In this document: in pieces, positions 1 through 42,451 of the stretch
Numbering within the stretch: the first letter of the stretch is position 1
Layout of the letters: each line of letters opens with the position of its first letter
From: Desulfomonile tiedjei
GTDB taxonomy: Bacteria; Desulfobacterota; Desulfomonilia; Desulfomonilales; Desulfomonilaceae
Direction of reading: 5' to 3'
DNA length: 42,451 nucleotides
NCBI GenBank assembly: GCA_016218715.1
Contig: JACRDG010000075.1
Coordinates: forward strand, 1-42,451
Translations under genes and position numbers: made by a program
Notes under the pieces: generated by a model
Told to the model about the DNA's origin: nothing
The model's input: only the letters and a program-made list of their open reading frames with translations
Databases searched by the model: none

Positions 1-320
1 AGATGGAGCAACACCTCGGTGTCGGACTGGGAGCGGAAGGTATAGCCCTGCGCCTGCAGCCGCCGGCGGAGGTCCTTGAAATTATAGATTTCGCCGTTGA
101 AGACGATCCAGCGGGTTCCTTGTTCGTTGGACATCGGCTGCGTGGCGGCATCGGACAAATCGATGATCTTGAGACGGGTGTGGCCGAGCCCGACAGGCCC
201 GTCCGCGTAGACACCGGACCCGTCAGGGCCCCGATGCGCGAGCGTTTCGGCCATCCGCGTGACGACCTCGGCCGATGCCGGCTGGCCATCGAATCTATAA
301 AATCCACAGATCCCGCACAT
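1..320 (-). CDS. asnB: Asparagine synthetase (glutamine-hydrolysing), N-terminal part, cut by window edge
   Basis: The minus strand from the ATG at 320 encodes 106 codons before the window ends. The product opens with MCGICGFYRF, so Cys2 is the N-terminal nucleophile of a class II glutamine amidotransferase. HRGPDGSG, RLKIIDLS and FNGEIYNF follow, which are the classic glutaminase-domain motifs of AsnB. The family deamidates glutamine and passes ammonia to a C-terminal ATP-dependent synthetase domain, which lies outside this window. Its start is only 3 bases past the stop of the Fcl homologue, so it is probably the next cistron of the same operon. AsnB-like proteins are common in surface-polysaccharide loci, where they may amidate a sugar acid. 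That role is inference here. Recognition of the glutaminase domain is secure; the acceptor is unknown. Confidence 0.93.
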   Translation of the reverse strand, partial: MCGICGFYRFDGQPASAEVVTRMAETLAHRGPDGSGVYADGPVGLGHTRLKIIDLSDAATQPMSNEQGTRWIVFNGEIYNFKDLRRRLQAQGYTFRSQSDTEVLLH

Positions 321-323
321 AGG

Positions 324-1280
324 CTAGGTTACAGTCCTCCCGGACGATTTGACGTGCTTCCTGAACCAGTCGTAGGCGAGTTGAAGTCCCTGATTCAACT
401 CGGTCTTGTGCACCCATCCTAACTTGTGAATCCTGGACACATCGAGGAGCTTCCGATACATGCCATCCGGCTTGCTGGAATCAAATGTGACGTCCCCTTG
501 AAAACCGGTCACGTCGCCGACCATTCCCGCTATTTCCCTGACGCTGAAATCCTTTCCGGTGCCTACATTGATAGGCGCCGACTCATCATAGGAATGCATC
601 AGGAACAGGCAGGCATCGGCCAAGTCGTCCACATAGATGACTTCCCGCAGAGGCTTTCCTGTGCCCCACAGTTCGACCTGTTTGTCCTTGTTGGCAACCG
701 CGTGGTCGAACTTGGCGATCAATGCCGCGACCAGATGCGAGTTCATGGAGTCATAATTGTCATTCGGTCCATACACGTTGGCCGGGATGGCCGAGATGAA
801 ATTGGCCCCATACTGCCGGTTGTACGATTCACACATTTTCATCCCGGCTATTTTGGCAACGGCATAGGGCTCATTGGTCGGCTCCAGCAGCCCTGTGAGC
901 AGGTACTCCTCCTTCAAAGGTTGGACGCTCTCTTTGGGATACACACAGTTACTCGCCAAGAACAGCAGCTTCTTGGCGCCATACTTCCACGCGAAATGAA
1001 TCAGGTTATTTTGTATCTGGAGATTCTTATATAGAAATTCAGCTCGGTAGGTGTTGTTGGCGTGAATGCCCCCCACCTTGGCCGCGGCGGCAAAGATGTA
1101 TTCGGGCCTCTCCTTCTCAAAAAACCTCTCCACTGCGCCCTGGTTCTCAAGATCAAGCTCTGCATGGCTGCGGACAACGAGATGATCATATCCTCCGGCC
1201 TTCAACTTCCTCGTGATGACGGAGCCGACGAGGCCTGTGTGTCCTGCCACATAAACCTTTGACGATCTCGGCATTACCAT
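324..1280 (-). CDS. fcl: GDP-L-fucose synthase family protein (Fcl/WcaG, ColC-like)
   Basis: A 318-residue SDR enzyme. The family performs C3/C5 epimerisation and NADPH reduction of GDP-4-keto-6-deoxymannose to GDP-L-fucose. The close relative ColC acts on the 3-deoxy analogue to give GDP-colitose. The Rossmann motif GHTGLVGS is at about 13-20. The catalytic set is complete: Ser110, Cys112, Tyr139, Lys143 and His182, each offset by exactly 3 from E. coli Ser107, Cys109, Tyr136, Lys140 and His179. NVYGPNDNYD is also typical. The start could be ATG 1280 or ATG 1274; the upstream stop ends one base before 1280. No gmd (GDP-mannose 4,6-dehydratase) is visible in the window. The nearby ColD-like dehydratase at 4237-6195 makes a colitose-type product worth considering. 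The fold and residues are certain; the exact sugar is not. Confidence 0.93.
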   Translation of the reverse strand: MVMPRSSKVYVAGHTGLVGSVITRKLKAGGYDHLVVRSHAELDLENQGAVERFFEKERPEYIFAAAAKVGGIHANNTYRAEFLYKNLQIQNNLIHFAWKYGAKKLLFLASNCVYPKESVQPLKEEYLLTGLLEPTNEPYAVAKIAGMKMCESYNRQYGANFISAIPANVYGPNDNYDSMNSHLVAALIAKFDHAVANKDKQVELWGTGKPLREVIYVDDLADACLFLMHSYDESAPINVGTGKDFSVREIAGMVGDVTGFQGDVTFDSSKPDGMYRKLLDVSRIHKLGWVHKTELNQGLQLAYDWFRKHVKSSGRTVT

Positions 1281-1281
1281 T

Positions 1282-2337
1282 TCAAAATTCCAAGGCGCCC
1301 TGGCTTATCAGGTCCCTATTCCAGGCGATGGTTCTCTCGAGTCCCTCTTTCAGCCCGACAAACCGGTTGATCTGGAACTCCTCGGTCACCCGGCTGATGT
1401 CGAGCTTCACCATGTCGGGGGCGCTTCTCGATGAATGCGCGCCGTGCTCAGGTATGCTGTATCGGGAGTCCGTCATTTCCCCGATCATTCTGGCCAGATC
1501 GAGGATGGACACCGTCTCATTGCCGCCTATGTTGTACACAAAATGTTTACCCCGCAGCAGGATGTTCAACAGCATGGCCACGCAATCGGAGATATACAGC
1601 CATGTCCTCTCCTGCTGCCCGTTATCAACAAGGTCTATATGCTTCCTGCCAAGCGCCTTGCCAAGGAACTCACCCAACACCCTCTTATCACGGATGGTGA
1701 TTCCGGGTCCGTAGGTTGCCGATATCCTGGCTATCCGGACTTCCACGCCCTCATCCCTGAAAACCGAGCATATGGTCTCGCCCAGTCTTTTGGATTCTGC
1801 ATACACAGACCTGGGCTGCGTGGTCTGGCAATTTCCGCTGTAGGTTTCAGGAGTGGGGATGACCTGCGCCTGCCCGTAGACCTCCGACGAGCTGATGAAG
1901 AGCATGACGGCCTTGTTCGCTTGGCATAACTGAAGAAGCTTTTCGGTGAGGACGGTATTCAGGACGATGGTCTCCAGCTTGTGTTCCAGGAATTTTGCAG
2001 GCGGCGAATAGGTCGCCGCGTGCACGACGTAATCCACTTGGCCATCGAACGTGAATGACTCGCCCAAGTTCTCCTGGAGAAACCGGAACCCGCTGACGCG
2101 CGTCGCGATTTCCTGAATGGCGCAATTGGGCGGGCTCTTGCTTATCCCGGTTATTTTCAGATTCAGGTGGTGTTTTGTACTGGCGGCGGACAACGCACTG
2201 ATCATGTACGTGCCGATGAAGCCATTGGCGCCCGTAACCAGTATCGATGCGTCCTTGATTGCGCCCCAGTCGATCCTGGACAGAATGCTTTGTATGTCCT
2301 GCTCTATGATCTGATGCATCAATCGGTCTTCACTCAT
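1282..2337 (-). CDS. NAD-dependent epimerase/dehydratase (extended SDR)
   Basis: A 351-residue extended SDR. It has a nucleotide-binding GANGFIG motif at about 36-42, an SSSEVYG segment carrying the catalytic serine near 150, and YxxxK at Tyr179/Lys183. NIGGNETVSILDLA in the C-terminal part is typical of nucleotide-sugar epimerases and UDP-glucuronate decarboxylase-like enzymes. The ATG at 2337 is chosen because it overlaps the upstream transketolase-like gene by 8 bases; the frame stays open upstream, but that extension has no SDR character. A further ATG at 2319 is possible. It sits between the TPP enzyme pair and Fcl, so it probably reduces or epimerises an intermediate of the same sugar pathway. 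That substrate assignment is inference. Confidence 0.88.
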   Translation of the reverse strand: MSEDRLMHQIIEQDIQSILSRIDWGAIKDASILVTGANGFIGTYMISALSAASTKHHLNLKITGISKSPPNCAIQEIATRVSGFRFLQENLGESFTFDGQVDYVVHAATYSPPAKFLEHKLETIVLNTVLTEKLLQLCQANKAVMLFISSSEVYGQAQVIPTPETYSGNCQTTQPRSVYAESKRLGETICSVFRDEGVEVRIARISATYGPGITIRDKRVLGEFLGKALGRKHIDLVDNGQQERTWLYISDCVAMLLNILLRGKHFVYNIGGNETVSILDLARMIGEMTDSRYSIPEHGAHSSRSAPDMVKLDISRVTEEFQINRFVGLKEGLERTIAWNRDLISQGALEF

Positions 2338-2875
2338 TGAAACGATCGCCCAGTTCCACAAGCAGGGTGGATTTTCCGTCCTCCCTTTCAAGGGCTTTCT
2401 GGTACGCGGGCAAGATCTGTGCGGGGTCTTCGAGCTTGATAACCTCGACATTCTCGAGGAGCATCTTGAAGGCCTCTGTAAAATCGCCGCAGTGCTGGAT
2501 CCCCGGATGCAGAGGGCGCGTGCTCCCGACCATGGTCTTGATGATGACCTTCGGCTTCACCTGTCCCTTCGTCAGAACGTGAATCTTGTCCAAATGATTC
2601 ACCAACTGATTGACCGCGAGCAGGAGGAAATTAAATCGGGGGAAGACAGACACGGGGATGTACCCTTGCAGGGCCAGGCCGATGGATATGCCCATTTGGG
2701 TGTCCTCAAAAACCGGGAGTTCGATTTTCTTGGCAGGAGCGAGATGCGCCAGGGTCCCGTAAATGACATTCCCCGGATAGGCCACGCTCTGCCCGAGAAA
2801 CACCGTTTTCTCGTGGCTGGCAAGGTAATCGATTCCCCGCCTGATTTCAGATGCGTAAGTTAAAACTGGACCCAT
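2330..2875 (-). CDS. Thiamine-diphosphate enzyme, E1-beta/transketolase Pyr-domain subunit
   Basis: A 181-residue protein resembling the pyrimidine-binding (Pyr) domain of the E1-beta subunit of 2-oxoacid dehydrogenases and of transketolase. Recognisable stretches include VFLGQSVAYPGN near the start, FEDTQMGISIGLALQGYIPV and FNFLLLAVNQLVNHLDKI. Full E1-beta proteins are about 325 residues. This one lacks the C-terminal transketolase domain that usually contacts the E2 core, so a role in a classical dehydrogenase complex is unlikely. It overlaps the alpha subunit gene by 16 bases (2860-2875), which suggests coupled translation and a heteromeric enzyme. In a sugar cluster such an enzyme could transfer a two-carbon unit to a keto-sugar, as YerE does in yersiniose synthesis. 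YerE is of a different TPP subfamily, so this is only a functional analogy. Confidence 0.85.
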   Translation of the reverse strand: MGPVLTYASEIRRGIDYLASHEKTVFLGQSVAYPGNVIYGTLAHLAPAKKIELPVFEDTQMGISIGLALQGYIPVSVFPRFNFLLLAVNQLVNHLDKIHVLTKGQVKPKVIIKTMVGSTRPLHPGIQHCGDFTEAFKMLLENVEVIKLEDPAQILPAYQKALEREDGKSTLLVELGDRFNE

Positions 2876-3483
2876 TTCCCGGCACCGACATGAGGATATT
2901 TGTTTTTTATGTACGCGTATCTGTATAGTTTCGGAGCCACCTGTTCGATCGGGCTGTTGGTCGGGTCCTGCTCCTTTTCACCCCATACGGTTCGGGTGGG
3001 GGTTCCGACGCTTTTTCCATTGTCTTCTATGACGAAATGGATCGGGAGGTCGTGGTTCTGGGAATACTTGAGGCTCTCATGAAAGCCGCCCGTCTCAGCA
3101 GTCATTTCGCCGACGAACACCCAGACCTTATCTGATGCGCCCTTCATCTGCAGGCCCATGGCCACGCCGACTGCGATGGGACATATGCCTCCGACCAGCG
3201 CGGATGAAAAGAACCGCCGTTCCGGATGGTTTATCGTGATACTGTTTCCCGCTAATATTTCCGCTTTAAGCCATTCTTTGCTGATGCCGTGAAGCAACGC
3301 ATGATAATGACTTCTCCAGGTCGAGAACACCCAATCATCCCGTCTTACGTTTTTGAATATTTCCATGAGCTGATCTTCGTTGCCGTCCGACAAATGGATC
3401 GGCGCCCGTATGCGTCCATCGCAATACAGTGCCGCGATCTCATCTTCAAAATCGGTCAAATCTTTTTTGCTAATCTGCGTCAT
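2860..3483 (-). CDS. Thiamine-diphosphate enzyme, E1-alpha-like PP-domain subunit
   Basis: About 207 residues from ATG 3483; GTG 3492 would add three residues, and neither has a strong ribosome binding site. The protein matches the diphosphate-binding domain of E1-alpha subunits. The TPP/Mg2+ motif is present in variant form: Gly125-Glu126-Met127, then ETGGFHESL, ending at Asp154-Asn155. It is shorter than ordinary E1-alpha (about 320-370 residues), like its beta partner. The two genes overlap, so they almost certainly form one enzyme. Divergent short E1 pairs of this type occur in polysaccharide loci. The reaction is probably carboligation or acyl transfer rather than a dehydrogenase step, because no E2 or E3 gene is present. 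The gene is divergent from the plus-strand glycosyltransferase. Confidence 0.86.
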   Translation of the reverse strand: MTQISKKDLTDFEDEIAALYCDGRIRAPIHLSDGNEDQLMEIFKNVRRDDWVFSTWRSHYHALLHGISKEWLKAEILAGNSITINHPERRFFSSALVGGICPIAVGVAMGLQMKGASDKVWVFVGEMTAETGGFHESLKYSQNHDLPIHFVIEDNGKSVGTPTRTVWGEKEQDPTNSPIEQVAPKLYRYAYIKNKYPHVGAGKWVQF

Positions 3484-3533
3484 CTCAAACACAATTGGGC
3501 ATCAATGCCTTGGCAAACGGGCGGAAGGACTCT
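3484..3533. promoter_or_regulatory. Short divergent intergenic region, presumed promoter site
   Basis: Only 50 bases separate the starts of the minus-strand E1-alpha gene and the plus-strand glycosyltransferase. It is the only divergent gene pair in the window, so at least one promoter for the plus-strand gene should lie here or inside the E1-alpha reading frame. I could not pick out a convincing -35/-10 pair. A purine-rich GGAAGGA at 3523-3529 precedes the ATG at 3534 and is the likely ribosome binding site. The promoter role is inferred from gene orientation. Confidence 0.35.
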
Positions 3534-4208
3534 ATGAAAGCCTTGAAAACCACCCTACTGATTCCCACGCTCAACGAGGTTGATAGTATGAAAATCATCA
3601 TGCCCAGGGTGCAAAGCAACTGGGTGGATGAAATACTCGTGGTGGACGGCGGTTCGGACGACGGCACCGTGGAATATGCCAGGCAGAACGGCTACCACGT
3701 GGTCAGCCCGCAAGTCCGGGGGCTGGTCCCTCAGCTCGATGAGGCCTTCAAGCTGGCCCAAGGGGACATCATCGTCCTTTTCAGTCCTGACGGGAATTCA
3801 ATTCCCGAGCTCATTCCCAAAGTGATCGATAAAATCCATGAGGGCTACGACATGGTCATCGTTTCACGCTATGCGGATGGAGCGAAGAGCTATGACGACG
3901 ATTGTCTGACGGCCATCGGGAATTTTGTGTTCACGCGAATGGTGAATTTGCGCTTCGGAACAACGTATACGGATGTGCTCGTCATCTTCAGGGCCTTCCG
4001 GAAAGACATCTTGAACACCATCACGATAGACCCGGATGAGGACATCGACCTTCAGCTTTCCATCAAGTGCGGGAAAACCAAGCTGAAGGTCGCCGAGATC
4101 CCGGGAGATGAACCCAAAAGGGTTGCCGGCGTGAGAAAAATGAAAATCATGAAGACCGGCTGGGAGCTGCTGCGGACGCTGTACAAGGAATCCTTCTCAA
4201 AGCGCTAA
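3534..4208 (+). CDS. Family 2 glycosyltransferase (DPM1-like), the only plus-strand gene
   Basis: A 224-residue GT-A protein. The ATG at 3534 is chosen over the in-frame TTG at 3495 because GGAAGGA lies just upstream and the conserved start of the fold, LLIPTLNE, follows at once. Nucleotide-binding VVDGGSDDGT is present. The usual metal-binding DxD region reads FSPDGNS. SRYADGA and the later IGNFVFT and FRAFRKD segments resemble dolichyl-phosphate-mannose-synthase-like GT2 proteins. It has no membrane segment. The same pattern (SR-F/Y, IGN-x-VFT, FRA) recurs in the C-terminal domain of the neighbouring fused protein at 4237-6195, so the two are paralogous. It ends 28 bases from the convergent end of that gene. 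Base composition is lower in G+C than most of the cluster (26/60 at 3541-3600). The sugar donor is unknown. Confidence 0.9.
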   Translation: MKALKTTLLIPTLNEVDSMKIIMPRVQSNWVDEILVVDGGSDDGTVEYARQNGYHVVSPQVRGLVPQLDEAFKLAQGDIIVLFSPDGNSIPELIPKVIDKIHEGYDMVIVSRYADGAKSYDDDCLTAIGNFVFTRMVNLRFGTTYTDVLVIFRAFRKDILNTITIDPDEDIDLQLSIKCGKTKLKVAEIPGDEPKRVAGVRKMKIMKTGWELLRTLYKESFSKR

Positions 4209-4236
4209 CGCCGAGGGAGCCGCTTTTACGGTAGGC

Positions 4237-6195
4237 TCATCTGTGAAGGGAGTTGCGGGTGGAGCCGTCCGCTCCCTTTCCATAGCTTGCCCACTCCTTG
4301 ATCAGTGCCATCAAGACAGGGAAGGCGCTGAGGACAATCTCTTTGCGATCGTTTAGCTCGGGATTGACGATCTCGACGGTGGGCAGCTCCGCGACTTTCC
4401 AACCAAGTTTCAACGCCTGAATCGACAGCTGATATTGCGCGGCATGGCCCCGCCCCGCCACCTTCACCTCGCTCAATCGCTTGCGCTTGATCGCCCGAAA
4501 GGAGCTGACGGCATCGCTCAAATTGCCATAAAAAGCCACGTTCGCCAGCAAGGTGAAGACGCGGTTGCCGATGCTCCGAAAGTGAATGCCCTGGGCACGG
4601 TCGTGGCGTGCGCCCCCGGGAAGAAACCGAGACGCGGTGACCATATCGCTTCCCCGCTCCAGTGCCAGCAGCAGCCGGCCTATGTCTCGAGGATTATGTC
4701 TCCCGTCGGCACGAAAAAATACAAGGTTTTCACATTCTATTGGTATGGCACCATCCAGAACGAGATGGAACGCTTCCTTGCCGTTGGCCGGGTAAGTCTC
4801 GATGCCCCGCTCCTTCAGATAGGCAAGGGCTTCCGGTGTCCCTCCCGTATCGACGGCAAGGATCTTTTCGAACAGATCAGAGGGCACTTCGTCGAGTGTA
4901 TGCTCCAACGTCGAACAGTCCTGGCCAAGGGTGAGGATGAGCTCCGCACCATCCCGGGATTGCAGGGGCCGGCGCCGGAAGTACCCCTCAAATAGCTCGG
5001 CCATATAGTCGAGGTCGGCCTCCATCAAGTCTTGATGGCAGCCGATGTAAAATCCGTTGTGATTGATCCATTTCGCGACAGGATAGTCGTCTTCCTGCCA
5101 GCCGAGCAGGCGATGATAGACCGGCTGGTTGGTCAGGGGCAGCATGTCGCGGGTCTCCACGCTGTTGGCTTCCAGGAAGTTTACCAGCTCGTCCTTCTTC
5201 TCCCCCCGCAATACGATGGGATACATCATGAAGGCATGCTCGCTGCTGGGGCGCACGCTGGGAAGCTGGAGGTATGGATCGAGAAATCTCAGTTTGCGCG
5301 TCAACGATCCCGCGTTTGACTGTCTGGCGGCCAAAACGGACGGATACTCCTCGAGCTGAGCCAGGCCAAGAGCCCCCTCAAGCTCAGTGACCCTGAAGCT
5401 ATGCCCCACGCTGACGAACTTGAACCGGCGGGCAATAATCGTTCGCATCTCGTCCGATGACTTGGAGTCGTCATCGTCGATGCTGATGTAGATCGAATCG
5501 CGCCCATGGTTCATCAGGGAGCGCAGACGCAGCGCATATTCGGGATCCTTCGTGGTATTCAAGCCACCCACACCCGTGACCAACAGGTGCGCGATATAGG
5601 TGGAAAAGCAAGCAATGTCGCCGAAGCTTCCGACCGGCTGCCCTTCATAGCGTGCGAACATCGTTTCGCAACTGTCTTCAATGATCTTTAAATTGTGCCG
5701 TCTGGCGATTGCCAGGATCGGAGCCATGTCGGCGGGCTGTCCGAACAGGTGCACCGGAATAATGCACCGCGTGCGAGGCGTGATCTTTGCCTCCAACTTC
5801 TCAGGGTCGAGCTGATAATGGACAGGCTCCACATCGACGAGGACCGGCACCATCCGGTTGTGCAGCACGACGTTCGCGGTGGCCACGAACGTGACCGTGG
5901 GCACGATGACCTCGTCTCCGTCCTGCCATCCATGCAATTCCTTCATCGCCTGTAGGGCGATGTGCAACGCGCTCGTGCCGCTGTTGCTCATTACACCGAA
6001 CCGGCAGCCATGCAGCCTGGCAAAATCGCGCTCGAATTGCTGCACCATGGGACCATAGGAGAGGCGATTGTTGTTGAGCGCCTCCATGACCAATTCCTTT
6101 GCCCGCGGGCTGACATTCAAGGTGCCCACGCCCAGCATCGGCCGGCCCGGCAAGTCGAGCATTCGACTACGCAACCTGATCGAGGTGCTTCTCAT
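4237..6195 (-). CDS. Fused DegT-fold sugar 3-dehydratase-like domain plus degenerate GT2 domain
   Basis: A 652-residue two-domain protein. Residues about 20-408 are DegT/DnrJ/EryC1 fold: NSGTSALHIAL at 71-81, the PLP-pyridine Asp174 in IIEDSC, and FSTYIAHLLVTGVGG at 197-211. The Schiff-base lysine position is His203. Its distance from Asp174 (29) equals that from Asp493 to His522 in the RfbH domain at 10978-13188. Lysine-to-histidine replacement marks PLP sugar 3-dehydratases (RfbH/E1, ColD) and rules out normal transamination. No CxC iron-sulfur motif is present, so ColD is the better model. Residues about 415-640 resemble GT2/DPM1 enzymes, but the nucleotide motif reads VDTGGTPEA and the DxD region reads FRADGR, so catalysis by that half is doubtful. 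The first ATG (6195) is used; ATG 6162 or 6138 are alternatives. It lies near the TPP pair and Fcl. Confidence 0.88.
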   Translation of the reverse strand: MRSTSIRLRSRMLDLPGRPMLGVGTLNVSPRAKELVMEALNNNRLSYGPMVQQFERDFARLHGCRFGVMSNSGTSALHIALQAMKELHGWQDGDEVIVPTVTFVATANVVLHNRMVPVLVDVEPVHYQLDPEKLEAKITPRTRCIIPVHLFGQPADMAPILAIARRHNLKIIEDSCETMFARYEGQPVGSFGDIACFSTYIAHLLVTGVGGLNTTKDPEYALRLRSLMNHGRDSIYISIDDDDSKSSDEMRTIIARRFKFVSVGHSFRVTELEGALGLAQLEEYPSVLAARQSNAGSLTRKLRFLDPYLQLPSVRPSSEHAFMMYPIVLRGEKKDELVNFLEANSVETRDMLPLTNQPVYHRLLGWQEDDYPVAKWINHNGFYIGCHQDLMEADLDYMAELFEGYFRRRPLQSRDGAELILTLGQDCSTLEHTLDEVPSDLFEKILAVDTGGTPEALAYLKERGIETYPANGKEAFHLVLDGAIPIECENLVFFRADGRHNPRDIGRLLLALERGSDMVTASRFLPGGARHDRAQGIHFRSIGNRVFTLLANVAFYGNLSDAVSSFRAIKRKRLSEVKVAGRGHAAQYQLSIQALKLGWKVAELPTVEIVNPELNDRKEIVLSAFPVLMALIKEWASYGKGADGSTRNSLHR

Positions 6196-6244
6196 GTCAA
6201 TCGAGGGAGGGATTGGTGACGGACCGGACGCGGGTCGAACGGCG

Positions 6245-8719
6245 TCAAGAGTACCCCCACGTTTGGGGATAGGTCGCGCTTGCGTTCGGAATGCATGATT
6301 TTTTGATCAACGCCAGGCATAACGCCGCCAAGAGCACCGCTCCAACGATGCAGGACATCCTCAGCAGAGCGTAATACGCGGCAGGTCGAAAAATGTATTC
6401 CACGGTGTGATGTCCGGCTCCGATCTGCACGCCCCGCAAGGTCGTGAACGTGCGGAGTACGGGTTTCGGCTCACCGTCGACCAATACGGTCCACCCGGGG
6501 TAAAAGTGATCAGCCACGTTTAAAATGCCGCCCGCGCTGTCGACTTCCACGGTCACCCGGTCAGCACCCACTATCGTTTTTGTACGTTCGGAATGCGCAT
6601 GCACCGAATCGACCTCCGGCCGATCCCGGCAGACGTCGGCGACCGCGGCGTCGGTCATCACCAGCGGAGCGAAAGACTTCAGATCTTCGAGCGGCGTATG
6701 GCGAATAAATCGTAATGCCTCCTCGTCGCTCCCGAAGCACCGGGCGCTACGCGACACAAATGCGCGGCTCAACTGGCTGCGGTCGTGAACAAGATGGAGC
6801 ACCATACCGCTGGGATTCAGACGGGCTGTCGCGTCATAACCGGCAATCTTCTTGTCCTCCGGCGTCAATATGATGCCGACGTTCAGCAGCGGCAGCAACT
6901 CGAGCTTGAGCGCGGGGTTGTCATCCACGATCAACTCCGTCAGATAGGGGGCCCGATCCCGGCCATTGATCGCGACGTTCACCAACCGCTGGAAACGAAA
7001 GGGAATCAGCGGAGCATACCCTGCAATGGTCGGTATCCGGGCAAGGGCGAGAGGCGCAAGCCCTTGATAGGACCACCCGCTGGGGGACAACGGCTCCAAC
7101 GAAATGGCACGTCCATACGTCTCAGCGAGCATCTTGGTCCGCAGGAGTTCCTCGGATACTCGATACCGTTCGGCATATGACATGATGGGGCGGGCGGCCA
7201 CGCTCACCTTCGGCGTCGAGATATTGGTCTTGTACGCATGGATGCTGGTGTCAAGGCTGACGGTCACGATCATCAGCCCGAACAAAAGATGCATGGAGCC
7301 CGTACGGTCGGCTCCAAAGACCTTCGCGTAAAAACGCCATAATAACAGCAGGGTGGCCACTCCATACACAAAGAAAAGGCCGCAAAGGACATAGTTCTGG
7401 GGCGCCACGAAAGAAGGTATACGATCCAATTTTCCGACGACGTGCGCAAGGTGCCCCAGCGTCAATACCCCCACACCCACGTATGCGACCAGTCCAAAGA
7501 CGCGGCGTCTTGCGTCGGGTTCCGACCGGACGCGACTTGCCATACCGCGGTCGAACATCCAGGCGGTCAGCACCATCACTCCGACCGGCATCAGATAAAA
7601 AAATCGGCCGACCGCAAACCCGCTGAGAACCGGAATGGCCATTTTGATGTTCGCATAGTCAAAAGCGCCGCTATACGCAACAAGGCCGATCCCTGCAATC
7701 CCCCCTGCAAAGGCCAACCGACGGCGAATCCGCGGCGACTCCTGTTTCCAGGTCAATTTCATGACGACGAACAGGATGAGCCCCAGCTTCGCTGGCAGTG
7801 ATAGCCCGAACACATTGTGATTCGTCATTATTTGGCGCAACGCTTCGGATGCGTTCGCGCCTATGAACTCCGAGGAGGAATTCGCGAAATGCTGCGGCCC
7901 TGTTTCGGTGATTTTGTAGCGGGGAGAGAGCGTCGCGATCTGGAACATTTGCCACAGAAAGGGGGAATAGAGAAGCACTCCCAGCGAGGCCGCCGCACAA
8001 TTCCAGAGTGAAGCCCTAGACAAGCCGAATGAGGCGAGAATGTAGGCCAAGAGGGTGATCAGGACAAAAGGCAGCGTTGCCACGGAGGTATTGATCGCAA
8101 AGGCAAAACACAGAAACGAGAAACCAACGATGCGGACCAGACGATCAGCCCAATGAAGGCAAGCCGAGGCTTCAATGGCATGAGTCATATAGAGCAATAG
8201 AGGCAGCCATGCTGCGGCCATTGGAAAGTCGGCTGAGCCGTGCCAAAAGGCCATCCAGTACGTGGTAGCCGCAAACATGACGGAGGACAGCGTGGCGCTC
8301 TCCACGGAAATCTCCATGATCCGCCTCAGATACAGGTACATCCCGATCACCGAGACTGCGTAGAGCGCAAGGCTGCCCACCAGATCAATAGCGAGCGGGG
8401 CAAGCGCGAAGATCCGGCCGAAGAGGATGTCAATGGCCAAAGGAGTAGTATGCATACTTCCCGCCCAAACGTAACCAGACAAAATATCATCTCGCCAGAG
8501 AGGGCCCAGTACGGAATCGCCCTGCGCACAGGCGAACAAGTACTTATTGGTCAGAAAATAGTCAAAGCGATCCTCCCAGAGCTGGTAAGAGTCTGAGCCG
8601 AACAAGACGATGAAAATAAAAAGAATGAACGGCGCCCCTGCCCCCATCAGTGCATAGTACATGGCAGGCGTGTTCGACGTCGTTCCGTCGAGACGCAGTT
8701 CTCCGCTGATGCCGTTCAT
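6245..8719 (-). CDS. YfhO-family polytopic membrane protein (GT-C type)
   Basis: An 824-residue integral membrane protein. It has many hydrophobic helices from about residue 25 to 470, then a large extracytoplasmic domain and a final helix near 790-810. The C-terminal ADHFYPGWTVLVDGEPKPV followed by GAGHHTVEYIFRP is the hallmark of YfhO-like proteins. Members are predicted GT-C glycosyltransferases that use lipid-linked sugars at the outer face; Bacillus YfhO modifies lipoteichoic acid. The start is set at ATG 8719, which forms an ATGA overlap with the upstream methyltransferase stop. The frame is open further up, but that extension has no membrane character. A second YfhO protein lies at 26661-29198. 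It could transfer a branch sugar or act in polymerisation; this is inference. Confidence 0.88.
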   Translation of the reverse strand: MNGISGELRLDGTTSNTPAMYYALMGAGAPFILFIFIVLFGSDSYQLWEDRFDYFLTNKYLFACAQGDSVLGPLWRDDILSGYVWAGSMHTTPLAIDILFGRIFALAPLAIDLVGSLALYAVSVIGMYLYLRRIMEISVESATLSSVMFAATTYWMAFWHGSADFPMAAAWLPLLLYMTHAIEASACLHWADRLVRIVGFSFLCFAFAINTSVATLPFVLITLLAYILASFGLSRASLWNCAAASLGVLLYSPFLWQMFQIATLSPRYKITETGPQHFANSSSEFIGANASEALRQIMTNHNVFGLSLPAKLGLILFVVMKLTWKQESPRIRRRLAFAGGIAGIGLVAYSGAFDYANIKMAIPVLSGFAVGRFFYLMPVGVMVLTAWMFDRGMASRVRSEPDARRRVFGLVAYVGVGVLTLGHLAHVVGKLDRIPSFVAPQNYVLCGLFFVYGVATLLLLWRFYAKVFGADRTGSMHLLFGLMIVTVSLDTSIHAYKTNISTPKVSVAARPIMSYAERYRVSEELLRTKMLAETYGRAISLEPLSPSGWSYQGLAPLALARIPTIAGYAPLIPFRFQRLVNVAINGRDRAPYLTELIVDDNPALKLELLPLLNVGIILTPEDKKIAGYDATARLNPSGMVLHLVHDRSQLSRAFVSRSARCFGSDEEALRFIRHTPLEDLKSFAPLVMTDAAVADVCRDRPEVDSVHAHSERTKTIVGADRVTVEVDSAGGILNVADHFYPGWTVLVDGEPKPVLRTFTTLRGVQIGAGHHTVEYIFRPAAYYALLRMSCIVGAVLLAALCLALIKKSCIPNASATYPQTWGYS

Positions 8720-9837
8720 CGGGCCGGGGCTTTCTCCTCCGCTGAGTTGGCCGCACAGCCCTGGCGCACGCCGCATCCCCGCCATCCGTAATAGCCGGTG
8801 GGCGACGTTTGGATTTCGCCCAAGCCCGCCATCTCCAGCGCCTCCCGCACCTGCGCCTCGGAATAATAAAAGCGGACCGGCGCGGCGAGCCGATCGAACC
8901 AGTCGGCATGGAGGACTTGAAAGGGATAGCGGCTGTACATTTTGATGCGGGGCGGAGCCAGTTTTTCAGCGATACCGCCGACCCCGGGAATGCGCCGGAC
9001 GGCTCGATAGGGCAGGACAAAGAAGACCTGGTCCACGAGGGCCCCCGCGAAGGACATGCCGTTGACGATCGAATAGGGCAACCGCGTCGTCAGGTGCCGG
9101 ACCGCCTCGAGAAAGAAGTTGGTGATTCGGCGGGTGCTGCTGTACAGCCAGACGAACATGGATCCGTTTGGCTTCACCAACCCGGCCAACGCGTTGATGC
9201 CCCGTCCAGGATCCGGCAGGTGATGCAGCACCCCGATGCTGTAGACGAAATCAAACGTGCCGGGCTCAAAGGGCAGCGCATAAATGTTGGCCTGCACCAG
9301 ATGGACGTTCGGGAACTGACGCGTATTCTTATGGGTGGCGTCGATCGCCCGGCTCAAGTCCACCCCCACCATCTCGGCGCCGCAAGCGGCGGCATGGTAG
9401 ATGTGGCGCCCGAATCCGCAACCGGCGTCCAGCCCGAGCCGCCCCTTGAATGTCTCGGGAGTGGCGGGATGCAGATAGTTCCAGAAATTGTCCCTGAAAT
9501 CGCAGACCATCTCGGAGAACGTCGTCCATTGATAGCCGAAACTCCGCTGCGTCCTGACGACGGACGACTCGAACCAGCCCCTTGCCTTCCCTGAGGCCGG
9601 CGGACGGCGATTCGCCGGGAGGCGCTCCCGGTACCGCTCCGCGAAATCCGGAAACAACTCGTAGGCATTCTCCAGCACCCGGGGAATCGTATTGGCGATG
9701 GGATAACTGGCGCCGCATCCGCAGACCAGCACGCCCTCGACAATCTCCTCTCCGCCGGATGACCGCTCAAACGCCGTCGCCTCGAGTGTTCCCCGACACT
9801 GAGGACAGCGGAGCAGTTGCAACAAAAACTGACGCAT
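8716..9837 (-). CDS. Class I SAM-dependent methyltransferase with N-terminal Trm112-like zinc domain
   Basis: 373 residues. The N-terminus carries CPQC (Cys11, Cys14) and CGC (Cys39, Cys41), a Trm112p-like zinc-binding module. It is followed by a Rossmann methyltransferase domain with motif I LGLDAGCGFG, acidic end VGVDLS, and FVYSIGVLHHLPDPG. These zinc-fronted methyltransferases are common in polysaccharide loci, where they probably methylate a sugar or lipid-linked intermediate. The ATG at 9837 is preceded by GAGGT at a good distance. The gene is coupled to the YfhO gene by a 4-base overlap. The methyl acceptor cannot be told from sequence. Confidence 0.9.
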   Translation of the reverse strand: MRQFLLQLLRCPQCRGTLEATAFERSSGGEEIVEGVLVCGCGASYPIANTIPRVLENAYELFPDFAERYRERLPANRRPPASGKARGWFESSVVRTQRSFGYQWTTFSEMVCDFRDNFWNYLHPATPETFKGRLGLDAGCGFGRHIYHAAACGAEMVGVDLSRAIDATHKNTRQFPNVHLVQANIYALPFEPGTFDFVYSIGVLHHLPDPGRGINALAGLVKPNGSMFVWLYSSTRRITNFFLEAVRHLTTRLPYSIVNGMSFAGALVDQVFFVLPYRAVRRIPGVGGIAEKLAPPRIKMYSRYPFQVLHADWFDRLAAPVRFYYSEAQVREALEMAGLGEIQTSPTGYYGWRGCGVRQGCAANSAEEKAPAR

Positions 9838-9860
9838 GACATTACCTCGTAAGAGTCAGA

Positions 9861-10928
9861 CTATCTCAGTCCCAGAATGCTTCGCACAGACGAAACGTGA
9901 TACGTCGCCCAAGCCAGCGGTCCCGTGAGTTTCATCCCCATGAGCAGCTTGATGACGGGCCACGCCACCCCTTGCACAAGCCCGGTTCGATAGCGCTGTA
10001 ATTGTTGCAGCACTTCCCGGAGTTCTTCGTCGGTCAGGGTATAGTCCATGATCTCGAACAGGGTGGGGTCATGGACTTCCTTCGCGTCCGGCGACGCTTT
10101 TTTCCTGAAGCACAGCCCCAACTCGAAGACGAGCGCCCAAAAGAGAAACCGCCTGATATCCGTTTTCCACCGCTCCACCGTGGCGACGTGGTCCGGCCAA
10201 CGTGTCAGATGGCCGTCGCAATAGCCTCCAAGGCTCTCGTAATAATCGCGCGTCCACGACACGATCTTGCGCGCGCTCAACGACTGCCGGTGCTGGCGCC
10301 AACTCCACAGGCGCCGACGGATATGGCCCACCGAGGCCTTCTCGGCCAGTTGAAACCAGACGACGAAATCACCGAATCCGATGTGCCCCTGCTCGTCGAA
10401 CCGGATGGCGCCCAATGCCGACCGCCGGATCATGGCGCCGGGCAGACCGATGGAGGACCGCCCGGATCGAATGGTCTGACCGATGTACTTCAGGCCGGGG
10501 GTAATCGGCCCAACGGGAAACTCCCGGACGCCGAGCACCTCGCCGGCGCCTCCGATCAAATCCCAGTCGGAAGAGACGACGCCCGCTTCGGGATATCGCT
10601 GCATGAAGGACACGTACTCGTTCACGATATCGAGGCTTCGTTCGTCATGGTCATGAAAGAAACAGATGAACTCGCCCCGGCTCTCGTCGATGCACGCATT
10701 ATGGTTCCCATGGAGACCGATATTCCGCGGCTGGCGGACGTACCGCACACGGGAATCCGTTTGCATGATCTCCCGGCAGACCTGCTCCGTGTCATCGTCG
10801 GAGCAATTGTCGCTGATGAGAATTTCGATGGGCGCATAGGTCTGGCGACAGGCGGACGTCAGGCTGTCGCGCAACGACGACGCCCGGTTGTAGGTCGGGA
10901 CACAGATCGAAACCAGCGGATTGGCCAT
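9861..10928 (-). CDS. Family 2 glycosyltransferase
   Basis: A 355-residue GT-A protein starting at ATG 10928 (an in-frame TTG at 10937 is less likely). VSICVPTYNRASSLRDSL and LISDNCSDDDTE give the nucleotide-binding half. FHDHDE serves as the DxD metal site. WSWRQHRQSLS in the second half is typical of the acceptor region of GT2 enzymes. No strong membrane helix is visible. It lies directly downstream of the CDP-dideoxyhexose module, so it is a reasonable candidate for transferring that sugar. That link rests on position only. Confidence 0.9.
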   Translation of the reverse strand: MANPLVSICVPTYNRASSLRDSLTSACRQTYAPIEILISDNCSDDDTEQVCREIMQTDSRVRYVRQPRNIGLHGNHNACIDESRGEFICFFHDHDERSLDIVNEYVSFMQRYPEAGVVSSDWDLIGGAGEVLGVREFPVGPITPGLKYIGQTIRSGRSSIGLPGAMIRRSALGAIRFDEQGHIGFGDFVVWFQLAEKASVGHIRRRLWSWRQHRQSLSARKIVSWTRDYYESLGGYCDGHLTRWPDHVATVERWKTDIRRFLFWALVFELGLCFRKKASPDAKEVHDPTLFEIMDYTLTDEELREVLQQLQRYRTGLVQGVAWPVIKLLMGMKLTGPLAWATYHVSSVRSILGLR

Positions 10929-10977
10929 TCGGATCAACTCTCAGAATGAAGACGGGACAGGGAGATTCCGGGATGGA

Positions 10978-13188
10978 CTACGATCGCGCGAAGAACTCTT
11001 CGACGCGCTTGATGACGAACTCCAGCATCTCGTTGGTCAGGCCCGGATACACTCCGATGAAAAACGTGTCGCGCATGATGCGGTCGGTATGCTCGAGCGT
11101 CCCGTAGACGCGGTGCGGGATATCGCGGTAACCCGGCTGCTTGAGGATATTCCCCCCGAACACCTGACGGGTCTCGATGTTCGCGCTTTCGAGCCACTGC
11201 ACCAGGTTCTGCCGGGACACGCCGTCCCGGACCGTGATCGTGAAACCGAACCAGGATGGATTCGCCCGCGGATCGAGCGTGGGCAGAATGAGCCGGTCCT
11301 GAAAGGGCTCCAGTCCTTTGTACAATCGCTGAAAATTGCGCCGCCGCTTCTCGATGAAATCGGACAGCCGGTCGAGTTGCGCAACGCCGACGGCGGCCTG
11401 CATGTCCGTCGGTTTGAAATTGTATCCGAGAGTGGAATAGACGTATTTATGGTCGTAGCCTTGGGGCAGATCGCCCAGTTGCCAGCCGAAGCGTTTGCCG
11501 CACGTGTTGGTTTCGCCCGGCGCGCACCAGCAGTCCCTTCCCCAATCCCGCACCGCCCGGACGACCCGGGCCAGTCCGGCGTCGTTGACGACAACGCCGC
11601 CCCCTTCACCCATGGTCATCTGGTGGGCGGGGAAAAAACTCACCGTCGCCAGATCGCCGAACGTGCCGACCGATTTGCCTTTGAAGGTCGCCCCAAGCGC
11701 GTCACAGGAGTCTTCGACGAGATAGAGCCGGTGCCGCTTGGCCAGATCACAGATGACATCCATGTCGCAGGGGACGCCGAGCGTATGGGGGATCATGATG
11801 GCCCGTGTCCGCGGCGAGATGGCCCCTTCCAGCAACCGGGGGTTGATGTTGTAGGTCCCCACCTCGCAATCCACGAAGACAGGGATCAAGCCCCCGTGGA
11901 TCAGGGGAGCCAGGGTGGTGGGAAACGTGACCGCCGGCGTGAGAACCTCGTCGCCGGGACGCAACGGATTCTCGAGCAGGTTGGAGGTCAGGGTCAGCAC
12001 GGCCGTGAGATTGGCGGTCGAACCGGAATTGACGACCACAAAATCTCGCGCGCCGAGATACTTTTTCATCTTGTACTCGAACAACTCGCCGTAGGGGCCC
12101 AGGGTCAGCCAGAAATCCAGCGCGCTGTCGACCAGGTTCACCATCTCCGCGTCGCCGAAGACGCGACCCGCATACTGCACGCGCGTCTTGAACGGAACGA
12201 ACGGTTGGGGGTTGTGCGCGACCTGGTAATACTGCCGGACCTTCTCGAGGATCTCCTGCTTGAGCTGATCGGCCTCCGAGGCGGTCGCCTTCGGCGCATG
12301 GGTGATGTGCGTATCGGCCCGCCATTGGCGGCGGAACCGCTTCAGCGACTCGCTCAAATCGAGGGGCTCCGTCCCCAGGAGCGACGCGAGCTTGTCCGTT
12401 CTGAGTCCACCCTGCAGGGGACGTTGCGCCCGCTGGCCCAGTTCGGCCGTCGAGACGGGGACGATCAGATTCGGATCAAGCCCCAGCGCGCGGGCCAGGG
12501 ACTTTCCAAGATCGGAGCGGGACAGCAGGTCTTTGCCGACGACGTTGACCACCCCCTGGGTCCCCATTTGAACCAAGCGGAAACTGACCTCGGCCAGATA
12601 ATCGGCCAGCGTCGGCGTCGTCTGTTGATCGTGCGGGACGCGCATGGACTGTCCCGATCCCAGCCGTTCCCAGACCTGCATCGCGAAATTGGGCGAGGTC
12701 CGATCCCATCCGTAGACGGTCGTGGTCCGCAGGATCAGCGCTTTGGCCCCCGACGCGCGTACGGCTTGTTCCCCTTCCCATTTCATGCGTCCGTAGACAT
12801 TGAGCGGACAGGGCGCATCATCTTCCGCGTAAGGTCCGCGCGTGCCGTCGAAAATGTAGTCGGACGAGTAATACACGACGTGCGCGCCGCACCGGCCCGC
12901 GGCCTCGGCGACGTGCCGAGTCCCCTGCACCTGCACGGCGGAGGTCTCATCAGGATGCGCCTCGCAATAGTCGACCCCGCCCGGCGGGATGATGGCCAGA
13001 AACACCGTGTCGGGTTTCGTCTCGCTCATCACGCGGTCCACGGCGCCGCCGTCGCGCACGTCGAGGAACAGGCCTCCGGGCACCGTCCTCGAACGATAAG
13101 TGGGAACGACCGACACGGAATTCCGCTCGAGCGCCCGCACGAGCGCCCCTCCGACGAGCCCGGAGGCTCCGATCACCAATGCTTTCAC
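10978..13188 (-). CDS. rfbH: Fused RmlD-like reductase plus RfbH-type CDP-4-keto-6-deoxyglucose 3-dehydratase
   Basis: A 736-residue bifunctional protein. Residues 1 to about 290 are an RmlD-type SDR: GASGLVGGAL at 7-16, Ser108/Ser109 in YYSSDYIFDG, and Tyr132/Lys136 in YGRMK. Residues about 303-736 match the whole of RfbH/E1 (about 437 residues): NSGSTANLTAV, PLP Asp493, and PAHQMTMGEGG with His522 in place of the PLP lysine. Cys495, Cys553, Cys555 and Cys563 follow the exact C-X57-C-X-C-X7-C spacing of the E1 [2Fe-2S] site. The dehydratase makes the 3,4-glucoseen intermediate, and the reductase half could reduce C4 of the final 4-keto-3,6-dideoxysugar. The start is GTG 13188 with AGGTG upstream. 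It follows rfbF, rfbG and a cupin epimerase. The separate Fe-S flavoprotein reductase E3 (AscD/DdhD) is not in the window. Stand-alone RfbH is the norm, so this fusion is unusual. Confidence 0.94.
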   Translation of the reverse strand: MKALVIGASGLVGGALVRALERNSVSVVPTYRSRTVPGGLFLDVRDGGAVDRVMSETKPDTVFLAIIPPGGVDYCEAHPDETSAVQVQGTRHVAEAAGRCGAHVVYYSSDYIFDGTRGPYAEDDAPCPLNVYGRMKWEGEQAVRASGAKALILRTTTVYGWDRTSPNFAMQVWERLGSGQSMRVPHDQQTTPTLADYLAEVSFRLVQMGTQGVVNVVGKDLLSRSDLGKSLARALGLDPNLIVPVSTAELGQRAQRPLQGGLRTDKLASLLGTEPLDLSESLKRFRRQWRADTHITHAPKATASEADQLKQEILEKVRQYYQVAHNPQPFVPFKTRVQYAGRVFGDAEMVNLVDSALDFWLTLGPYGELFEYKMKKYLGARDFVVVNSGSTANLTAVLTLTSNLLENPLRPGDEVLTPAVTFPTTLAPLIHGGLIPVFVDCEVGTYNINPRLLEGAISPRTRAIMIPHTLGVPCDMDVICDLAKRHRLYLVEDSCDALGATFKGKSVGTFGDLATVSFFPAHQMTMGEGGGVVVNDAGLARVVRAVRDWGRDCWCAPGETNTCGKRFGWQLGDLPQGYDHKYVYSTLGYNFKPTDMQAAVGVAQLDRLSDFIEKRRRNFQRLYKGLEPFQDRLILPTLDPRANPSWFGFTITVRDGVSRQNLVQWLESANIETRQVFGGNILKQPGYRDIPHRVYGTLEHTDRIMRDTFFIGVYPGLTNEMLEFVIKRVEEFFARS

Positions 13189-13196
13189 TTGTTCAC

Positions 13197-13646
13197 CTAC
13201 CGGTGCTTCAACGTCCAGTCGTATGGAATGGAGGACGTGGCGACGTCGATCCTGGTCATCTCGGCGGGATCATGGGGGATACTGGCGCAATTCGCGACGA
13301 TCGCGGTTTGTCCACCCACGGCCGTGAATCCGTTCACCACTCCGGGCGGCACCCGGACGAGCTGATAATTGATCTGTCCGAACACGATCTCCTGGATGGC
13401 GCCGTGAGTTTTGGAACCGGCGCGCTGATCGTACAGGACCAGCTTGATGTTGCCGTCCACGACCGCGTAGTTGAGGGTCATGCGGCTGTGCAGATGCCAC
13501 GCCTTGACCACCCCCGGATAGATGAGGGAGAAGTAGATTTCCCCGAATCCCTGGAAGTGGGGATCGTTGGCGCGCAGCATGTGCATCACCACGCCCCGAT
13601 CGTCCTGAATGCGCTTCAACGGGAAGATCTCGACACCCTGGATCAT
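13197..13646 (-). CDS. Cupin sugar epimerase, RmlC/AscE-like (probable CDP-keto-dideoxyhexose 5-epimerase)
   Basis: 149 residues of the dTDP-4-dehydrorhamnose 3,5-epimerase superfamily: DDRGVVMHMLRAND near the start, YPGVVKAWHLHSRM with His51 and His53, GNIKLVLYDQR, and VPPGVVNGFTAVGG. It is shorter than RmlC (about 180 residues). RmlC relatives include AscE, which epimerises C5 of CDP-4-keto-3,6-dideoxyglucose on the way to CDP-ascarylose. Its place between rfbG and the reductase-RfbH fusion fits that role well. The ATG at 13646 makes an ATGA overlap with the rfbG stop. It could instead be a 3,5-epimerase for another sugar. The family call is firm; the substrate is inferred from neighbours. 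Confidence 0.85.
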   Translation of the reverse strand: MIQGVEIFPLKRIQDDRGVVMHMLRANDPHFQGFGEIYFSLIYPGVVKAWHLHSRMTLNYAVVDGNIKLVLYDQRAGSKTHGAIQEIVFGQINYQLVRVPPGVVNGFTAVGGQTAIVANCASIPHDPAEMTRIDVATSSIPYDWTLKHR

Positions 13647-14638
13647 CGGCTTCGCCCGCCCTTCTGGGAAAAGAATTCCCGATAGCCTGCAATCGTCTCC
13701 TGAAGACCCTGCTCCAGCGTGTACTGCGGCTTCCAGCCCAGGTCTCGCCTCGCTTTGTCGGCGCTCAGATACTGATCTGGAATCTCGTTCGTCGCCGTAT
13801 TGAGAATGACCGGCTTCAGATCCTCTCGCCCCATGAGCCGACCGATCAGCGTCGTCATCTCCAGCACCGTGACCGGCGATTCGTTGCTGAAATTATAGGC
13901 CTCCCCGTGCCCCTTCCCCGCCAGAACCTTTTCGGCCAGCAGGGCATAGGCCATGACCGCATCCTTGATGTAGACGTAGTCCCGTTTCATGGTCCCGTCG
14001 CTGCGGATGACCGGCGATTGCCCGTCGAGCACGGAACGGATCGTCCCGGGAACGAGGCGCTCAAAGTTGAGATCGCCCGGGCCGTAGAAATTCCCGCAAC
14101 GCGTGACGGCGACGGGAACCCCGTACGTGTGCCAATACGTGTGCGCCAGCAGATCCCCGCAACTCTTGGACACATCGTAGGGATGGCAGCCCGCCAACGG
14201 CGCATCCTCATGGTAGGGAAGCTCCGCCTGAATCCCGTAGGCCTTGTCGCTGGAGGCCACGACAACCGCCTTGACTCTTCCGGAACGCCGGGCCGCTTCC
14301 AGAATATTCCAGGTTCCCTGGATGTTGGCGGAAAACGTCGAAAGGGGATTGTCGTTGGCGATGCCCACCTGGGTCTGTGCGGCCAGATGATAGACGGTCT
14401 CGATCCGGTATTCATTGAGGGTCCGCTCGATCAGCGCGTAATCTTCCAGCGTTCCGTGCACGGCCATGATCTGCTTGTCCAGACCCAGTCGGTAGAAATA
14501 TGACTTGGGAATGCCGTCCCTGACCAGGCCGACGACATCGGCCTGGCGCTGGACCAGCCACTCGGTCAGCCACGCCCCCAACAGACCGGTGCATCCCGTC
14601 ACCAGGACTCGTCGGTTCTTCCACCCGTCGAATTCCAT
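13643..14638 (-). CDS. rfbG: CDP-glucose 4,6-dehydratase
   Basis: 331 residues from ATG 14638, which has AGGGGA just upstream and follows the rfbF stop by 8 bases. An SDR with nucleotide motif GCTGLLGAWL at about 15-24, HLAAQTQVGIAN, the SSDKAYG segment (Ser130, Asp131, Lys132) and YDVSK (Tyr154, Lys158). CGNFYGPGDLNFERLVPG is characteristic of RfbG. It converts CDP-glucose to CDP-4-keto-6-deoxyglucose with bound NAD+, the committed step to CDP-3,6-dideoxyhexoses. Product and substrate enzymes flank it (RfbF upstream, epimerase and RfbH downstream), which makes the assignment secure. Confidence 0.95.
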   Translation of the reverse strand: MEFDGWKNRRVLVTGCTGLLGAWLTEWLVQRQADVVGLVRDGIPKSYFYRLGLDKQIMAVHGTLEDYALIERTLNEYRIETVYHLAAQTQVGIANDNPLSTFSANIQGTWNILEAARRSGRVKAVVVASSDKAYGIQAELPYHEDAPLAGCHPYDVSKSCGDLLAHTYWHTYGVPVAVTRCGNFYGPGDLNFERLVPGTIRSVLDGQSPVIRSDGTMKRDYVYIKDAVMAYALLAEKVLAGKGHGEAYNFSNESPVTVLEMTTLIGRLMGREDLKPVILNTATNEIPDQYLSADKARRDLGWKPQYTLEQGLQETIAGYREFFSQKGGRSR

Positions 14639-14646
14639 ATCATCCC

Positions 14647-15441
14647 CTACTTCCAGATCTTCCATGGAGCACGACCGCCGTTCCAAAGTTCTTCCAGGAG
14701 CTTCAACTCCCGGTACGTATCAATCGGCTGCCAGAAGCCTTCATGCAGATAGACCATCAACTGGCCGTCTCTTGCCAGGCGCTGGAGCGGCTCCTGTTCC
14801 AGGATCAGATTGTCTTTCTGGTCCAGGTACCGTTCGAGAAACTCCCGCTGAAAGACGAAGAACCCGCCGTTGATGACCCCTTCCGTGACCTGGGGCTTCT
14901 CGTTAAATTCCGCCGCGCACCCGTCCGCCTCCACACGGAGCTCGCCGAACCGCCCCGGAGGACGGACCCCGGTGATCGTGCCGATCTTTCCGTGCCTGCG
15001 ATGAAAGTTCACGAGTTCCCCGATGTTGACATCGCCCAGGCCGTCGCCATAGGTCAGACAAAATGTCTCGGCTTGGACGTAGTGGGCGACGCGCGCCACC
15101 CGTCCGCCGGTCTGAGTCGAAAGACCGGTCTCCACCAACGTCACCCGCCAATCGTCTTCCGTATGATTGTTGTGGTACTGGACGGCGTCCGGCATACCCA
15201 GCCGCACCGTCATGTCGGCGCCATAGGTCTTGTAGTTCAGGAAATAGTCCTTGATGACATGCCCTTTATAGCCAAGACACAGCACAAAGTCTGTCAGGCC
15301 GTGTTCGGCGTAGAGTTTCATGATATGCCAGAGGATCGGCCGCTCTCCGATTTCCACCATGGGTTTTGGCCGGAATTCGGTCTCCTCGCGGAGACGCGTG
15401 CCAAGTCCGCCGCACAAAATCACGACGGGGAACTTCTCCAT
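14647..15441 (-). CDS. rfbF: Glucose-1-phosphate cytidylyltransferase
   Basis: 264 residues from ATG 15441, close to the 257 of Salmonella RfbF. The signature CGGLGTRLREE leads into the FRPKPMVEIG segment with Lys26, followed by PILWHIMKLY. LTYGDGLGDVNI, GRFGEL, NEKP, GGFFVF and the C-terminal FWQPIDTYREL are all RfbF features. The enzyme joins glucose-1-phosphate and CTP to give CDP-glucose, the first step of the module that continues through rfbG, the epimerase and rfbH. A 114-base gap separates it from the upstream GT4 gene, unlike the tight spacing elsewhere, so a promoter or processing site may precede it. Confidence 0.96.
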   Translation of the reverse strand: MEKFPVVILCGGLGTRLREETEFRPKPMVEIGERPILWHIMKLYAEHGLTDFVLCLGYKGHVIKDYFLNYKTYGADMTVRLGMPDAVQYHNNHTEDDWRVTLVETGLSTQTGGRVARVAHYVQAETFCLTYGDGLGDVNIGELVNFHRRHGKIGTITGVRPPGRFGELRVEADGCAAEFNEKPQVTEGVINGGFFVFQREFLERYLDQKDNLILEQEPLQRLARDGQLMVYLHEGFWQPIDTYRELKLLEELWNGGRAPWKIWK

Positions 15442-15515
15442 GCCCTGCCCCTCACCGGCCCCGCCCCCGCGTTGCTGATTCCTCAGACGAGCCACTGCGC
15501 CTCCTTCACGGTTCC

Positions 15516-15546
15516 CGCTCCGTCCGTTCCGTGACGCCTCGGAGCG
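15516..15546. repeat. Inverted repeat in the gap before rfbF
   Basis: CGCTCCG at 15516-15522 is the exact reverse complement of CGGAGCG at 15540-15546, with a 17-base loop. A second, competing pair (CACGG at 15507-15511 and CCGTG at 15529-15533) overlaps it. Both lie in the 114-base gap between the end of the GT4 gene and rfbF. No T-run follows on the minus strand, so this is not a standard intrinsic terminator. It may be a transcript-processing or attenuating structure, or chance in G+C-rich sequence. Confidence 0.3.
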
Positions 15547-15555
15547 ATCCATGGA

Positions 15556-16740
15556 TCATGCCAGCCGCTGGTAGATGGACCAGTAGCGGTCCATCCCCAA
15601 CTGCAGGGAAAAGTACGTCTCGGCAACCCGGCGGCATCGAGCGGAGAGCGTGGGATCGGCCCACAAACTCTCCAGCCGCTGCACCGCGCGGTCGCAGGCC
15701 TCGGGCGTGAATGCCCGGATGACGACGCCCACGTCGTTCTTGCCGACGATTTCCTCGACGTCCCCCACGTCGTGATTGACCACGACCGGCAGCCCCATGG
15801 CCAGGTATTCGCCGATCTTCGTGGGGCAGGTCCCCGTGCGCGACTGTCCCGGCTTATATAAGGCCAGGCCGGCATGGGCTTGCGCCAGCCGTGAGGGAAC
15901 CTGATCGTGCGGAACGGAGAGCAGGGTGACGGCCCCCTCCGGGAACTTCCAGGACGCCAGCTCTTTCTCGGTCTCGCGGCGCTGCCTGGTCAAGATGAGG
16001 AAGCGGGCGCGAGGAAGACGGGCGCGGGCGCGGGCAAACAGCCGCAACATTTCCTCCGGCAGATACCAGCTCGCGATGGACCCGGCATAGACGAAGACCG
16101 GCGCGGCGACATCCCTTGGCGCGCCCGCCCGGGGCGCGAACCGTTCCAAGTCCACGCAGGTCGGCACGACGGACACCCGGCGCACCGTGATCCCGGCCTG
16201 TTGGTTGATCACCGACCGAGCGGCTTCCGTCAGCGTGACGACCTCGTCTGCGTCGGCAAGAAAGCGCCGTTCCAACCCTTTGACGACTCGATAGACCCGG
16301 CCCCCTTGGGCCAACAACCCGCTTTCCGCCCGCTCATCGGCCCAAAAAGCCCGCATATCAAAAATGAACCGGACACCCAGCAGACGCTTCAGGACCCAGG
16401 CCATCAACGCCGGAATGTAACTCCGGCTATGAACAATCTTCACCCGATCTCTCAGGACGATCGAAAGCGCCGCACACAACCCGGCCGCCACATCATACGA
16501 AGTGGCCAGGAGCGTCGGCCGCTTGTGATACCTCAGTGGCATCCACCGAATTCCTCGCGCCGCGATCTCGCGCCGGCAGACCGCCATGCGTTCATGGTCG
16601 GACAGGTCCGCCGGCTTTTCGAACGAGATCAACGTGATCGCCGCTCCGAGAGCCGCAAGGCCCGACAGGTAGGGCAGGATCTGGGACTGCCCGAGCGGTT
16701 CGCAGACCCCGTCATAGGAAATATACAGGACAGGGATCAC
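15556..16740 (-). CDS. Family 4 glycosyltransferase
   Basis: A 394-residue GT-B protein. The start is GTG 16740, sharing a GTGA overlap with the stop of the upstream membrane protein. LYISYDGVCEPLGQSQILPYL at the N-terminus and the loop KIVHSRSYIPALMA fit the N-domain. FVYAGSIASWYLPEEML, LSVPHDQVPSRLAQAHAGL and TKIGEYLAMGLPVVV belong to the C-terminal donor-binding domain of GT4 enzymes. Position 276 onwards is well conserved and the end VAETYFSLQLGMDRYWSIY is family-like. Acceptor and donor are unknown. Confidence 0.9.
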   Translation of the reverse strand: MIPVLYISYDGVCEPLGQSQILPYLSGLAALGAAITLISFEKPADLSDHERMAVCRREIAARGIRWMPLRYHKRPTLLATSYDVAAGLCAALSIVLRDRVKIVHSRSYIPALMAWVLKRLLGVRFIFDMRAFWADERAESGLLAQGGRVYRVVKGLERRFLADADEVVTLTEAARSVINQQAGITVRRVSVVPTCVDLERFAPRAGAPRDVAAPVFVYAGSIASWYLPEEMLRLFARARARLPRARFLILTRQRRETEKELASWKFPEGAVTLLSVPHDQVPSRLAQAHAGLALYKPGQSRTGTCPTKIGEYLAMGLPVVVNHDVGDVEEIVGKNDVGVVIRAFTPEACDRAVQRLESLWADPTLSARCRRVAETYFSLQLGMDRYWSIYQRLA

Positions 16741-18431
16741 GAGGCAACCTGGCCGACTCTCTTGAAGATCAAGATATCCGGCGATGTGTACGGCGATTTG
16801 GGGCTCAGCAGCAGCGTGTCCGGGTAGGAGAAGGATTGCACGAGATGGTACTGCGCTTCCCGGCCGTTCAGGAGCCGCCAGAGGAAGGTTCCTTCGGTCG
16901 GCAATGTCACGAAATCACCCCCCTGCACCATGATGAAATAATCCGCCCGCGACCCCTCTCGGGTCAGTTTGTCCATCGCGGCCCTGACCTCCTCCCGCTC
17001 AACCCTAAACAGGCTCCCCTTATAGGTCTTCGAATTCCGCCCCAGGTAGATCACCTCGTAATCTGGGATAAGCCGGCTTGCAAACAGCAGGTTTACTTCA
17101 TGGACCATCTCGATGCTCGCCCCCTTGGGGACCTGCTGTTCGATCCAAGCCGTCGACGCGTAGCGCGTGTCCCGTTCCGCAAAGACCAGGTCCGCCCGGT
17201 ATGTATACAATGCCGAATAGGCAACGACCACAGCCAAGACGGCGATTTTCGCCCTCTCCGACATCCGCCAGGCCTGAAATGCTCCTCCGATTGCAATCGC
17301 CAGAGCGGGCACGAGATGGATCATCAGCTTCGTATAGGCCCCCGGCCAGGCCGTATAGTAGCCGACCACGACAGCGGAATAGGCGAGCATCATGCCCAGC
17401 AGGATTCGCGAGGCCACGTCCGTTCTCGCCCGGACGATCAGCCACGCAAATGAGGCAAGCGCCGCAATGCCCAACGGCACGCCAAACACAACGAAGATGT
17501 GGAAAACATTATCGGTCAGCTTCTCGAGAACCAGCTCGAGTCCGTATAGACTCAACGGTGGGAATCCTCCATAGAACAACCCCAACGGCTTTCCTTGAGT
17601 GTGCTCCACATAGGTATTCAGGCTAGTGAGTACGGCCGGCCATCCAACCGAGATGCCCGTCACGAAACTCGCAAACAGCAGAACGCTGCGTCGACCGATA
17701 AGCTGCGGTATTCCGTCGCGCAACCCGAATTTTCCTTCCTGCCTCATGTAGTAGCAGGCAAGGAGGACAAAGACGACTGAGATGACTCCGTCAAGCTTGG
17801 CCGTGGATGCAAGACCGCTAAAGAAGCTAGCCCAGTACAGCCGCCGAATGTCACCGCGCTGATAGGCGGAAATAGCCAGGGACCCGACCACCAACACCAT
17901 GAAGACTACCAGCGAGGTATGCTTGGCCAGATGATTGGTCTCGACGAAGCCCATGGTGACGGCTAAGGTGAGCGCCGCAACCAGACCGGCCTTCACGCCG
18001 TATAACTGTCTGGCAATCCGATAGACCAGGATCAGGCCCAAGGCCCCGAATACGACCGATGAGAGTCGGGCCACCATGTACAAGCCCGTGGCAAAATCCG
18101 GGAAGTCCATCGTGAGGGCAATCCACGAGGTAGAGGCCGCCGTCTGCACCTTTTCAAATGGATAGCCCGTCACTTTCAGAACGGCCAGATACGGGACGAA
18201 CAGCGCTGCTAGAACGAAATTATAGAATTGGGGATGGACCATGCTTGTAATGGTCAGGAGCGATCTAGATTGAAGCAGCCGCAACGAGTTAGTTACTTGC
18301 TCGTCCAGGGACCAGCGGTCAGGCAGCCCCCACATGATCCCGTACAGGGTCAACGATACGTTGACGACGACGATGGCGAAGAGGCAGAGGCCGGTCGCCC
18401 GCGGGTGGTCCCGCAGCTTTTCAATGCCCAT
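16737..18431 (-). CDS. GT39/ArnT-like polytopic membrane glycosyltransferase
   Basis: 564 residues from ATG 18431, which overlaps the upstream gene by 11 bases. It has a first helix at about 14-34, then LPDRWSLDEQVTNSL with the acidic pair (Asp-Glu) expected in the first outer loop of GT-C enzymes. About ten further hydrophobic segments and a soluble C-terminal part follow. These proteins use polyprenyl-phosphate sugars on the outer face of the inner membrane. It neighbours a second protein of the same general class (18421-19725). Possible roles are side-branch addition or polymerisation of the repeat unit. The fold is well supported; the activity is not assigned. Confidence 0.82.
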   Translation of the reverse strand: MGIEKLRDHPRATGLCLFAIVVVNVSLTLYGIMWGLPDRWSLDEQVTNSLRLLQSRSLLTITSMVHPQFYNFVLAALFVPYLAVLKVTGYPFEKVQTAASTSWIALTMDFPDFATGLYMVARLSSVVFGALGLILVYRIARQLYGVKAGLVAALTLAVTMGFVETNHLAKHTSLVVFMVLVVGSLAISAYQRGDIRRLYWASFFSGLASTAKLDGVISVVFVLLACYYMRQEGKFGLRDGIPQLIGRRSVLLFASFVTGISVGWPAVLTSLNTYVEHTQGKPLGLFYGGFPPLSLYGLELVLEKLTDNVFHIFVVFGVPLGIAALASFAWLIVRARTDVASRILLGMMLAYSAVVVGYYTAWPGAYTKLMIHLVPALAIAIGGAFQAWRMSERAKIAVLAVVVAYSALYTYRADLVFAERDTRYASTAWIEQQVPKGASIEMVHEVNLLFASRLIPDYEVIYLGRNSKTYKGSLFRVEREEVRAAMDKLTREGSRADYFIMVQGGDFVTLPTEGTFLWRLLNGREAQYHLVQSFSYPDTLLLSPKSPYTSPDILIFKRVGQVAS

Positions 18432-19725
18432 GGGAAACCAGTGTGGGCGGCTCGACCGCCGCCACGGTTTGCCGACGTCCGCCATATGAATGGACCAGAT
18501 ACGCCAGGCAGATGGTGAAGATGGGAATCAACGGGAGGTGGTACCGCGGCGCCGCAAACACCAGCGTGTGAATGACGGACAGGTACGCGAACAGCGCCAG
18601 GAAGTGTAGGAAATACCCCGCACCCGCCTTCCGGCAGAGGAGCACGCAGCCGATTGCGCCGCCGACCAGATAGGCCATGTTCACGATCAAGAAAATGAGC
18701 TTGGCCGCCGCGATCCCATAGCCTCCTTCGGCCAGACTCTGCGCCAAAGGCTTTTCCAAGCCCGGCACGAGATTGCTGTGCCCGCCCGCCCAGAGCCGAA
18801 CGAACCGTTTCGCGGACATCTTGGCGTAGGCTAAGGGATATTTTTTCAAGTTCTCAATCCCTTCTTTCGCCATGAGCTTCTCCCGCTCTTCGGGGTCCAT
18901 CGTGGCGTAGGTCTTCAACGGTTCCCGGCTCCAGTCCCATTCAAGGAGCTCTCCGGGGTAGGTCGAGATCCACAGTCCTTTGTCCTGCGCGGTGGCAATG
19001 GGAACGAACCGATCCAGCACGACGTAATTCCGTATGGTCCACGGGGAGATGAGCACGGCCATGACACCGTACGTGAGCAGCACGAACGCCAGAGGCTTCC
19101 TGACCGTTCCCCAATAGAGACAGAAGACCGCCGCGAGCAGAAGCGGATAGTACGCAAATCGATTGTCGGCCAGCGACGTGAGCGCCAGGAACACTCCAAA
19201 CCAGACGGCATGGGCCGGGCGGGAGGCAATCACGTACTTCGTGAGAAAATACAGGGCCACCAGCAGGAAGAAAATGATGAGGATTTCCCGGTAGAGAAGC
19301 CCCGCATATAACACGTATCCAGGATAGAACATCGTGAGAATCGCCGACCATAAAGGGACCGCCCGAGAGAGCACGCCGGCGTCCGCGAGCTCTCCGGCGA
19401 TCATATATACGAGGAGGCAGAAGACCGATGCGATCATTCCCTGAACCCATCGGACGGCCTGCGGATCATGGCCGGCGATCGCGTAAATGCCTCCGACAAA
19501 CATGAGATACAGCGGAGGCCGCTTGGGTTGGTATCCGCCGACGGTCGGGAATCCTTTTCCTTCGGCCAGCTCATACCCCACTTTATCGTAGCCCACGGCG
19601 TCTCCGGAAAGTTCGAGATAATCCTTCGCGCCCTGGAGATAGGCCACGTTCACGAGCAACGAGCAGAGCAGGCACAGGAAGATCTTTTTATCAAAGCGCA
19701 ACGAGGCATGGGGGGGCGAGAACAT
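18421..19725 (-). CDS. GT39/ArnT-like membrane glycosyltransferase (PMT_2 type)
   Basis: 434 residues. ATG 19725 is preferred over GTG 19743 because AAGGA lies at a proper distance before it. The first helix (about 13-29) is followed by LSGDAVGYDKVGYELAEGKG and YQPKRPPLYLMFVGG, the outer-loop and second-helix pattern of PMT_2/GT39 proteins. Eight to ten more hydrophobic helices follow, with SPWTIRNYVVLDRFVPI between them, a common element in this family. It probably transfers a sugar from a lipid carrier in the periplasm. It is paired with the GT39-like gene downstream. Confidence 0.85.
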   Translation of the reverse strand: MFSPPHASLRFDKKIFLCLLCSLLVNVAYLQGAKDYLELSGDAVGYDKVGYELAEGKGFPTVGGYQPKRPPLYLMFVGGIYAIAGHDPQAVRWVQGMIASVFCLLVYMIAGELADAGVLSRAVPLWSAILTMFYPGYVLYAGLLYREILIIFFLLVALYFLTKYVIASRPAHAVWFGVFLALTSLADNRFAYYPLLLAAVFCLYWGTVRKPLAFVLLTYGVMAVLISPWTIRNYVVLDRFVPIATAQDKGLWISTYPGELLEWDWSREPLKTYATMDPEEREKLMAKEGIENLKKYPLAYAKMSAKRFVRLWAGGHSNLVPGLEKPLAQSLAEGGYGIAAAKLIFLIVNMAYLVGGAIGCVLLCRKAGAGYFLHFLALFAYLSVIHTLVFAAPRYHLPLIPIFTICLAYLVHSYGGRRQTVAAVEPPTLVSHGH

Positions 19726-19750
19726 TTGAGTTCCTTGGGTCACGACCGAT

Positions 19751-20683
19751 TCAACACGCCCCTGCGGCCAAGATCGAGACGACTCGATTGCCCATCCGAC
19801 GGCTTTGCCCTAACCGTGATCGGCTCAGCATCAACGACAGCTCCTTGAGGACCGAGACCGGTCGGAGCGTGAATCGCTCGGGGGCCGGCCAGCGCCATTC
19901 ATAGATCTCCTCGTGGAGAACGCGCATTCCGCATCGATCAAAGAGCGCCTTCCAGCCGGCGAGCGTGAACAGAATGAGGTGATACGGAGGCATGGTTGTC
20001 GGAGGCAACTCTCGCAGGCACGCTCTCGTGAGACGTGACAGGCGGACCGTCTGCTGAAAGAGATTGAGCTGGTTTTCAAGCGGGCCACGAGCAATCAACA
20101 CGCCCCCCGGCGCCAGCAGACGGCGGAGGCGAAGAAGAAGATCCTCCGGGCGCGCGCAGTGCTCAAGAACATCGGCGATGTGCACCGCGTCATACTGCCC
20201 CCCCAGGGCATCCAATTCGCCGGCATGAACTTTCGCGGCGGTGACCTGCGAAACAGCGTCCGCCGTGGACGCAAGCCGTTCAAATCCCTCCGGTCGAAGC
20301 CCGGCGCTCCGTGCCGCCATGAGGAACCGGCCGGCGCCACATCCGACATCAAGCACGGTCCCCCCGGGACGGCGTTCGACCAGCATCCCTACGACCCTGT
20401 CCAGCTCGCGCCCTGTCTCCTGATTGGAGACGCCGCCATTGAGCTCGGCCGAGTAGTGACAATCAAGATAGTCGCGCCCGTACATTTCGTTCAGGAACGC
20501 TTCGCTTGGCATGGGATCGACAAATAATGATCCACAGCGACAGCATGCCAGGTAACGATAGTCGAATCCGCGGTAGGCGCCGCAACCCAGATAGGACGAG
20601 CGGCTATGACTCCCGGCACAGGCTGGGCAAATGGCCATATGAATCCGATTGACACGCTCTCGATCCGACAAGACTCCGGACAT
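19751..20683 (-). CDS. Class I SAM-dependent methyltransferase with N-terminal zinc ribbon
   Basis: 310 residues from ATG 20683 (ATG 20638, MAICPACAGS, is an alternative). CPAC (Cys19, Cys22) and CCRC (Cys47, Cys50) form a zinc ribbon. The methyltransferase domain has VLDVGCGAGRFL, an acidic AVHIADVLEHCARPEDLL stretch and LLAPGGVLIARGP. LFVDPMPSEAFLNEMYGRDYL linking ribbon and domain is typical of sugar-cluster C- or O-methyltransferases. Five other class I methyltransferases lie in the window, three of them also with an N-terminal metal-binding Cys module or the end of one. The acceptor is unknown. Confidence 0.88.
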   Translation of the reverse strand: MSGVLSDRERVNRIHMAICPACAGSHSRSSYLGCGAYRGFDYRYLACCRCGSLFVDPMPSEAFLNEMYGRDYLDCHYSAELNGGVSNQETGRELDRVVGMLVERRPGGTVLDVGCGAGRFLMAARSAGLRPEGFERLASTADAVSQVTAAKVHAGELDALGGQYDAVHIADVLEHCARPEDLLLRLRRLLAPGGVLIARGPLENQLNLFQQTVRLSRLTRACLRELPPTTMPPYHLILFTLAGWKALFDRCGMRVLHEEIYEWRWPAPERFTLRPVSVLKELSLMLSRSRLGQSRRMGNRVVSILAAGAC

Positions 20684-20714
20684 TGGGCGCCGCAAGGACG
20701 AGCGGAAGGCGCCC

Positions 20715-22142
20715 CTATTTGCCCTGAAACCGCAGATTCATATGTTCCAGCATCTGACCAAGCCAGGCTCCGCTGTCGCACCCCTGTCGATCGATGTATT
20801 CGGCAAGCTGCGCCCCCAAGAGCACGTTGTCATCCATGCTGTTGTTGAGAAAGAGGCCGTGGCGGCCCAACGTGAAGAGGTTCCGAACCTTGTGCAGCCC
20901 CTCCAGCGCGGGGATGAGGTACTCCTCGAAGTCCAGCTCATAGACCGGATACGCCGTATCAATGCGTCGAACGAAATACGAGGACAGCTCCGACTTCTTC
21001 AAGTCGTGCCCCAGCTTCGAGAGATCGCGCCAGACGATGTCGAAGAGCTCCTCATCGCTGCCCGTCCAGATCTCGTCTCCCTTGAAACAGGAGATCTCCA
21101 CGCACAGGACGGTCTGCTTGAGGGGGACCATCGAGGGGCCGACATTTTTCTGCTCGGATATCCGGTTGCACCGGAAGTGCTCATCGAGCAAATACACCCA
21201 GTGCCAGTCGGCCAGCCGCTCTCGATCGAGCACCACATACACGAGCACGAGGCTGCGATAGCGGAGCCGCGCCGCCGAGTCTTGAACGGGCTGCGGCAGC
21301 GGAGGGTCGAACATTTTCGCCAGGACCGGAAGGGGCACGGTGGACAGGACGGCATCGCAGGGGGCCTCTATTTCGCGGCCGTCCCGCTCATAGACCACCC
21401 GCTCGATCCGTTCGCCGTTCCTGATCAGTCTTTTCACCGGAGACTGGAGCAAGACCTGGCTCCCGTGCGAGCGGACGGATTCGGCCATGTTCTCGAAGAG
21501 GACGCTGATGCCCTCCTGCGGATACAGGTATTTGGCAAAATAGGTGACGGGATCGGCCTTGATGCCCAGCGTCCTGAGAATGATGTTCTTGAGATTCAGC
21601 TTGGCCACCCGTTGGGCCTGTTTCGAGGATATTTGGGAGGTGGGCAAGCCCCAGACCCTGGCCGAGTAGATCCCGAAGCACAGATCGTACAGGGTGCGGC
21701 CGAGATTCCGCACCCCCCACTCCTCAAATGAGTGTTCTTTTTGAGGCGGGCGAAGGAAGGATCCGACGGTCGCCCGGACATAATCATAGATGATCCTGGC
21801 GGACAGCGCGGGGCTCACGCCGGTGAGCACCTGGAGCAGTTCAAGCGGATACACATAGTACTTTCCCTGCAGAAACACGCGCGTCCCGCGAATCAGCACA
21901 TGGGGGTTGTCCCCGAAGAAGGGACGGATCGATTCGATAATCGCTTCGCTTTCTTTGGTCGGACGGACATGGAAGGTATGGGGCCCATAATCCACCTTGT
22001 ACTGGCCGACCTTCAGCGTCTTACCCATGCCGCCGACCGCTTCTTCCCGTTCGAGGACGGTGGCCGAATGTCCCAAAACCGATAATCTCCAGGCAACCCC
22101 CAGACCGGCGGGCCCCGCGCCAAGGATGACGATTCTCTTCAA
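20715..22142 (-). CDS. FAD-dependent amine-oxidase-family protein (protoporphyrinogen oxidase/UGM-like)
   Basis: 475 residues. The start is TTG 22142: it forms a TTGA overlap with the upstream methyltransferase stop, GGAGGG lies about 7 bases before it, and the product then begins directly with the dinucleotide-binding strand KRIVILGAGPAGLGVAWRL. VLEREEAVGGMGKT and DYGPHTFHVR complete the FAD site. A C-terminal NLFTLGRHGLFLNNSMDDNV segment is the usual second FAD contact. Such proteins are frequent in surface-glycan clusters and are distant relatives of UDP-galactopyranose mutase and HemY. The substrate may be a nucleotide sugar or a polyprenyl-linked sugar; I cannot decide. Confidence 0.85.
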   Translation of the reverse strand: MKRIVILGAGPAGLGVAWRLSVLGHSATVLEREEAVGGMGKTLKVGQYKVDYGPHTFHVRPTKESEAIIESIRPFFGDNPHVLIRGTRVFLQGKYYVYPLELLQVLTGVSPALSARIIYDYVRATVGSFLRPPQKEHSFEEWGVRNLGRTLYDLCFGIYSARVWGLPTSQISSKQAQRVAKLNLKNIILRTLGIKADPVTYFAKYLYPQEGISVLFENMAESVRSHGSQVLLQSPVKRLIRNGERIERVVYERDGREIEAPCDAVLSTVPLPVLAKMFDPPLPQPVQDSAARLRYRSLVLVYVVLDRERLADWHWVYLLDEHFRCNRISEQKNVGPSMVPLKQTVLCVEISCFKGDEIWTGSDEELFDIVWRDLSKLGHDLKKSELSSYFVRRIDTAYPVYELDFEEYLIPALEGLHKVRNLFTLGRHGLFLNNSMDDNVLLGAQLAEYIDRQGCDSGAWLGQMLEHMNLRFQGK

Positions 22143-22792
22143 GATTGTCCCTCCGTGACTTTCTCCACGACCACGAAATGATAGAGGTTGAAGAAAAACC
22201 CAAGCGGCCGGAACGGCAGATACTTGGTCTCCACGACTTTGAATCCAGGGCCGAGCCACTTCCACAACCGTCTTGGGGTGAAGAACGTCAAATGATCGGG
22301 GTAGCGCGGCGGGAACTTCAACAGGAGAAGCCTTCCCAATGACAAGTTCACGTCATTGGGGACGACAATGACCGCTCGCCCGCCCGGTCGGAGCACGCGA
22401 TGGGTTTCCCTGAGGATCCGCCAGGGCTCGCTGGTATGCTCGAGAATCGCCACCAGCATGACCATGCCGAATGAATCGGCGTCGAACGGCAGGGCGTACG
22501 CATCCGCACAGAGCAGACGACGCCCGTTCTCCCTGGCCCGCTGCAGCCGGGTCAGGGACACATCCATCTGGAACGGACTGAATTCCGACCCGTCGAAGGA
22601 GAGTCCCTCCCCGCACCCGACTTCCAACACCTCCGACACCGCATAGCCCTTCACGTGCTTCCACGTTTCCTCGATGCACATTCGGTAAAAATACCCGATG
22701 ATCCCGTGCTTCCAGGCCTGGTGGCTTTCCGTCTGGGCGACGTATTCGTGCAGCTCGGTCTCCGACAGCGCTCTCTTGGCTTGACCGCTCAT
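22139..22792 (-). CDS. Class I SAM-dependent methyltransferase
   Basis: 217 residues. Motif I VLEVGCGEGLSF is at about 55-66, and ALPFDADSFGMVMLVAILEHTSEP and VLRPGGRAVIVVPND follow. It has no N-terminal zinc ribbon. The ATG at 22792 overlaps the stop of the upstream SDR in an ATGA junction, and its own stop overlaps the TTG start of the FAD protein. Translation of the three genes therefore looks coupled. Likely a sugar or lipid-intermediate methyltransferase. Confidence 0.88.
   Translation of the reverse strand: MSGQAKRALSETELHEYVAQTESHQAWKHGIIGYFYRMCIEETWKHVKGYAVSEVLEVGCGEGLSFDGSEFSPFQMDVSLTRLQRARENGRRLLCADAYALPFDADSFGMVMLVAILEHTSEPWRILRETHRVLRPGGRAVIVVPNDVNLSLGRLLLLKFPPRYPDHLTFFTPRRLWKWLGPGFKVVETKYLPFRPLGFFFNLYHFVVVEKVTEGQS
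22149..22154 (-). promoter_or_regulatory. Ribosome binding site deciding a TTG start
   Basis: GGAGGG on the minus strand lies about 7 bases before TTG 22142. It supports the rare TTG as the start of the FAD protein over the ATG-less upstream extension that the open frame would otherwise allow. Confidence 0.7.
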
Positions 22793-23727
22793 TGCACCGC
22801 TTCCACGGCTTCCAGATGTTCCTTCAAGAGAAGGAGCCCCTTTTCCAGCGGTGTTGTCGGGCGAAAATCGAACAACTCGGCCATTCGCTCCGGAGAGATC
22901 ACGAACTCGTTATACTCAGGCACCTCGCCGACGTGTTTGATGCGGACGTCCGGCCTGCCCAGCGCCTTCATCGAGCGCTCGACGAGTTCGTTGATGGTGG
23001 TCGGATGCCCCGTCCCGAAATCGACCACTTCATCCCGGACGTCCGATTTCAGGATGCTGTTGATGCCGCTGACGGCATCATCGATGTACATGGCATCGAT
23101 CAGGTTCTGACCGTTTCCGCGGACTTCGAACGTCCCGTTCGGCCCGGCTGTCATCGCAAACCGGACCAGCTTGGTGTACACCTTCCTGGCCGGTTCATGC
23201 GGCCCAAACGCTCCGAAGAACCGCACGATGGTATAGGCGCCGACGCGTCCATGCTTCCGAAATGCTTTGACATACTGTTCGGAGGCGAGTTTGGAGATCG
23301 CGTAGGGCAGCACCGGATTGAGCTTGGTGTCCGGGCCGACGAGTCCTTTGTGGCCGTCGTAGACGGCGCCGGACGAAAAATACACGATTTTGTCACAGCC
23401 GAACGTGGAGAGCAGATTCACCGTGGCCAGGGGCCCTCGTCTCAGATCGTCCGCCGGGTTGGCTGCCGAGGCCGCCGGGTCGCCATTGGCCGCCAGATGC
23501 AGGATGGCGTCGAATCGGCTCGGAATGGCTCCGCGCAATCCCTCGACCTGAGCAAGCGTCGTCAGATCGCACCGGACCGGGTGCACGTCGGCCAGCTCGT
23601 GCGTCCGTACAAATTCCGTGAATCCGGCGTCCGCGCAATAGACGGCGTAGACGCGCCAATCGGGATCCTTCCGCAGCAGAAAGTTCTTGCCGACGAACCC
23701 GGAGGCGCCGGTGACGAGCAGGTCCAC
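22789..23727 (-). CDS. NAD-dependent epimerase/dehydratase (SDR)
   Basis: 312 residues from GTG 23727, three bases after the upstream SDR stop. GASGFVGKNF at 7-16, FSSGAVYDG with Ser118/Ser119, and Tyr142/Lys146 in YAISK give a complete SDR active site. FFGAFGPHEPARKVYTKLV and NLIDAMYIDDAVSGI are typical of nucleotide-sugar epimerases or reductases. It is the second of two tandem SDR genes. Substrate unknown; a 4-epimerase or 4-reductase role is most likely. Confidence 0.88.
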   Translation of the reverse strand: MDLLVTGASGFVGKNFLLRKDPDWRVYAVYCADAGFTEFVRTHELADVHPVRCDLTTLAQVEGLRGAIPSRFDAILHLAANGDPAASAANPADDLRRGPLATVNLLSTFGCDKIVYFSSGAVYDGHKGLVGPDTKLNPVLPYAISKLASEQYVKAFRKHGRVGAYTIVRFFGAFGPHEPARKVYTKLVRFAMTAGPNGTFEVRGNGQNLIDAMYIDDAVSGINSILKSDVRDEVVDFGTGHPTTINELVERSMKALGRPDVRIKHVGEVPEYNEFVISPERMAELFDFRPTTPLEKGLLLLKEHLEAVEAVQ

Positions 23728-23730
23728 GGA

Positions 23731-24681
23731 TTACATCACCTTGCGGAAATATTCGATCGTTCTCGACAGTCCCTCGTCGAGCCCGACCTGGGGTTTGAAT
23801 CCAAGCACCCGTTGGGCCTTGGCAATGGAGGGAACTCGAACGGCCACATCGGGAATCGAGCTGTCCCGGAACACGACCTTCGAGGTGGATCCGGCCAGAC
23901 TGATCACCCGCTTCGCCAACTCCAGGGTGGTAATCGTCGCCTGCGGATTGCCGATGTTGAACACCGTCGCGGATTTGTTTTCGGCTTCGGCTGCGCGCAG
24001 CCACCCGTCCACGAAGTCGTCGATGTAACACCAGGCGCGGATCGCCGTGCCGTCCCCGTGAATCACCAGATCCTGGTTCTTGATCGCGAGCGGGACGAAC
24101 CGCTGAATGGCGCCCTCCCCGACCTGCCTCGGTCCATACACGTTGAAGGGCCGGATGGTCACAACCCGCATCCCGTGCTCTTCGGCATAGCAATGCGCCA
24201 TATGTTCGCCCGCGAGCTTGCTCACGGCATAGGTCCAGCGCATCTCGCCCACGGGCCCCTGCGTCGTCAAGCCGTCTTCCGAAGCTTTGTAGATCGAGGG
24301 CCCATAGACTTCACTGGTCGAAAAGTCGATAAAATGCGGAACATGGTTATGCGCCGCGGCATCAAGAGCATTGACCGTCCCGAGGAGATTGATTTTCATC
24401 GTGACGATGGGTTTTCTCACGACGGAATCGACTCCGGCGATCGCGGCACAATGGACCACCATATCGGCCCCCTCCATGGTCCGGGAGAGGGTCTCGGTAT
24501 CCAGCACATCCCCCTTGACGAACGTCACATTCTTGTTCGAGAGGAGGTTCGTATGCTGGATGGCGTCTCTATGGCAATTGTCATAGAGCACGATCGTATT
24601 CTTCTCGACCAACCGCTCACATAAGTGAGAGGCGATGAATCCCCTCCCCCCCGTGATGAAAATCCTTTTCCCTTCGATCAT
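23731..24681 (-). CDS. NAD-dependent epimerase/dehydratase (UDP-glucuronate decarboxylase/4-epimerase-like)
   Basis: 316 residues. GGRGFIASHL at 11-20 binds NAD, FSTSEVYG carries the catalytic Ser/Thr near 121-123, and Tyr151/Lys155 form YAVSK. RPFNVYGPRQVGEG and IHGDGTAIRAWCYIDDFVDG are classic extended-SDR motifs shared by UDP-glucose 4-epimerases and UDP-xylose synthases. The ATG at 24681 has GAGAGGGA upstream. It is followed after 3 bases by another SDR, so the pair may carry out successive steps on one sugar nucleotide. The exact reaction cannot be read from the motifs. Confidence 0.9.
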   Translation of the reverse strand: MIEGKRIFITGGRGFIASHLCERLVEKNTIVLYDNCHRDAIQHTNLLSNKNVTFVKGDVLDTETLSRTMEGADMVVHCAAIAGVDSVVRKPIVTMKINLLGTVNALDAAAHNHVPHFIDFSTSEVYGPSIYKASEDGLTTQGPVGEMRWTYAVSKLAGEHMAHCYAEEHGMRVVTIRPFNVYGPRQVGEGAIQRFVPLAIKNQDLVIHGDGTAIRAWCYIDDFVDGWLRAAEAENKSATVFNIGNPQATITTLELAKRVISLAGSTSKVVFRDSSIPDVAVRVPSIAKAQRVLGFKPQVGLDEGLSRTIEYFRKVM

Positions 24682-24737
24682 GTTCTTCCCTCTCGTTATT
24701 CGTTCCGGATATGGATGCTCTTCGACGACGTAGAGTC

Positions 24738-25904
24738 CTACACCTGTCCGGCAAGTCCGGCATAAATCGCTTCCAGCCTCCGGACCCCGACACCGGTCGA
24801 AAACCGCTCGACGACTGTCGCTCTGGCCTTTGCTCCCAGGGTCTTTCTCAGGATGGGATCTGCATGGAGCTTGCGCACCACCTCGGCCAGCGCCGACGGA
24901 TCACAGGGCTCCACCAGGAGCCCATTGGCGCCGTCCTCCAACACCTCCTTGATCCCCTCCGCTCGTGTCGCAACGACCGGCTTTTCCATGGCCATGGCTT
25001 CGAGCAGGGCTATGCCCAACCCTTCGGCCACCGATGGAAAGACGAAAAGATCCGCTGCCGCCAGGACCCGGACGATGTCCCGCCGCGAGCCCAGCAGCGT
25101 CACCTCATCCTTCAGGCCCTCTTCACGGGCCACGGTCCTGAAATACTCTTCGGCCGGCCCGTCTCCCACCAGGAACAATCGTATGCGCGGGATCGACGGA
25201 ATCAGGCCCCGCGTGGCGCGGATGAGATACTCCTGCCCCTTTTCGCGATGCAGTCTCGCGACGTTGATCAGGACAAAATCCTGCTCGTCCAGCGCAAGCG
25301 CCCGTCTGGCCGCTTGCCGCATGACGTCCGACGGGGGGGCGAACACATCCGGATCGACGGAGTTGTACAGGACTTCGACTCTCTGAATCCTCAGAAAGGA
25401 CCGATAGTCCTCCATGACGGCCGTTGACACCGCAAGGAACAGGGAGTTGATGCGCTGCGACGTGAATCGATCCACCGCCAGCCGAATCCGGCTGCGCAGC
25501 CTGGCCATGTCCATGTTGGAATATTCACAGAAATGCAGCGTGGTGACGACGACCGGCACGCGCGCCAGCCATGCAGCGATGCGCCCATAAATATTGGCGC
25601 AGGAAAGATGCGTGTGCACGATGTCAATGCGCTCGTCGCGAAGCAGCCGGGCCAAGCCGAGCACTCCGCGCCGCCAATCGAGACGTCCCCGCATGCCCAG
25701 GCAATGCACCGGCACGTCGCACTGCATGAGATCGGCCTTCAAATCCAGCGGGGGAAACAGCGCCACGACGACCGACTCGAACCGGGACTTGGGCAGATGC
25801 CTGACATTCGTCAGGAGCATCTGCTCCGCGCCGCCCGGCCGGAGGGTGTCGATCACGTGGAGAATCCTGATCGGGCGCTTCGGCGGTGACATCCTGTCCG
25901 TCAT
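24738..25904 (-). CDS. Family 4 glycosyltransferase
   Basis: A 388-residue GT-B enzyme. ILHVIDTLRPGGAEQML at the N-terminus, HTHLSCANIYGR, and in the donor domain INVARLHREKGQEYLIRA, FLVGDGPAEEY and EGLGIALLEAMAMEKPVVAT form a full GT4 set. The last stretch contains the EX7E donor-binding motif. The retaining transferase acts at the cytoplasmic face of the inner membrane. The ATG at 25904 follows the upstream methyltransferase stop by 13 bases. Donor sugar unknown. Confidence 0.93.
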   Translation of the reverse strand: MTDRMSPPKRPIRILHVIDTLRPGGAEQMLLTNVRHLPKSRFESVVVALFPPLDLKADLMQCDVPVHCLGMRGRLDWRRGVLGLARLLRDERIDIVHTHLSCANIYGRIAAWLARVPVVVTTLHFCEYSNMDMARLRSRIRLAVDRFTSQRINSLFLAVSTAVMEDYRSFLRIQRVEVLYNSVDPDVFAPPSDVMRQAARRALALDEQDFVLINVARLHREKGQEYLIRATRGLIPSIPRIRLFLVGDGPAEEYFRTVAREEGLKDEVTLLGSRRDIVRVLAAADLFVFPSVAEGLGIALLEAMAMEKPVVATRAEGIKEVLEDGANGLLVEPCDPSALAEVVRKLHADPILRKTLGAKARATVVERFSTGVGVRRLEAIYAGLAGQV

Positions 25905-25917
25905 ACACCGGGAAGGA

Positions 25918-26667
25918 TCATGCCTTCGTTCCGGACGCGATCAGATTCTTGGCGTAAATGGTCGGCCGGTCCGTTCCGACCTCGATCGTATAAATAAGCT
26001 TGAGGAGCCCGAACCAGATCCGTCTCGCGAAGAGGAACAGCATCCGCTTCGGCCTGAGCAAAAAGGCCACGCGAGATCCCCGGACGATCACATCCCGGAA
26101 TCCCACAGCCAGCAGGACCTGTCGCAGGCTCTGCTCCGAGAACGCGATCTCGTGCGTGAAGTCGATATACCGGGCGTACGGCCCGCACATGCCCGCGATG
26201 TTGGGGGTCCGGATGACGAGCCGCCCCTGATCGGCCAGTGCGCTTCCCGTCAAGGCCAAGAGATGCACGATTTCGTCCTTGCTGAAATGCTCGATCACGT
26301 CGTTCATCGTCACGAGATCGAACGACTTGGTCTGGGTTTCCAGATAGTGGAACAAATTCCCGACGTGCTCGGTATTCTGAAGCCCGTGCGTCCGACAAAA
26401 ACTCACCTGGTCCGGACTGATGTCCACTCCCATGCTTCGCCGGTAGCCCTTGCTCTTCAGGAAGCGGAGGAAGTGCCCCATGCCGCACCCGATGTCCAGA
26501 ATCCTTGCGTCGCGATCTTCAGGCAGCAGCCCCTCGTAATCCGCTTCGAACTCCGGCGTTCGATCCGGGCCCTCTTCGGGATTGAGGAAGCCGTAATGCA
26601 TGGCGCGGTAATTCGCGTACAGCGCCTGGCGATAGTCGGGCAGCCGCTCCGTATCCCGGTTCAACAT
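25918..26667 (-). CDS. Class I SAM-dependent methyltransferase
   Basis: 249 residues from ATG 26667, which overlaps the end of the upstream YfhO gene by 7 bases; the open frame continues above this but encodes only a shadow of YfhO. ILDIGCGMGHFLRFLKSKGY gives motif I with the glycine-rich loop near 56-65. LVTMNDVIEHFSKDEIVHLL and GRLVIRTPNIAGM follow. A C-terminal basic and hydrophobic stretch (RPKRMLFLFARRIWFGLLKLIY) may sit at the membrane. Such proteins usually methylate sugars or polyprenyl-linked glycans. No zinc ribbon is present. Confidence 0.88.
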   Translation of the reverse strand: MLNRDTERLPDYRQALYANYRAMHYGFLNPEEGPDRTPEFEADYEGLLPEDRDARILDIGCGMGHFLRFLKSKGYRRSMGVDISPDQVSFCRTHGLQNTEHVGNLFHYLETQTKSFDLVTMNDVIEHFSKDEIVHLLALTGSALADQGRLVIRTPNIAGMCGPYARYIDFTHEIAFSEQSLRQVLLAVGFRDVIVRGSRVAFLLRPKRMLFLFARRIWFGLLKLIYTIEVGTDRPTIYAKNLIASGTKA

Positions 26668-29198
26668 TGGGGCACCACGCTCCGCCGTCTGTCCGACCAT
26701 AGGATGACCGCGCAGGCGAGCAGCGCGCCGCTCGTGACCAGGGCCCCCAGCGTGAAGGACAGAGGGCGATAGGAAAATTCGATCCGGTGCCGGCCGGACG
26801 GGACATTGACGGCCCGAAATGTGAAATTGGCCTGATAGATCTTTGCCGGGTTTCCATCCACCGATGCCCGCCATCCGGGAAAGTCATTGTCCAACAGGAC
26901 AATCCAGCCGTCGGTCGGCGCGTTGACCGCGACGTTGACTTTCGACGGTTGGTAATCGACAACGGAAACCTCCGCGGGCAATCCCTCCGGAGAGGGCCGA
27001 CGATCAGTCTGCCCGCCCGGGTCTCCCTTCAACACGACCAGCGAGCGCGGCTCAAAATCGTCGCGCCGCAACCGGGCAAGGATGGTTTCATCTTGATCGG
27101 CCCAGCTGGCATTCGGGACAAAAAACGCGCGGGGCAGGAACCGAAGATTCTCATACAGCCTGACCTCTCCGTCGAACACCAGGCGAAGGTGCGCATCCTG
27201 CAAAATCGGCGCGACCGGGGGCGTGGCGACGTACTTCACGTTCAGAAGCTGGGTCATGCCATCGTCGCGAAAACGGCTCAGCATGAACAGATTCTGGTGC
27301 TGCTCGCCTCCGCACATGATTTTACCCTCTTCCAGAGAACGGACGAATTGTCCGAATCGCCCGGGAAGCAGCGAATTGTATGCCTGGATCGCTTCGATCC
27401 CGTAGGGCATGAGCGTATTGGGATGAAACGCCTGTCCGGTGCCGCAGGAAAGAAGAGACAGGACGCGAAATTTGTCCTGATCCTGCTTGAGAAAAGCTAT
27501 AGAGCCGGAGATTTCGTACAAGGGATATTTTGAGGAGTCCACGATATGCGTGTAGGCAAGTGGGAATTGCAAGAGGTCGACTACTGCCGCGGTTGCCAAA
27601 GCCACTTTAAACGTTGCAGGCCGGAGCCATCCTTTCCAATAACCAGCGATGAGCAGCAGGACAATTCCCGACATAACGAGGAAGATCACCGCGTAGTAAA
27701 GCTCATATTGAATCATCCACCCGATCCGCTCGGCATAGTGTACCGGCGATTTGGCCAACACCCACCCCTTCCCCTTGGCGAACTCGGCAAAGAACTCCAT
27801 CGCCACGGGCAGAAGGCGGTCCTTCCCAACCGCAATTCCAAAAACTCCAACAACGATCAGGGTCCAGATCCCTACAGCCCCGATTAGAAATCGCTTCAGC
27901 AGTCGCATCGTGCTCGCCGGAGCCGTCTGTTCCAAAGTGGCGGCGCCCAATCCTGCCATGGCTGCGGCGACGACAGTGTATAGATAAAGTATCCGTCCAA
28001 CCTGTCGAAGTCCACTAAATCCGGGAACGAACGTGTACAGAAAATACACAAGTGGCGTGCCCAATGCGATCAGCCAAGTCATTAGTCCGACTCCCGTCAA
28101 AACGAACATATATCTGTCGCGGCGGGTTAGTAGACAGATGAACATGAGCACGAGACCTGAGACACCGATATACGTCATGGTGTTTATCGGAAAGCCAGGC
28201 CCAAACCAGTTTCGGTCGGGATAACTACCGAACACGTTCGGACTGAGGGCGGTCAATACGCTAAGCCACGAGGTACGACCCAGAGGAAGAATTTCGTCGT
28301 ACGAACGAAAAATTCGCTGGCTTAACGGAACCAATTCCAAGGTCGGTATCAGTTGGATGGCGCCCAGGGCCAAACCGATCCCGACAGCCAACGCCACCAT
28401 GCCCAACGGCCGCTTCACGGCCCTGAAGCTCCGAGCCTCCCATACGATGACGGCATAACGCAGTCCAGTATAAACCGCAATGGCTACGCAATTGTAAAAA
28501 ATAAACTCCAGTAACCCGGAGAGGAACTGAACACCGATCACCCCTCCCAAAGCTACAGCACTTCCGAAACGTTGGCGGACTATCAATTTCTCTATGCAAA
28601 GGAACGCGAGAGGGAGCCAGCAAATCACGTGATAGACGGTATAAAAGGCATAGTAGAGCGTGACGCTCCCGCTGAACATGAACGTCACACCGGCGATCAG
28701 CCCTCCAAATACACTCCGTCCGATGAATCGGACGTAATAATACATAAACAGCCCTGCCAGAAATGCATGCAACAGCACGTCCGCATTAACGGCCCACATT
28801 TCCGGGAGAAGATAGTAAACGAGGTTGGGAGGATAAAACACGCCAAAGATGCCGGCCGCAAGCTCCGGGACGCCGGCTTGCAGGTATGGATTCCAGAGCG
28901 GCACCTGGAATTTGCGAACCGCTTCCGTCTCATACAGTTGCACTGGAACTTCCAACAAGATGGGATCTCGACTATTGATATTGTGCGCCCTGGTGCCTGG
29001 TTTTTGGAATTTCCACGGATACGTTTCCTCGTAGAGCACATCGATCGGCAAGATCACGCCACCTGCAAAGACTTTCCAGAAGCATACGAAAGTCAACCCC
29101 AGAAGAATTAAGACCGGCAGGGCTCTCTTCCAAGCATTTTGAATGTTCGCCCGAAGAAGCATCGGATGGGGCGGCTCATCAACTAACGGGGTTGTCAT
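26661..29198 (-). CDS. YfhO-family polytopic membrane protein (GT-C type)
   Basis: 845 residues from ATG 29198. A first helix at about 27-46 is followed by DVLYEETYPWKFQKP and WNPYLQAGVPELA, then about a dozen hydrophobic segments up to about 550, an outer domain, and a last helix near 810-830. DNDFPGWRASVDGNPAKI and SGRHRIEFSYRPLSF near the end are the YfhO C-terminal signature. It is nearly the same size as the YfhO protein at 6245-8719, so the cluster holds two paralogues. It is a probable outer-face glycosyltransferase using a lipid-linked donor. Each YfhO gene is adjacent to methyltransferase genes. Confidence 0.9.
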   Translation of the reverse strand: MTTPLVDEPPHPMLLRANIQNAWKRALPVLILLGLTFVCFWKVFAGGVILPIDVLYEETYPWKFQKPGTRAHNINSRDPILLEVPVQLYETEAVRKFQVPLWNPYLQAGVPELAAGIFGVFYPPNLVYYLLPEMWAVNADVLLHAFLAGLFMYYYVRFIGRSVFGGLIAGVTFMFSGSVTLYYAFYTVYHVICWLPLAFLCIEKLIVRQRFGSAVALGGVIGVQFLSGLLEFIFYNCVAIAVYTGLRYAVIVWEARSFRAVKRPLGMVALAVGIGLALGAIQLIPTLELVPLSQRIFRSYDEILPLGRTSWLSVLTALSPNVFGSYPDRNWFGPGFPINTMTYIGVSGLVLMFICLLTRRDRYMFVLTGVGLMTWLIALGTPLVYFLYTFVPGFSGLRQVGRILYLYTVVAAAMAGLGAATLEQTAPASTMRLLKRFLIGAVGIWTLIVVGVFGIAVGKDRLLPVAMEFFAEFAKGKGWVLAKSPVHYAERIGWMIQYELYYAVIFLVMSGIVLLLIAGYWKGWLRPATFKVALATAAVVDLLQFPLAYTHIVDSSKYPLYEISGSIAFLKQDQDKFRVLSLLSCGTGQAFHPNTLMPYGIEAIQAYNSLLPGRFGQFVRSLEEGKIMCGGEQHQNLFMLSRFRDDGMTQLLNVKYVATPPVAPILQDAHLRLVFDGEVRLYENLRFLPRAFFVPNASWADQDETILARLRRDDFEPRSLVVLKGDPGGQTDRRPSPEGLPAEVSVVDYQPSKVNVAVNAPTDGWIVLLDNDFPGWRASVDGNPAKIYQANFTFRAVNVPSGRHRIEFSYRPLSFTLGALVTSGALLACAVILWSDRRRSVVPQC

Positions 29199-29221
29199 TG
29201 GCTATTCTATTGCTCCGATCC

Positions 29222-30310
29222 TCATTCGCTTCGCCGTACCACCATCACCAATTCCTCACCGACAGGCTCACCGACATACCGACGTCCTTCTTGCCTTGCG
29301 TAGAATGATAGCGCACTGACCCAATTCGCGAATGCGCTAGACCGCGGCCCTCCCTGTCCTCGCGCACGCAACTCCAAACCGGCACGATGAGTCATGACTG
29401 CCAACCCCGCACCCGTAGTCCGCCAAACCACCTTGAATCCGGCCCTCGTGACGCACGCCTCGAGGCTTGACAGCGAAAATAAATGAAGGTGCCGCGGAAT
29501 ATCCAAGTGAACCCAAAAATCTTCAAAGGCTTTATGCCCCAAACTGTCGATATTCGGAGTGATGATTGCAAGATACCCGCCCGACTTAAGCAGTTGTCGG
29601 CACTTCCCGAGGAAATTGACAGGATCATGGACATGTTCGATCGTGTGATTCAGAGTAATGAGATCAAAGCATGCCTCCGTGAGCTGGGCGGCCTCCAGCG
29701 TCTGCGGAATAACCTTCATATTCAGAACTTCGACCGCGCTCTTGGCCGCCTCGGGGTCGGGTTCGACGCCCAGTGCTTCCCATCCCATCGCGCTCATCAA
29801 CGCAAGAAATTCCCCGCTCGCACATCCGACATCCAATAGCTTTCCGCAAGGTATGGACACCAATTTTCTCATCGCGGGATTGGCCACGCTTCCTAGAAGG
29901 GGGAGGTGCGTCAACACACGCACAATCTGACGAAGGACTGCGGGATGCCTCAGGAAAAACTTCCAGGCATGACCATGCAAAATGGCTCGCTTCATCTCGC
30001 TTCGAATCGAGCTCGGAAAGCCTGGCAGGGTTTCAAGCGCATGCGTGAAATAGCGTGCATAGAGCTTTCCAATGTCCTCGGGGATCGGGCAAGGATCCAA
30101 CCACTGCAACCGGCAAACTCCGCAATAACGAAACCCCCAACAACCAGGCGATCCAAAGAGACGATCTCTCAGCCCTTGATAACGTTTTTCCCCTTCCCGG
30201 CCGCAAAATGGGCAGATCTCAGTCGGAATGGAACTGATCGTGACAGCCTGGTCAGCAGGAGGCTTCACGGAAGCGGAGACCTTTGAATCTCCTCTACAAG
30301 AAATGTCCAT
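29222..30310 (-). CDS. Class I SAM-dependent methyltransferase with N-terminal zinc ribbon
   Basis: 362 residues. CPFC (Cys33, Cys36) and CGVC (Cys63, Cys66) make a zinc ribbon. LLDVGCASGEFLALM is motif I, followed by LITLNHTIEHVHDPVNFL and SGGYLAIITPNIDSLGH. A segment between ribbon and core (MKRAILHGHAWKFFLRH) is basic. The gene lies just downstream of the broken S74 gene, while the methyltransferase at 41599 lies just upstream of the intact S74 gene. Likely sugar methylation; the acceptor is not known. Confidence 0.9.
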   Translation of the reverse strand: MDISCRGDSKVSASVKPPADQAVTISSIPTEICPFCGREGEKRYQGLRDRLFGSPGCWGFRYCGVCRLQWLDPCPIPEDIGKLYARYFTHALETLPGFPSSIRSEMKRAILHGHAWKFFLRHPAVLRQIVRVLTHLPLLGSVANPAMRKLVSIPCGKLLDVGCASGEFLALMSAMGWEALGVEPDPEAAKSAVEVLNMKVIPQTLEAAQLTEACFDLITLNHTIEHVHDPVNFLGKCRQLLKSGGYLAIITPNIDSLGHKAFEDFWVHLDIPRHLHLFSLSSLEACVTRAGFKVVWRTTGAGLAVMTHRAGLELRARGQGGPRSSAFANWVSALSFYARQEGRRYVGEPVGEELVMVVRRSE

Positions 30311-30371
30311 ATCTATCTAGACCTCATTTAAGCCCATCACCGAGGACTGCCACCATAAATCTTGTCCTGAG

Positions 30372-31160
30372 CTATTGACCATGTTTTAGATGTTCGATTT
30401 CTTTTCTTAACTCATGGATTTGGACCTGCTGTTCCTTGATTGCCTGTACAAGGCAGCCGTCAGCCGTCCATAATCGATGGATTTGGCGTCTCGTCCGTTG
30501 GGCTCATATGAGACAACTTCGGGAAGTATCATCCCAACCTCTTCGGCTATCATGCCGATATCTCTTTGCTTTGTTTGCTTCCAGTCAAAGTAAGCCGTCC
30601 GGAGCCGCTCGACCTTGTCCAGAGCCCCAGAGAAGGGAGCAATGCGCTCTTTCCATCGGATCGAACTGTAGGTAGTCCAACCATCGGCAATTGGATCAGA
30701 TGATGAATTCTGCACCACGGTCCAATGTTTCCTGGGGACGTTGTACCGATGCCGACGTTGCCACTAGAGGTTATGCGGACAGCCTCCGTATTTGAACCAG
30801 ATCGCCGTGTATTCAATGTCAAATAGCCATCATTGGTTGATGCGCCATTCCACGCAGCGATGATCGTGGCAATGTTCTGGCCACCTCCGCCTACAAACGC
30901 AAGTTCCGATCCTTCATTGAACGCTCCGCCAGAAGTATTACGATTGGGGACCGGTAGAACTGTTTGAATGCCAGTCCCGTCAACTCGGAACTGCCCGGCC
31001 GGATTGCTTGTTTGTCGAACATCAAACACAAAGTCTGGTGTCGTTGTACCGATTCCCACCCTGCCGGCGTCAGTCACCACAAAAAATCTCCCGCCCGGAT
31101 GGTGACAGTAAAAGCCAACAGCGCCATACCCGCGACAAGACCAATTATTGAATATTTCAT
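30372..31160 (-). pseudogene. Broken S74-peptidase/endosialidase-chaperone protein gene (three -1 frameshifts)
   Basis: Read through three frames, 30372-31160 encodes a homologue of the intact 267-residue protein at 40686-41489. The start (ATG 31160, GGGAGGGG upstream) gives MKYSIIGLVAGMALLAFTVT, a signal or anchor helix. The frame breaks at the T6 run complementary to 31081-31086, where seven T would continue it as GDFFVVTDAG. The second frame carries VGIGTTTPDFVFDVR, GQFRVDGTGIQT and a second GNVGIGTTSP. It breaks near 30734-30737, where one more C in the run gives SPRK. The third frame has SSIRWKERIAPF, RDIGMIAEEVG and SIDYGRLTAAL. It breaks near 30452, and the last frame gives LVQAIKEQQVQIHELRKEIE before TAG at 30372-30374. 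With one base added at each site, one reading frame of about 263 residues is restored. All three changes are single-base losses in or beside short runs, so read error must be excluded, but no other gene in the window is broken. Confidence 0.85.
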
Positions 31161-31206
31161 TGTTTCGCCCCTCCCGGTTGCAAAGTAAGGGGATACGGTC
31201 CAAAGT

Positions 31207-32703
31207 TCAGGCAGGCGTTTCTTTTCTCAGGCTCGCAAACGACCCCTTGGCCAGGGCAATGTCTCCGGGCCCGATTTCGCGAACGACGAGGAGCAACGCC
31301 AGGTAAGCAAGAAGGCAGGCAGGTCCCAGGACCAGACCGTTGCGCAACCCCAATTGATTGAGGGCGAAGACGCCAACCGCCACCAACAGACCCACGCCCG
31401 CCGTTCTCAGAAATGCCCGGTACGGAAGCATGCGGCCGATTTCGCGAAACACGCCGAGAAAAACCACCCAATAGATGGCATAGGAAGCAATGCCGGCCCC
31501 AATAGCTCCATAGAGTCCATAGAGCGGCACGAGCAGCAGGTTTAGGGTGGTGTACATTCCCGCCAACAGCAGTCCCAAAGACGTGGCCTTGCCGGTCTTC
31601 TCAAATACATTGATTACGAACATGCCCGACGGGTTGTGAACGGCGCGGAGAAGAAAGACGGGCAGCAGCCACCGGAAGGCCGTCACGGCCGGCATGTACT
31701 CGGGTCCATACAAGGTCAGGATCACGGGCTCCACGGCGAAATACGAGATGATGGCCATGACCACCGCGGCCTGCAGGAACCAGCGGAACATCAGCACGAA
31801 TTTCCGCTCCACCCCAGCCCGGTCCGTTCCATCGATGCCGGCGAGGTACGGCATGAAGATCGTGAAGAGCACCTTGAACAGTGCCATGAGCCCGCCGAGA
31901 AAGGTGGTGGCGATGAAATAAAAGGTGACGACTTCCAGCGCTTCGTACCGGCCCAGGATGACCTTGTCGAACCAGGTCAGCAGATAGAAATTCAATTGCC
32001 CCACGAGCAGCGGAGCGCCGAAACCCAGCATGATCACCGTGGACTTGAGGAATTCGCCTGGCTCCCAGTACTTCCAGATGCCTTTTTGCCATCGAGTCCT
32101 GATGATCAGCCACCCGATCACGGCGGTGAGAACCGCCGCTGATGCATTTGCGAGCAGCACCCCGTCGATTCCCGCATGCATCCCCATAACGGCAAATGTC
32201 GCACCCGCCAGATAGACGAGGGGATACAAGACACTCAGCAAACCCTCCCACCGCCATTCCTCATAGGCCTGGAACAACTGCAGCACGAAGTCCAAGAGCG
32301 ACGAACCGACGACGAACACCGTCGCAACTTTGAGAAGCGGAACCAATTCAGTGCGCTGAAAGAACTGCAACCCGATCGCCTCGGCAGATGTCCACATGAG
32401 CACGGCGAACAGAGCCGCTCCCAGCAGTTGGAAAATGAGCCCCGTCAAAATGAAAACGGGGATCCGCTCCGCGGCCTCCCGTCTGAATTTGGGCACGAAC
32501 CGGTTGAGCGCGGGCCTGACACCGAGATGGTACAGCGCCGTCGTCAGCGCCGTGACGGAATAGACGAGGACAAGGAGCCCATAGGTGTCCTTGCCGAGGA
32601 CTCGATTGAGAATGATGGAGAGGCCGAGGCCCAGGAGCAGCGCCACCCCGTTGGCGGCTCCCTTGATGGCGATCCCTTGACTGAGATGGCGAATGGCGCT
32701 CAT
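31207..32703 (-). CDS. wzx: Wzx-type oligosaccharide flippase (polysaccharide biosynthesis MOP superfamily)
   Basis: 498 residues with about 12-14 hydrophobic helices spread over the whole length and short polar loops. The N-terminal SQGIAIKGAANGVALLLGLG, the loop NRVLGKDTYGLLVLVYSV, and FDKVILGRYEALEVVTFYF in the middle are typical of MOP-family lipid-linked oligosaccharide flippases. It moves undecaprenyl-linked repeat units to the periplasmic side. The ATG at 32703 forms an ATGA overlap with the stop of the GT30-like gene. It is the only flippase in the window and no ABC transporter is present, which suggests a Wzx/Wzy-type route. No Wzy polymerase could be singled out. Confidence 0.9.
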   Translation of the reverse strand: MSAIRHLSQGIAIKGAANGVALLLGLGLSIILNRVLGKDTYGLLVLVYSVTALTTALYHLGVRPALNRFVPKFRREAAERIPVFILTGLIFQLLGAALFAVLMWTSAEAIGLQFFQRTELVPLLKVATVFVVGSSLLDFVLQLFQAYEEWRWEGLLSVLYPLVYLAGATFAVMGMHAGIDGVLLANASAAVLTAVIGWLIIRTRWQKGIWKYWEPGEFLKSTVIMLGFGAPLLVGQLNFYLLTWFDKVILGRYEALEVVTFYFIATTFLGGLMALFKVLFTIFMPYLAGIDGTDRAGVERKFVLMFRWFLQAAVVMAIISYFAVEPVILTLYGPEYMPAVTAFRWLLPVFLLRAVHNPSGMFVINVFEKTGKATSLGLLLAGMYTTLNLLLVPLYGLYGAIGAGIASYAIYWVVFLGVFREIGRMLPYRAFLRTAGVGLLVAVGVFALNQLGLRNGLVLGPACLLAYLALLLVVREIGPGDIALAKGSFASLRKETPA

Positions 32704-34004
32704 GCCACGCCGCGGCACCCATCTTGCTGCCGACGAACAATGTCCGCCACAAACCGGGCGTTGCCGGACACGGCGCCATGCTGTCTATCGGCCAGGGTGG
32801 CCGCCTTTTCCCGGAGAGCCCGCAGCAGATCGGGCTTGGCCATGAGCTCAACGACCCCGCGCGCGATGTCGTCGCTGTCCCGGACCCGGAGGCCCGGCCA
32901 GACGGCTTCGAGCTCCCCGGTGATCTTCTCCCATCGCCTGGCGTAGGGGCCGAAGAATACCGGCGTTCCATGGATGAGGGGCTCGATGATGTTCTGTCCG
33001 TAGGCGATCTTGAACCGAGGAATGAGCGTGACGCCCAAGACCCCCATGGTGGCGATAGCCCAAAGCCGTCCGAGTTCGCCGAAGGTGTCGATGAGCACGA
33101 CGTCCGGCGGCTCTCCCGCCATCGGCGCCCCCGTCGATCTCCGGCAGTACCGGCATCCCCGCTTTTGCAGCTCCTGCTCAATGTGCGCGACGCGATCGAG
33201 GTACCGGGGGGCCAGGATCAGCCGCAAGCCGGGAAGCGAGGCTTTCGCTTTCAGAAAAGCATCGATGAGGATCTGTTCCTCCCCATAATTGAGACTGCCT
33301 CCGAGCAGAACGGGGTCGCTCTGGTTGAGCCCGAGTTCCCGCAGGAGTTTGTCCCGGTCCTGAGTCGAGAGCCGAACGTGTTCAAAGTCATACTTGAGAT
33401 CGCCCGTCACCTCCAGCCGCTTGAACGGAATGCCGAGTTTCTCGAACAGAGCCAGATCGTCGCCGGTCTTGGCTCCGACACAATCGACGGATTCAAAGAT
33501 ATTCAGCGCCATGGGTCTCGCCATCGTGGGATGCTCGGGCCAGTCGGCGCTCATGAACGCGCTGACGATGACCGTCGGGATCTGCAACGCCCTGGCTTCT
33601 CGCAGGAAGATCGGATGCGCGGGGGTCTGCACGCACACGACCGCCGCGGGCCGGATCTGCTTGAGGACTCGTCTGGCGACCCACGCGATATCCCAGGGTG
33701 TGTCGATCAGATGGTCTACCCCGGATATGTTTCCGGCCGCCTTGAGGGCGTCGTAACTGTTGCAGGACAAGACCAGCACATGATCCGGAAGCAGCCGCCT
33801 CAGGTGCTTGCAGAAGGAAAAACTCTGCATGACTTCCCCCCCGGATAGCGCATCGATCCAGACCACCTTCTGCCCGCGGCAGCCTGCGACCACCTCCTCC
33901 GGCAAGGCCCCCCAGCGACTCCAAAAAAACTGACGCCAATAAGGATCCCTCCCGAGAAGGACGCGATGGAGGAACGTCTTGGGGAGATGGAGATACGCGG
34001 TCAT
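32700..34004 (-). CDS. Kdo-transferase-like glycosyltransferase (WaaA/GT30 family)
   Basis: 434 residues from ATG 34004, which is preceded by GGAGGT 5 bases away. The N-terminal ALSGGE (Glu57) matches the catalytic-base motif of WaaA, APRYLDRV matches the donor-site APRHPER element, and LIDTFGELGRLWAIA plus NIIEPLIHGTPVFFGPYARRWEKI form the C-terminal CMP-sugar site. WaaA moves Kdo from CMP-Kdo to lipid A. This copy has no clear N-terminal membrane helix and sits directly after two NeuB and two CMP-sugar synthetase domains, so it may instead transfer a CMP-nonulosonic acid. That substrate switch is inference. Confidence 0.85.
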   Translation of the reverse strand: MTAYLHLPKTFLHRVLLGRDPYWRQFFWSRWGALPEEVVAGCRGQKVVWIDALSGGEVMQSFSFCKHLRRLLPDHVLVLSCNSYDALKAAGNISGVDHLIDTPWDIAWVARRVLKQIRPAAVVCVQTPAHPIFLREARALQIPTVIVSAFMSADWPEHPTMARPMALNIFESVDCVGAKTGDDLALFEKLGIPFKRLEVTGDLKYDFEHVRLSTQDRDKLLRELGLNQSDPVLLGGSLNYGEEQILIDAFLKAKASLPGLRLILAPRYLDRVAHIEQELQKRGCRYCRRSTGAPMAGEPPDVVLIDTFGELGRLWAIATMGVLGVTLIPRFKIAYGQNIIEPLIHGTPVFFGPYARRWEKITGELEAVWPGLRVRDSDDIARGVVELMAKPDLLRALREKAATLADRQHGAVSGNARFVADIVRRQQDGCRGVA

Positions 34005-34009
34005 TGCGT

Positions 34010-34015
34010 ACCTCC
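34010..34015 (-). promoter_or_regulatory. Ribosome binding site for the WaaA-like gene
   Basis: GGAGGT on the minus strand, 5 bases before ATG 34004. It fixes the start at 34004 rather than at the first codon of the longer open frame at 34046. Confidence 0.75.
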
Positions 34016-34073
34016 GCTGCGCTGACGGCCCGAACAACTGCCGCATTGAAGGCTGCTCTCTCGAAAAGGGATT

Positions 34074-34089
34074 GCCCGCCGTGGCGGAC
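34074..34089 (-). terminator. Weak hairpin after neuB, possible attenuator
   Basis: On the minus strand GTCCGC, a CACG loop and GCGGGC can pair over six positions (one G-T), starting 6 bases after the neuB stop. Four T follow at 34067-34064, but six bases away from the stem. The gap to the next gene is 91 bases, longer than most in the cluster. A partial terminator is possible; chance is also possible. Confidence 0.25.
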
Positions 34090-34095
34090 GAATCG

Positions 34096-35121
34096 TCAGG
34101 CGGAAGGTGCGCGATCGCTCAGATGTTCGTCGCGGAGCGGTTCGCCGCCCTTCACTCCGGCGGTGAGGACGCGGCCGATGACTTCATCAATTCTCGACGG
34201 AGCGATGCCGTCTCCCGGGCGCAATGGAATCATCATGTCCATGGTCAGTCTGGTGCCGGCCGGCAGGTCTCTGGTCGCGACGAGGCTGCGCCGCATCGGC
34301 TTGCGGGCGTCTCCATCGGACAGCGGCTTGCCGTATTCACCGAGAGCCTTCTGCACGAGACTCCCCTCTTCGACGAGGCGCTTGAACTCGGATGGTTCGG
34401 CCGACAGCTTGTGATCTCCGATGGTCTGGTTCTTATCCAAGGTGAAGTGCTTCTCGATGACGAGGGCGCCCAGCGCAACGGCCCCGAGGCAGGCCGCCAC
34501 TCCGAGCGTATGGTCGGAGTACCCGATGGGAACCCCGAAACGATCGCGCAGATGCGGAATCGACAAGAGGTTGGCCTTTTCGATCGGCGTCGGATACAGC
34601 GAGACGCAATGGAGCAGAACGAGGCGGTCCGACGGAATATCCTTGATGGCCTCGGCGATCTCGTCCGGCGTCGCCATGCCGGTCGAAAGAATGAGGGGTT
34701 TGTTCCGCTTGACGAGCGAGCGGATCAGCGGCTTATTCGTCAGGTCGCCGGAGGCGATTTTGTATGCGGGCACGAAATCGTCCAGCATGTCCGCGCTGGC
34801 CTCGTCGAAGGCGCTGGAGAAGAACTCGCTGCCCTCCCGCCTGGCCAGCTCCGCCAGTTCCCGCCATTGCGCCGGGGCGAATTCCAGGCTCCTGAACCGC
34901 TCCAACTGAGTCTTGTACTGCGCCCTGACATGGGCCAGCGCCGGCACATCGGGCCGTACGAGCTTTTCAGCCCGGTAGGTCTGGAATTTGACGGCGCTGG
35001 CCCCGGAGCGGGCGGCGGCGACGACCAATTCCTTGGCCAGCGAAAAATCGCCGTTGTGGTTGCTTCCGATTTCGGCGATGAAGAAGACCGACGGCCCGAT
35101 TTCATAACGCCCGATTTTCAT
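34096..35121 (-). CDS. neuB: N-acetylneuraminate/nonulosonate synthase
   Basis: 341 residues from ATG 35121 with AGGAG 8 bases upstream. NeuB (TIM barrel plus SAF antifreeze-like domain) condenses PEP with an N-acylated hexosamine to give a 9-carbon sialic acid-like product. FIAEIGSNHNG, KFQTY (Lys45), YKIASGD (Lys121), STGM, HCVSLYPTP, GYSDHT (His204) and IEKHFTLDK (His225) are all present, so the metal and PEP ligands are intact. The SAF domain begins near MRRSLVATRDLPAGT. It differs from the second NeuB domain at 36535-38292. The N-acetylmannosamine or diaminosugar precursor enzymes are not in the window, so the product (Neu, Leg or Pse type) cannot be named. Confidence 0.95.
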   Translation of the reverse strand: MKIGRYEIGPSVFFIAEIGSNHNGDFSLAKELVVAAARSGASAVKFQTYRAEKLVRPDVPALAHVRAQYKTQLERFRSLEFAPAQWRELAELARREGSEFFSSAFDEASADMLDDFVPAYKIASGDLTNKPLIRSLVKRNKPLILSTGMATPDEIAEAIKDIPSDRLVLLHCVSLYPTPIEKANLLSIPHLRDRFGVPIGYSDHTLGVAACLGAVALGALVIEKHFTLDKNQTIGDHKLSAEPSEFKRLVEEGSLVQKALGEYGKPLSDGDARKPMRRSLVATRDLPAGTRLTMDMMIPLRPGDGIAPSRIDEVIGRVLTAGVKGGEPLRDEHLSDRAPSA

Positions 35122-35155
35122 CGCACTGGCTCCTGAAGTTGTGGAGGGACTCTCG

Positions 35156-36538
35156 TCAACCCTTCGCAGGCCGCTCGGCCTGCAACATCTGCTCGGCCAC
35201 CCAGAAATCGAAGTCATTTTCGAGCCGCAATGATTCCTGCGGGGCCATCTCGATGTAGCTGATGCGCTTCCCCAGGAAATTTCCGGCCCGGATCAGCTCG
35301 GCCGAGGTGAGATAGAGGGCGCCATTCTCTTTGAAAATGACTTCTTTCTCTTCCCGTAGCAGCCGCTTCTGATAACCGACCGGCTCGAGCCCTTCTTTGC
35401 CGCGGCGCCAGTGAAACGTCAGATCCTGAGACACCGACAGCACGGAATCGGCATGGTACAGGAGCAGAGTGTCGATGGCCTCCGCAAGATGCGCGGCCCG
35501 ACGGAACGGACAGTGCAGGTGGAGCACGGCCACGAGATCCGGACGGTAGTCTTCATCCTCGGCCAACCGGCTGAGGAGATGGCGCAACGTTTCTTCCACC
35601 GAGACCGACGACCGCGCCAGCTCCTGCGGACGCAGGAAAGGAACGTCCGCCCCGAGCGCACGCGCCGCTTCGGCCACTTCAAAATCCTCGGTCGAGACGA
35701 TGAGCCGATCGAGCACCTTGGCCTGCAGCGCCTGATCGATGGAGTGCGCCATCAGCGGGCGGCCGCCCAGCTTGAACAGCGGCAGTTTCTGTCCGTCCCG
35801 CTGGCGGGCCATGGCGGGGATGATCCCCAGGACGCGCTTCGAGTTGCGCGCGCCTTTCGACTCGACGAATTTCTTTTTGACCTGACGGCGGGCCTCCATG
35901 CGGCCTTCGAAGTTCCGGGACATGTTGCGATCATGCTGCCGGTAATACAGAAGCGGCAGGTTGACGTTGTAGACGTTGAACCGGTCGATGAAACGAATCC
36001 AGAAATCGTAGTCTTCCTGGTACCGGAGGGTCTCGTCGTAGCCCCCCAGGGCTTCGAAACACCACCGGCGATACATGGCCCCGGCCGCCAACGGACTGCG
36101 ATCAAGGAGCGTGACCTCATCGTGGACCTTCGGCAGCCGCACGTGCTCCATGATGCCACCGCGCAAGTCCACCCGATAGTAATCCGGGAAGACCATGTGG
36201 ACATTCGGATGCCTATCGAGAAAATGCGCCTCCACGAGCAGCATGTTCTCGTCGAAATAGTCGTCGGCGTCCAGCCGTATCAGATATTCCCCCTTTGACG
36301 CCGTAATGCCACGGTTGGATGCGGCGGCTAGGCCGAGACCCGTCAAGCGGACCACGTGAATCCTCGAGTCGCCGGCATAGCCCTCCAGCAAACGCTGGGT
36401 GTAATCGGTCGAGCCGTCATCGACAATGACCAGCTCAAAGTCGGTGTAGCTCTGCTCGAGGACCGAGCGCACCGCCCGGTCCAGATGCTTGGCGTAATTG
36501 TGGGCGGTGAGGATGACGCTGACCCGCGGACTGCTCAT
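35156..36538 (-). CDS. Fused GT2 glycosyltransferase plus CMP-nonulosonate synthetase (NeuA-like)
   Basis: 460 residues from ATG 36538, in an ATGA overlap with the upstream NeuB-SpsF gene. Residues 1 to about 230 are GT2: VSVILTAHNYAKHLDRAVRS, VIVDDGSTD, Asp90-Ala-Asp92 in RLDADDYFD, and GGYDETLRYQEDYDFWIRF with the ED-x-W element. Residues about 235-460 are a CMP-sialic acid synthetase: VLGIIPA, RPLMAHSIDQAL, DRLIVSTED, VPFLRPQELARSSVSVEETL and FKENGALYLTSAELI. The nucleotide signature PAR-x-GSK is altered to PAMARQRDGQK, so CTP binding may differ. The fusion would link activation and transfer of sugars in one protein. NeuA and GT2 are normally separate. Which sugar the GT2 half uses is unknown. 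Confidence 0.9.
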   Translation of the reverse strand: MSSPRVSVILTAHNYAKHLDRAVRSVLEQSYTDFELVIVDDGSTDYTQRLLEGYAGDSRIHVVRLTGLGLAAASNRGITASKGEYLIRLDADDYFDENMLLVEAHFLDRHPNVHMVFPDYYRVDLRGGIMEHVRLPKVHDEVTLLDRSPLAAGAMYRRWCFEALGGYDETLRYQEDYDFWIRFIDRFNVYNVNLPLLYYRQHDRNMSRNFEGRMEARRQVKKKFVESKGARNSKRVLGIIPAMARQRDGQKLPLFKLGGRPLMAHSIDQALQAKVLDRLIVSTEDFEVAEAARALGADVPFLRPQELARSSVSVEETLRHLLSRLAEDEDYRPDLVAVLHLHCPFRRAAHLAEAIDTLLLYHADSVLSVSQDLTFHWRRGKEGLEPVGYQKRLLREEKEVIFKENGALYLTSAELIRAGNFLGKRISYIEMAPQESLRLENDFDFWVAEQMLQAERPAKG

Positions 36539-38292
36539 GCGGTGACTTTCAACCGGGCGTTGATCTCGGGCGGCACCCGCGACGGGACCTGCGCGTTCCA
36601 GGAGACGCATTCCGGACTGGCATCCAGCAATTGCACGACCTCCGAAAGCGGAAAGACACGGCCATCGCGGTACAGCCGGCCATAGACGAACTCAAGGACT
36701 TTCAGATCCTCCGGGGTATCGAGAGTCAGCCTGTACATCGGCCGCCGCAATTCCGGATTGGGCACGCTCCATCGTCCCAGCGTGAAGACCGCGGGATTGT
36801 TTTTGAAATAGAGGGTCATGTATTCGCTGCCGGAGGGATCCTCCGCCAGGTCATGCGCCCGTCGAAGCGCCGGAACCGAGATGACTTCCGGGCGGGTCCC
36901 CCGCGGGAGATCGTCCGTACACGTGTAGTCGGCCCCTTCCGCGCAATGCTGGCGGACCATGGCCGCTACGGCGTCCGGATCGGTCAAGGGGTTGTCGCCG
37001 GTCACGCGCACGATCACATCGGCGTGCTGACGCTCGGCGACGTCCAGGAACCGCGCCATCACATCGGCCTCGCTTCCGGCGTAGGCCTCGATTCCCAAGC
37101 GCGCCGCTTCTTCCAAAAGCACGCGATCCTGGGGATGGGTCGAGGTGCACAGCACGAGCTTCCCCACGGCCTCCACAAGCCGCAACCGTTCGACCAAGTG
37201 GTGCAATACGGGCTTCCCCGCGATCGGGAGCAGCGCCTTTCCGGGAAGCCGCGTCGACTTCATCCGGACGGCGATCAGAATGAGCGTGCGCGGGGGTTCC
37301 ACGTCCCCGGGCGTGAGCGCCTCCTCCGAAGCCACATCCCGCAGCAACTTCTTGCCGAGCAGGGCCTCGACGCATTCCGGTCCCGCGCCGGGCACAGGAG
37401 TCCGCTTCATCGCCACCCGTTTCCTGGTGAGGATGGCGCCCCGCTTGAGCGCATCACGAGCCACCACCTTTTTTTGCATGGACTCGCGGTAGCGGACCTC
37501 CGATTCGGAGAGCGCCGGACATCGTTGTCCCAGCGCGCGTTCGGTTTTGCGGACCCAGTCGGCCATCCGCCGAAATTCGTCGGGGTTCAGCGCCGAGACC
37601 CAATCCCGGCTTTTGCTGCCTCGGTCCTTCGTCAGATGTTTCTCGATCACCCGCGCGCCCAATCCGACCGCCACGACCGGGAGGACCGGGCAGATGGCAT
37701 CCTCTCCCGCGCAATGATCGGCAAACCCGACGGAAACCCCGAAACGATCACGCAGCCATTCCAGCCGCCGAAGATGCGTATCTTCGATCTGGGTCGGAAA
37801 GCCCTGGAAACCATGGTGCAGCACGAGTTCTCCGGCCGACTCCGCTTTCAGCACGTTCAAAACGGAGGCGATCTCCTCCTCCGTTTCGCCGCTGACCGCC
37901 ACGAGAAGCGGCTTGCCGGTCTTCGCCAGCGCCCGCAGCAGGTCCCGGTCCCCCGTGATCGTGGTCGTGATCTTGTACGCTTCGATGCCGAGGGCTTCGG
38001 CAAGCTCCAGGCTGGCGTGATCGTACACATCGGCCAGCACACGAAGCCCCGCGTCCCGAGCGGCTCGAACGACGGTGATCCAGTCCGCCGGTTGAATCTC
38101 GATCTGGCGGAACGCGGCGGCCTTGGGATGATCGCGGACGACCAATTCATCGGCTCGAAAAATCTGGAACTTCACGGCGTCCGCTCCGGCCTGGGCGGCA
38201 AGCCGGGCGAGTTCGATCGCCAGGTCGGGGCGCCCGTCATGACCGGATGCCACTTCTGCGATGATAAGGACCTGTTCGCCGGACAGTTGCAT
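36535..38292 (-). CDS. Fused NeuB-like synthase plus SpsF-like cytidylyltransferase
   Basis: 585 residues. Residues 1 to about 270 are a divergent NeuB TIM barrel: IIAEVASGHDG, AVKFQIFRADEL, ITTTITGD in place of the usual IASGD, VSGETEEE in place of STGM, GFADHCAGED (His193) and IEKHLTKD (His219), which keep both metal histidines. A SAF-like domain follows at about 272-335. Residues about 336-585 resemble SpsF/KdsB nucleotidyltransferases, starting AVRMKSTRLPGKALLPIAGKP and continuing VTGDNPLTDPD, a typical MobA-like cytidylyltransferase pattern. Synthase and CMP-activating enzyme in one chain would channel the acid sugar. The start is ATG 38292, 4 bases after the radical SAM stop. The product sugar is not known and may differ from that of the neighbouring NeuB. 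Confidence 0.9.
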   Translation of the reverse strand: MQLSGEQVLIIAEVASGHDGRPDLAIELARLAAQAGADAVKFQIFRADELVVRDHPKAAAFRQIEIQPADWITVVRAARDAGLRVLADVYDHASLELAEALGIEAYKITTTITGDRDLLRALAKTGKPLLVAVSGETEEEIASVLNVLKAESAGELVLHHGFQGFPTQIEDTHLRRLEWLRDRFGVSVGFADHCAGEDAICPVLPVVAVGLGARVIEKHLTKDRGSKSRDWVSALNPDEFRRMADWVRKTERALGQRCPALSESEVRYRESMQKKVVARDALKRGAILTRKRVAMKRTPVPGAGPECVEALLGKKLLRDVASEEALTPGDVEPPRTLILIAVRMKSTRLPGKALLPIAGKPVLHHLVERLRLVEAVGKLVLCTSTHPQDRVLLEEAARLGIEAYAGSEADVMARFLDVAERQHADVIVRVTGDNPLTDPDAVAAMVRQHCAEGADYTCTDDLPRGTRPEVISVPALRRAHDLAEDPSGSEYMTLYFKNNPAVFTLGRWSVPNPELRRPMYRLTLDTPEDLKVLEFVYGRLYRDGRVFPLSEVVQLLDASPECVSWNAQVPSRVPPEINARLKVTA

Positions 38293-38296
38293 GGGG

Positions 38297-39352
38297 CTAA
38301 TACTGGTACACTTTCTTTTCGCCGCTCTGGATCTGCAGCAACGTGTCGGGAGTCACCTTCTCCCACACGTAGCTTTCCTTGACGAAACAGTGGTTGCAGG
38401 GCGCGAACTCGTCCAGCTTCCGGTCCCGCAGAAGCTGCCGAAGTTTGGTCATCCGCTTCCCCCGCCAGATCGCCCCGAGATCCTCCTTGTTGGCGTCCCC
38501 GATGGTCCACTCCATCTGCCAGTCGGAACAACAGGGCAGGACCCGCCCGTCGCGGGCGACGATCATTCGCTGCCAGGGTTGCGGACAGCAGGCCCGCTCC
38601 ACCGCCACCTGATCGCCGACCGTATGATCGCCCTGTCCGCGATTGGAGACATCGCTGATCCGAATGTCATCCACGATCGGCTTCCACATCTCGATGAATT
38701 GCTCCACTTCGTGGGCATTGTCCTTCATGCGGACCATCTGGATGCGGATAAACGGTCGGACCCGGCCCAGCTCATCCCGGATGGACCGGAACAGCATGAC
38801 ATTCTCCCGAAGCTTTTCGAAACTCGCGCGGACGCGAATGCGCTCGTAGGTCTCCTTCGTCGCCCCATCCATGGAGATGATGACCCGGTCCAGCCCCGCG
38901 AGAATGACTTCGCGGATGCGGATCGTGGTAAAGGGAATCCCGTTGGTGTTCATCTGGACTTCCAGAATCCCCTTGGATTTTGCATGGCGGATGACGTCGG
39001 CCAGATCCCGGTGCAACGCGGACTCTCCGCGCCAGTTCAATTTGATCGAACGCACCCCGTGCCGGGCGGCTTGATCGATCATCCGCTTGGCGAATCCGGT
39101 GTCCATCGTCGTGGCGCCTTTGACCCCGTCCTCAATGCCCTGCGTGCACATGACGCACCGGAGATTGCAGGCGTCGGACAGTTCGATGTCGAGATGCGGG
39201 GGGAAGCGCCCCACCACGTCCAGCTTCGGCCGCAGCACAAAATTGGCCCTGTACCACAGGAACCGCGGATCGAAACCGCGCTTGGCAACTTCCACGACCC
39301 AGCTCCACCGTCGCCGCCACGCGTTCAGCTGATAATAGTTACTCTGCCCCAC
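38297..39352 (-). CDS. Radical SAM protein with SPASM-type C-terminal cysteines
   Basis: 351 residues from GTG 39352. The [4Fe-4S] motif CNLRCVMC (Cys62, Cys66, Cys69) follows PPHLDIELSDA. LNWRGESALHRDL, MNTNGIPF and IISMDGATKETYERIR are radical SAM barrel motifs. RACCPQPWQRMIVARDGRV, PCCSDW and the final CNHC provide SPASM/twitch-type auxiliary-cluster ligands. It lies between the sulfoquinovose synthase-like gene and the NeuB-SpsF fusion. Radical SAM proteins in glycan loci may make unusual sugar changes (epimerisation, dehydration), but the reaction is unknown here. The family call is secure. Confidence 0.92.
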   Translation of the reverse strand: MGQSNYYQLNAWRRRWSWVVEVAKRGFDPRFLWYRANFVLRPKLDVVGRFPPHLDIELSDACNLRCVMCTQGIEDGVKGATTMDTGFAKRMIDQAARHGVRSIKLNWRGESALHRDLADVIRHAKSKGILEVQMNTNGIPFTTIRIREVILAGLDRVIISMDGATKETYERIRVRASFEKLRENVMLFRSIRDELGRVRPFIRIQMVRMKDNAHEVEQFIEMWKPIVDDIRISDVSNRGQGDHTVGDQVAVERACCPQPWQRMIVARDGRVLPCCSDWQMEWTIGDANKEDLGAIWRGKRMTKLRQLLRDRKLDEFAPCNHCFVKESYVWEKVTPDTLLQIQSGEKKVYQY

Positions 39353-39384
39353 GAATCCCGCCCCCTCTTTTCAACGCCATGCGA

Positions 39385-40578
39385 TCATGCCTTCTGGTCG
39401 AGGAACGCCACCCGCCGGCGCGTGCCGTCCCATCGGATGTCCGGCACCAGCGCTTCCCGGCGGGCCTCAATCCGATCTTTATATCTCAGCAAATCCGTCA
39501 GCATGACTTTCATTTCTGTCTCGATATCGTGCGATGGTTTGTAGCCGAGATCCAGGAGATGTTTGTGGTCCGGATTGTAGTAATGTTTCTCCTGTTCCTT
39601 GCGCGGATTCTCCACGTTCTTGACCTCGACGTTCAGCCCCAGGGTGCCCGCCACCTTCTTCACCTTTTGGGCCAGTTCGGAGAGGTCATAGACTTCCTCA
39701 AATTGGTTGAACACCCGGCACTCGCCTTCCTTGGGAGGATGCTCGATGGCCAGGGTCATGCATTGCATCGAGTCGCGAAGCGGAAGGAAGCCGCGCAGCT
39801 GGTGACCGAGACCATAGGGCGAGAGAGGATGTCCGATCACAGCTTCCGCGCAATACCGGTTGATCGCCGTGCCGAAACACTGATCGAAATCAAAGCGTGT
39901 CACCAGGCGCTCATCGTCCCCCATTTCATCGATCCGCGTCCCGAAGACAACCCCTTGCATGATATCCGTCGAGCGCAGTCCCCAGAGCCGGCAGGCCATC
40001 ATCACGTTGTTCGAATCATGGACCTTGGTCTGGTGGTACCAACTATTCGCCTGCCGCGGAAACGGCAGCGTGTCCGTGCGCCCCCGATATTCGATCGTGA
40101 AATAACCTTCTGGAATATCGAGGTTCGGCGTGCCGTATTCCCCCATCGTGCCCAACTTGACGAGTTGCGCATCCCGGCAGGTTTCTTTCATGGCATACAG
40201 AATATTGAGGGTCCCCATAAGGTTGTTCACCATGGTGAACCGGCAATGATCTACATCCATCATGCTGTAGGGGGCCGACGGCATCTCACCCAGGTGCACG
40301 ATGGCCTCGGGCTGGAAGGCCTTGAAAGAGTTGAGGACGAAATTGTAGTCGCAGAGATCGCCCTTCTTGAACTCGAGGTTCCTGCCGAAATTGTCCTTGA
40401 AGGCCTCCAGGCGATCGGTCATCCGCTTGATCGGCGTCGCGGATTGAGAGCCCATCTCCGCCACCCAATCCCGGCGAAGGTACAGATCGCATCCTCCGAC
40501 CTCATGTCCCCGGCGAGCGAGGTACATCGCCAACGACCACCCCAGGTACCCATCCACCCCGGCAATAAACACGCGCAT
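39385..40578 (-). CDS. sqdB: UDP-sulfoquinovose synthase-like SDR (SQD1/SqdB family)
   Basis: 397 residues from ATG 40578 with AGAGGGG upstream. The family converts UDP-glucose and sulfite to UDP-sulfoquinovose. GVDGYLGWSLAMYLARRG at 7-24 matches the SQD1 NAD motif, and KLGTMGEYGTPNLDIPEGY contains Thr144. Tyr181 and Lys185 lie in SWYHQTKVHDSNN. These positions are within one of Thr145, Tyr182 and Lys186 of Arabidopsis SQD1. GRTDTLPFPRQA and GVVFGTR are also SQD1 hallmarks. In plants and phototrophs the product feeds sulfolipid. Here the neighbours are polysaccharide genes and no SqdX/SqdD homologue is visible, so a sulfonated sugar in the glycan is plausible. A related enzyme with other chemistry cannot be excluded. 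Confidence 0.85.
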   Translation of the reverse strand: MRVFIAGVDGYLGWSLAMYLARRGHEVGGCDLYLRRDWVAEMGSQSATPIKRMTDRLEAFKDNFGRNLEFKKGDLCDYNFVLNSFKAFQPEAIVHLGEMPSAPYSMMDVDHCRFTMVNNLMGTLNILYAMKETCRDAQLVKLGTMGEYGTPNLDIPEGYFTIEYRGRTDTLPFPRQANSWYHQTKVHDSNNVMMACRLWGLRSTDIMQGVVFGTRIDEMGDDERLVTRFDFDQCFGTAINRYCAEAVIGHPLSPYGLGHQLRGFLPLRDSMQCMTLAIEHPPKEGECRVFNQFEEVYDLSELAQKVKKVAGTLGLNVEVKNVENPRKEQEKHYYNPDHKHLLDLGYKPSHDIETEMKVMLTDLLRYKDRIEARREALVPDIRWDGTRRRVAFLDQKA

Positions 40579-40640
40579 AGCTTTACCCCTCTACTTCTTT
40601 CTTGTTAGCCGCTAAAAGGCGCTTCCGACATACTGTGGAG

Positions 40641-40654
40641 AACTGTCGACAGTT
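40641..40654. repeat. Perfect 14-bp palindrome AACTGTCGACAGTT
   Basis: The sequence equals its own reverse complement over all 14 bases. It lies 31 bases past the S74 gene stop and 62 bases before the sulfoquinovose synthase-like start. No T-run follows on either strand, so it does not look like a terminator. A dimeric regulator site is possible; chance is not excluded. Confidence 0.5.
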
Positions 40655-40685
40655 GCCCGTTTAAATACTACTGAAATTTGGCTCA

Positions 40686-41489
40686 TTATTGACCGCGCTT
40701 CAGGGTTACAACTTCTTTTTGTAATTCCAAGATCGCTTCTTGCTGCTCTTTGATCGCCTCAATTAGAACAGCATCGATGGCGGTACAGGAAAGCCCCTTT
40801 TGGGTGATATCGCCCTCCGGCGTAGTAACTGCTTCAGGAACAACCCTCTCAACTTCCTGAGCCAGTAGCCCAATCTGTCGGCCCATACTTGTGTACCCTT
40901 TCCACTCAAAACTCACCCCACGGAGGCGCAAAACTTTCTTCAAATACGACTCTTCCTTGGGCAAGGACCTGATATTTTTCTTAAGCCGTGCGTCAGAACA
41001 CATGGAACCTGTAATGCAGCCACCCGAGACATCTAATCGACTCGCTGGACTTGCTGTGCCGATTCCAACGTTGCCAGCGGACGTGATACGTAGCGCTTCA
41101 GTTAATGAGCTAGACCCGCGAGTACTAAATCTTAGATAGCTATCTGTGGTCGCCGCTCCATTCCAGGCTGCAGCGATAGAGGCCAAATTAGGGCCCGCAC
41201 CCGAACCGGAACCACCCACAAAAGTCAGTTCTGACCCCTCATTGGCTGCACCTGATCCGGTATTTCTATTTACAATCTGCAAGACGGTTTGAATTCCGCT
41301 ACCGTCAACACGAAATTGGCCCGCTGGGGAATTCGCGGACTGCCGAACATCAAATTTAAAATCTGGCGCCGTCGTCCCAATTCCTACATTACCAGTATCA
41401 GTTACCACGAAAAAGTCTCCAGCCCAGAGCGTGACCACCAAGGCCAACAGCAAGATTCCAGCAACTGCGCCAATCGTTGCATACCTCAT
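40686..41489 (-). CDS. S74-peptidase (endosialidase intramolecular chaperone) domain surface protein
   Basis: 267 residues from ATG 41489, which has GAGGAGG upstream. Residues 1-23 are a hydrophobic signal or anchor (GAVAGILLLALVVTLWAGD). The middle has two NVGIGT-x-x-P repeats (34-41 and 140-147) separated by a Ser/Gly-rich stretch. The C-terminal domain, with Ser165-Asp-Ala-Arg-Leu-Lys170, QIGLLAQEVERVVPEAV and a coiled coil from about 240 to 262, is the S74 chaperone found in phage tail fibres and bacterial surface proteins. It trimerises the fold and can cut itself off with a Ser/Lys dyad; both residues are present. A broken paralogue lies at 30372-31160. G+C is lower than in flanking genes (29/60 at 41101-41160). 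Its role in a glycan cluster is unknown. Confidence 0.88.
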   Translation of the reverse strand: MRYATIGAVAGILLLALVVTLWAGDFFVVTDTGNVGIGTTAPDFKFDVRQSANSPAGQFRVDGSGIQTVLQIVNRNTGSGAANEGSELTFVGGSGSGAGPNLASIAAAWNGAATTDSYLRFSTRGSSSLTEALRITSAGNVGIGTASPASRLDVSGGCITGSMCSDARLKKNIRSLPKEESYLKKVLRLRGVSFEWKGYTSMGRQIGLLAQEVERVVPEAVTTPEGDITQKGLSCTAIDAVLIEAIKEQQEAILELQKEVVTLKRGQ

Positions 41490-41494
41490 TGTAT

Positions 41495-41501
41495 CCTCCT
41501 C
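41495..41501 (-). promoter_or_regulatory. Strong ribosome binding site for the S74 gene
   Basis: GAGGAGG on the minus strand, 5 bases before ATG 41489. It places the start there and not at ATG 41522, whose extra 11 residues would precede the signal segment. Confidence 0.8.
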
Positions 41502-41598
41502 GGACAGCAGGGCCACGCGCACAGGAATATTCGATCTTCCCTGGAAGGTTTCATCTGACTTGAATCGCGAATGCTGGTGCTAATGTGGATATGCACCC

Positions 41599-42451
41599 TC
41601 ATGCGCTGGTCGAGGACGTCGAGCTGATCGAGGATCGAGACTTTCTCATGTTCAACAGACCCTTCACCAAGTCTTTCCAGCCACCTTTCATAAAGTAAAC
41701 CGCTTGATGTCTCCTAATGTCCCATCGGATATTGTAAAACGCTTCCTCCACGTTATGAGGTTGGAACGTAGGGGAGCCTGCGGTGTCCGATCTTTCAGGG
41801 TCAATTCGACCCAACAACCTGATCACGTTGCCTCGAATGCTTACAAGACGTTCAACTGACATGATATTGAAGCCGGCTTTTCGCATCACCTCGCAAAGGC
41901 TTTCCGTCGAGAATCCCCAGAGGTGGGGCGACGCAAACAGATTTTGAGAGAGCGATCCCCGTGGAACGAGAAAATCGGGAACCTCGACGAAGACGTTGCC
42001 GCCCGTCGCCATCCGTCCCTTAACCGTCGCGAGAAAATCCCAAGGCTCGTGGATGTGCTCGAGCACGTGCGACAGGGTCACCAACTCGAAGCGCGCCCCC
42101 TGATAGACACTCTCGTCGAGTTCGCCGGCATGAATGGTGACGCCGAAATGTTTTTCGCCCCATTTCGCAAAACTCTCGGTCACTTCAGTGCCGTAGGCGG
42201 CCCAGCCGGCCTGCTGGAAGCCTCGCAAGAGGCTTCCCTCTCCGGACCCGATGTCCAGGACTCGCCGGCCGTTTCCGCCGCCGCCCAGATGCTTGGAGAG
42301 CCACGCAACCTTGTCCTCGGCATCGGCCCGTTTCACGGCAAGATAGGCCGGGGCAGGCTCTGCGGGCCTGTAGCTGTTCCGGTAGATCTCGGTCAGCAAC
42401 GCCTTCGTGGGCCTGGGGCTTTGGTAGAGGAACCCGCAGGCCATGCACATG
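41599..42451 (-). CDS. Class I SAM-dependent methyltransferase, start outside the window
   Basis: 284 codons up to the window edge. The visible beginning CMACGFLYQSPRPT is the second half of a zinc ribbon, so the ATG at 42450 is probably internal and the true start lies beyond 42451. VLDIGSGEGSLL is motif I, LVTLSHVLEHIHEPWDFL and GNVFVEVPDFLVPRG follow. The C-terminus ends in a Ser/Thr-rich stretch (RSSISSTSSTSA) unlike the body of the protein. It is the first gene read in the window and lies 109 bases upstream of the S74 gene. Likely a sugar methyltransferase. Confidence 0.88.
   Translation of the reverse strand, partial: MCMACGFLYQSPRPTKALLTEIYRNSYRPAEPAPAYLAVKRADAEDKVAWLSKHLGGGGNGRRVLDIGSGEGSLLRGFQQAGWAAYGTEVTESFAKWGEKHFGVTIHAGELDESVYQGARFELVTLSHVLEHIHEPWDFLATVKGRMATGGNVFVEVPDFLVPRGSLSQNLFASPHLWGFSTESLCEVMRKAGFNIMSVERLVSIRGNVIRLLGRIDPERSDTAGSPTFQPHNVEEAFYNIRWDIRRHQAVYFMKGGWKDLVKGLLNMRKSRSSISSTSSTSA

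Follow-up and report, generated by a model that had tools for sequence, protein, structure and literature searches.

The locus

The window, that is, the whole stretch of DNA analysed here (42,451 nucleotides, contig JACRDG010000075.1 of Desulfomonile tiedjei), carries on its minus strand an intact open reading frame of 652 amino acids, ATG through stop, at 4237..6195, in which a His-type DegT domain is fused to a GT-A-like domain. The former (residues 18-410; 4966..6144, minus strand) has the DegT/aspartate-aminotransferase fold according to Pfam (PF01041, 310 bits over residues 33-400), an AlphaFold model and a structure overlay. The latter (residues 411-652; 4240..4965, minus strand) is a degenerate GT2-like domain with a DPMS-like GT-A fold that lacks the nucleotide-binding motif. 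Mean pLDDT for the full-length model is 89.1, and local confidence is poor around His203, falling below 50 in segments 200-202 and 204-208.

Just upstream, on the same strand, lies a membrane protein of 846 amino acids (6245..8785) with a weak YfhO/GT-C-like C-terminus (PF09586, 16.8 bits, under the cut-off), for which a simple hydropathy count gives 10 hydrophobic segments. At lower coordinates are a GDP-L-fucose/colitose-synthase homologue of the Fcl/ColC type (324..1280, minus strand; NF047922, 443 bits, cut-off 500), in whose 25-row alignment Tyr139 and Lys143 are invariant and Cys112 and His182 reach at least 90%, an extended SDR of the NDP-sugar epimerase/reductase type (1282..2451, minus strand; PF01370, 132 bits), a pair of TPP-enzyme-like subunits and a stand-alone GT2. 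An RmlD-RfbH fusion at 10978..13188 (minus strand) is the E1-type 3-dehydratase of the cluster, and RfbF and RfbG homologues occupy 13643-15552. The RfbH domain scores 639 bits with NF011936 (cut-off 423) and has all four cluster cysteines, so that one cluster holds two different His-type enzymes, in support of the two 3-dehydratase types proposed in a sequence-only reading of this stretch. No gmd scores over the cut-off on the window's contig; the source genome has just one such gene, located on a different contig, and the 19 kb read around this gene contains nothing Fcl-like. A further Fcl-like gene (462 bits) occurs in the genome, along with nine long DegT matches, seven with Lys and two (the window protein and RfbH) with His.

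A histidine at the Schiff-base position

A phmmer alignment sets His203 (codon verified at 5587..5589, minus strand) opposite the lysine of GDP-perosamine synthase, and the residue is His in 81 of 81 rows of a family that ranges from CPR bacteria to DPANN archaea, which bears out the sequence-only reading that histidine replaces the PLP lysine. Because residue 203 lies in none of the six search patterns, which include MKELHGWQ (84-91), EDSCETMF (173-180), SSEHAFMM (317-324) and KWINHNGF (375-382), its conservation is not built in; that of K85, D174, C176, E177, H320 and M323, which fall within patterns, partly is. Identical wherever a row has a letter (80 or 81 rows from many phyla) are S72, G73, T74, D174, E177, H203, H230, R232, R268, H320, E347 and R349, with D174, E177 and H320 lying in search patterns.

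No lysine is invariant across the 81 rows. The sole Lys column at or above 70% is Lys85 (75/80), a conservation partly built in by a search pattern; it sits 11 residues past the Ser72-Gly73-Thr74 turn, in the helix after the phosphate-binding turn. An alternative Schiff-base lysine was therefore rejected, Lys85 alone being conserved and not invariant.

Asp174, the PLP-ring aspartate (codon 5674..5676, minus strand; 81/81 rows, within a search pattern), stands 29 residues N-terminal of His203. This spacing recurs in the window's RfbH domain, as had been claimed, and it is found in E. coli ColD (D159/H188). Since the Lys-type perosamine synthase has it too (counted by eye in the alignment), it belongs to DegT proteins as such and is no sign of a His type, and I rejected it as evidence for one, a correction to the sequence-only reading.

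The reported lack of a CxC iron-sulfur motif stands: none of the 81 rows has Cys at RfbH cluster columns 2 to 4, and the loop NHGRDSIYISIDD (residues 229-241; 5473..5511, minus strand), which corresponds to the CxC site in RfbH, is Cys-free. CxC occurs at other places in four of the 81 rows, never at the cluster site. Cys176 (codon 5668..5670, minus strand) aligns with the first RfbH cluster cysteine and with one ColD cysteine, its conservation being biased because EDSCETMF, in which it lies, served as a search pattern.

Position among DegT enzymes

The family forms its own clade (support 100/99), ColD and RfbH group together (100/98, in a tree with two ColD rows only), and one branch (99/90) parts all His forms from all sampled Lys forms (45 and 25 rows). 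For the second tree the family was thinned from 81 to 33 rows, and 37 loci contributed 23 extra rows, some of these loci giving no row of sufficient length. Separate from both RfbH/E1 and ColD, the family makes a third His-type clade and does not count as a ColD. The phylogeny of Lys-to-His DegT proteins, suggested earlier as a check, thus splits His forms from Lys forms but does not place the family with ColD. I found no prior description of this His-type clade or of the GT fusion in open-access PMC literature.

Filing the window protein under RfbH was rejected: all four cluster cysteines are present in 9/9 RfbH rows and only the first in the window protein, which scores 218.4 bits with NF011936, against the cut-off of 423. 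RfbH/E1 (CDP-4-keto-6-deoxyglucose 3-dehydrase, PDB 3bcx) does share the His and the EDxC motif, and a Tyr three before the His is common to the window protein and 8/9 RfbH rows (Phe in the window's own RfbH), but the window protein lacks cluster cysteines 2-4 and is 31% identical to the RfbH domain of the window. Filing under ColD was rejected as well, on clade membership. ColD of E. coli O55 (PDB 2gms/3b8x) resembles the window protein in its DegT fold, its Lys-to-His change after the PLP Asp, its DxCE motif and its want of a CxC cluster motif, and it adjoins an Fcl-family gene, a kind of neighbour found within 5 kb at 31/80 family loci. In contrast, the window protein has GVGG after the His where ColD has MEGG, and A-H where ColD has S-H; the family also carries a GT-A-like C-terminal fusion in 11/81 members. 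The earlier likening to ColD therefore survives only in part: cluster-free ColD-type chemistry is the best guess, but the clade lies apart and identity is 27%. PMC10440746 describes glutamate/PLP-driven Campylobacter ColD homologues that share 62-67% identity with those of E. coli and Yersinia, and PMC7725333 treats colitose among 55 sugars and states its absence from TACK archaea.

The closest solved structure, and the closest in sequence (36-39% identity), is GDP-perosamine synthase (C. crescentus, PDB 3bn1/3dr4/3dr7), which has the same predicted substrate, GDP-4-keto-6-deoxymannose, but, unlike the window protein, retains a lysine at the Schiff-base position; its product is a 4-amino sugar. 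If the substrate prediction is right, this pairing of a lysine enzyme with a histidine relative would offer a natural test of the Lys-to-His switch in DegT chemistry. An overlay on ColD and E1 had been proposed; the fold matches both, but the Lys-type perosamine synthase is closest (VIA Z 48.0; E1 has 47.6, and ColD 3b8x has 45.8 with rmsd 2.3 over 370 aligned residues), gaps below 1 counting as ties. Two points count against the explanation favoured below: the clade does not nest with ColD, and among solved structures its closest relative is an aminotransferase.

In a search of 99 genomes for relatives, five matched at 1e-60, the source genome included. The four others yielded no family member (a sister-clade His form in L017 and three Lys forms), and the family is therefore sporadic. 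The Cys spacing of the sister clade is x8.

Gene neighbourhoods and substrate

Within 5 kb of the family gene, counting all 80 loci, GDP-mannose 4,6-dehydratase (Gmd) occurs at 31, an Fcl/ColC-type gene at 31, either at 49 and both at 13; the 31 loci with neither owe this in some cases to short flanks. SDR genes directly adjoin family members in 29 cases, and 22 of the 26 scanned are Gmd at E up to 1e-90 (L035:11179-12081, L058:11154-12071 and L061:11040-11921 were left unscanned). These adjacent SDR and Fcl sets derive from 72 loci, L023, L038, L049, L055, L065, L081, L088 and L098 being omitted, and as locus reading frames were read stop to stop, a distance of 0 may include non-coding extension. 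At L072 the DegT-H domain comes after a complete Gmd (531 bits, cut-off 415) in one open frame. The Fcl-like neighbours scored singly all fall below the NCBI Fcl cut-off of 500 (the window's gene at 443, L033 435, L026 427, L047 303, L054 269, L024 188), as does ColC itself (304 bits).

These neighbours point to GDP-mannose chemistry, so that of the GDP- and CDP-linked substrates suggested by the sequence-only reading, gene context favours the GDP form over the CDP form.

The fused GT-A-like domain

The claim of a fused GT2 domain also needs qualification: the GT-A fold is present (model pLDDT 82; Foldseek matches include 5mlz at E 5.7e-10, with DPMS 5mlz and ArnC closest), but the nucleotide-binding motif is lost and the PF00535 score is under the cut-off (20.9 bits against 23.3, covering profile positions 82-165 only). 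Among five other fused proteins L033 passes (26.2), L024 is at the cut-off (23.3), L027 is just below (22.9), and L021 and L022 have no PF00535 match up to E 1. The fold is that of the GT2 enzymes DPMS, ArnC and GtrB (PDB 5mlz, 9asc, 5ekp). However, SxD[GR][TS], the nucleotide-binding motif, is missing from 11/11 fused proteins, whereas stand-alone GT2s have it in 14/14 cases in one set and in 17/19 in another (the exceptions being L063 with STDNT and L089 with SKDNT). In the DXD region one Asp is retained in eight of ten aligned fused copies.

Convergent with the fusion gene, at 3534..4208 on the plus strand (ATG at 3534), lies a stand-alone DPMS-like GT2 with the motif GGSDDGT (PF00535, 61.9 bits over positions 2-166, scanned from 3537), a likely partner of the fused domain. 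A stand-alone GT2 is found within 5 kb in the window and at 8/8 other fused loci (leaving out L025 and L038, which run into contig ends), against 11/70 unfused loci, an association confounded by the shared ancestry of the fused set. Given the loss of the motif in every fused protein and a motif-bearing GT2 nearby, docking is more likely than catalysis as the role of the fused domain. The Chloroflexi homologues L078 and L090 have a complete N-terminal GT2; L046, L071, L088, L092 and L036 have long N-terminal open frames with no Pfam domain there and were not counted as fusions.

Proposed function

What cellular chemistry would tie these features together? Probably, in my judgement, the enzyme is a PMP-dependent, ColD-like nucleotide-sugar 3-dehydratase acting most likely on GDP-4-keto-6-deoxymannose, with a decayed glycosyltransferase domain that docks. 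PMP would form a Schiff base with a 4-keto-6-deoxy sugar, for which Gmd-made GDP-4-keto-6-deoxymannose is the likeliest candidate; standing where the lysine was, His203 would act as base and acid while the C3 hydroxyl is expelled; and with no iron-sulfur cluster the enamine would be hydrolysed off to give a 4-keto-3,6-dideoxy sugar and ammonia, PMP being regenerated by glutamate. The Fcl/ColC homologue of the window would probably then epimerise C5 and reduce C4 to a colitose-type product, or, in an alternative order, the neighbouring TPP pair might first put a two-carbon branch on C4. The C-terminal domain, a decayed dolichol-phosphate-mannose-synthase-like GT-A fold that would no longer bind a sugar nucleotide through the usual motif, probably serves to dock the dehydratase on the membrane or on the product of the nearby GT2 gene.

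A truly bifunctional fusion, in which the GT2-like domain transfers the newly made dideoxy sugar, would account for the kept GT-A fold, the DXD-region Asp, the passing Pfam score of L033 and the full N-terminal GT2 of the Chloroflexi homologues; it is unlikely, given the loss of the nucleotide-binding motif throughout the fused set, its retention in 14/14 stand-alone copies and the stand-alone GT2 near every fused locus not cut by a contig end. It is quite unlikely that the enzyme is instead a 3-dehydratase whose 4-keto-6-deoxy sugar is CDP- or dTDP-linked and comes from the RfbF and RfbG of the cluster. Since RfbF, RfbG and RfbH in the window would supply CDP-4-keto sugars, such a substrate keeps some plausibility, and RfbF and RfbG homologues also come after DegT-H and Fcl in L042, L045 and L047, but for CDP sugars an E1-type RfbH is already present in the cluster, and Gmd is both the commonest of the scanned adjacent SDRs and the fusion partner in L072.

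That the protein is still an aminotransferase (for example perosamine-like), with His203 or another residue standing in for the Schiff-base lysine, I consider improbable. The kinship to GDP-perosamine synthases favours it and Gmd neighbours are compatible with perosamine synthesis too; however, Fcl/ColC-type neighbours would be unexpected, as such partners are not known to have a role in perosamine synthesis, and the family is without an invariant lysine. Furthermore, PMC8987622 reports that the Lys-to-His change marks three characterised 3-dehydratases, E1, ColD and SpnQ, describes what the His does in catalysis and how ColD works without a cluster, and states that ColD and E1 gave no transamination where SpnQ did. 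As the sequence-only reading had warned, 'aminotransferase' is thus a poor label, one that RefSeq also gives to the ColD gene of E. coli O55. Finally, each domain deviates from its family consensus, as it would in a catalytically dead paralogue, but the residues identical in 80 or 81 rows, even with D174, E177 and H320 lying in search patterns, make such a pseudo-enzyme highly improbable.

If the preferred reading, a ColD-like dehydratase of a GDP-sugar, is correct, GDP-sugar 3-deoxygenation extends past the ColD set of Gram-negative pathogens to a separate, widely scattered clade, and with automatic naming as 'aminotransferase' the polysaccharide clusters of uncultured bacteria and archaea would be credited with amino sugars where dideoxy sugars are made. 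With a motif-bearing copy close by, the decayed glycosyltransferase domain would be a testable case of a pseudo-glycosyltransferase as a docking part.

The TPP pair

The TPP-enzyme-like pair comprises a compact PDH-E1-alpha-like subunit of 210 amino acids (2860..3492, minus strand; PF00676, 57.3 bits) and a compact PDH-E1-beta/transketolase-pyrimidine-like subunit of 181 amino acids without the C-terminal domain (2330..2875, minus strand; PF02779, 29.1 bits, cut-off 27). The pair occurs in the window and in only two of the 80 fetched loci (L087 and L100) and is therefore not part of the core function; I rejected it as a general partner. A PDH-like TPP heterodimer is also present in the sister-clade loci L155, L156 and L158. 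Lying beside the window gene and near these five further His-type genes, the pair is a hint of a C4-branched 3,6-dideoxy sugar. Papers on AviB1/AviB2 and EvdU5/EvdS3, likewise E1-alpha/beta-like pairs in nucleotide-sugar clusters, give C4-acetyl branching of sugars as a proposed rather than proven function; compared with these heterodimers the window subunits are compact, and the transketolase C domain is missing from the beta-like one.

Taken together, a broader and distinctly tentative picture may be drawn, in which this third, cluster-free His-type clade of candidate-phyla bacteria and DPANN archaea would feed GDP-4-keto-3,6-dideoxymannose to a ColC-type reductase or, where the TPP heterodimer is present (the window, L087, L100, L155, L156 and L158), to C4 two-carbon branching, in what would amount, if true, to a counterpart of the yersiniose route for GDP-linked sugars. 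In a subset the dead DPMS-like domain would dock the dehydratase on a live lipid-phosphate glycosyltransferase, so that the unstable dideoxy sugar is channelled into the lipid-linked donor of a YfhO-like GT-C enzyme. A homologue of the extended SDR adjoins the TPP pair in L100 too.

A histidine in place of the PLP lysine

The ORF at 4237-6195 (minus strand) is intact and encodes 652 aa, with residues 33-400 matching the Pfam family DegT_DnrJ_EryC1 at 310 bits. None of the 25 NCBIfam models listed for this protein reached its cut-off, the top two scores being those of PseC (220, cut-off 423.5) and RfbH (218, cut-off 423). By sequence the closest solved structures are the GDP-perosamine synthases 3dr7, 3dr4 (a K186A mutant) and 3bn1, and in the alignment His203 falls where 3dr7 and 3bn1 have their PLP lysine. 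I matched 99 stretches, of which 89 encode a relative and 80 loci were kept, from Omnitrophota, Planctomycetota, Chloroflexota, Gemmatimonadota, many CPR groups, Woesearchaeota, Nanoarchaeota and others. Position 203 is His and position 174 is Asp in all 81 sequences (80 loci plus the window), and the conservation of His203 was not built in because residue 203 lies outside all search patterns. The sole lysine column at or above 70% is Lys85 (75/80), which lies inside a search pattern. Among nine long DegT matches in the organism's own genome, seven carry Lys, and His occurs in the window protein and in the RfbH domain of a 736-aa protein (10978-13188), an RmlD-like reductase fused to RfbH. The lysine-to-histidine replacement proposed from sequence alone is thus confirmed. 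The 29-residue Asp-His spacing that accompanied the proposal is correct as a figure but cannot serve as evidence, since a Lys enzyme has 29 in the alignment too. At two archaeal loci (L067:9959-12356 and L082:9938-12362) a Lys-type DegT gene immediately precedes the His-type family member.

An AlphaFold2 model built on 37 family sequences has a mean pLDDT of 89.1, with low-confidence segments (pLDDT <50) flanking His203 at 200-202 and 204-208. Its best structural matches are GDP-perosamine synthase (Z 48.0), the iron-sulfur 3-dehydratase E1 (47.6) and the cluster-free 3-dehydratase ColD (45.8); the fold is by itself unable to separate dehydratase from aminotransferase.

A third clade with a cluster-free site

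The RfbH domain in the window has the full set of four cluster cysteines, as do 9/9 RfbH rows. Of these cysteines the family retains C176, the first (ED-S-C-E), in 81/81 rows, a count partly built in by the search, and has Cys at the remaining three positions in 0/81, which bears out the earlier remark that the CxC motif is missing. ColD of E. coli O55:H7 reads ED-N-C-E and likewise lacks CxC at that place; the site is therefore ColD-like in make-up.

Trees were built from 95 rows and then from 70 rows with seven more RfbH, a second ColD-type row and 15 more Lys forms. The family forms one clade (support 100/99), and a single branch (99/90) separates all His forms from all Lys forms. ColD and RfbH group together (100/98) with the family apart, although the exact branching is provisional, ColD being only two rows. 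In BLASTP the window protein shares 27% identity with ColD and 31% with the window RfbH domain. On these sequence comparisons the family is a third clade of His forms, so the resemblance to ColD put forward in the sequence-only reading probably holds for chemistry class and holds for the cluster-free site, but not for descent.

Another His form, found in 6/297 genomes of the phylum, branches beside the family (92/83, one row in the tree). It lacks the EDxC cysteine, and in 6/6 members (L147-L152; L017 also belongs here) the loop that holds CxC in RfbH carries CxCx2Cx8C. Such a loop hints at a metal or iron-sulfur site with a new arrangement, in what resembles a 3-dehydratase, and the sister clade merits separate study.

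Substrate and chemistry

Across the 72 loci that gave a simple gene listing, family members have 29 SDR genes as immediate neighbours, and 22 of the 26 scanned match Gmd (GDP-mannose 4,6-dehydratase) at E up to 1e-90. Using HMMs built in this analysis, with score floors of my choosing, I found Gmd within 5 kb at 31/80 loci, a homologue of the GDP-fucose/GDP-colitose synthases Fcl/ColC at 31/80, either at 49, both at 13 and neither at 31/80. By my reading of the table, 24 of the Gmd genes lie within 200 bp of the family member and one of these shares its ORF: L072 encodes a full Gmd (530.7 bits, cut-off 415) and, after it, the His-type DegT domain in one open frame of 734 aa, possibly an assembly or sequencing error because the source is a metagenome-assembled genome. 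An Fcl alignment of 25 rows, made up of ColC, the window gene and 23 neighbours, shows no variation at Tyr139 or Lys143, and Cys112 and His182 are conserved in at least 90% of rows; the NCBI Fcl cut-off is reached neither by the window gene nor by the five neighbours scored nor by ColC. The colD-colC arrangement of E. coli O55 matches this neighbourhood. The organism's own gmd (587 bits) is on another contig, where the 19 kb surveyed around it contain no Fcl-like gene; a linked gene could be missing from the window, since the contig ends 323 bases from the window's Fcl gene.

PMC8987622 describes Lys replaced by His in E1, ColD and SpnQ, with His as catalytic base and acid; ColD works without a cluster, its product being freed by hydrolysis, with ammonia, and neither ColD nor E1 transaminates under conditions where SpnQ does. 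PMC10440746 reports that Campylobacter enzymes sharing 62-67% identity with their E. coli and Yersinia homologues convert GDP-4-keto-6-deoxy-heptose to a 3,6-dideoxy product with PLP and glutamate. By analogy, the family would run ColD-type chemistry on GDP-4-keto-6-deoxymannose. The sequence-only reading was probably right about the chemistry class, and an aminotransferase label would then be a misannotation.

Unusually compact PDH-E1-alpha-like (2860-3492, 210 aa) and PDH-E1-beta-like (2330-2875, 181 aa) subunits are also encoded in the window, with GEM in place of the TPP-motif GDG seen in L087 and L100, the two of 80 family loci with full-length pairs nearby. Such pairs also occur in 3/6 sister-clade contexts (L155, L156 and L158 of L153-L158). 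The TPP pair is outside the family's core. For eurekanate and paulomycose, PMC10338323 and PMC4753412 propose PDH-like pairs as the source of the C4 acetyl branch, and they have YerE adding that of yersiniose; because of these ties to C4 branching, a branched 3,6-dideoxy GDP sugar is a possible product of the window cluster.

A degenerate GT-A-like domain

Residues 411-652 are modelled as a GT-A fold (pLDDT 82), nearest to dolichyl-phosphate mannose synthase, ArnC and glucosyl-3-phosphoglycerate synthase. The Pfam GT2 match over residues 491-575 is sub-threshold (20.9 bits, cut-off 23.3), and one of six fused proteins scanned passes (L033, 26.2). The fused set (n=11: window, L021-L028, L033, L038) retains SRF..GG......S.GNR.F......N..D....R..K, but lacks SxD[GR][TS], which belongs to the nucleotide-binding site, in 11/11; this motif is present in 14/14 stand-alone GT2 relatives and in 17/19 of a second set (exceptions L063, STDNT, and L089, SKDNT). 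Thus the claimed GT2 fusion stands as a GT-A fold that has lost its nucleotide-binding motif. Chloroflexi L078 and L090 have another layout, a full GT2 at the N-terminus.

A stand-alone GT2 (3534-4208, plus strand) lies near the fused gene. One occurs within 5 kb in 8/8 fused loci and the window versus 11/70 unfused loci (Fisher p 3e-6), or 9/41 among unfused loci with flanks of 4 kb or more on each side (p 5e-5), statistics inflated by the relatedness of the fused set; L025 and L038, whose contigs end ~0.5 kb from the gene, were set aside. I read the fused region as a putative docking or pairing domain rather than a second enzyme. YfhO pairs with a CsbB-type GT2 in lipoteichoic-acid glycosylation. 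The upstream neighbour is an 846-aa membrane protein with ten hydrophobic segments and a weak YfhO match, and in L024 and L050 above-threshold YfhO proteins directly adjoin the family member. By analogy with the lipoteichoic-acid glycosylation literature on YfhO (PMC8035078, PMC7389260), a YfhO-like neighbour with a GT2 would fit a lipid-phosphate sugar route.

Other window genes

The region 34096-38292 encodes two NeuB-type synthases, one of which carries a fused cytidylyltransferase domain; a second domain of cytidylyltransferase-like type is joined to a GT2. Together these genes form a putative nonulosonic-acid-like module with unusual fusions. Two proteins (40686-41522 and 30550-31203) share related VGIGTT repeats; the first ends SDARLKKNI..., presumably resembling a tail-spike/S74-type self-cleaving chaperone, and the second resembles a shortened copy.
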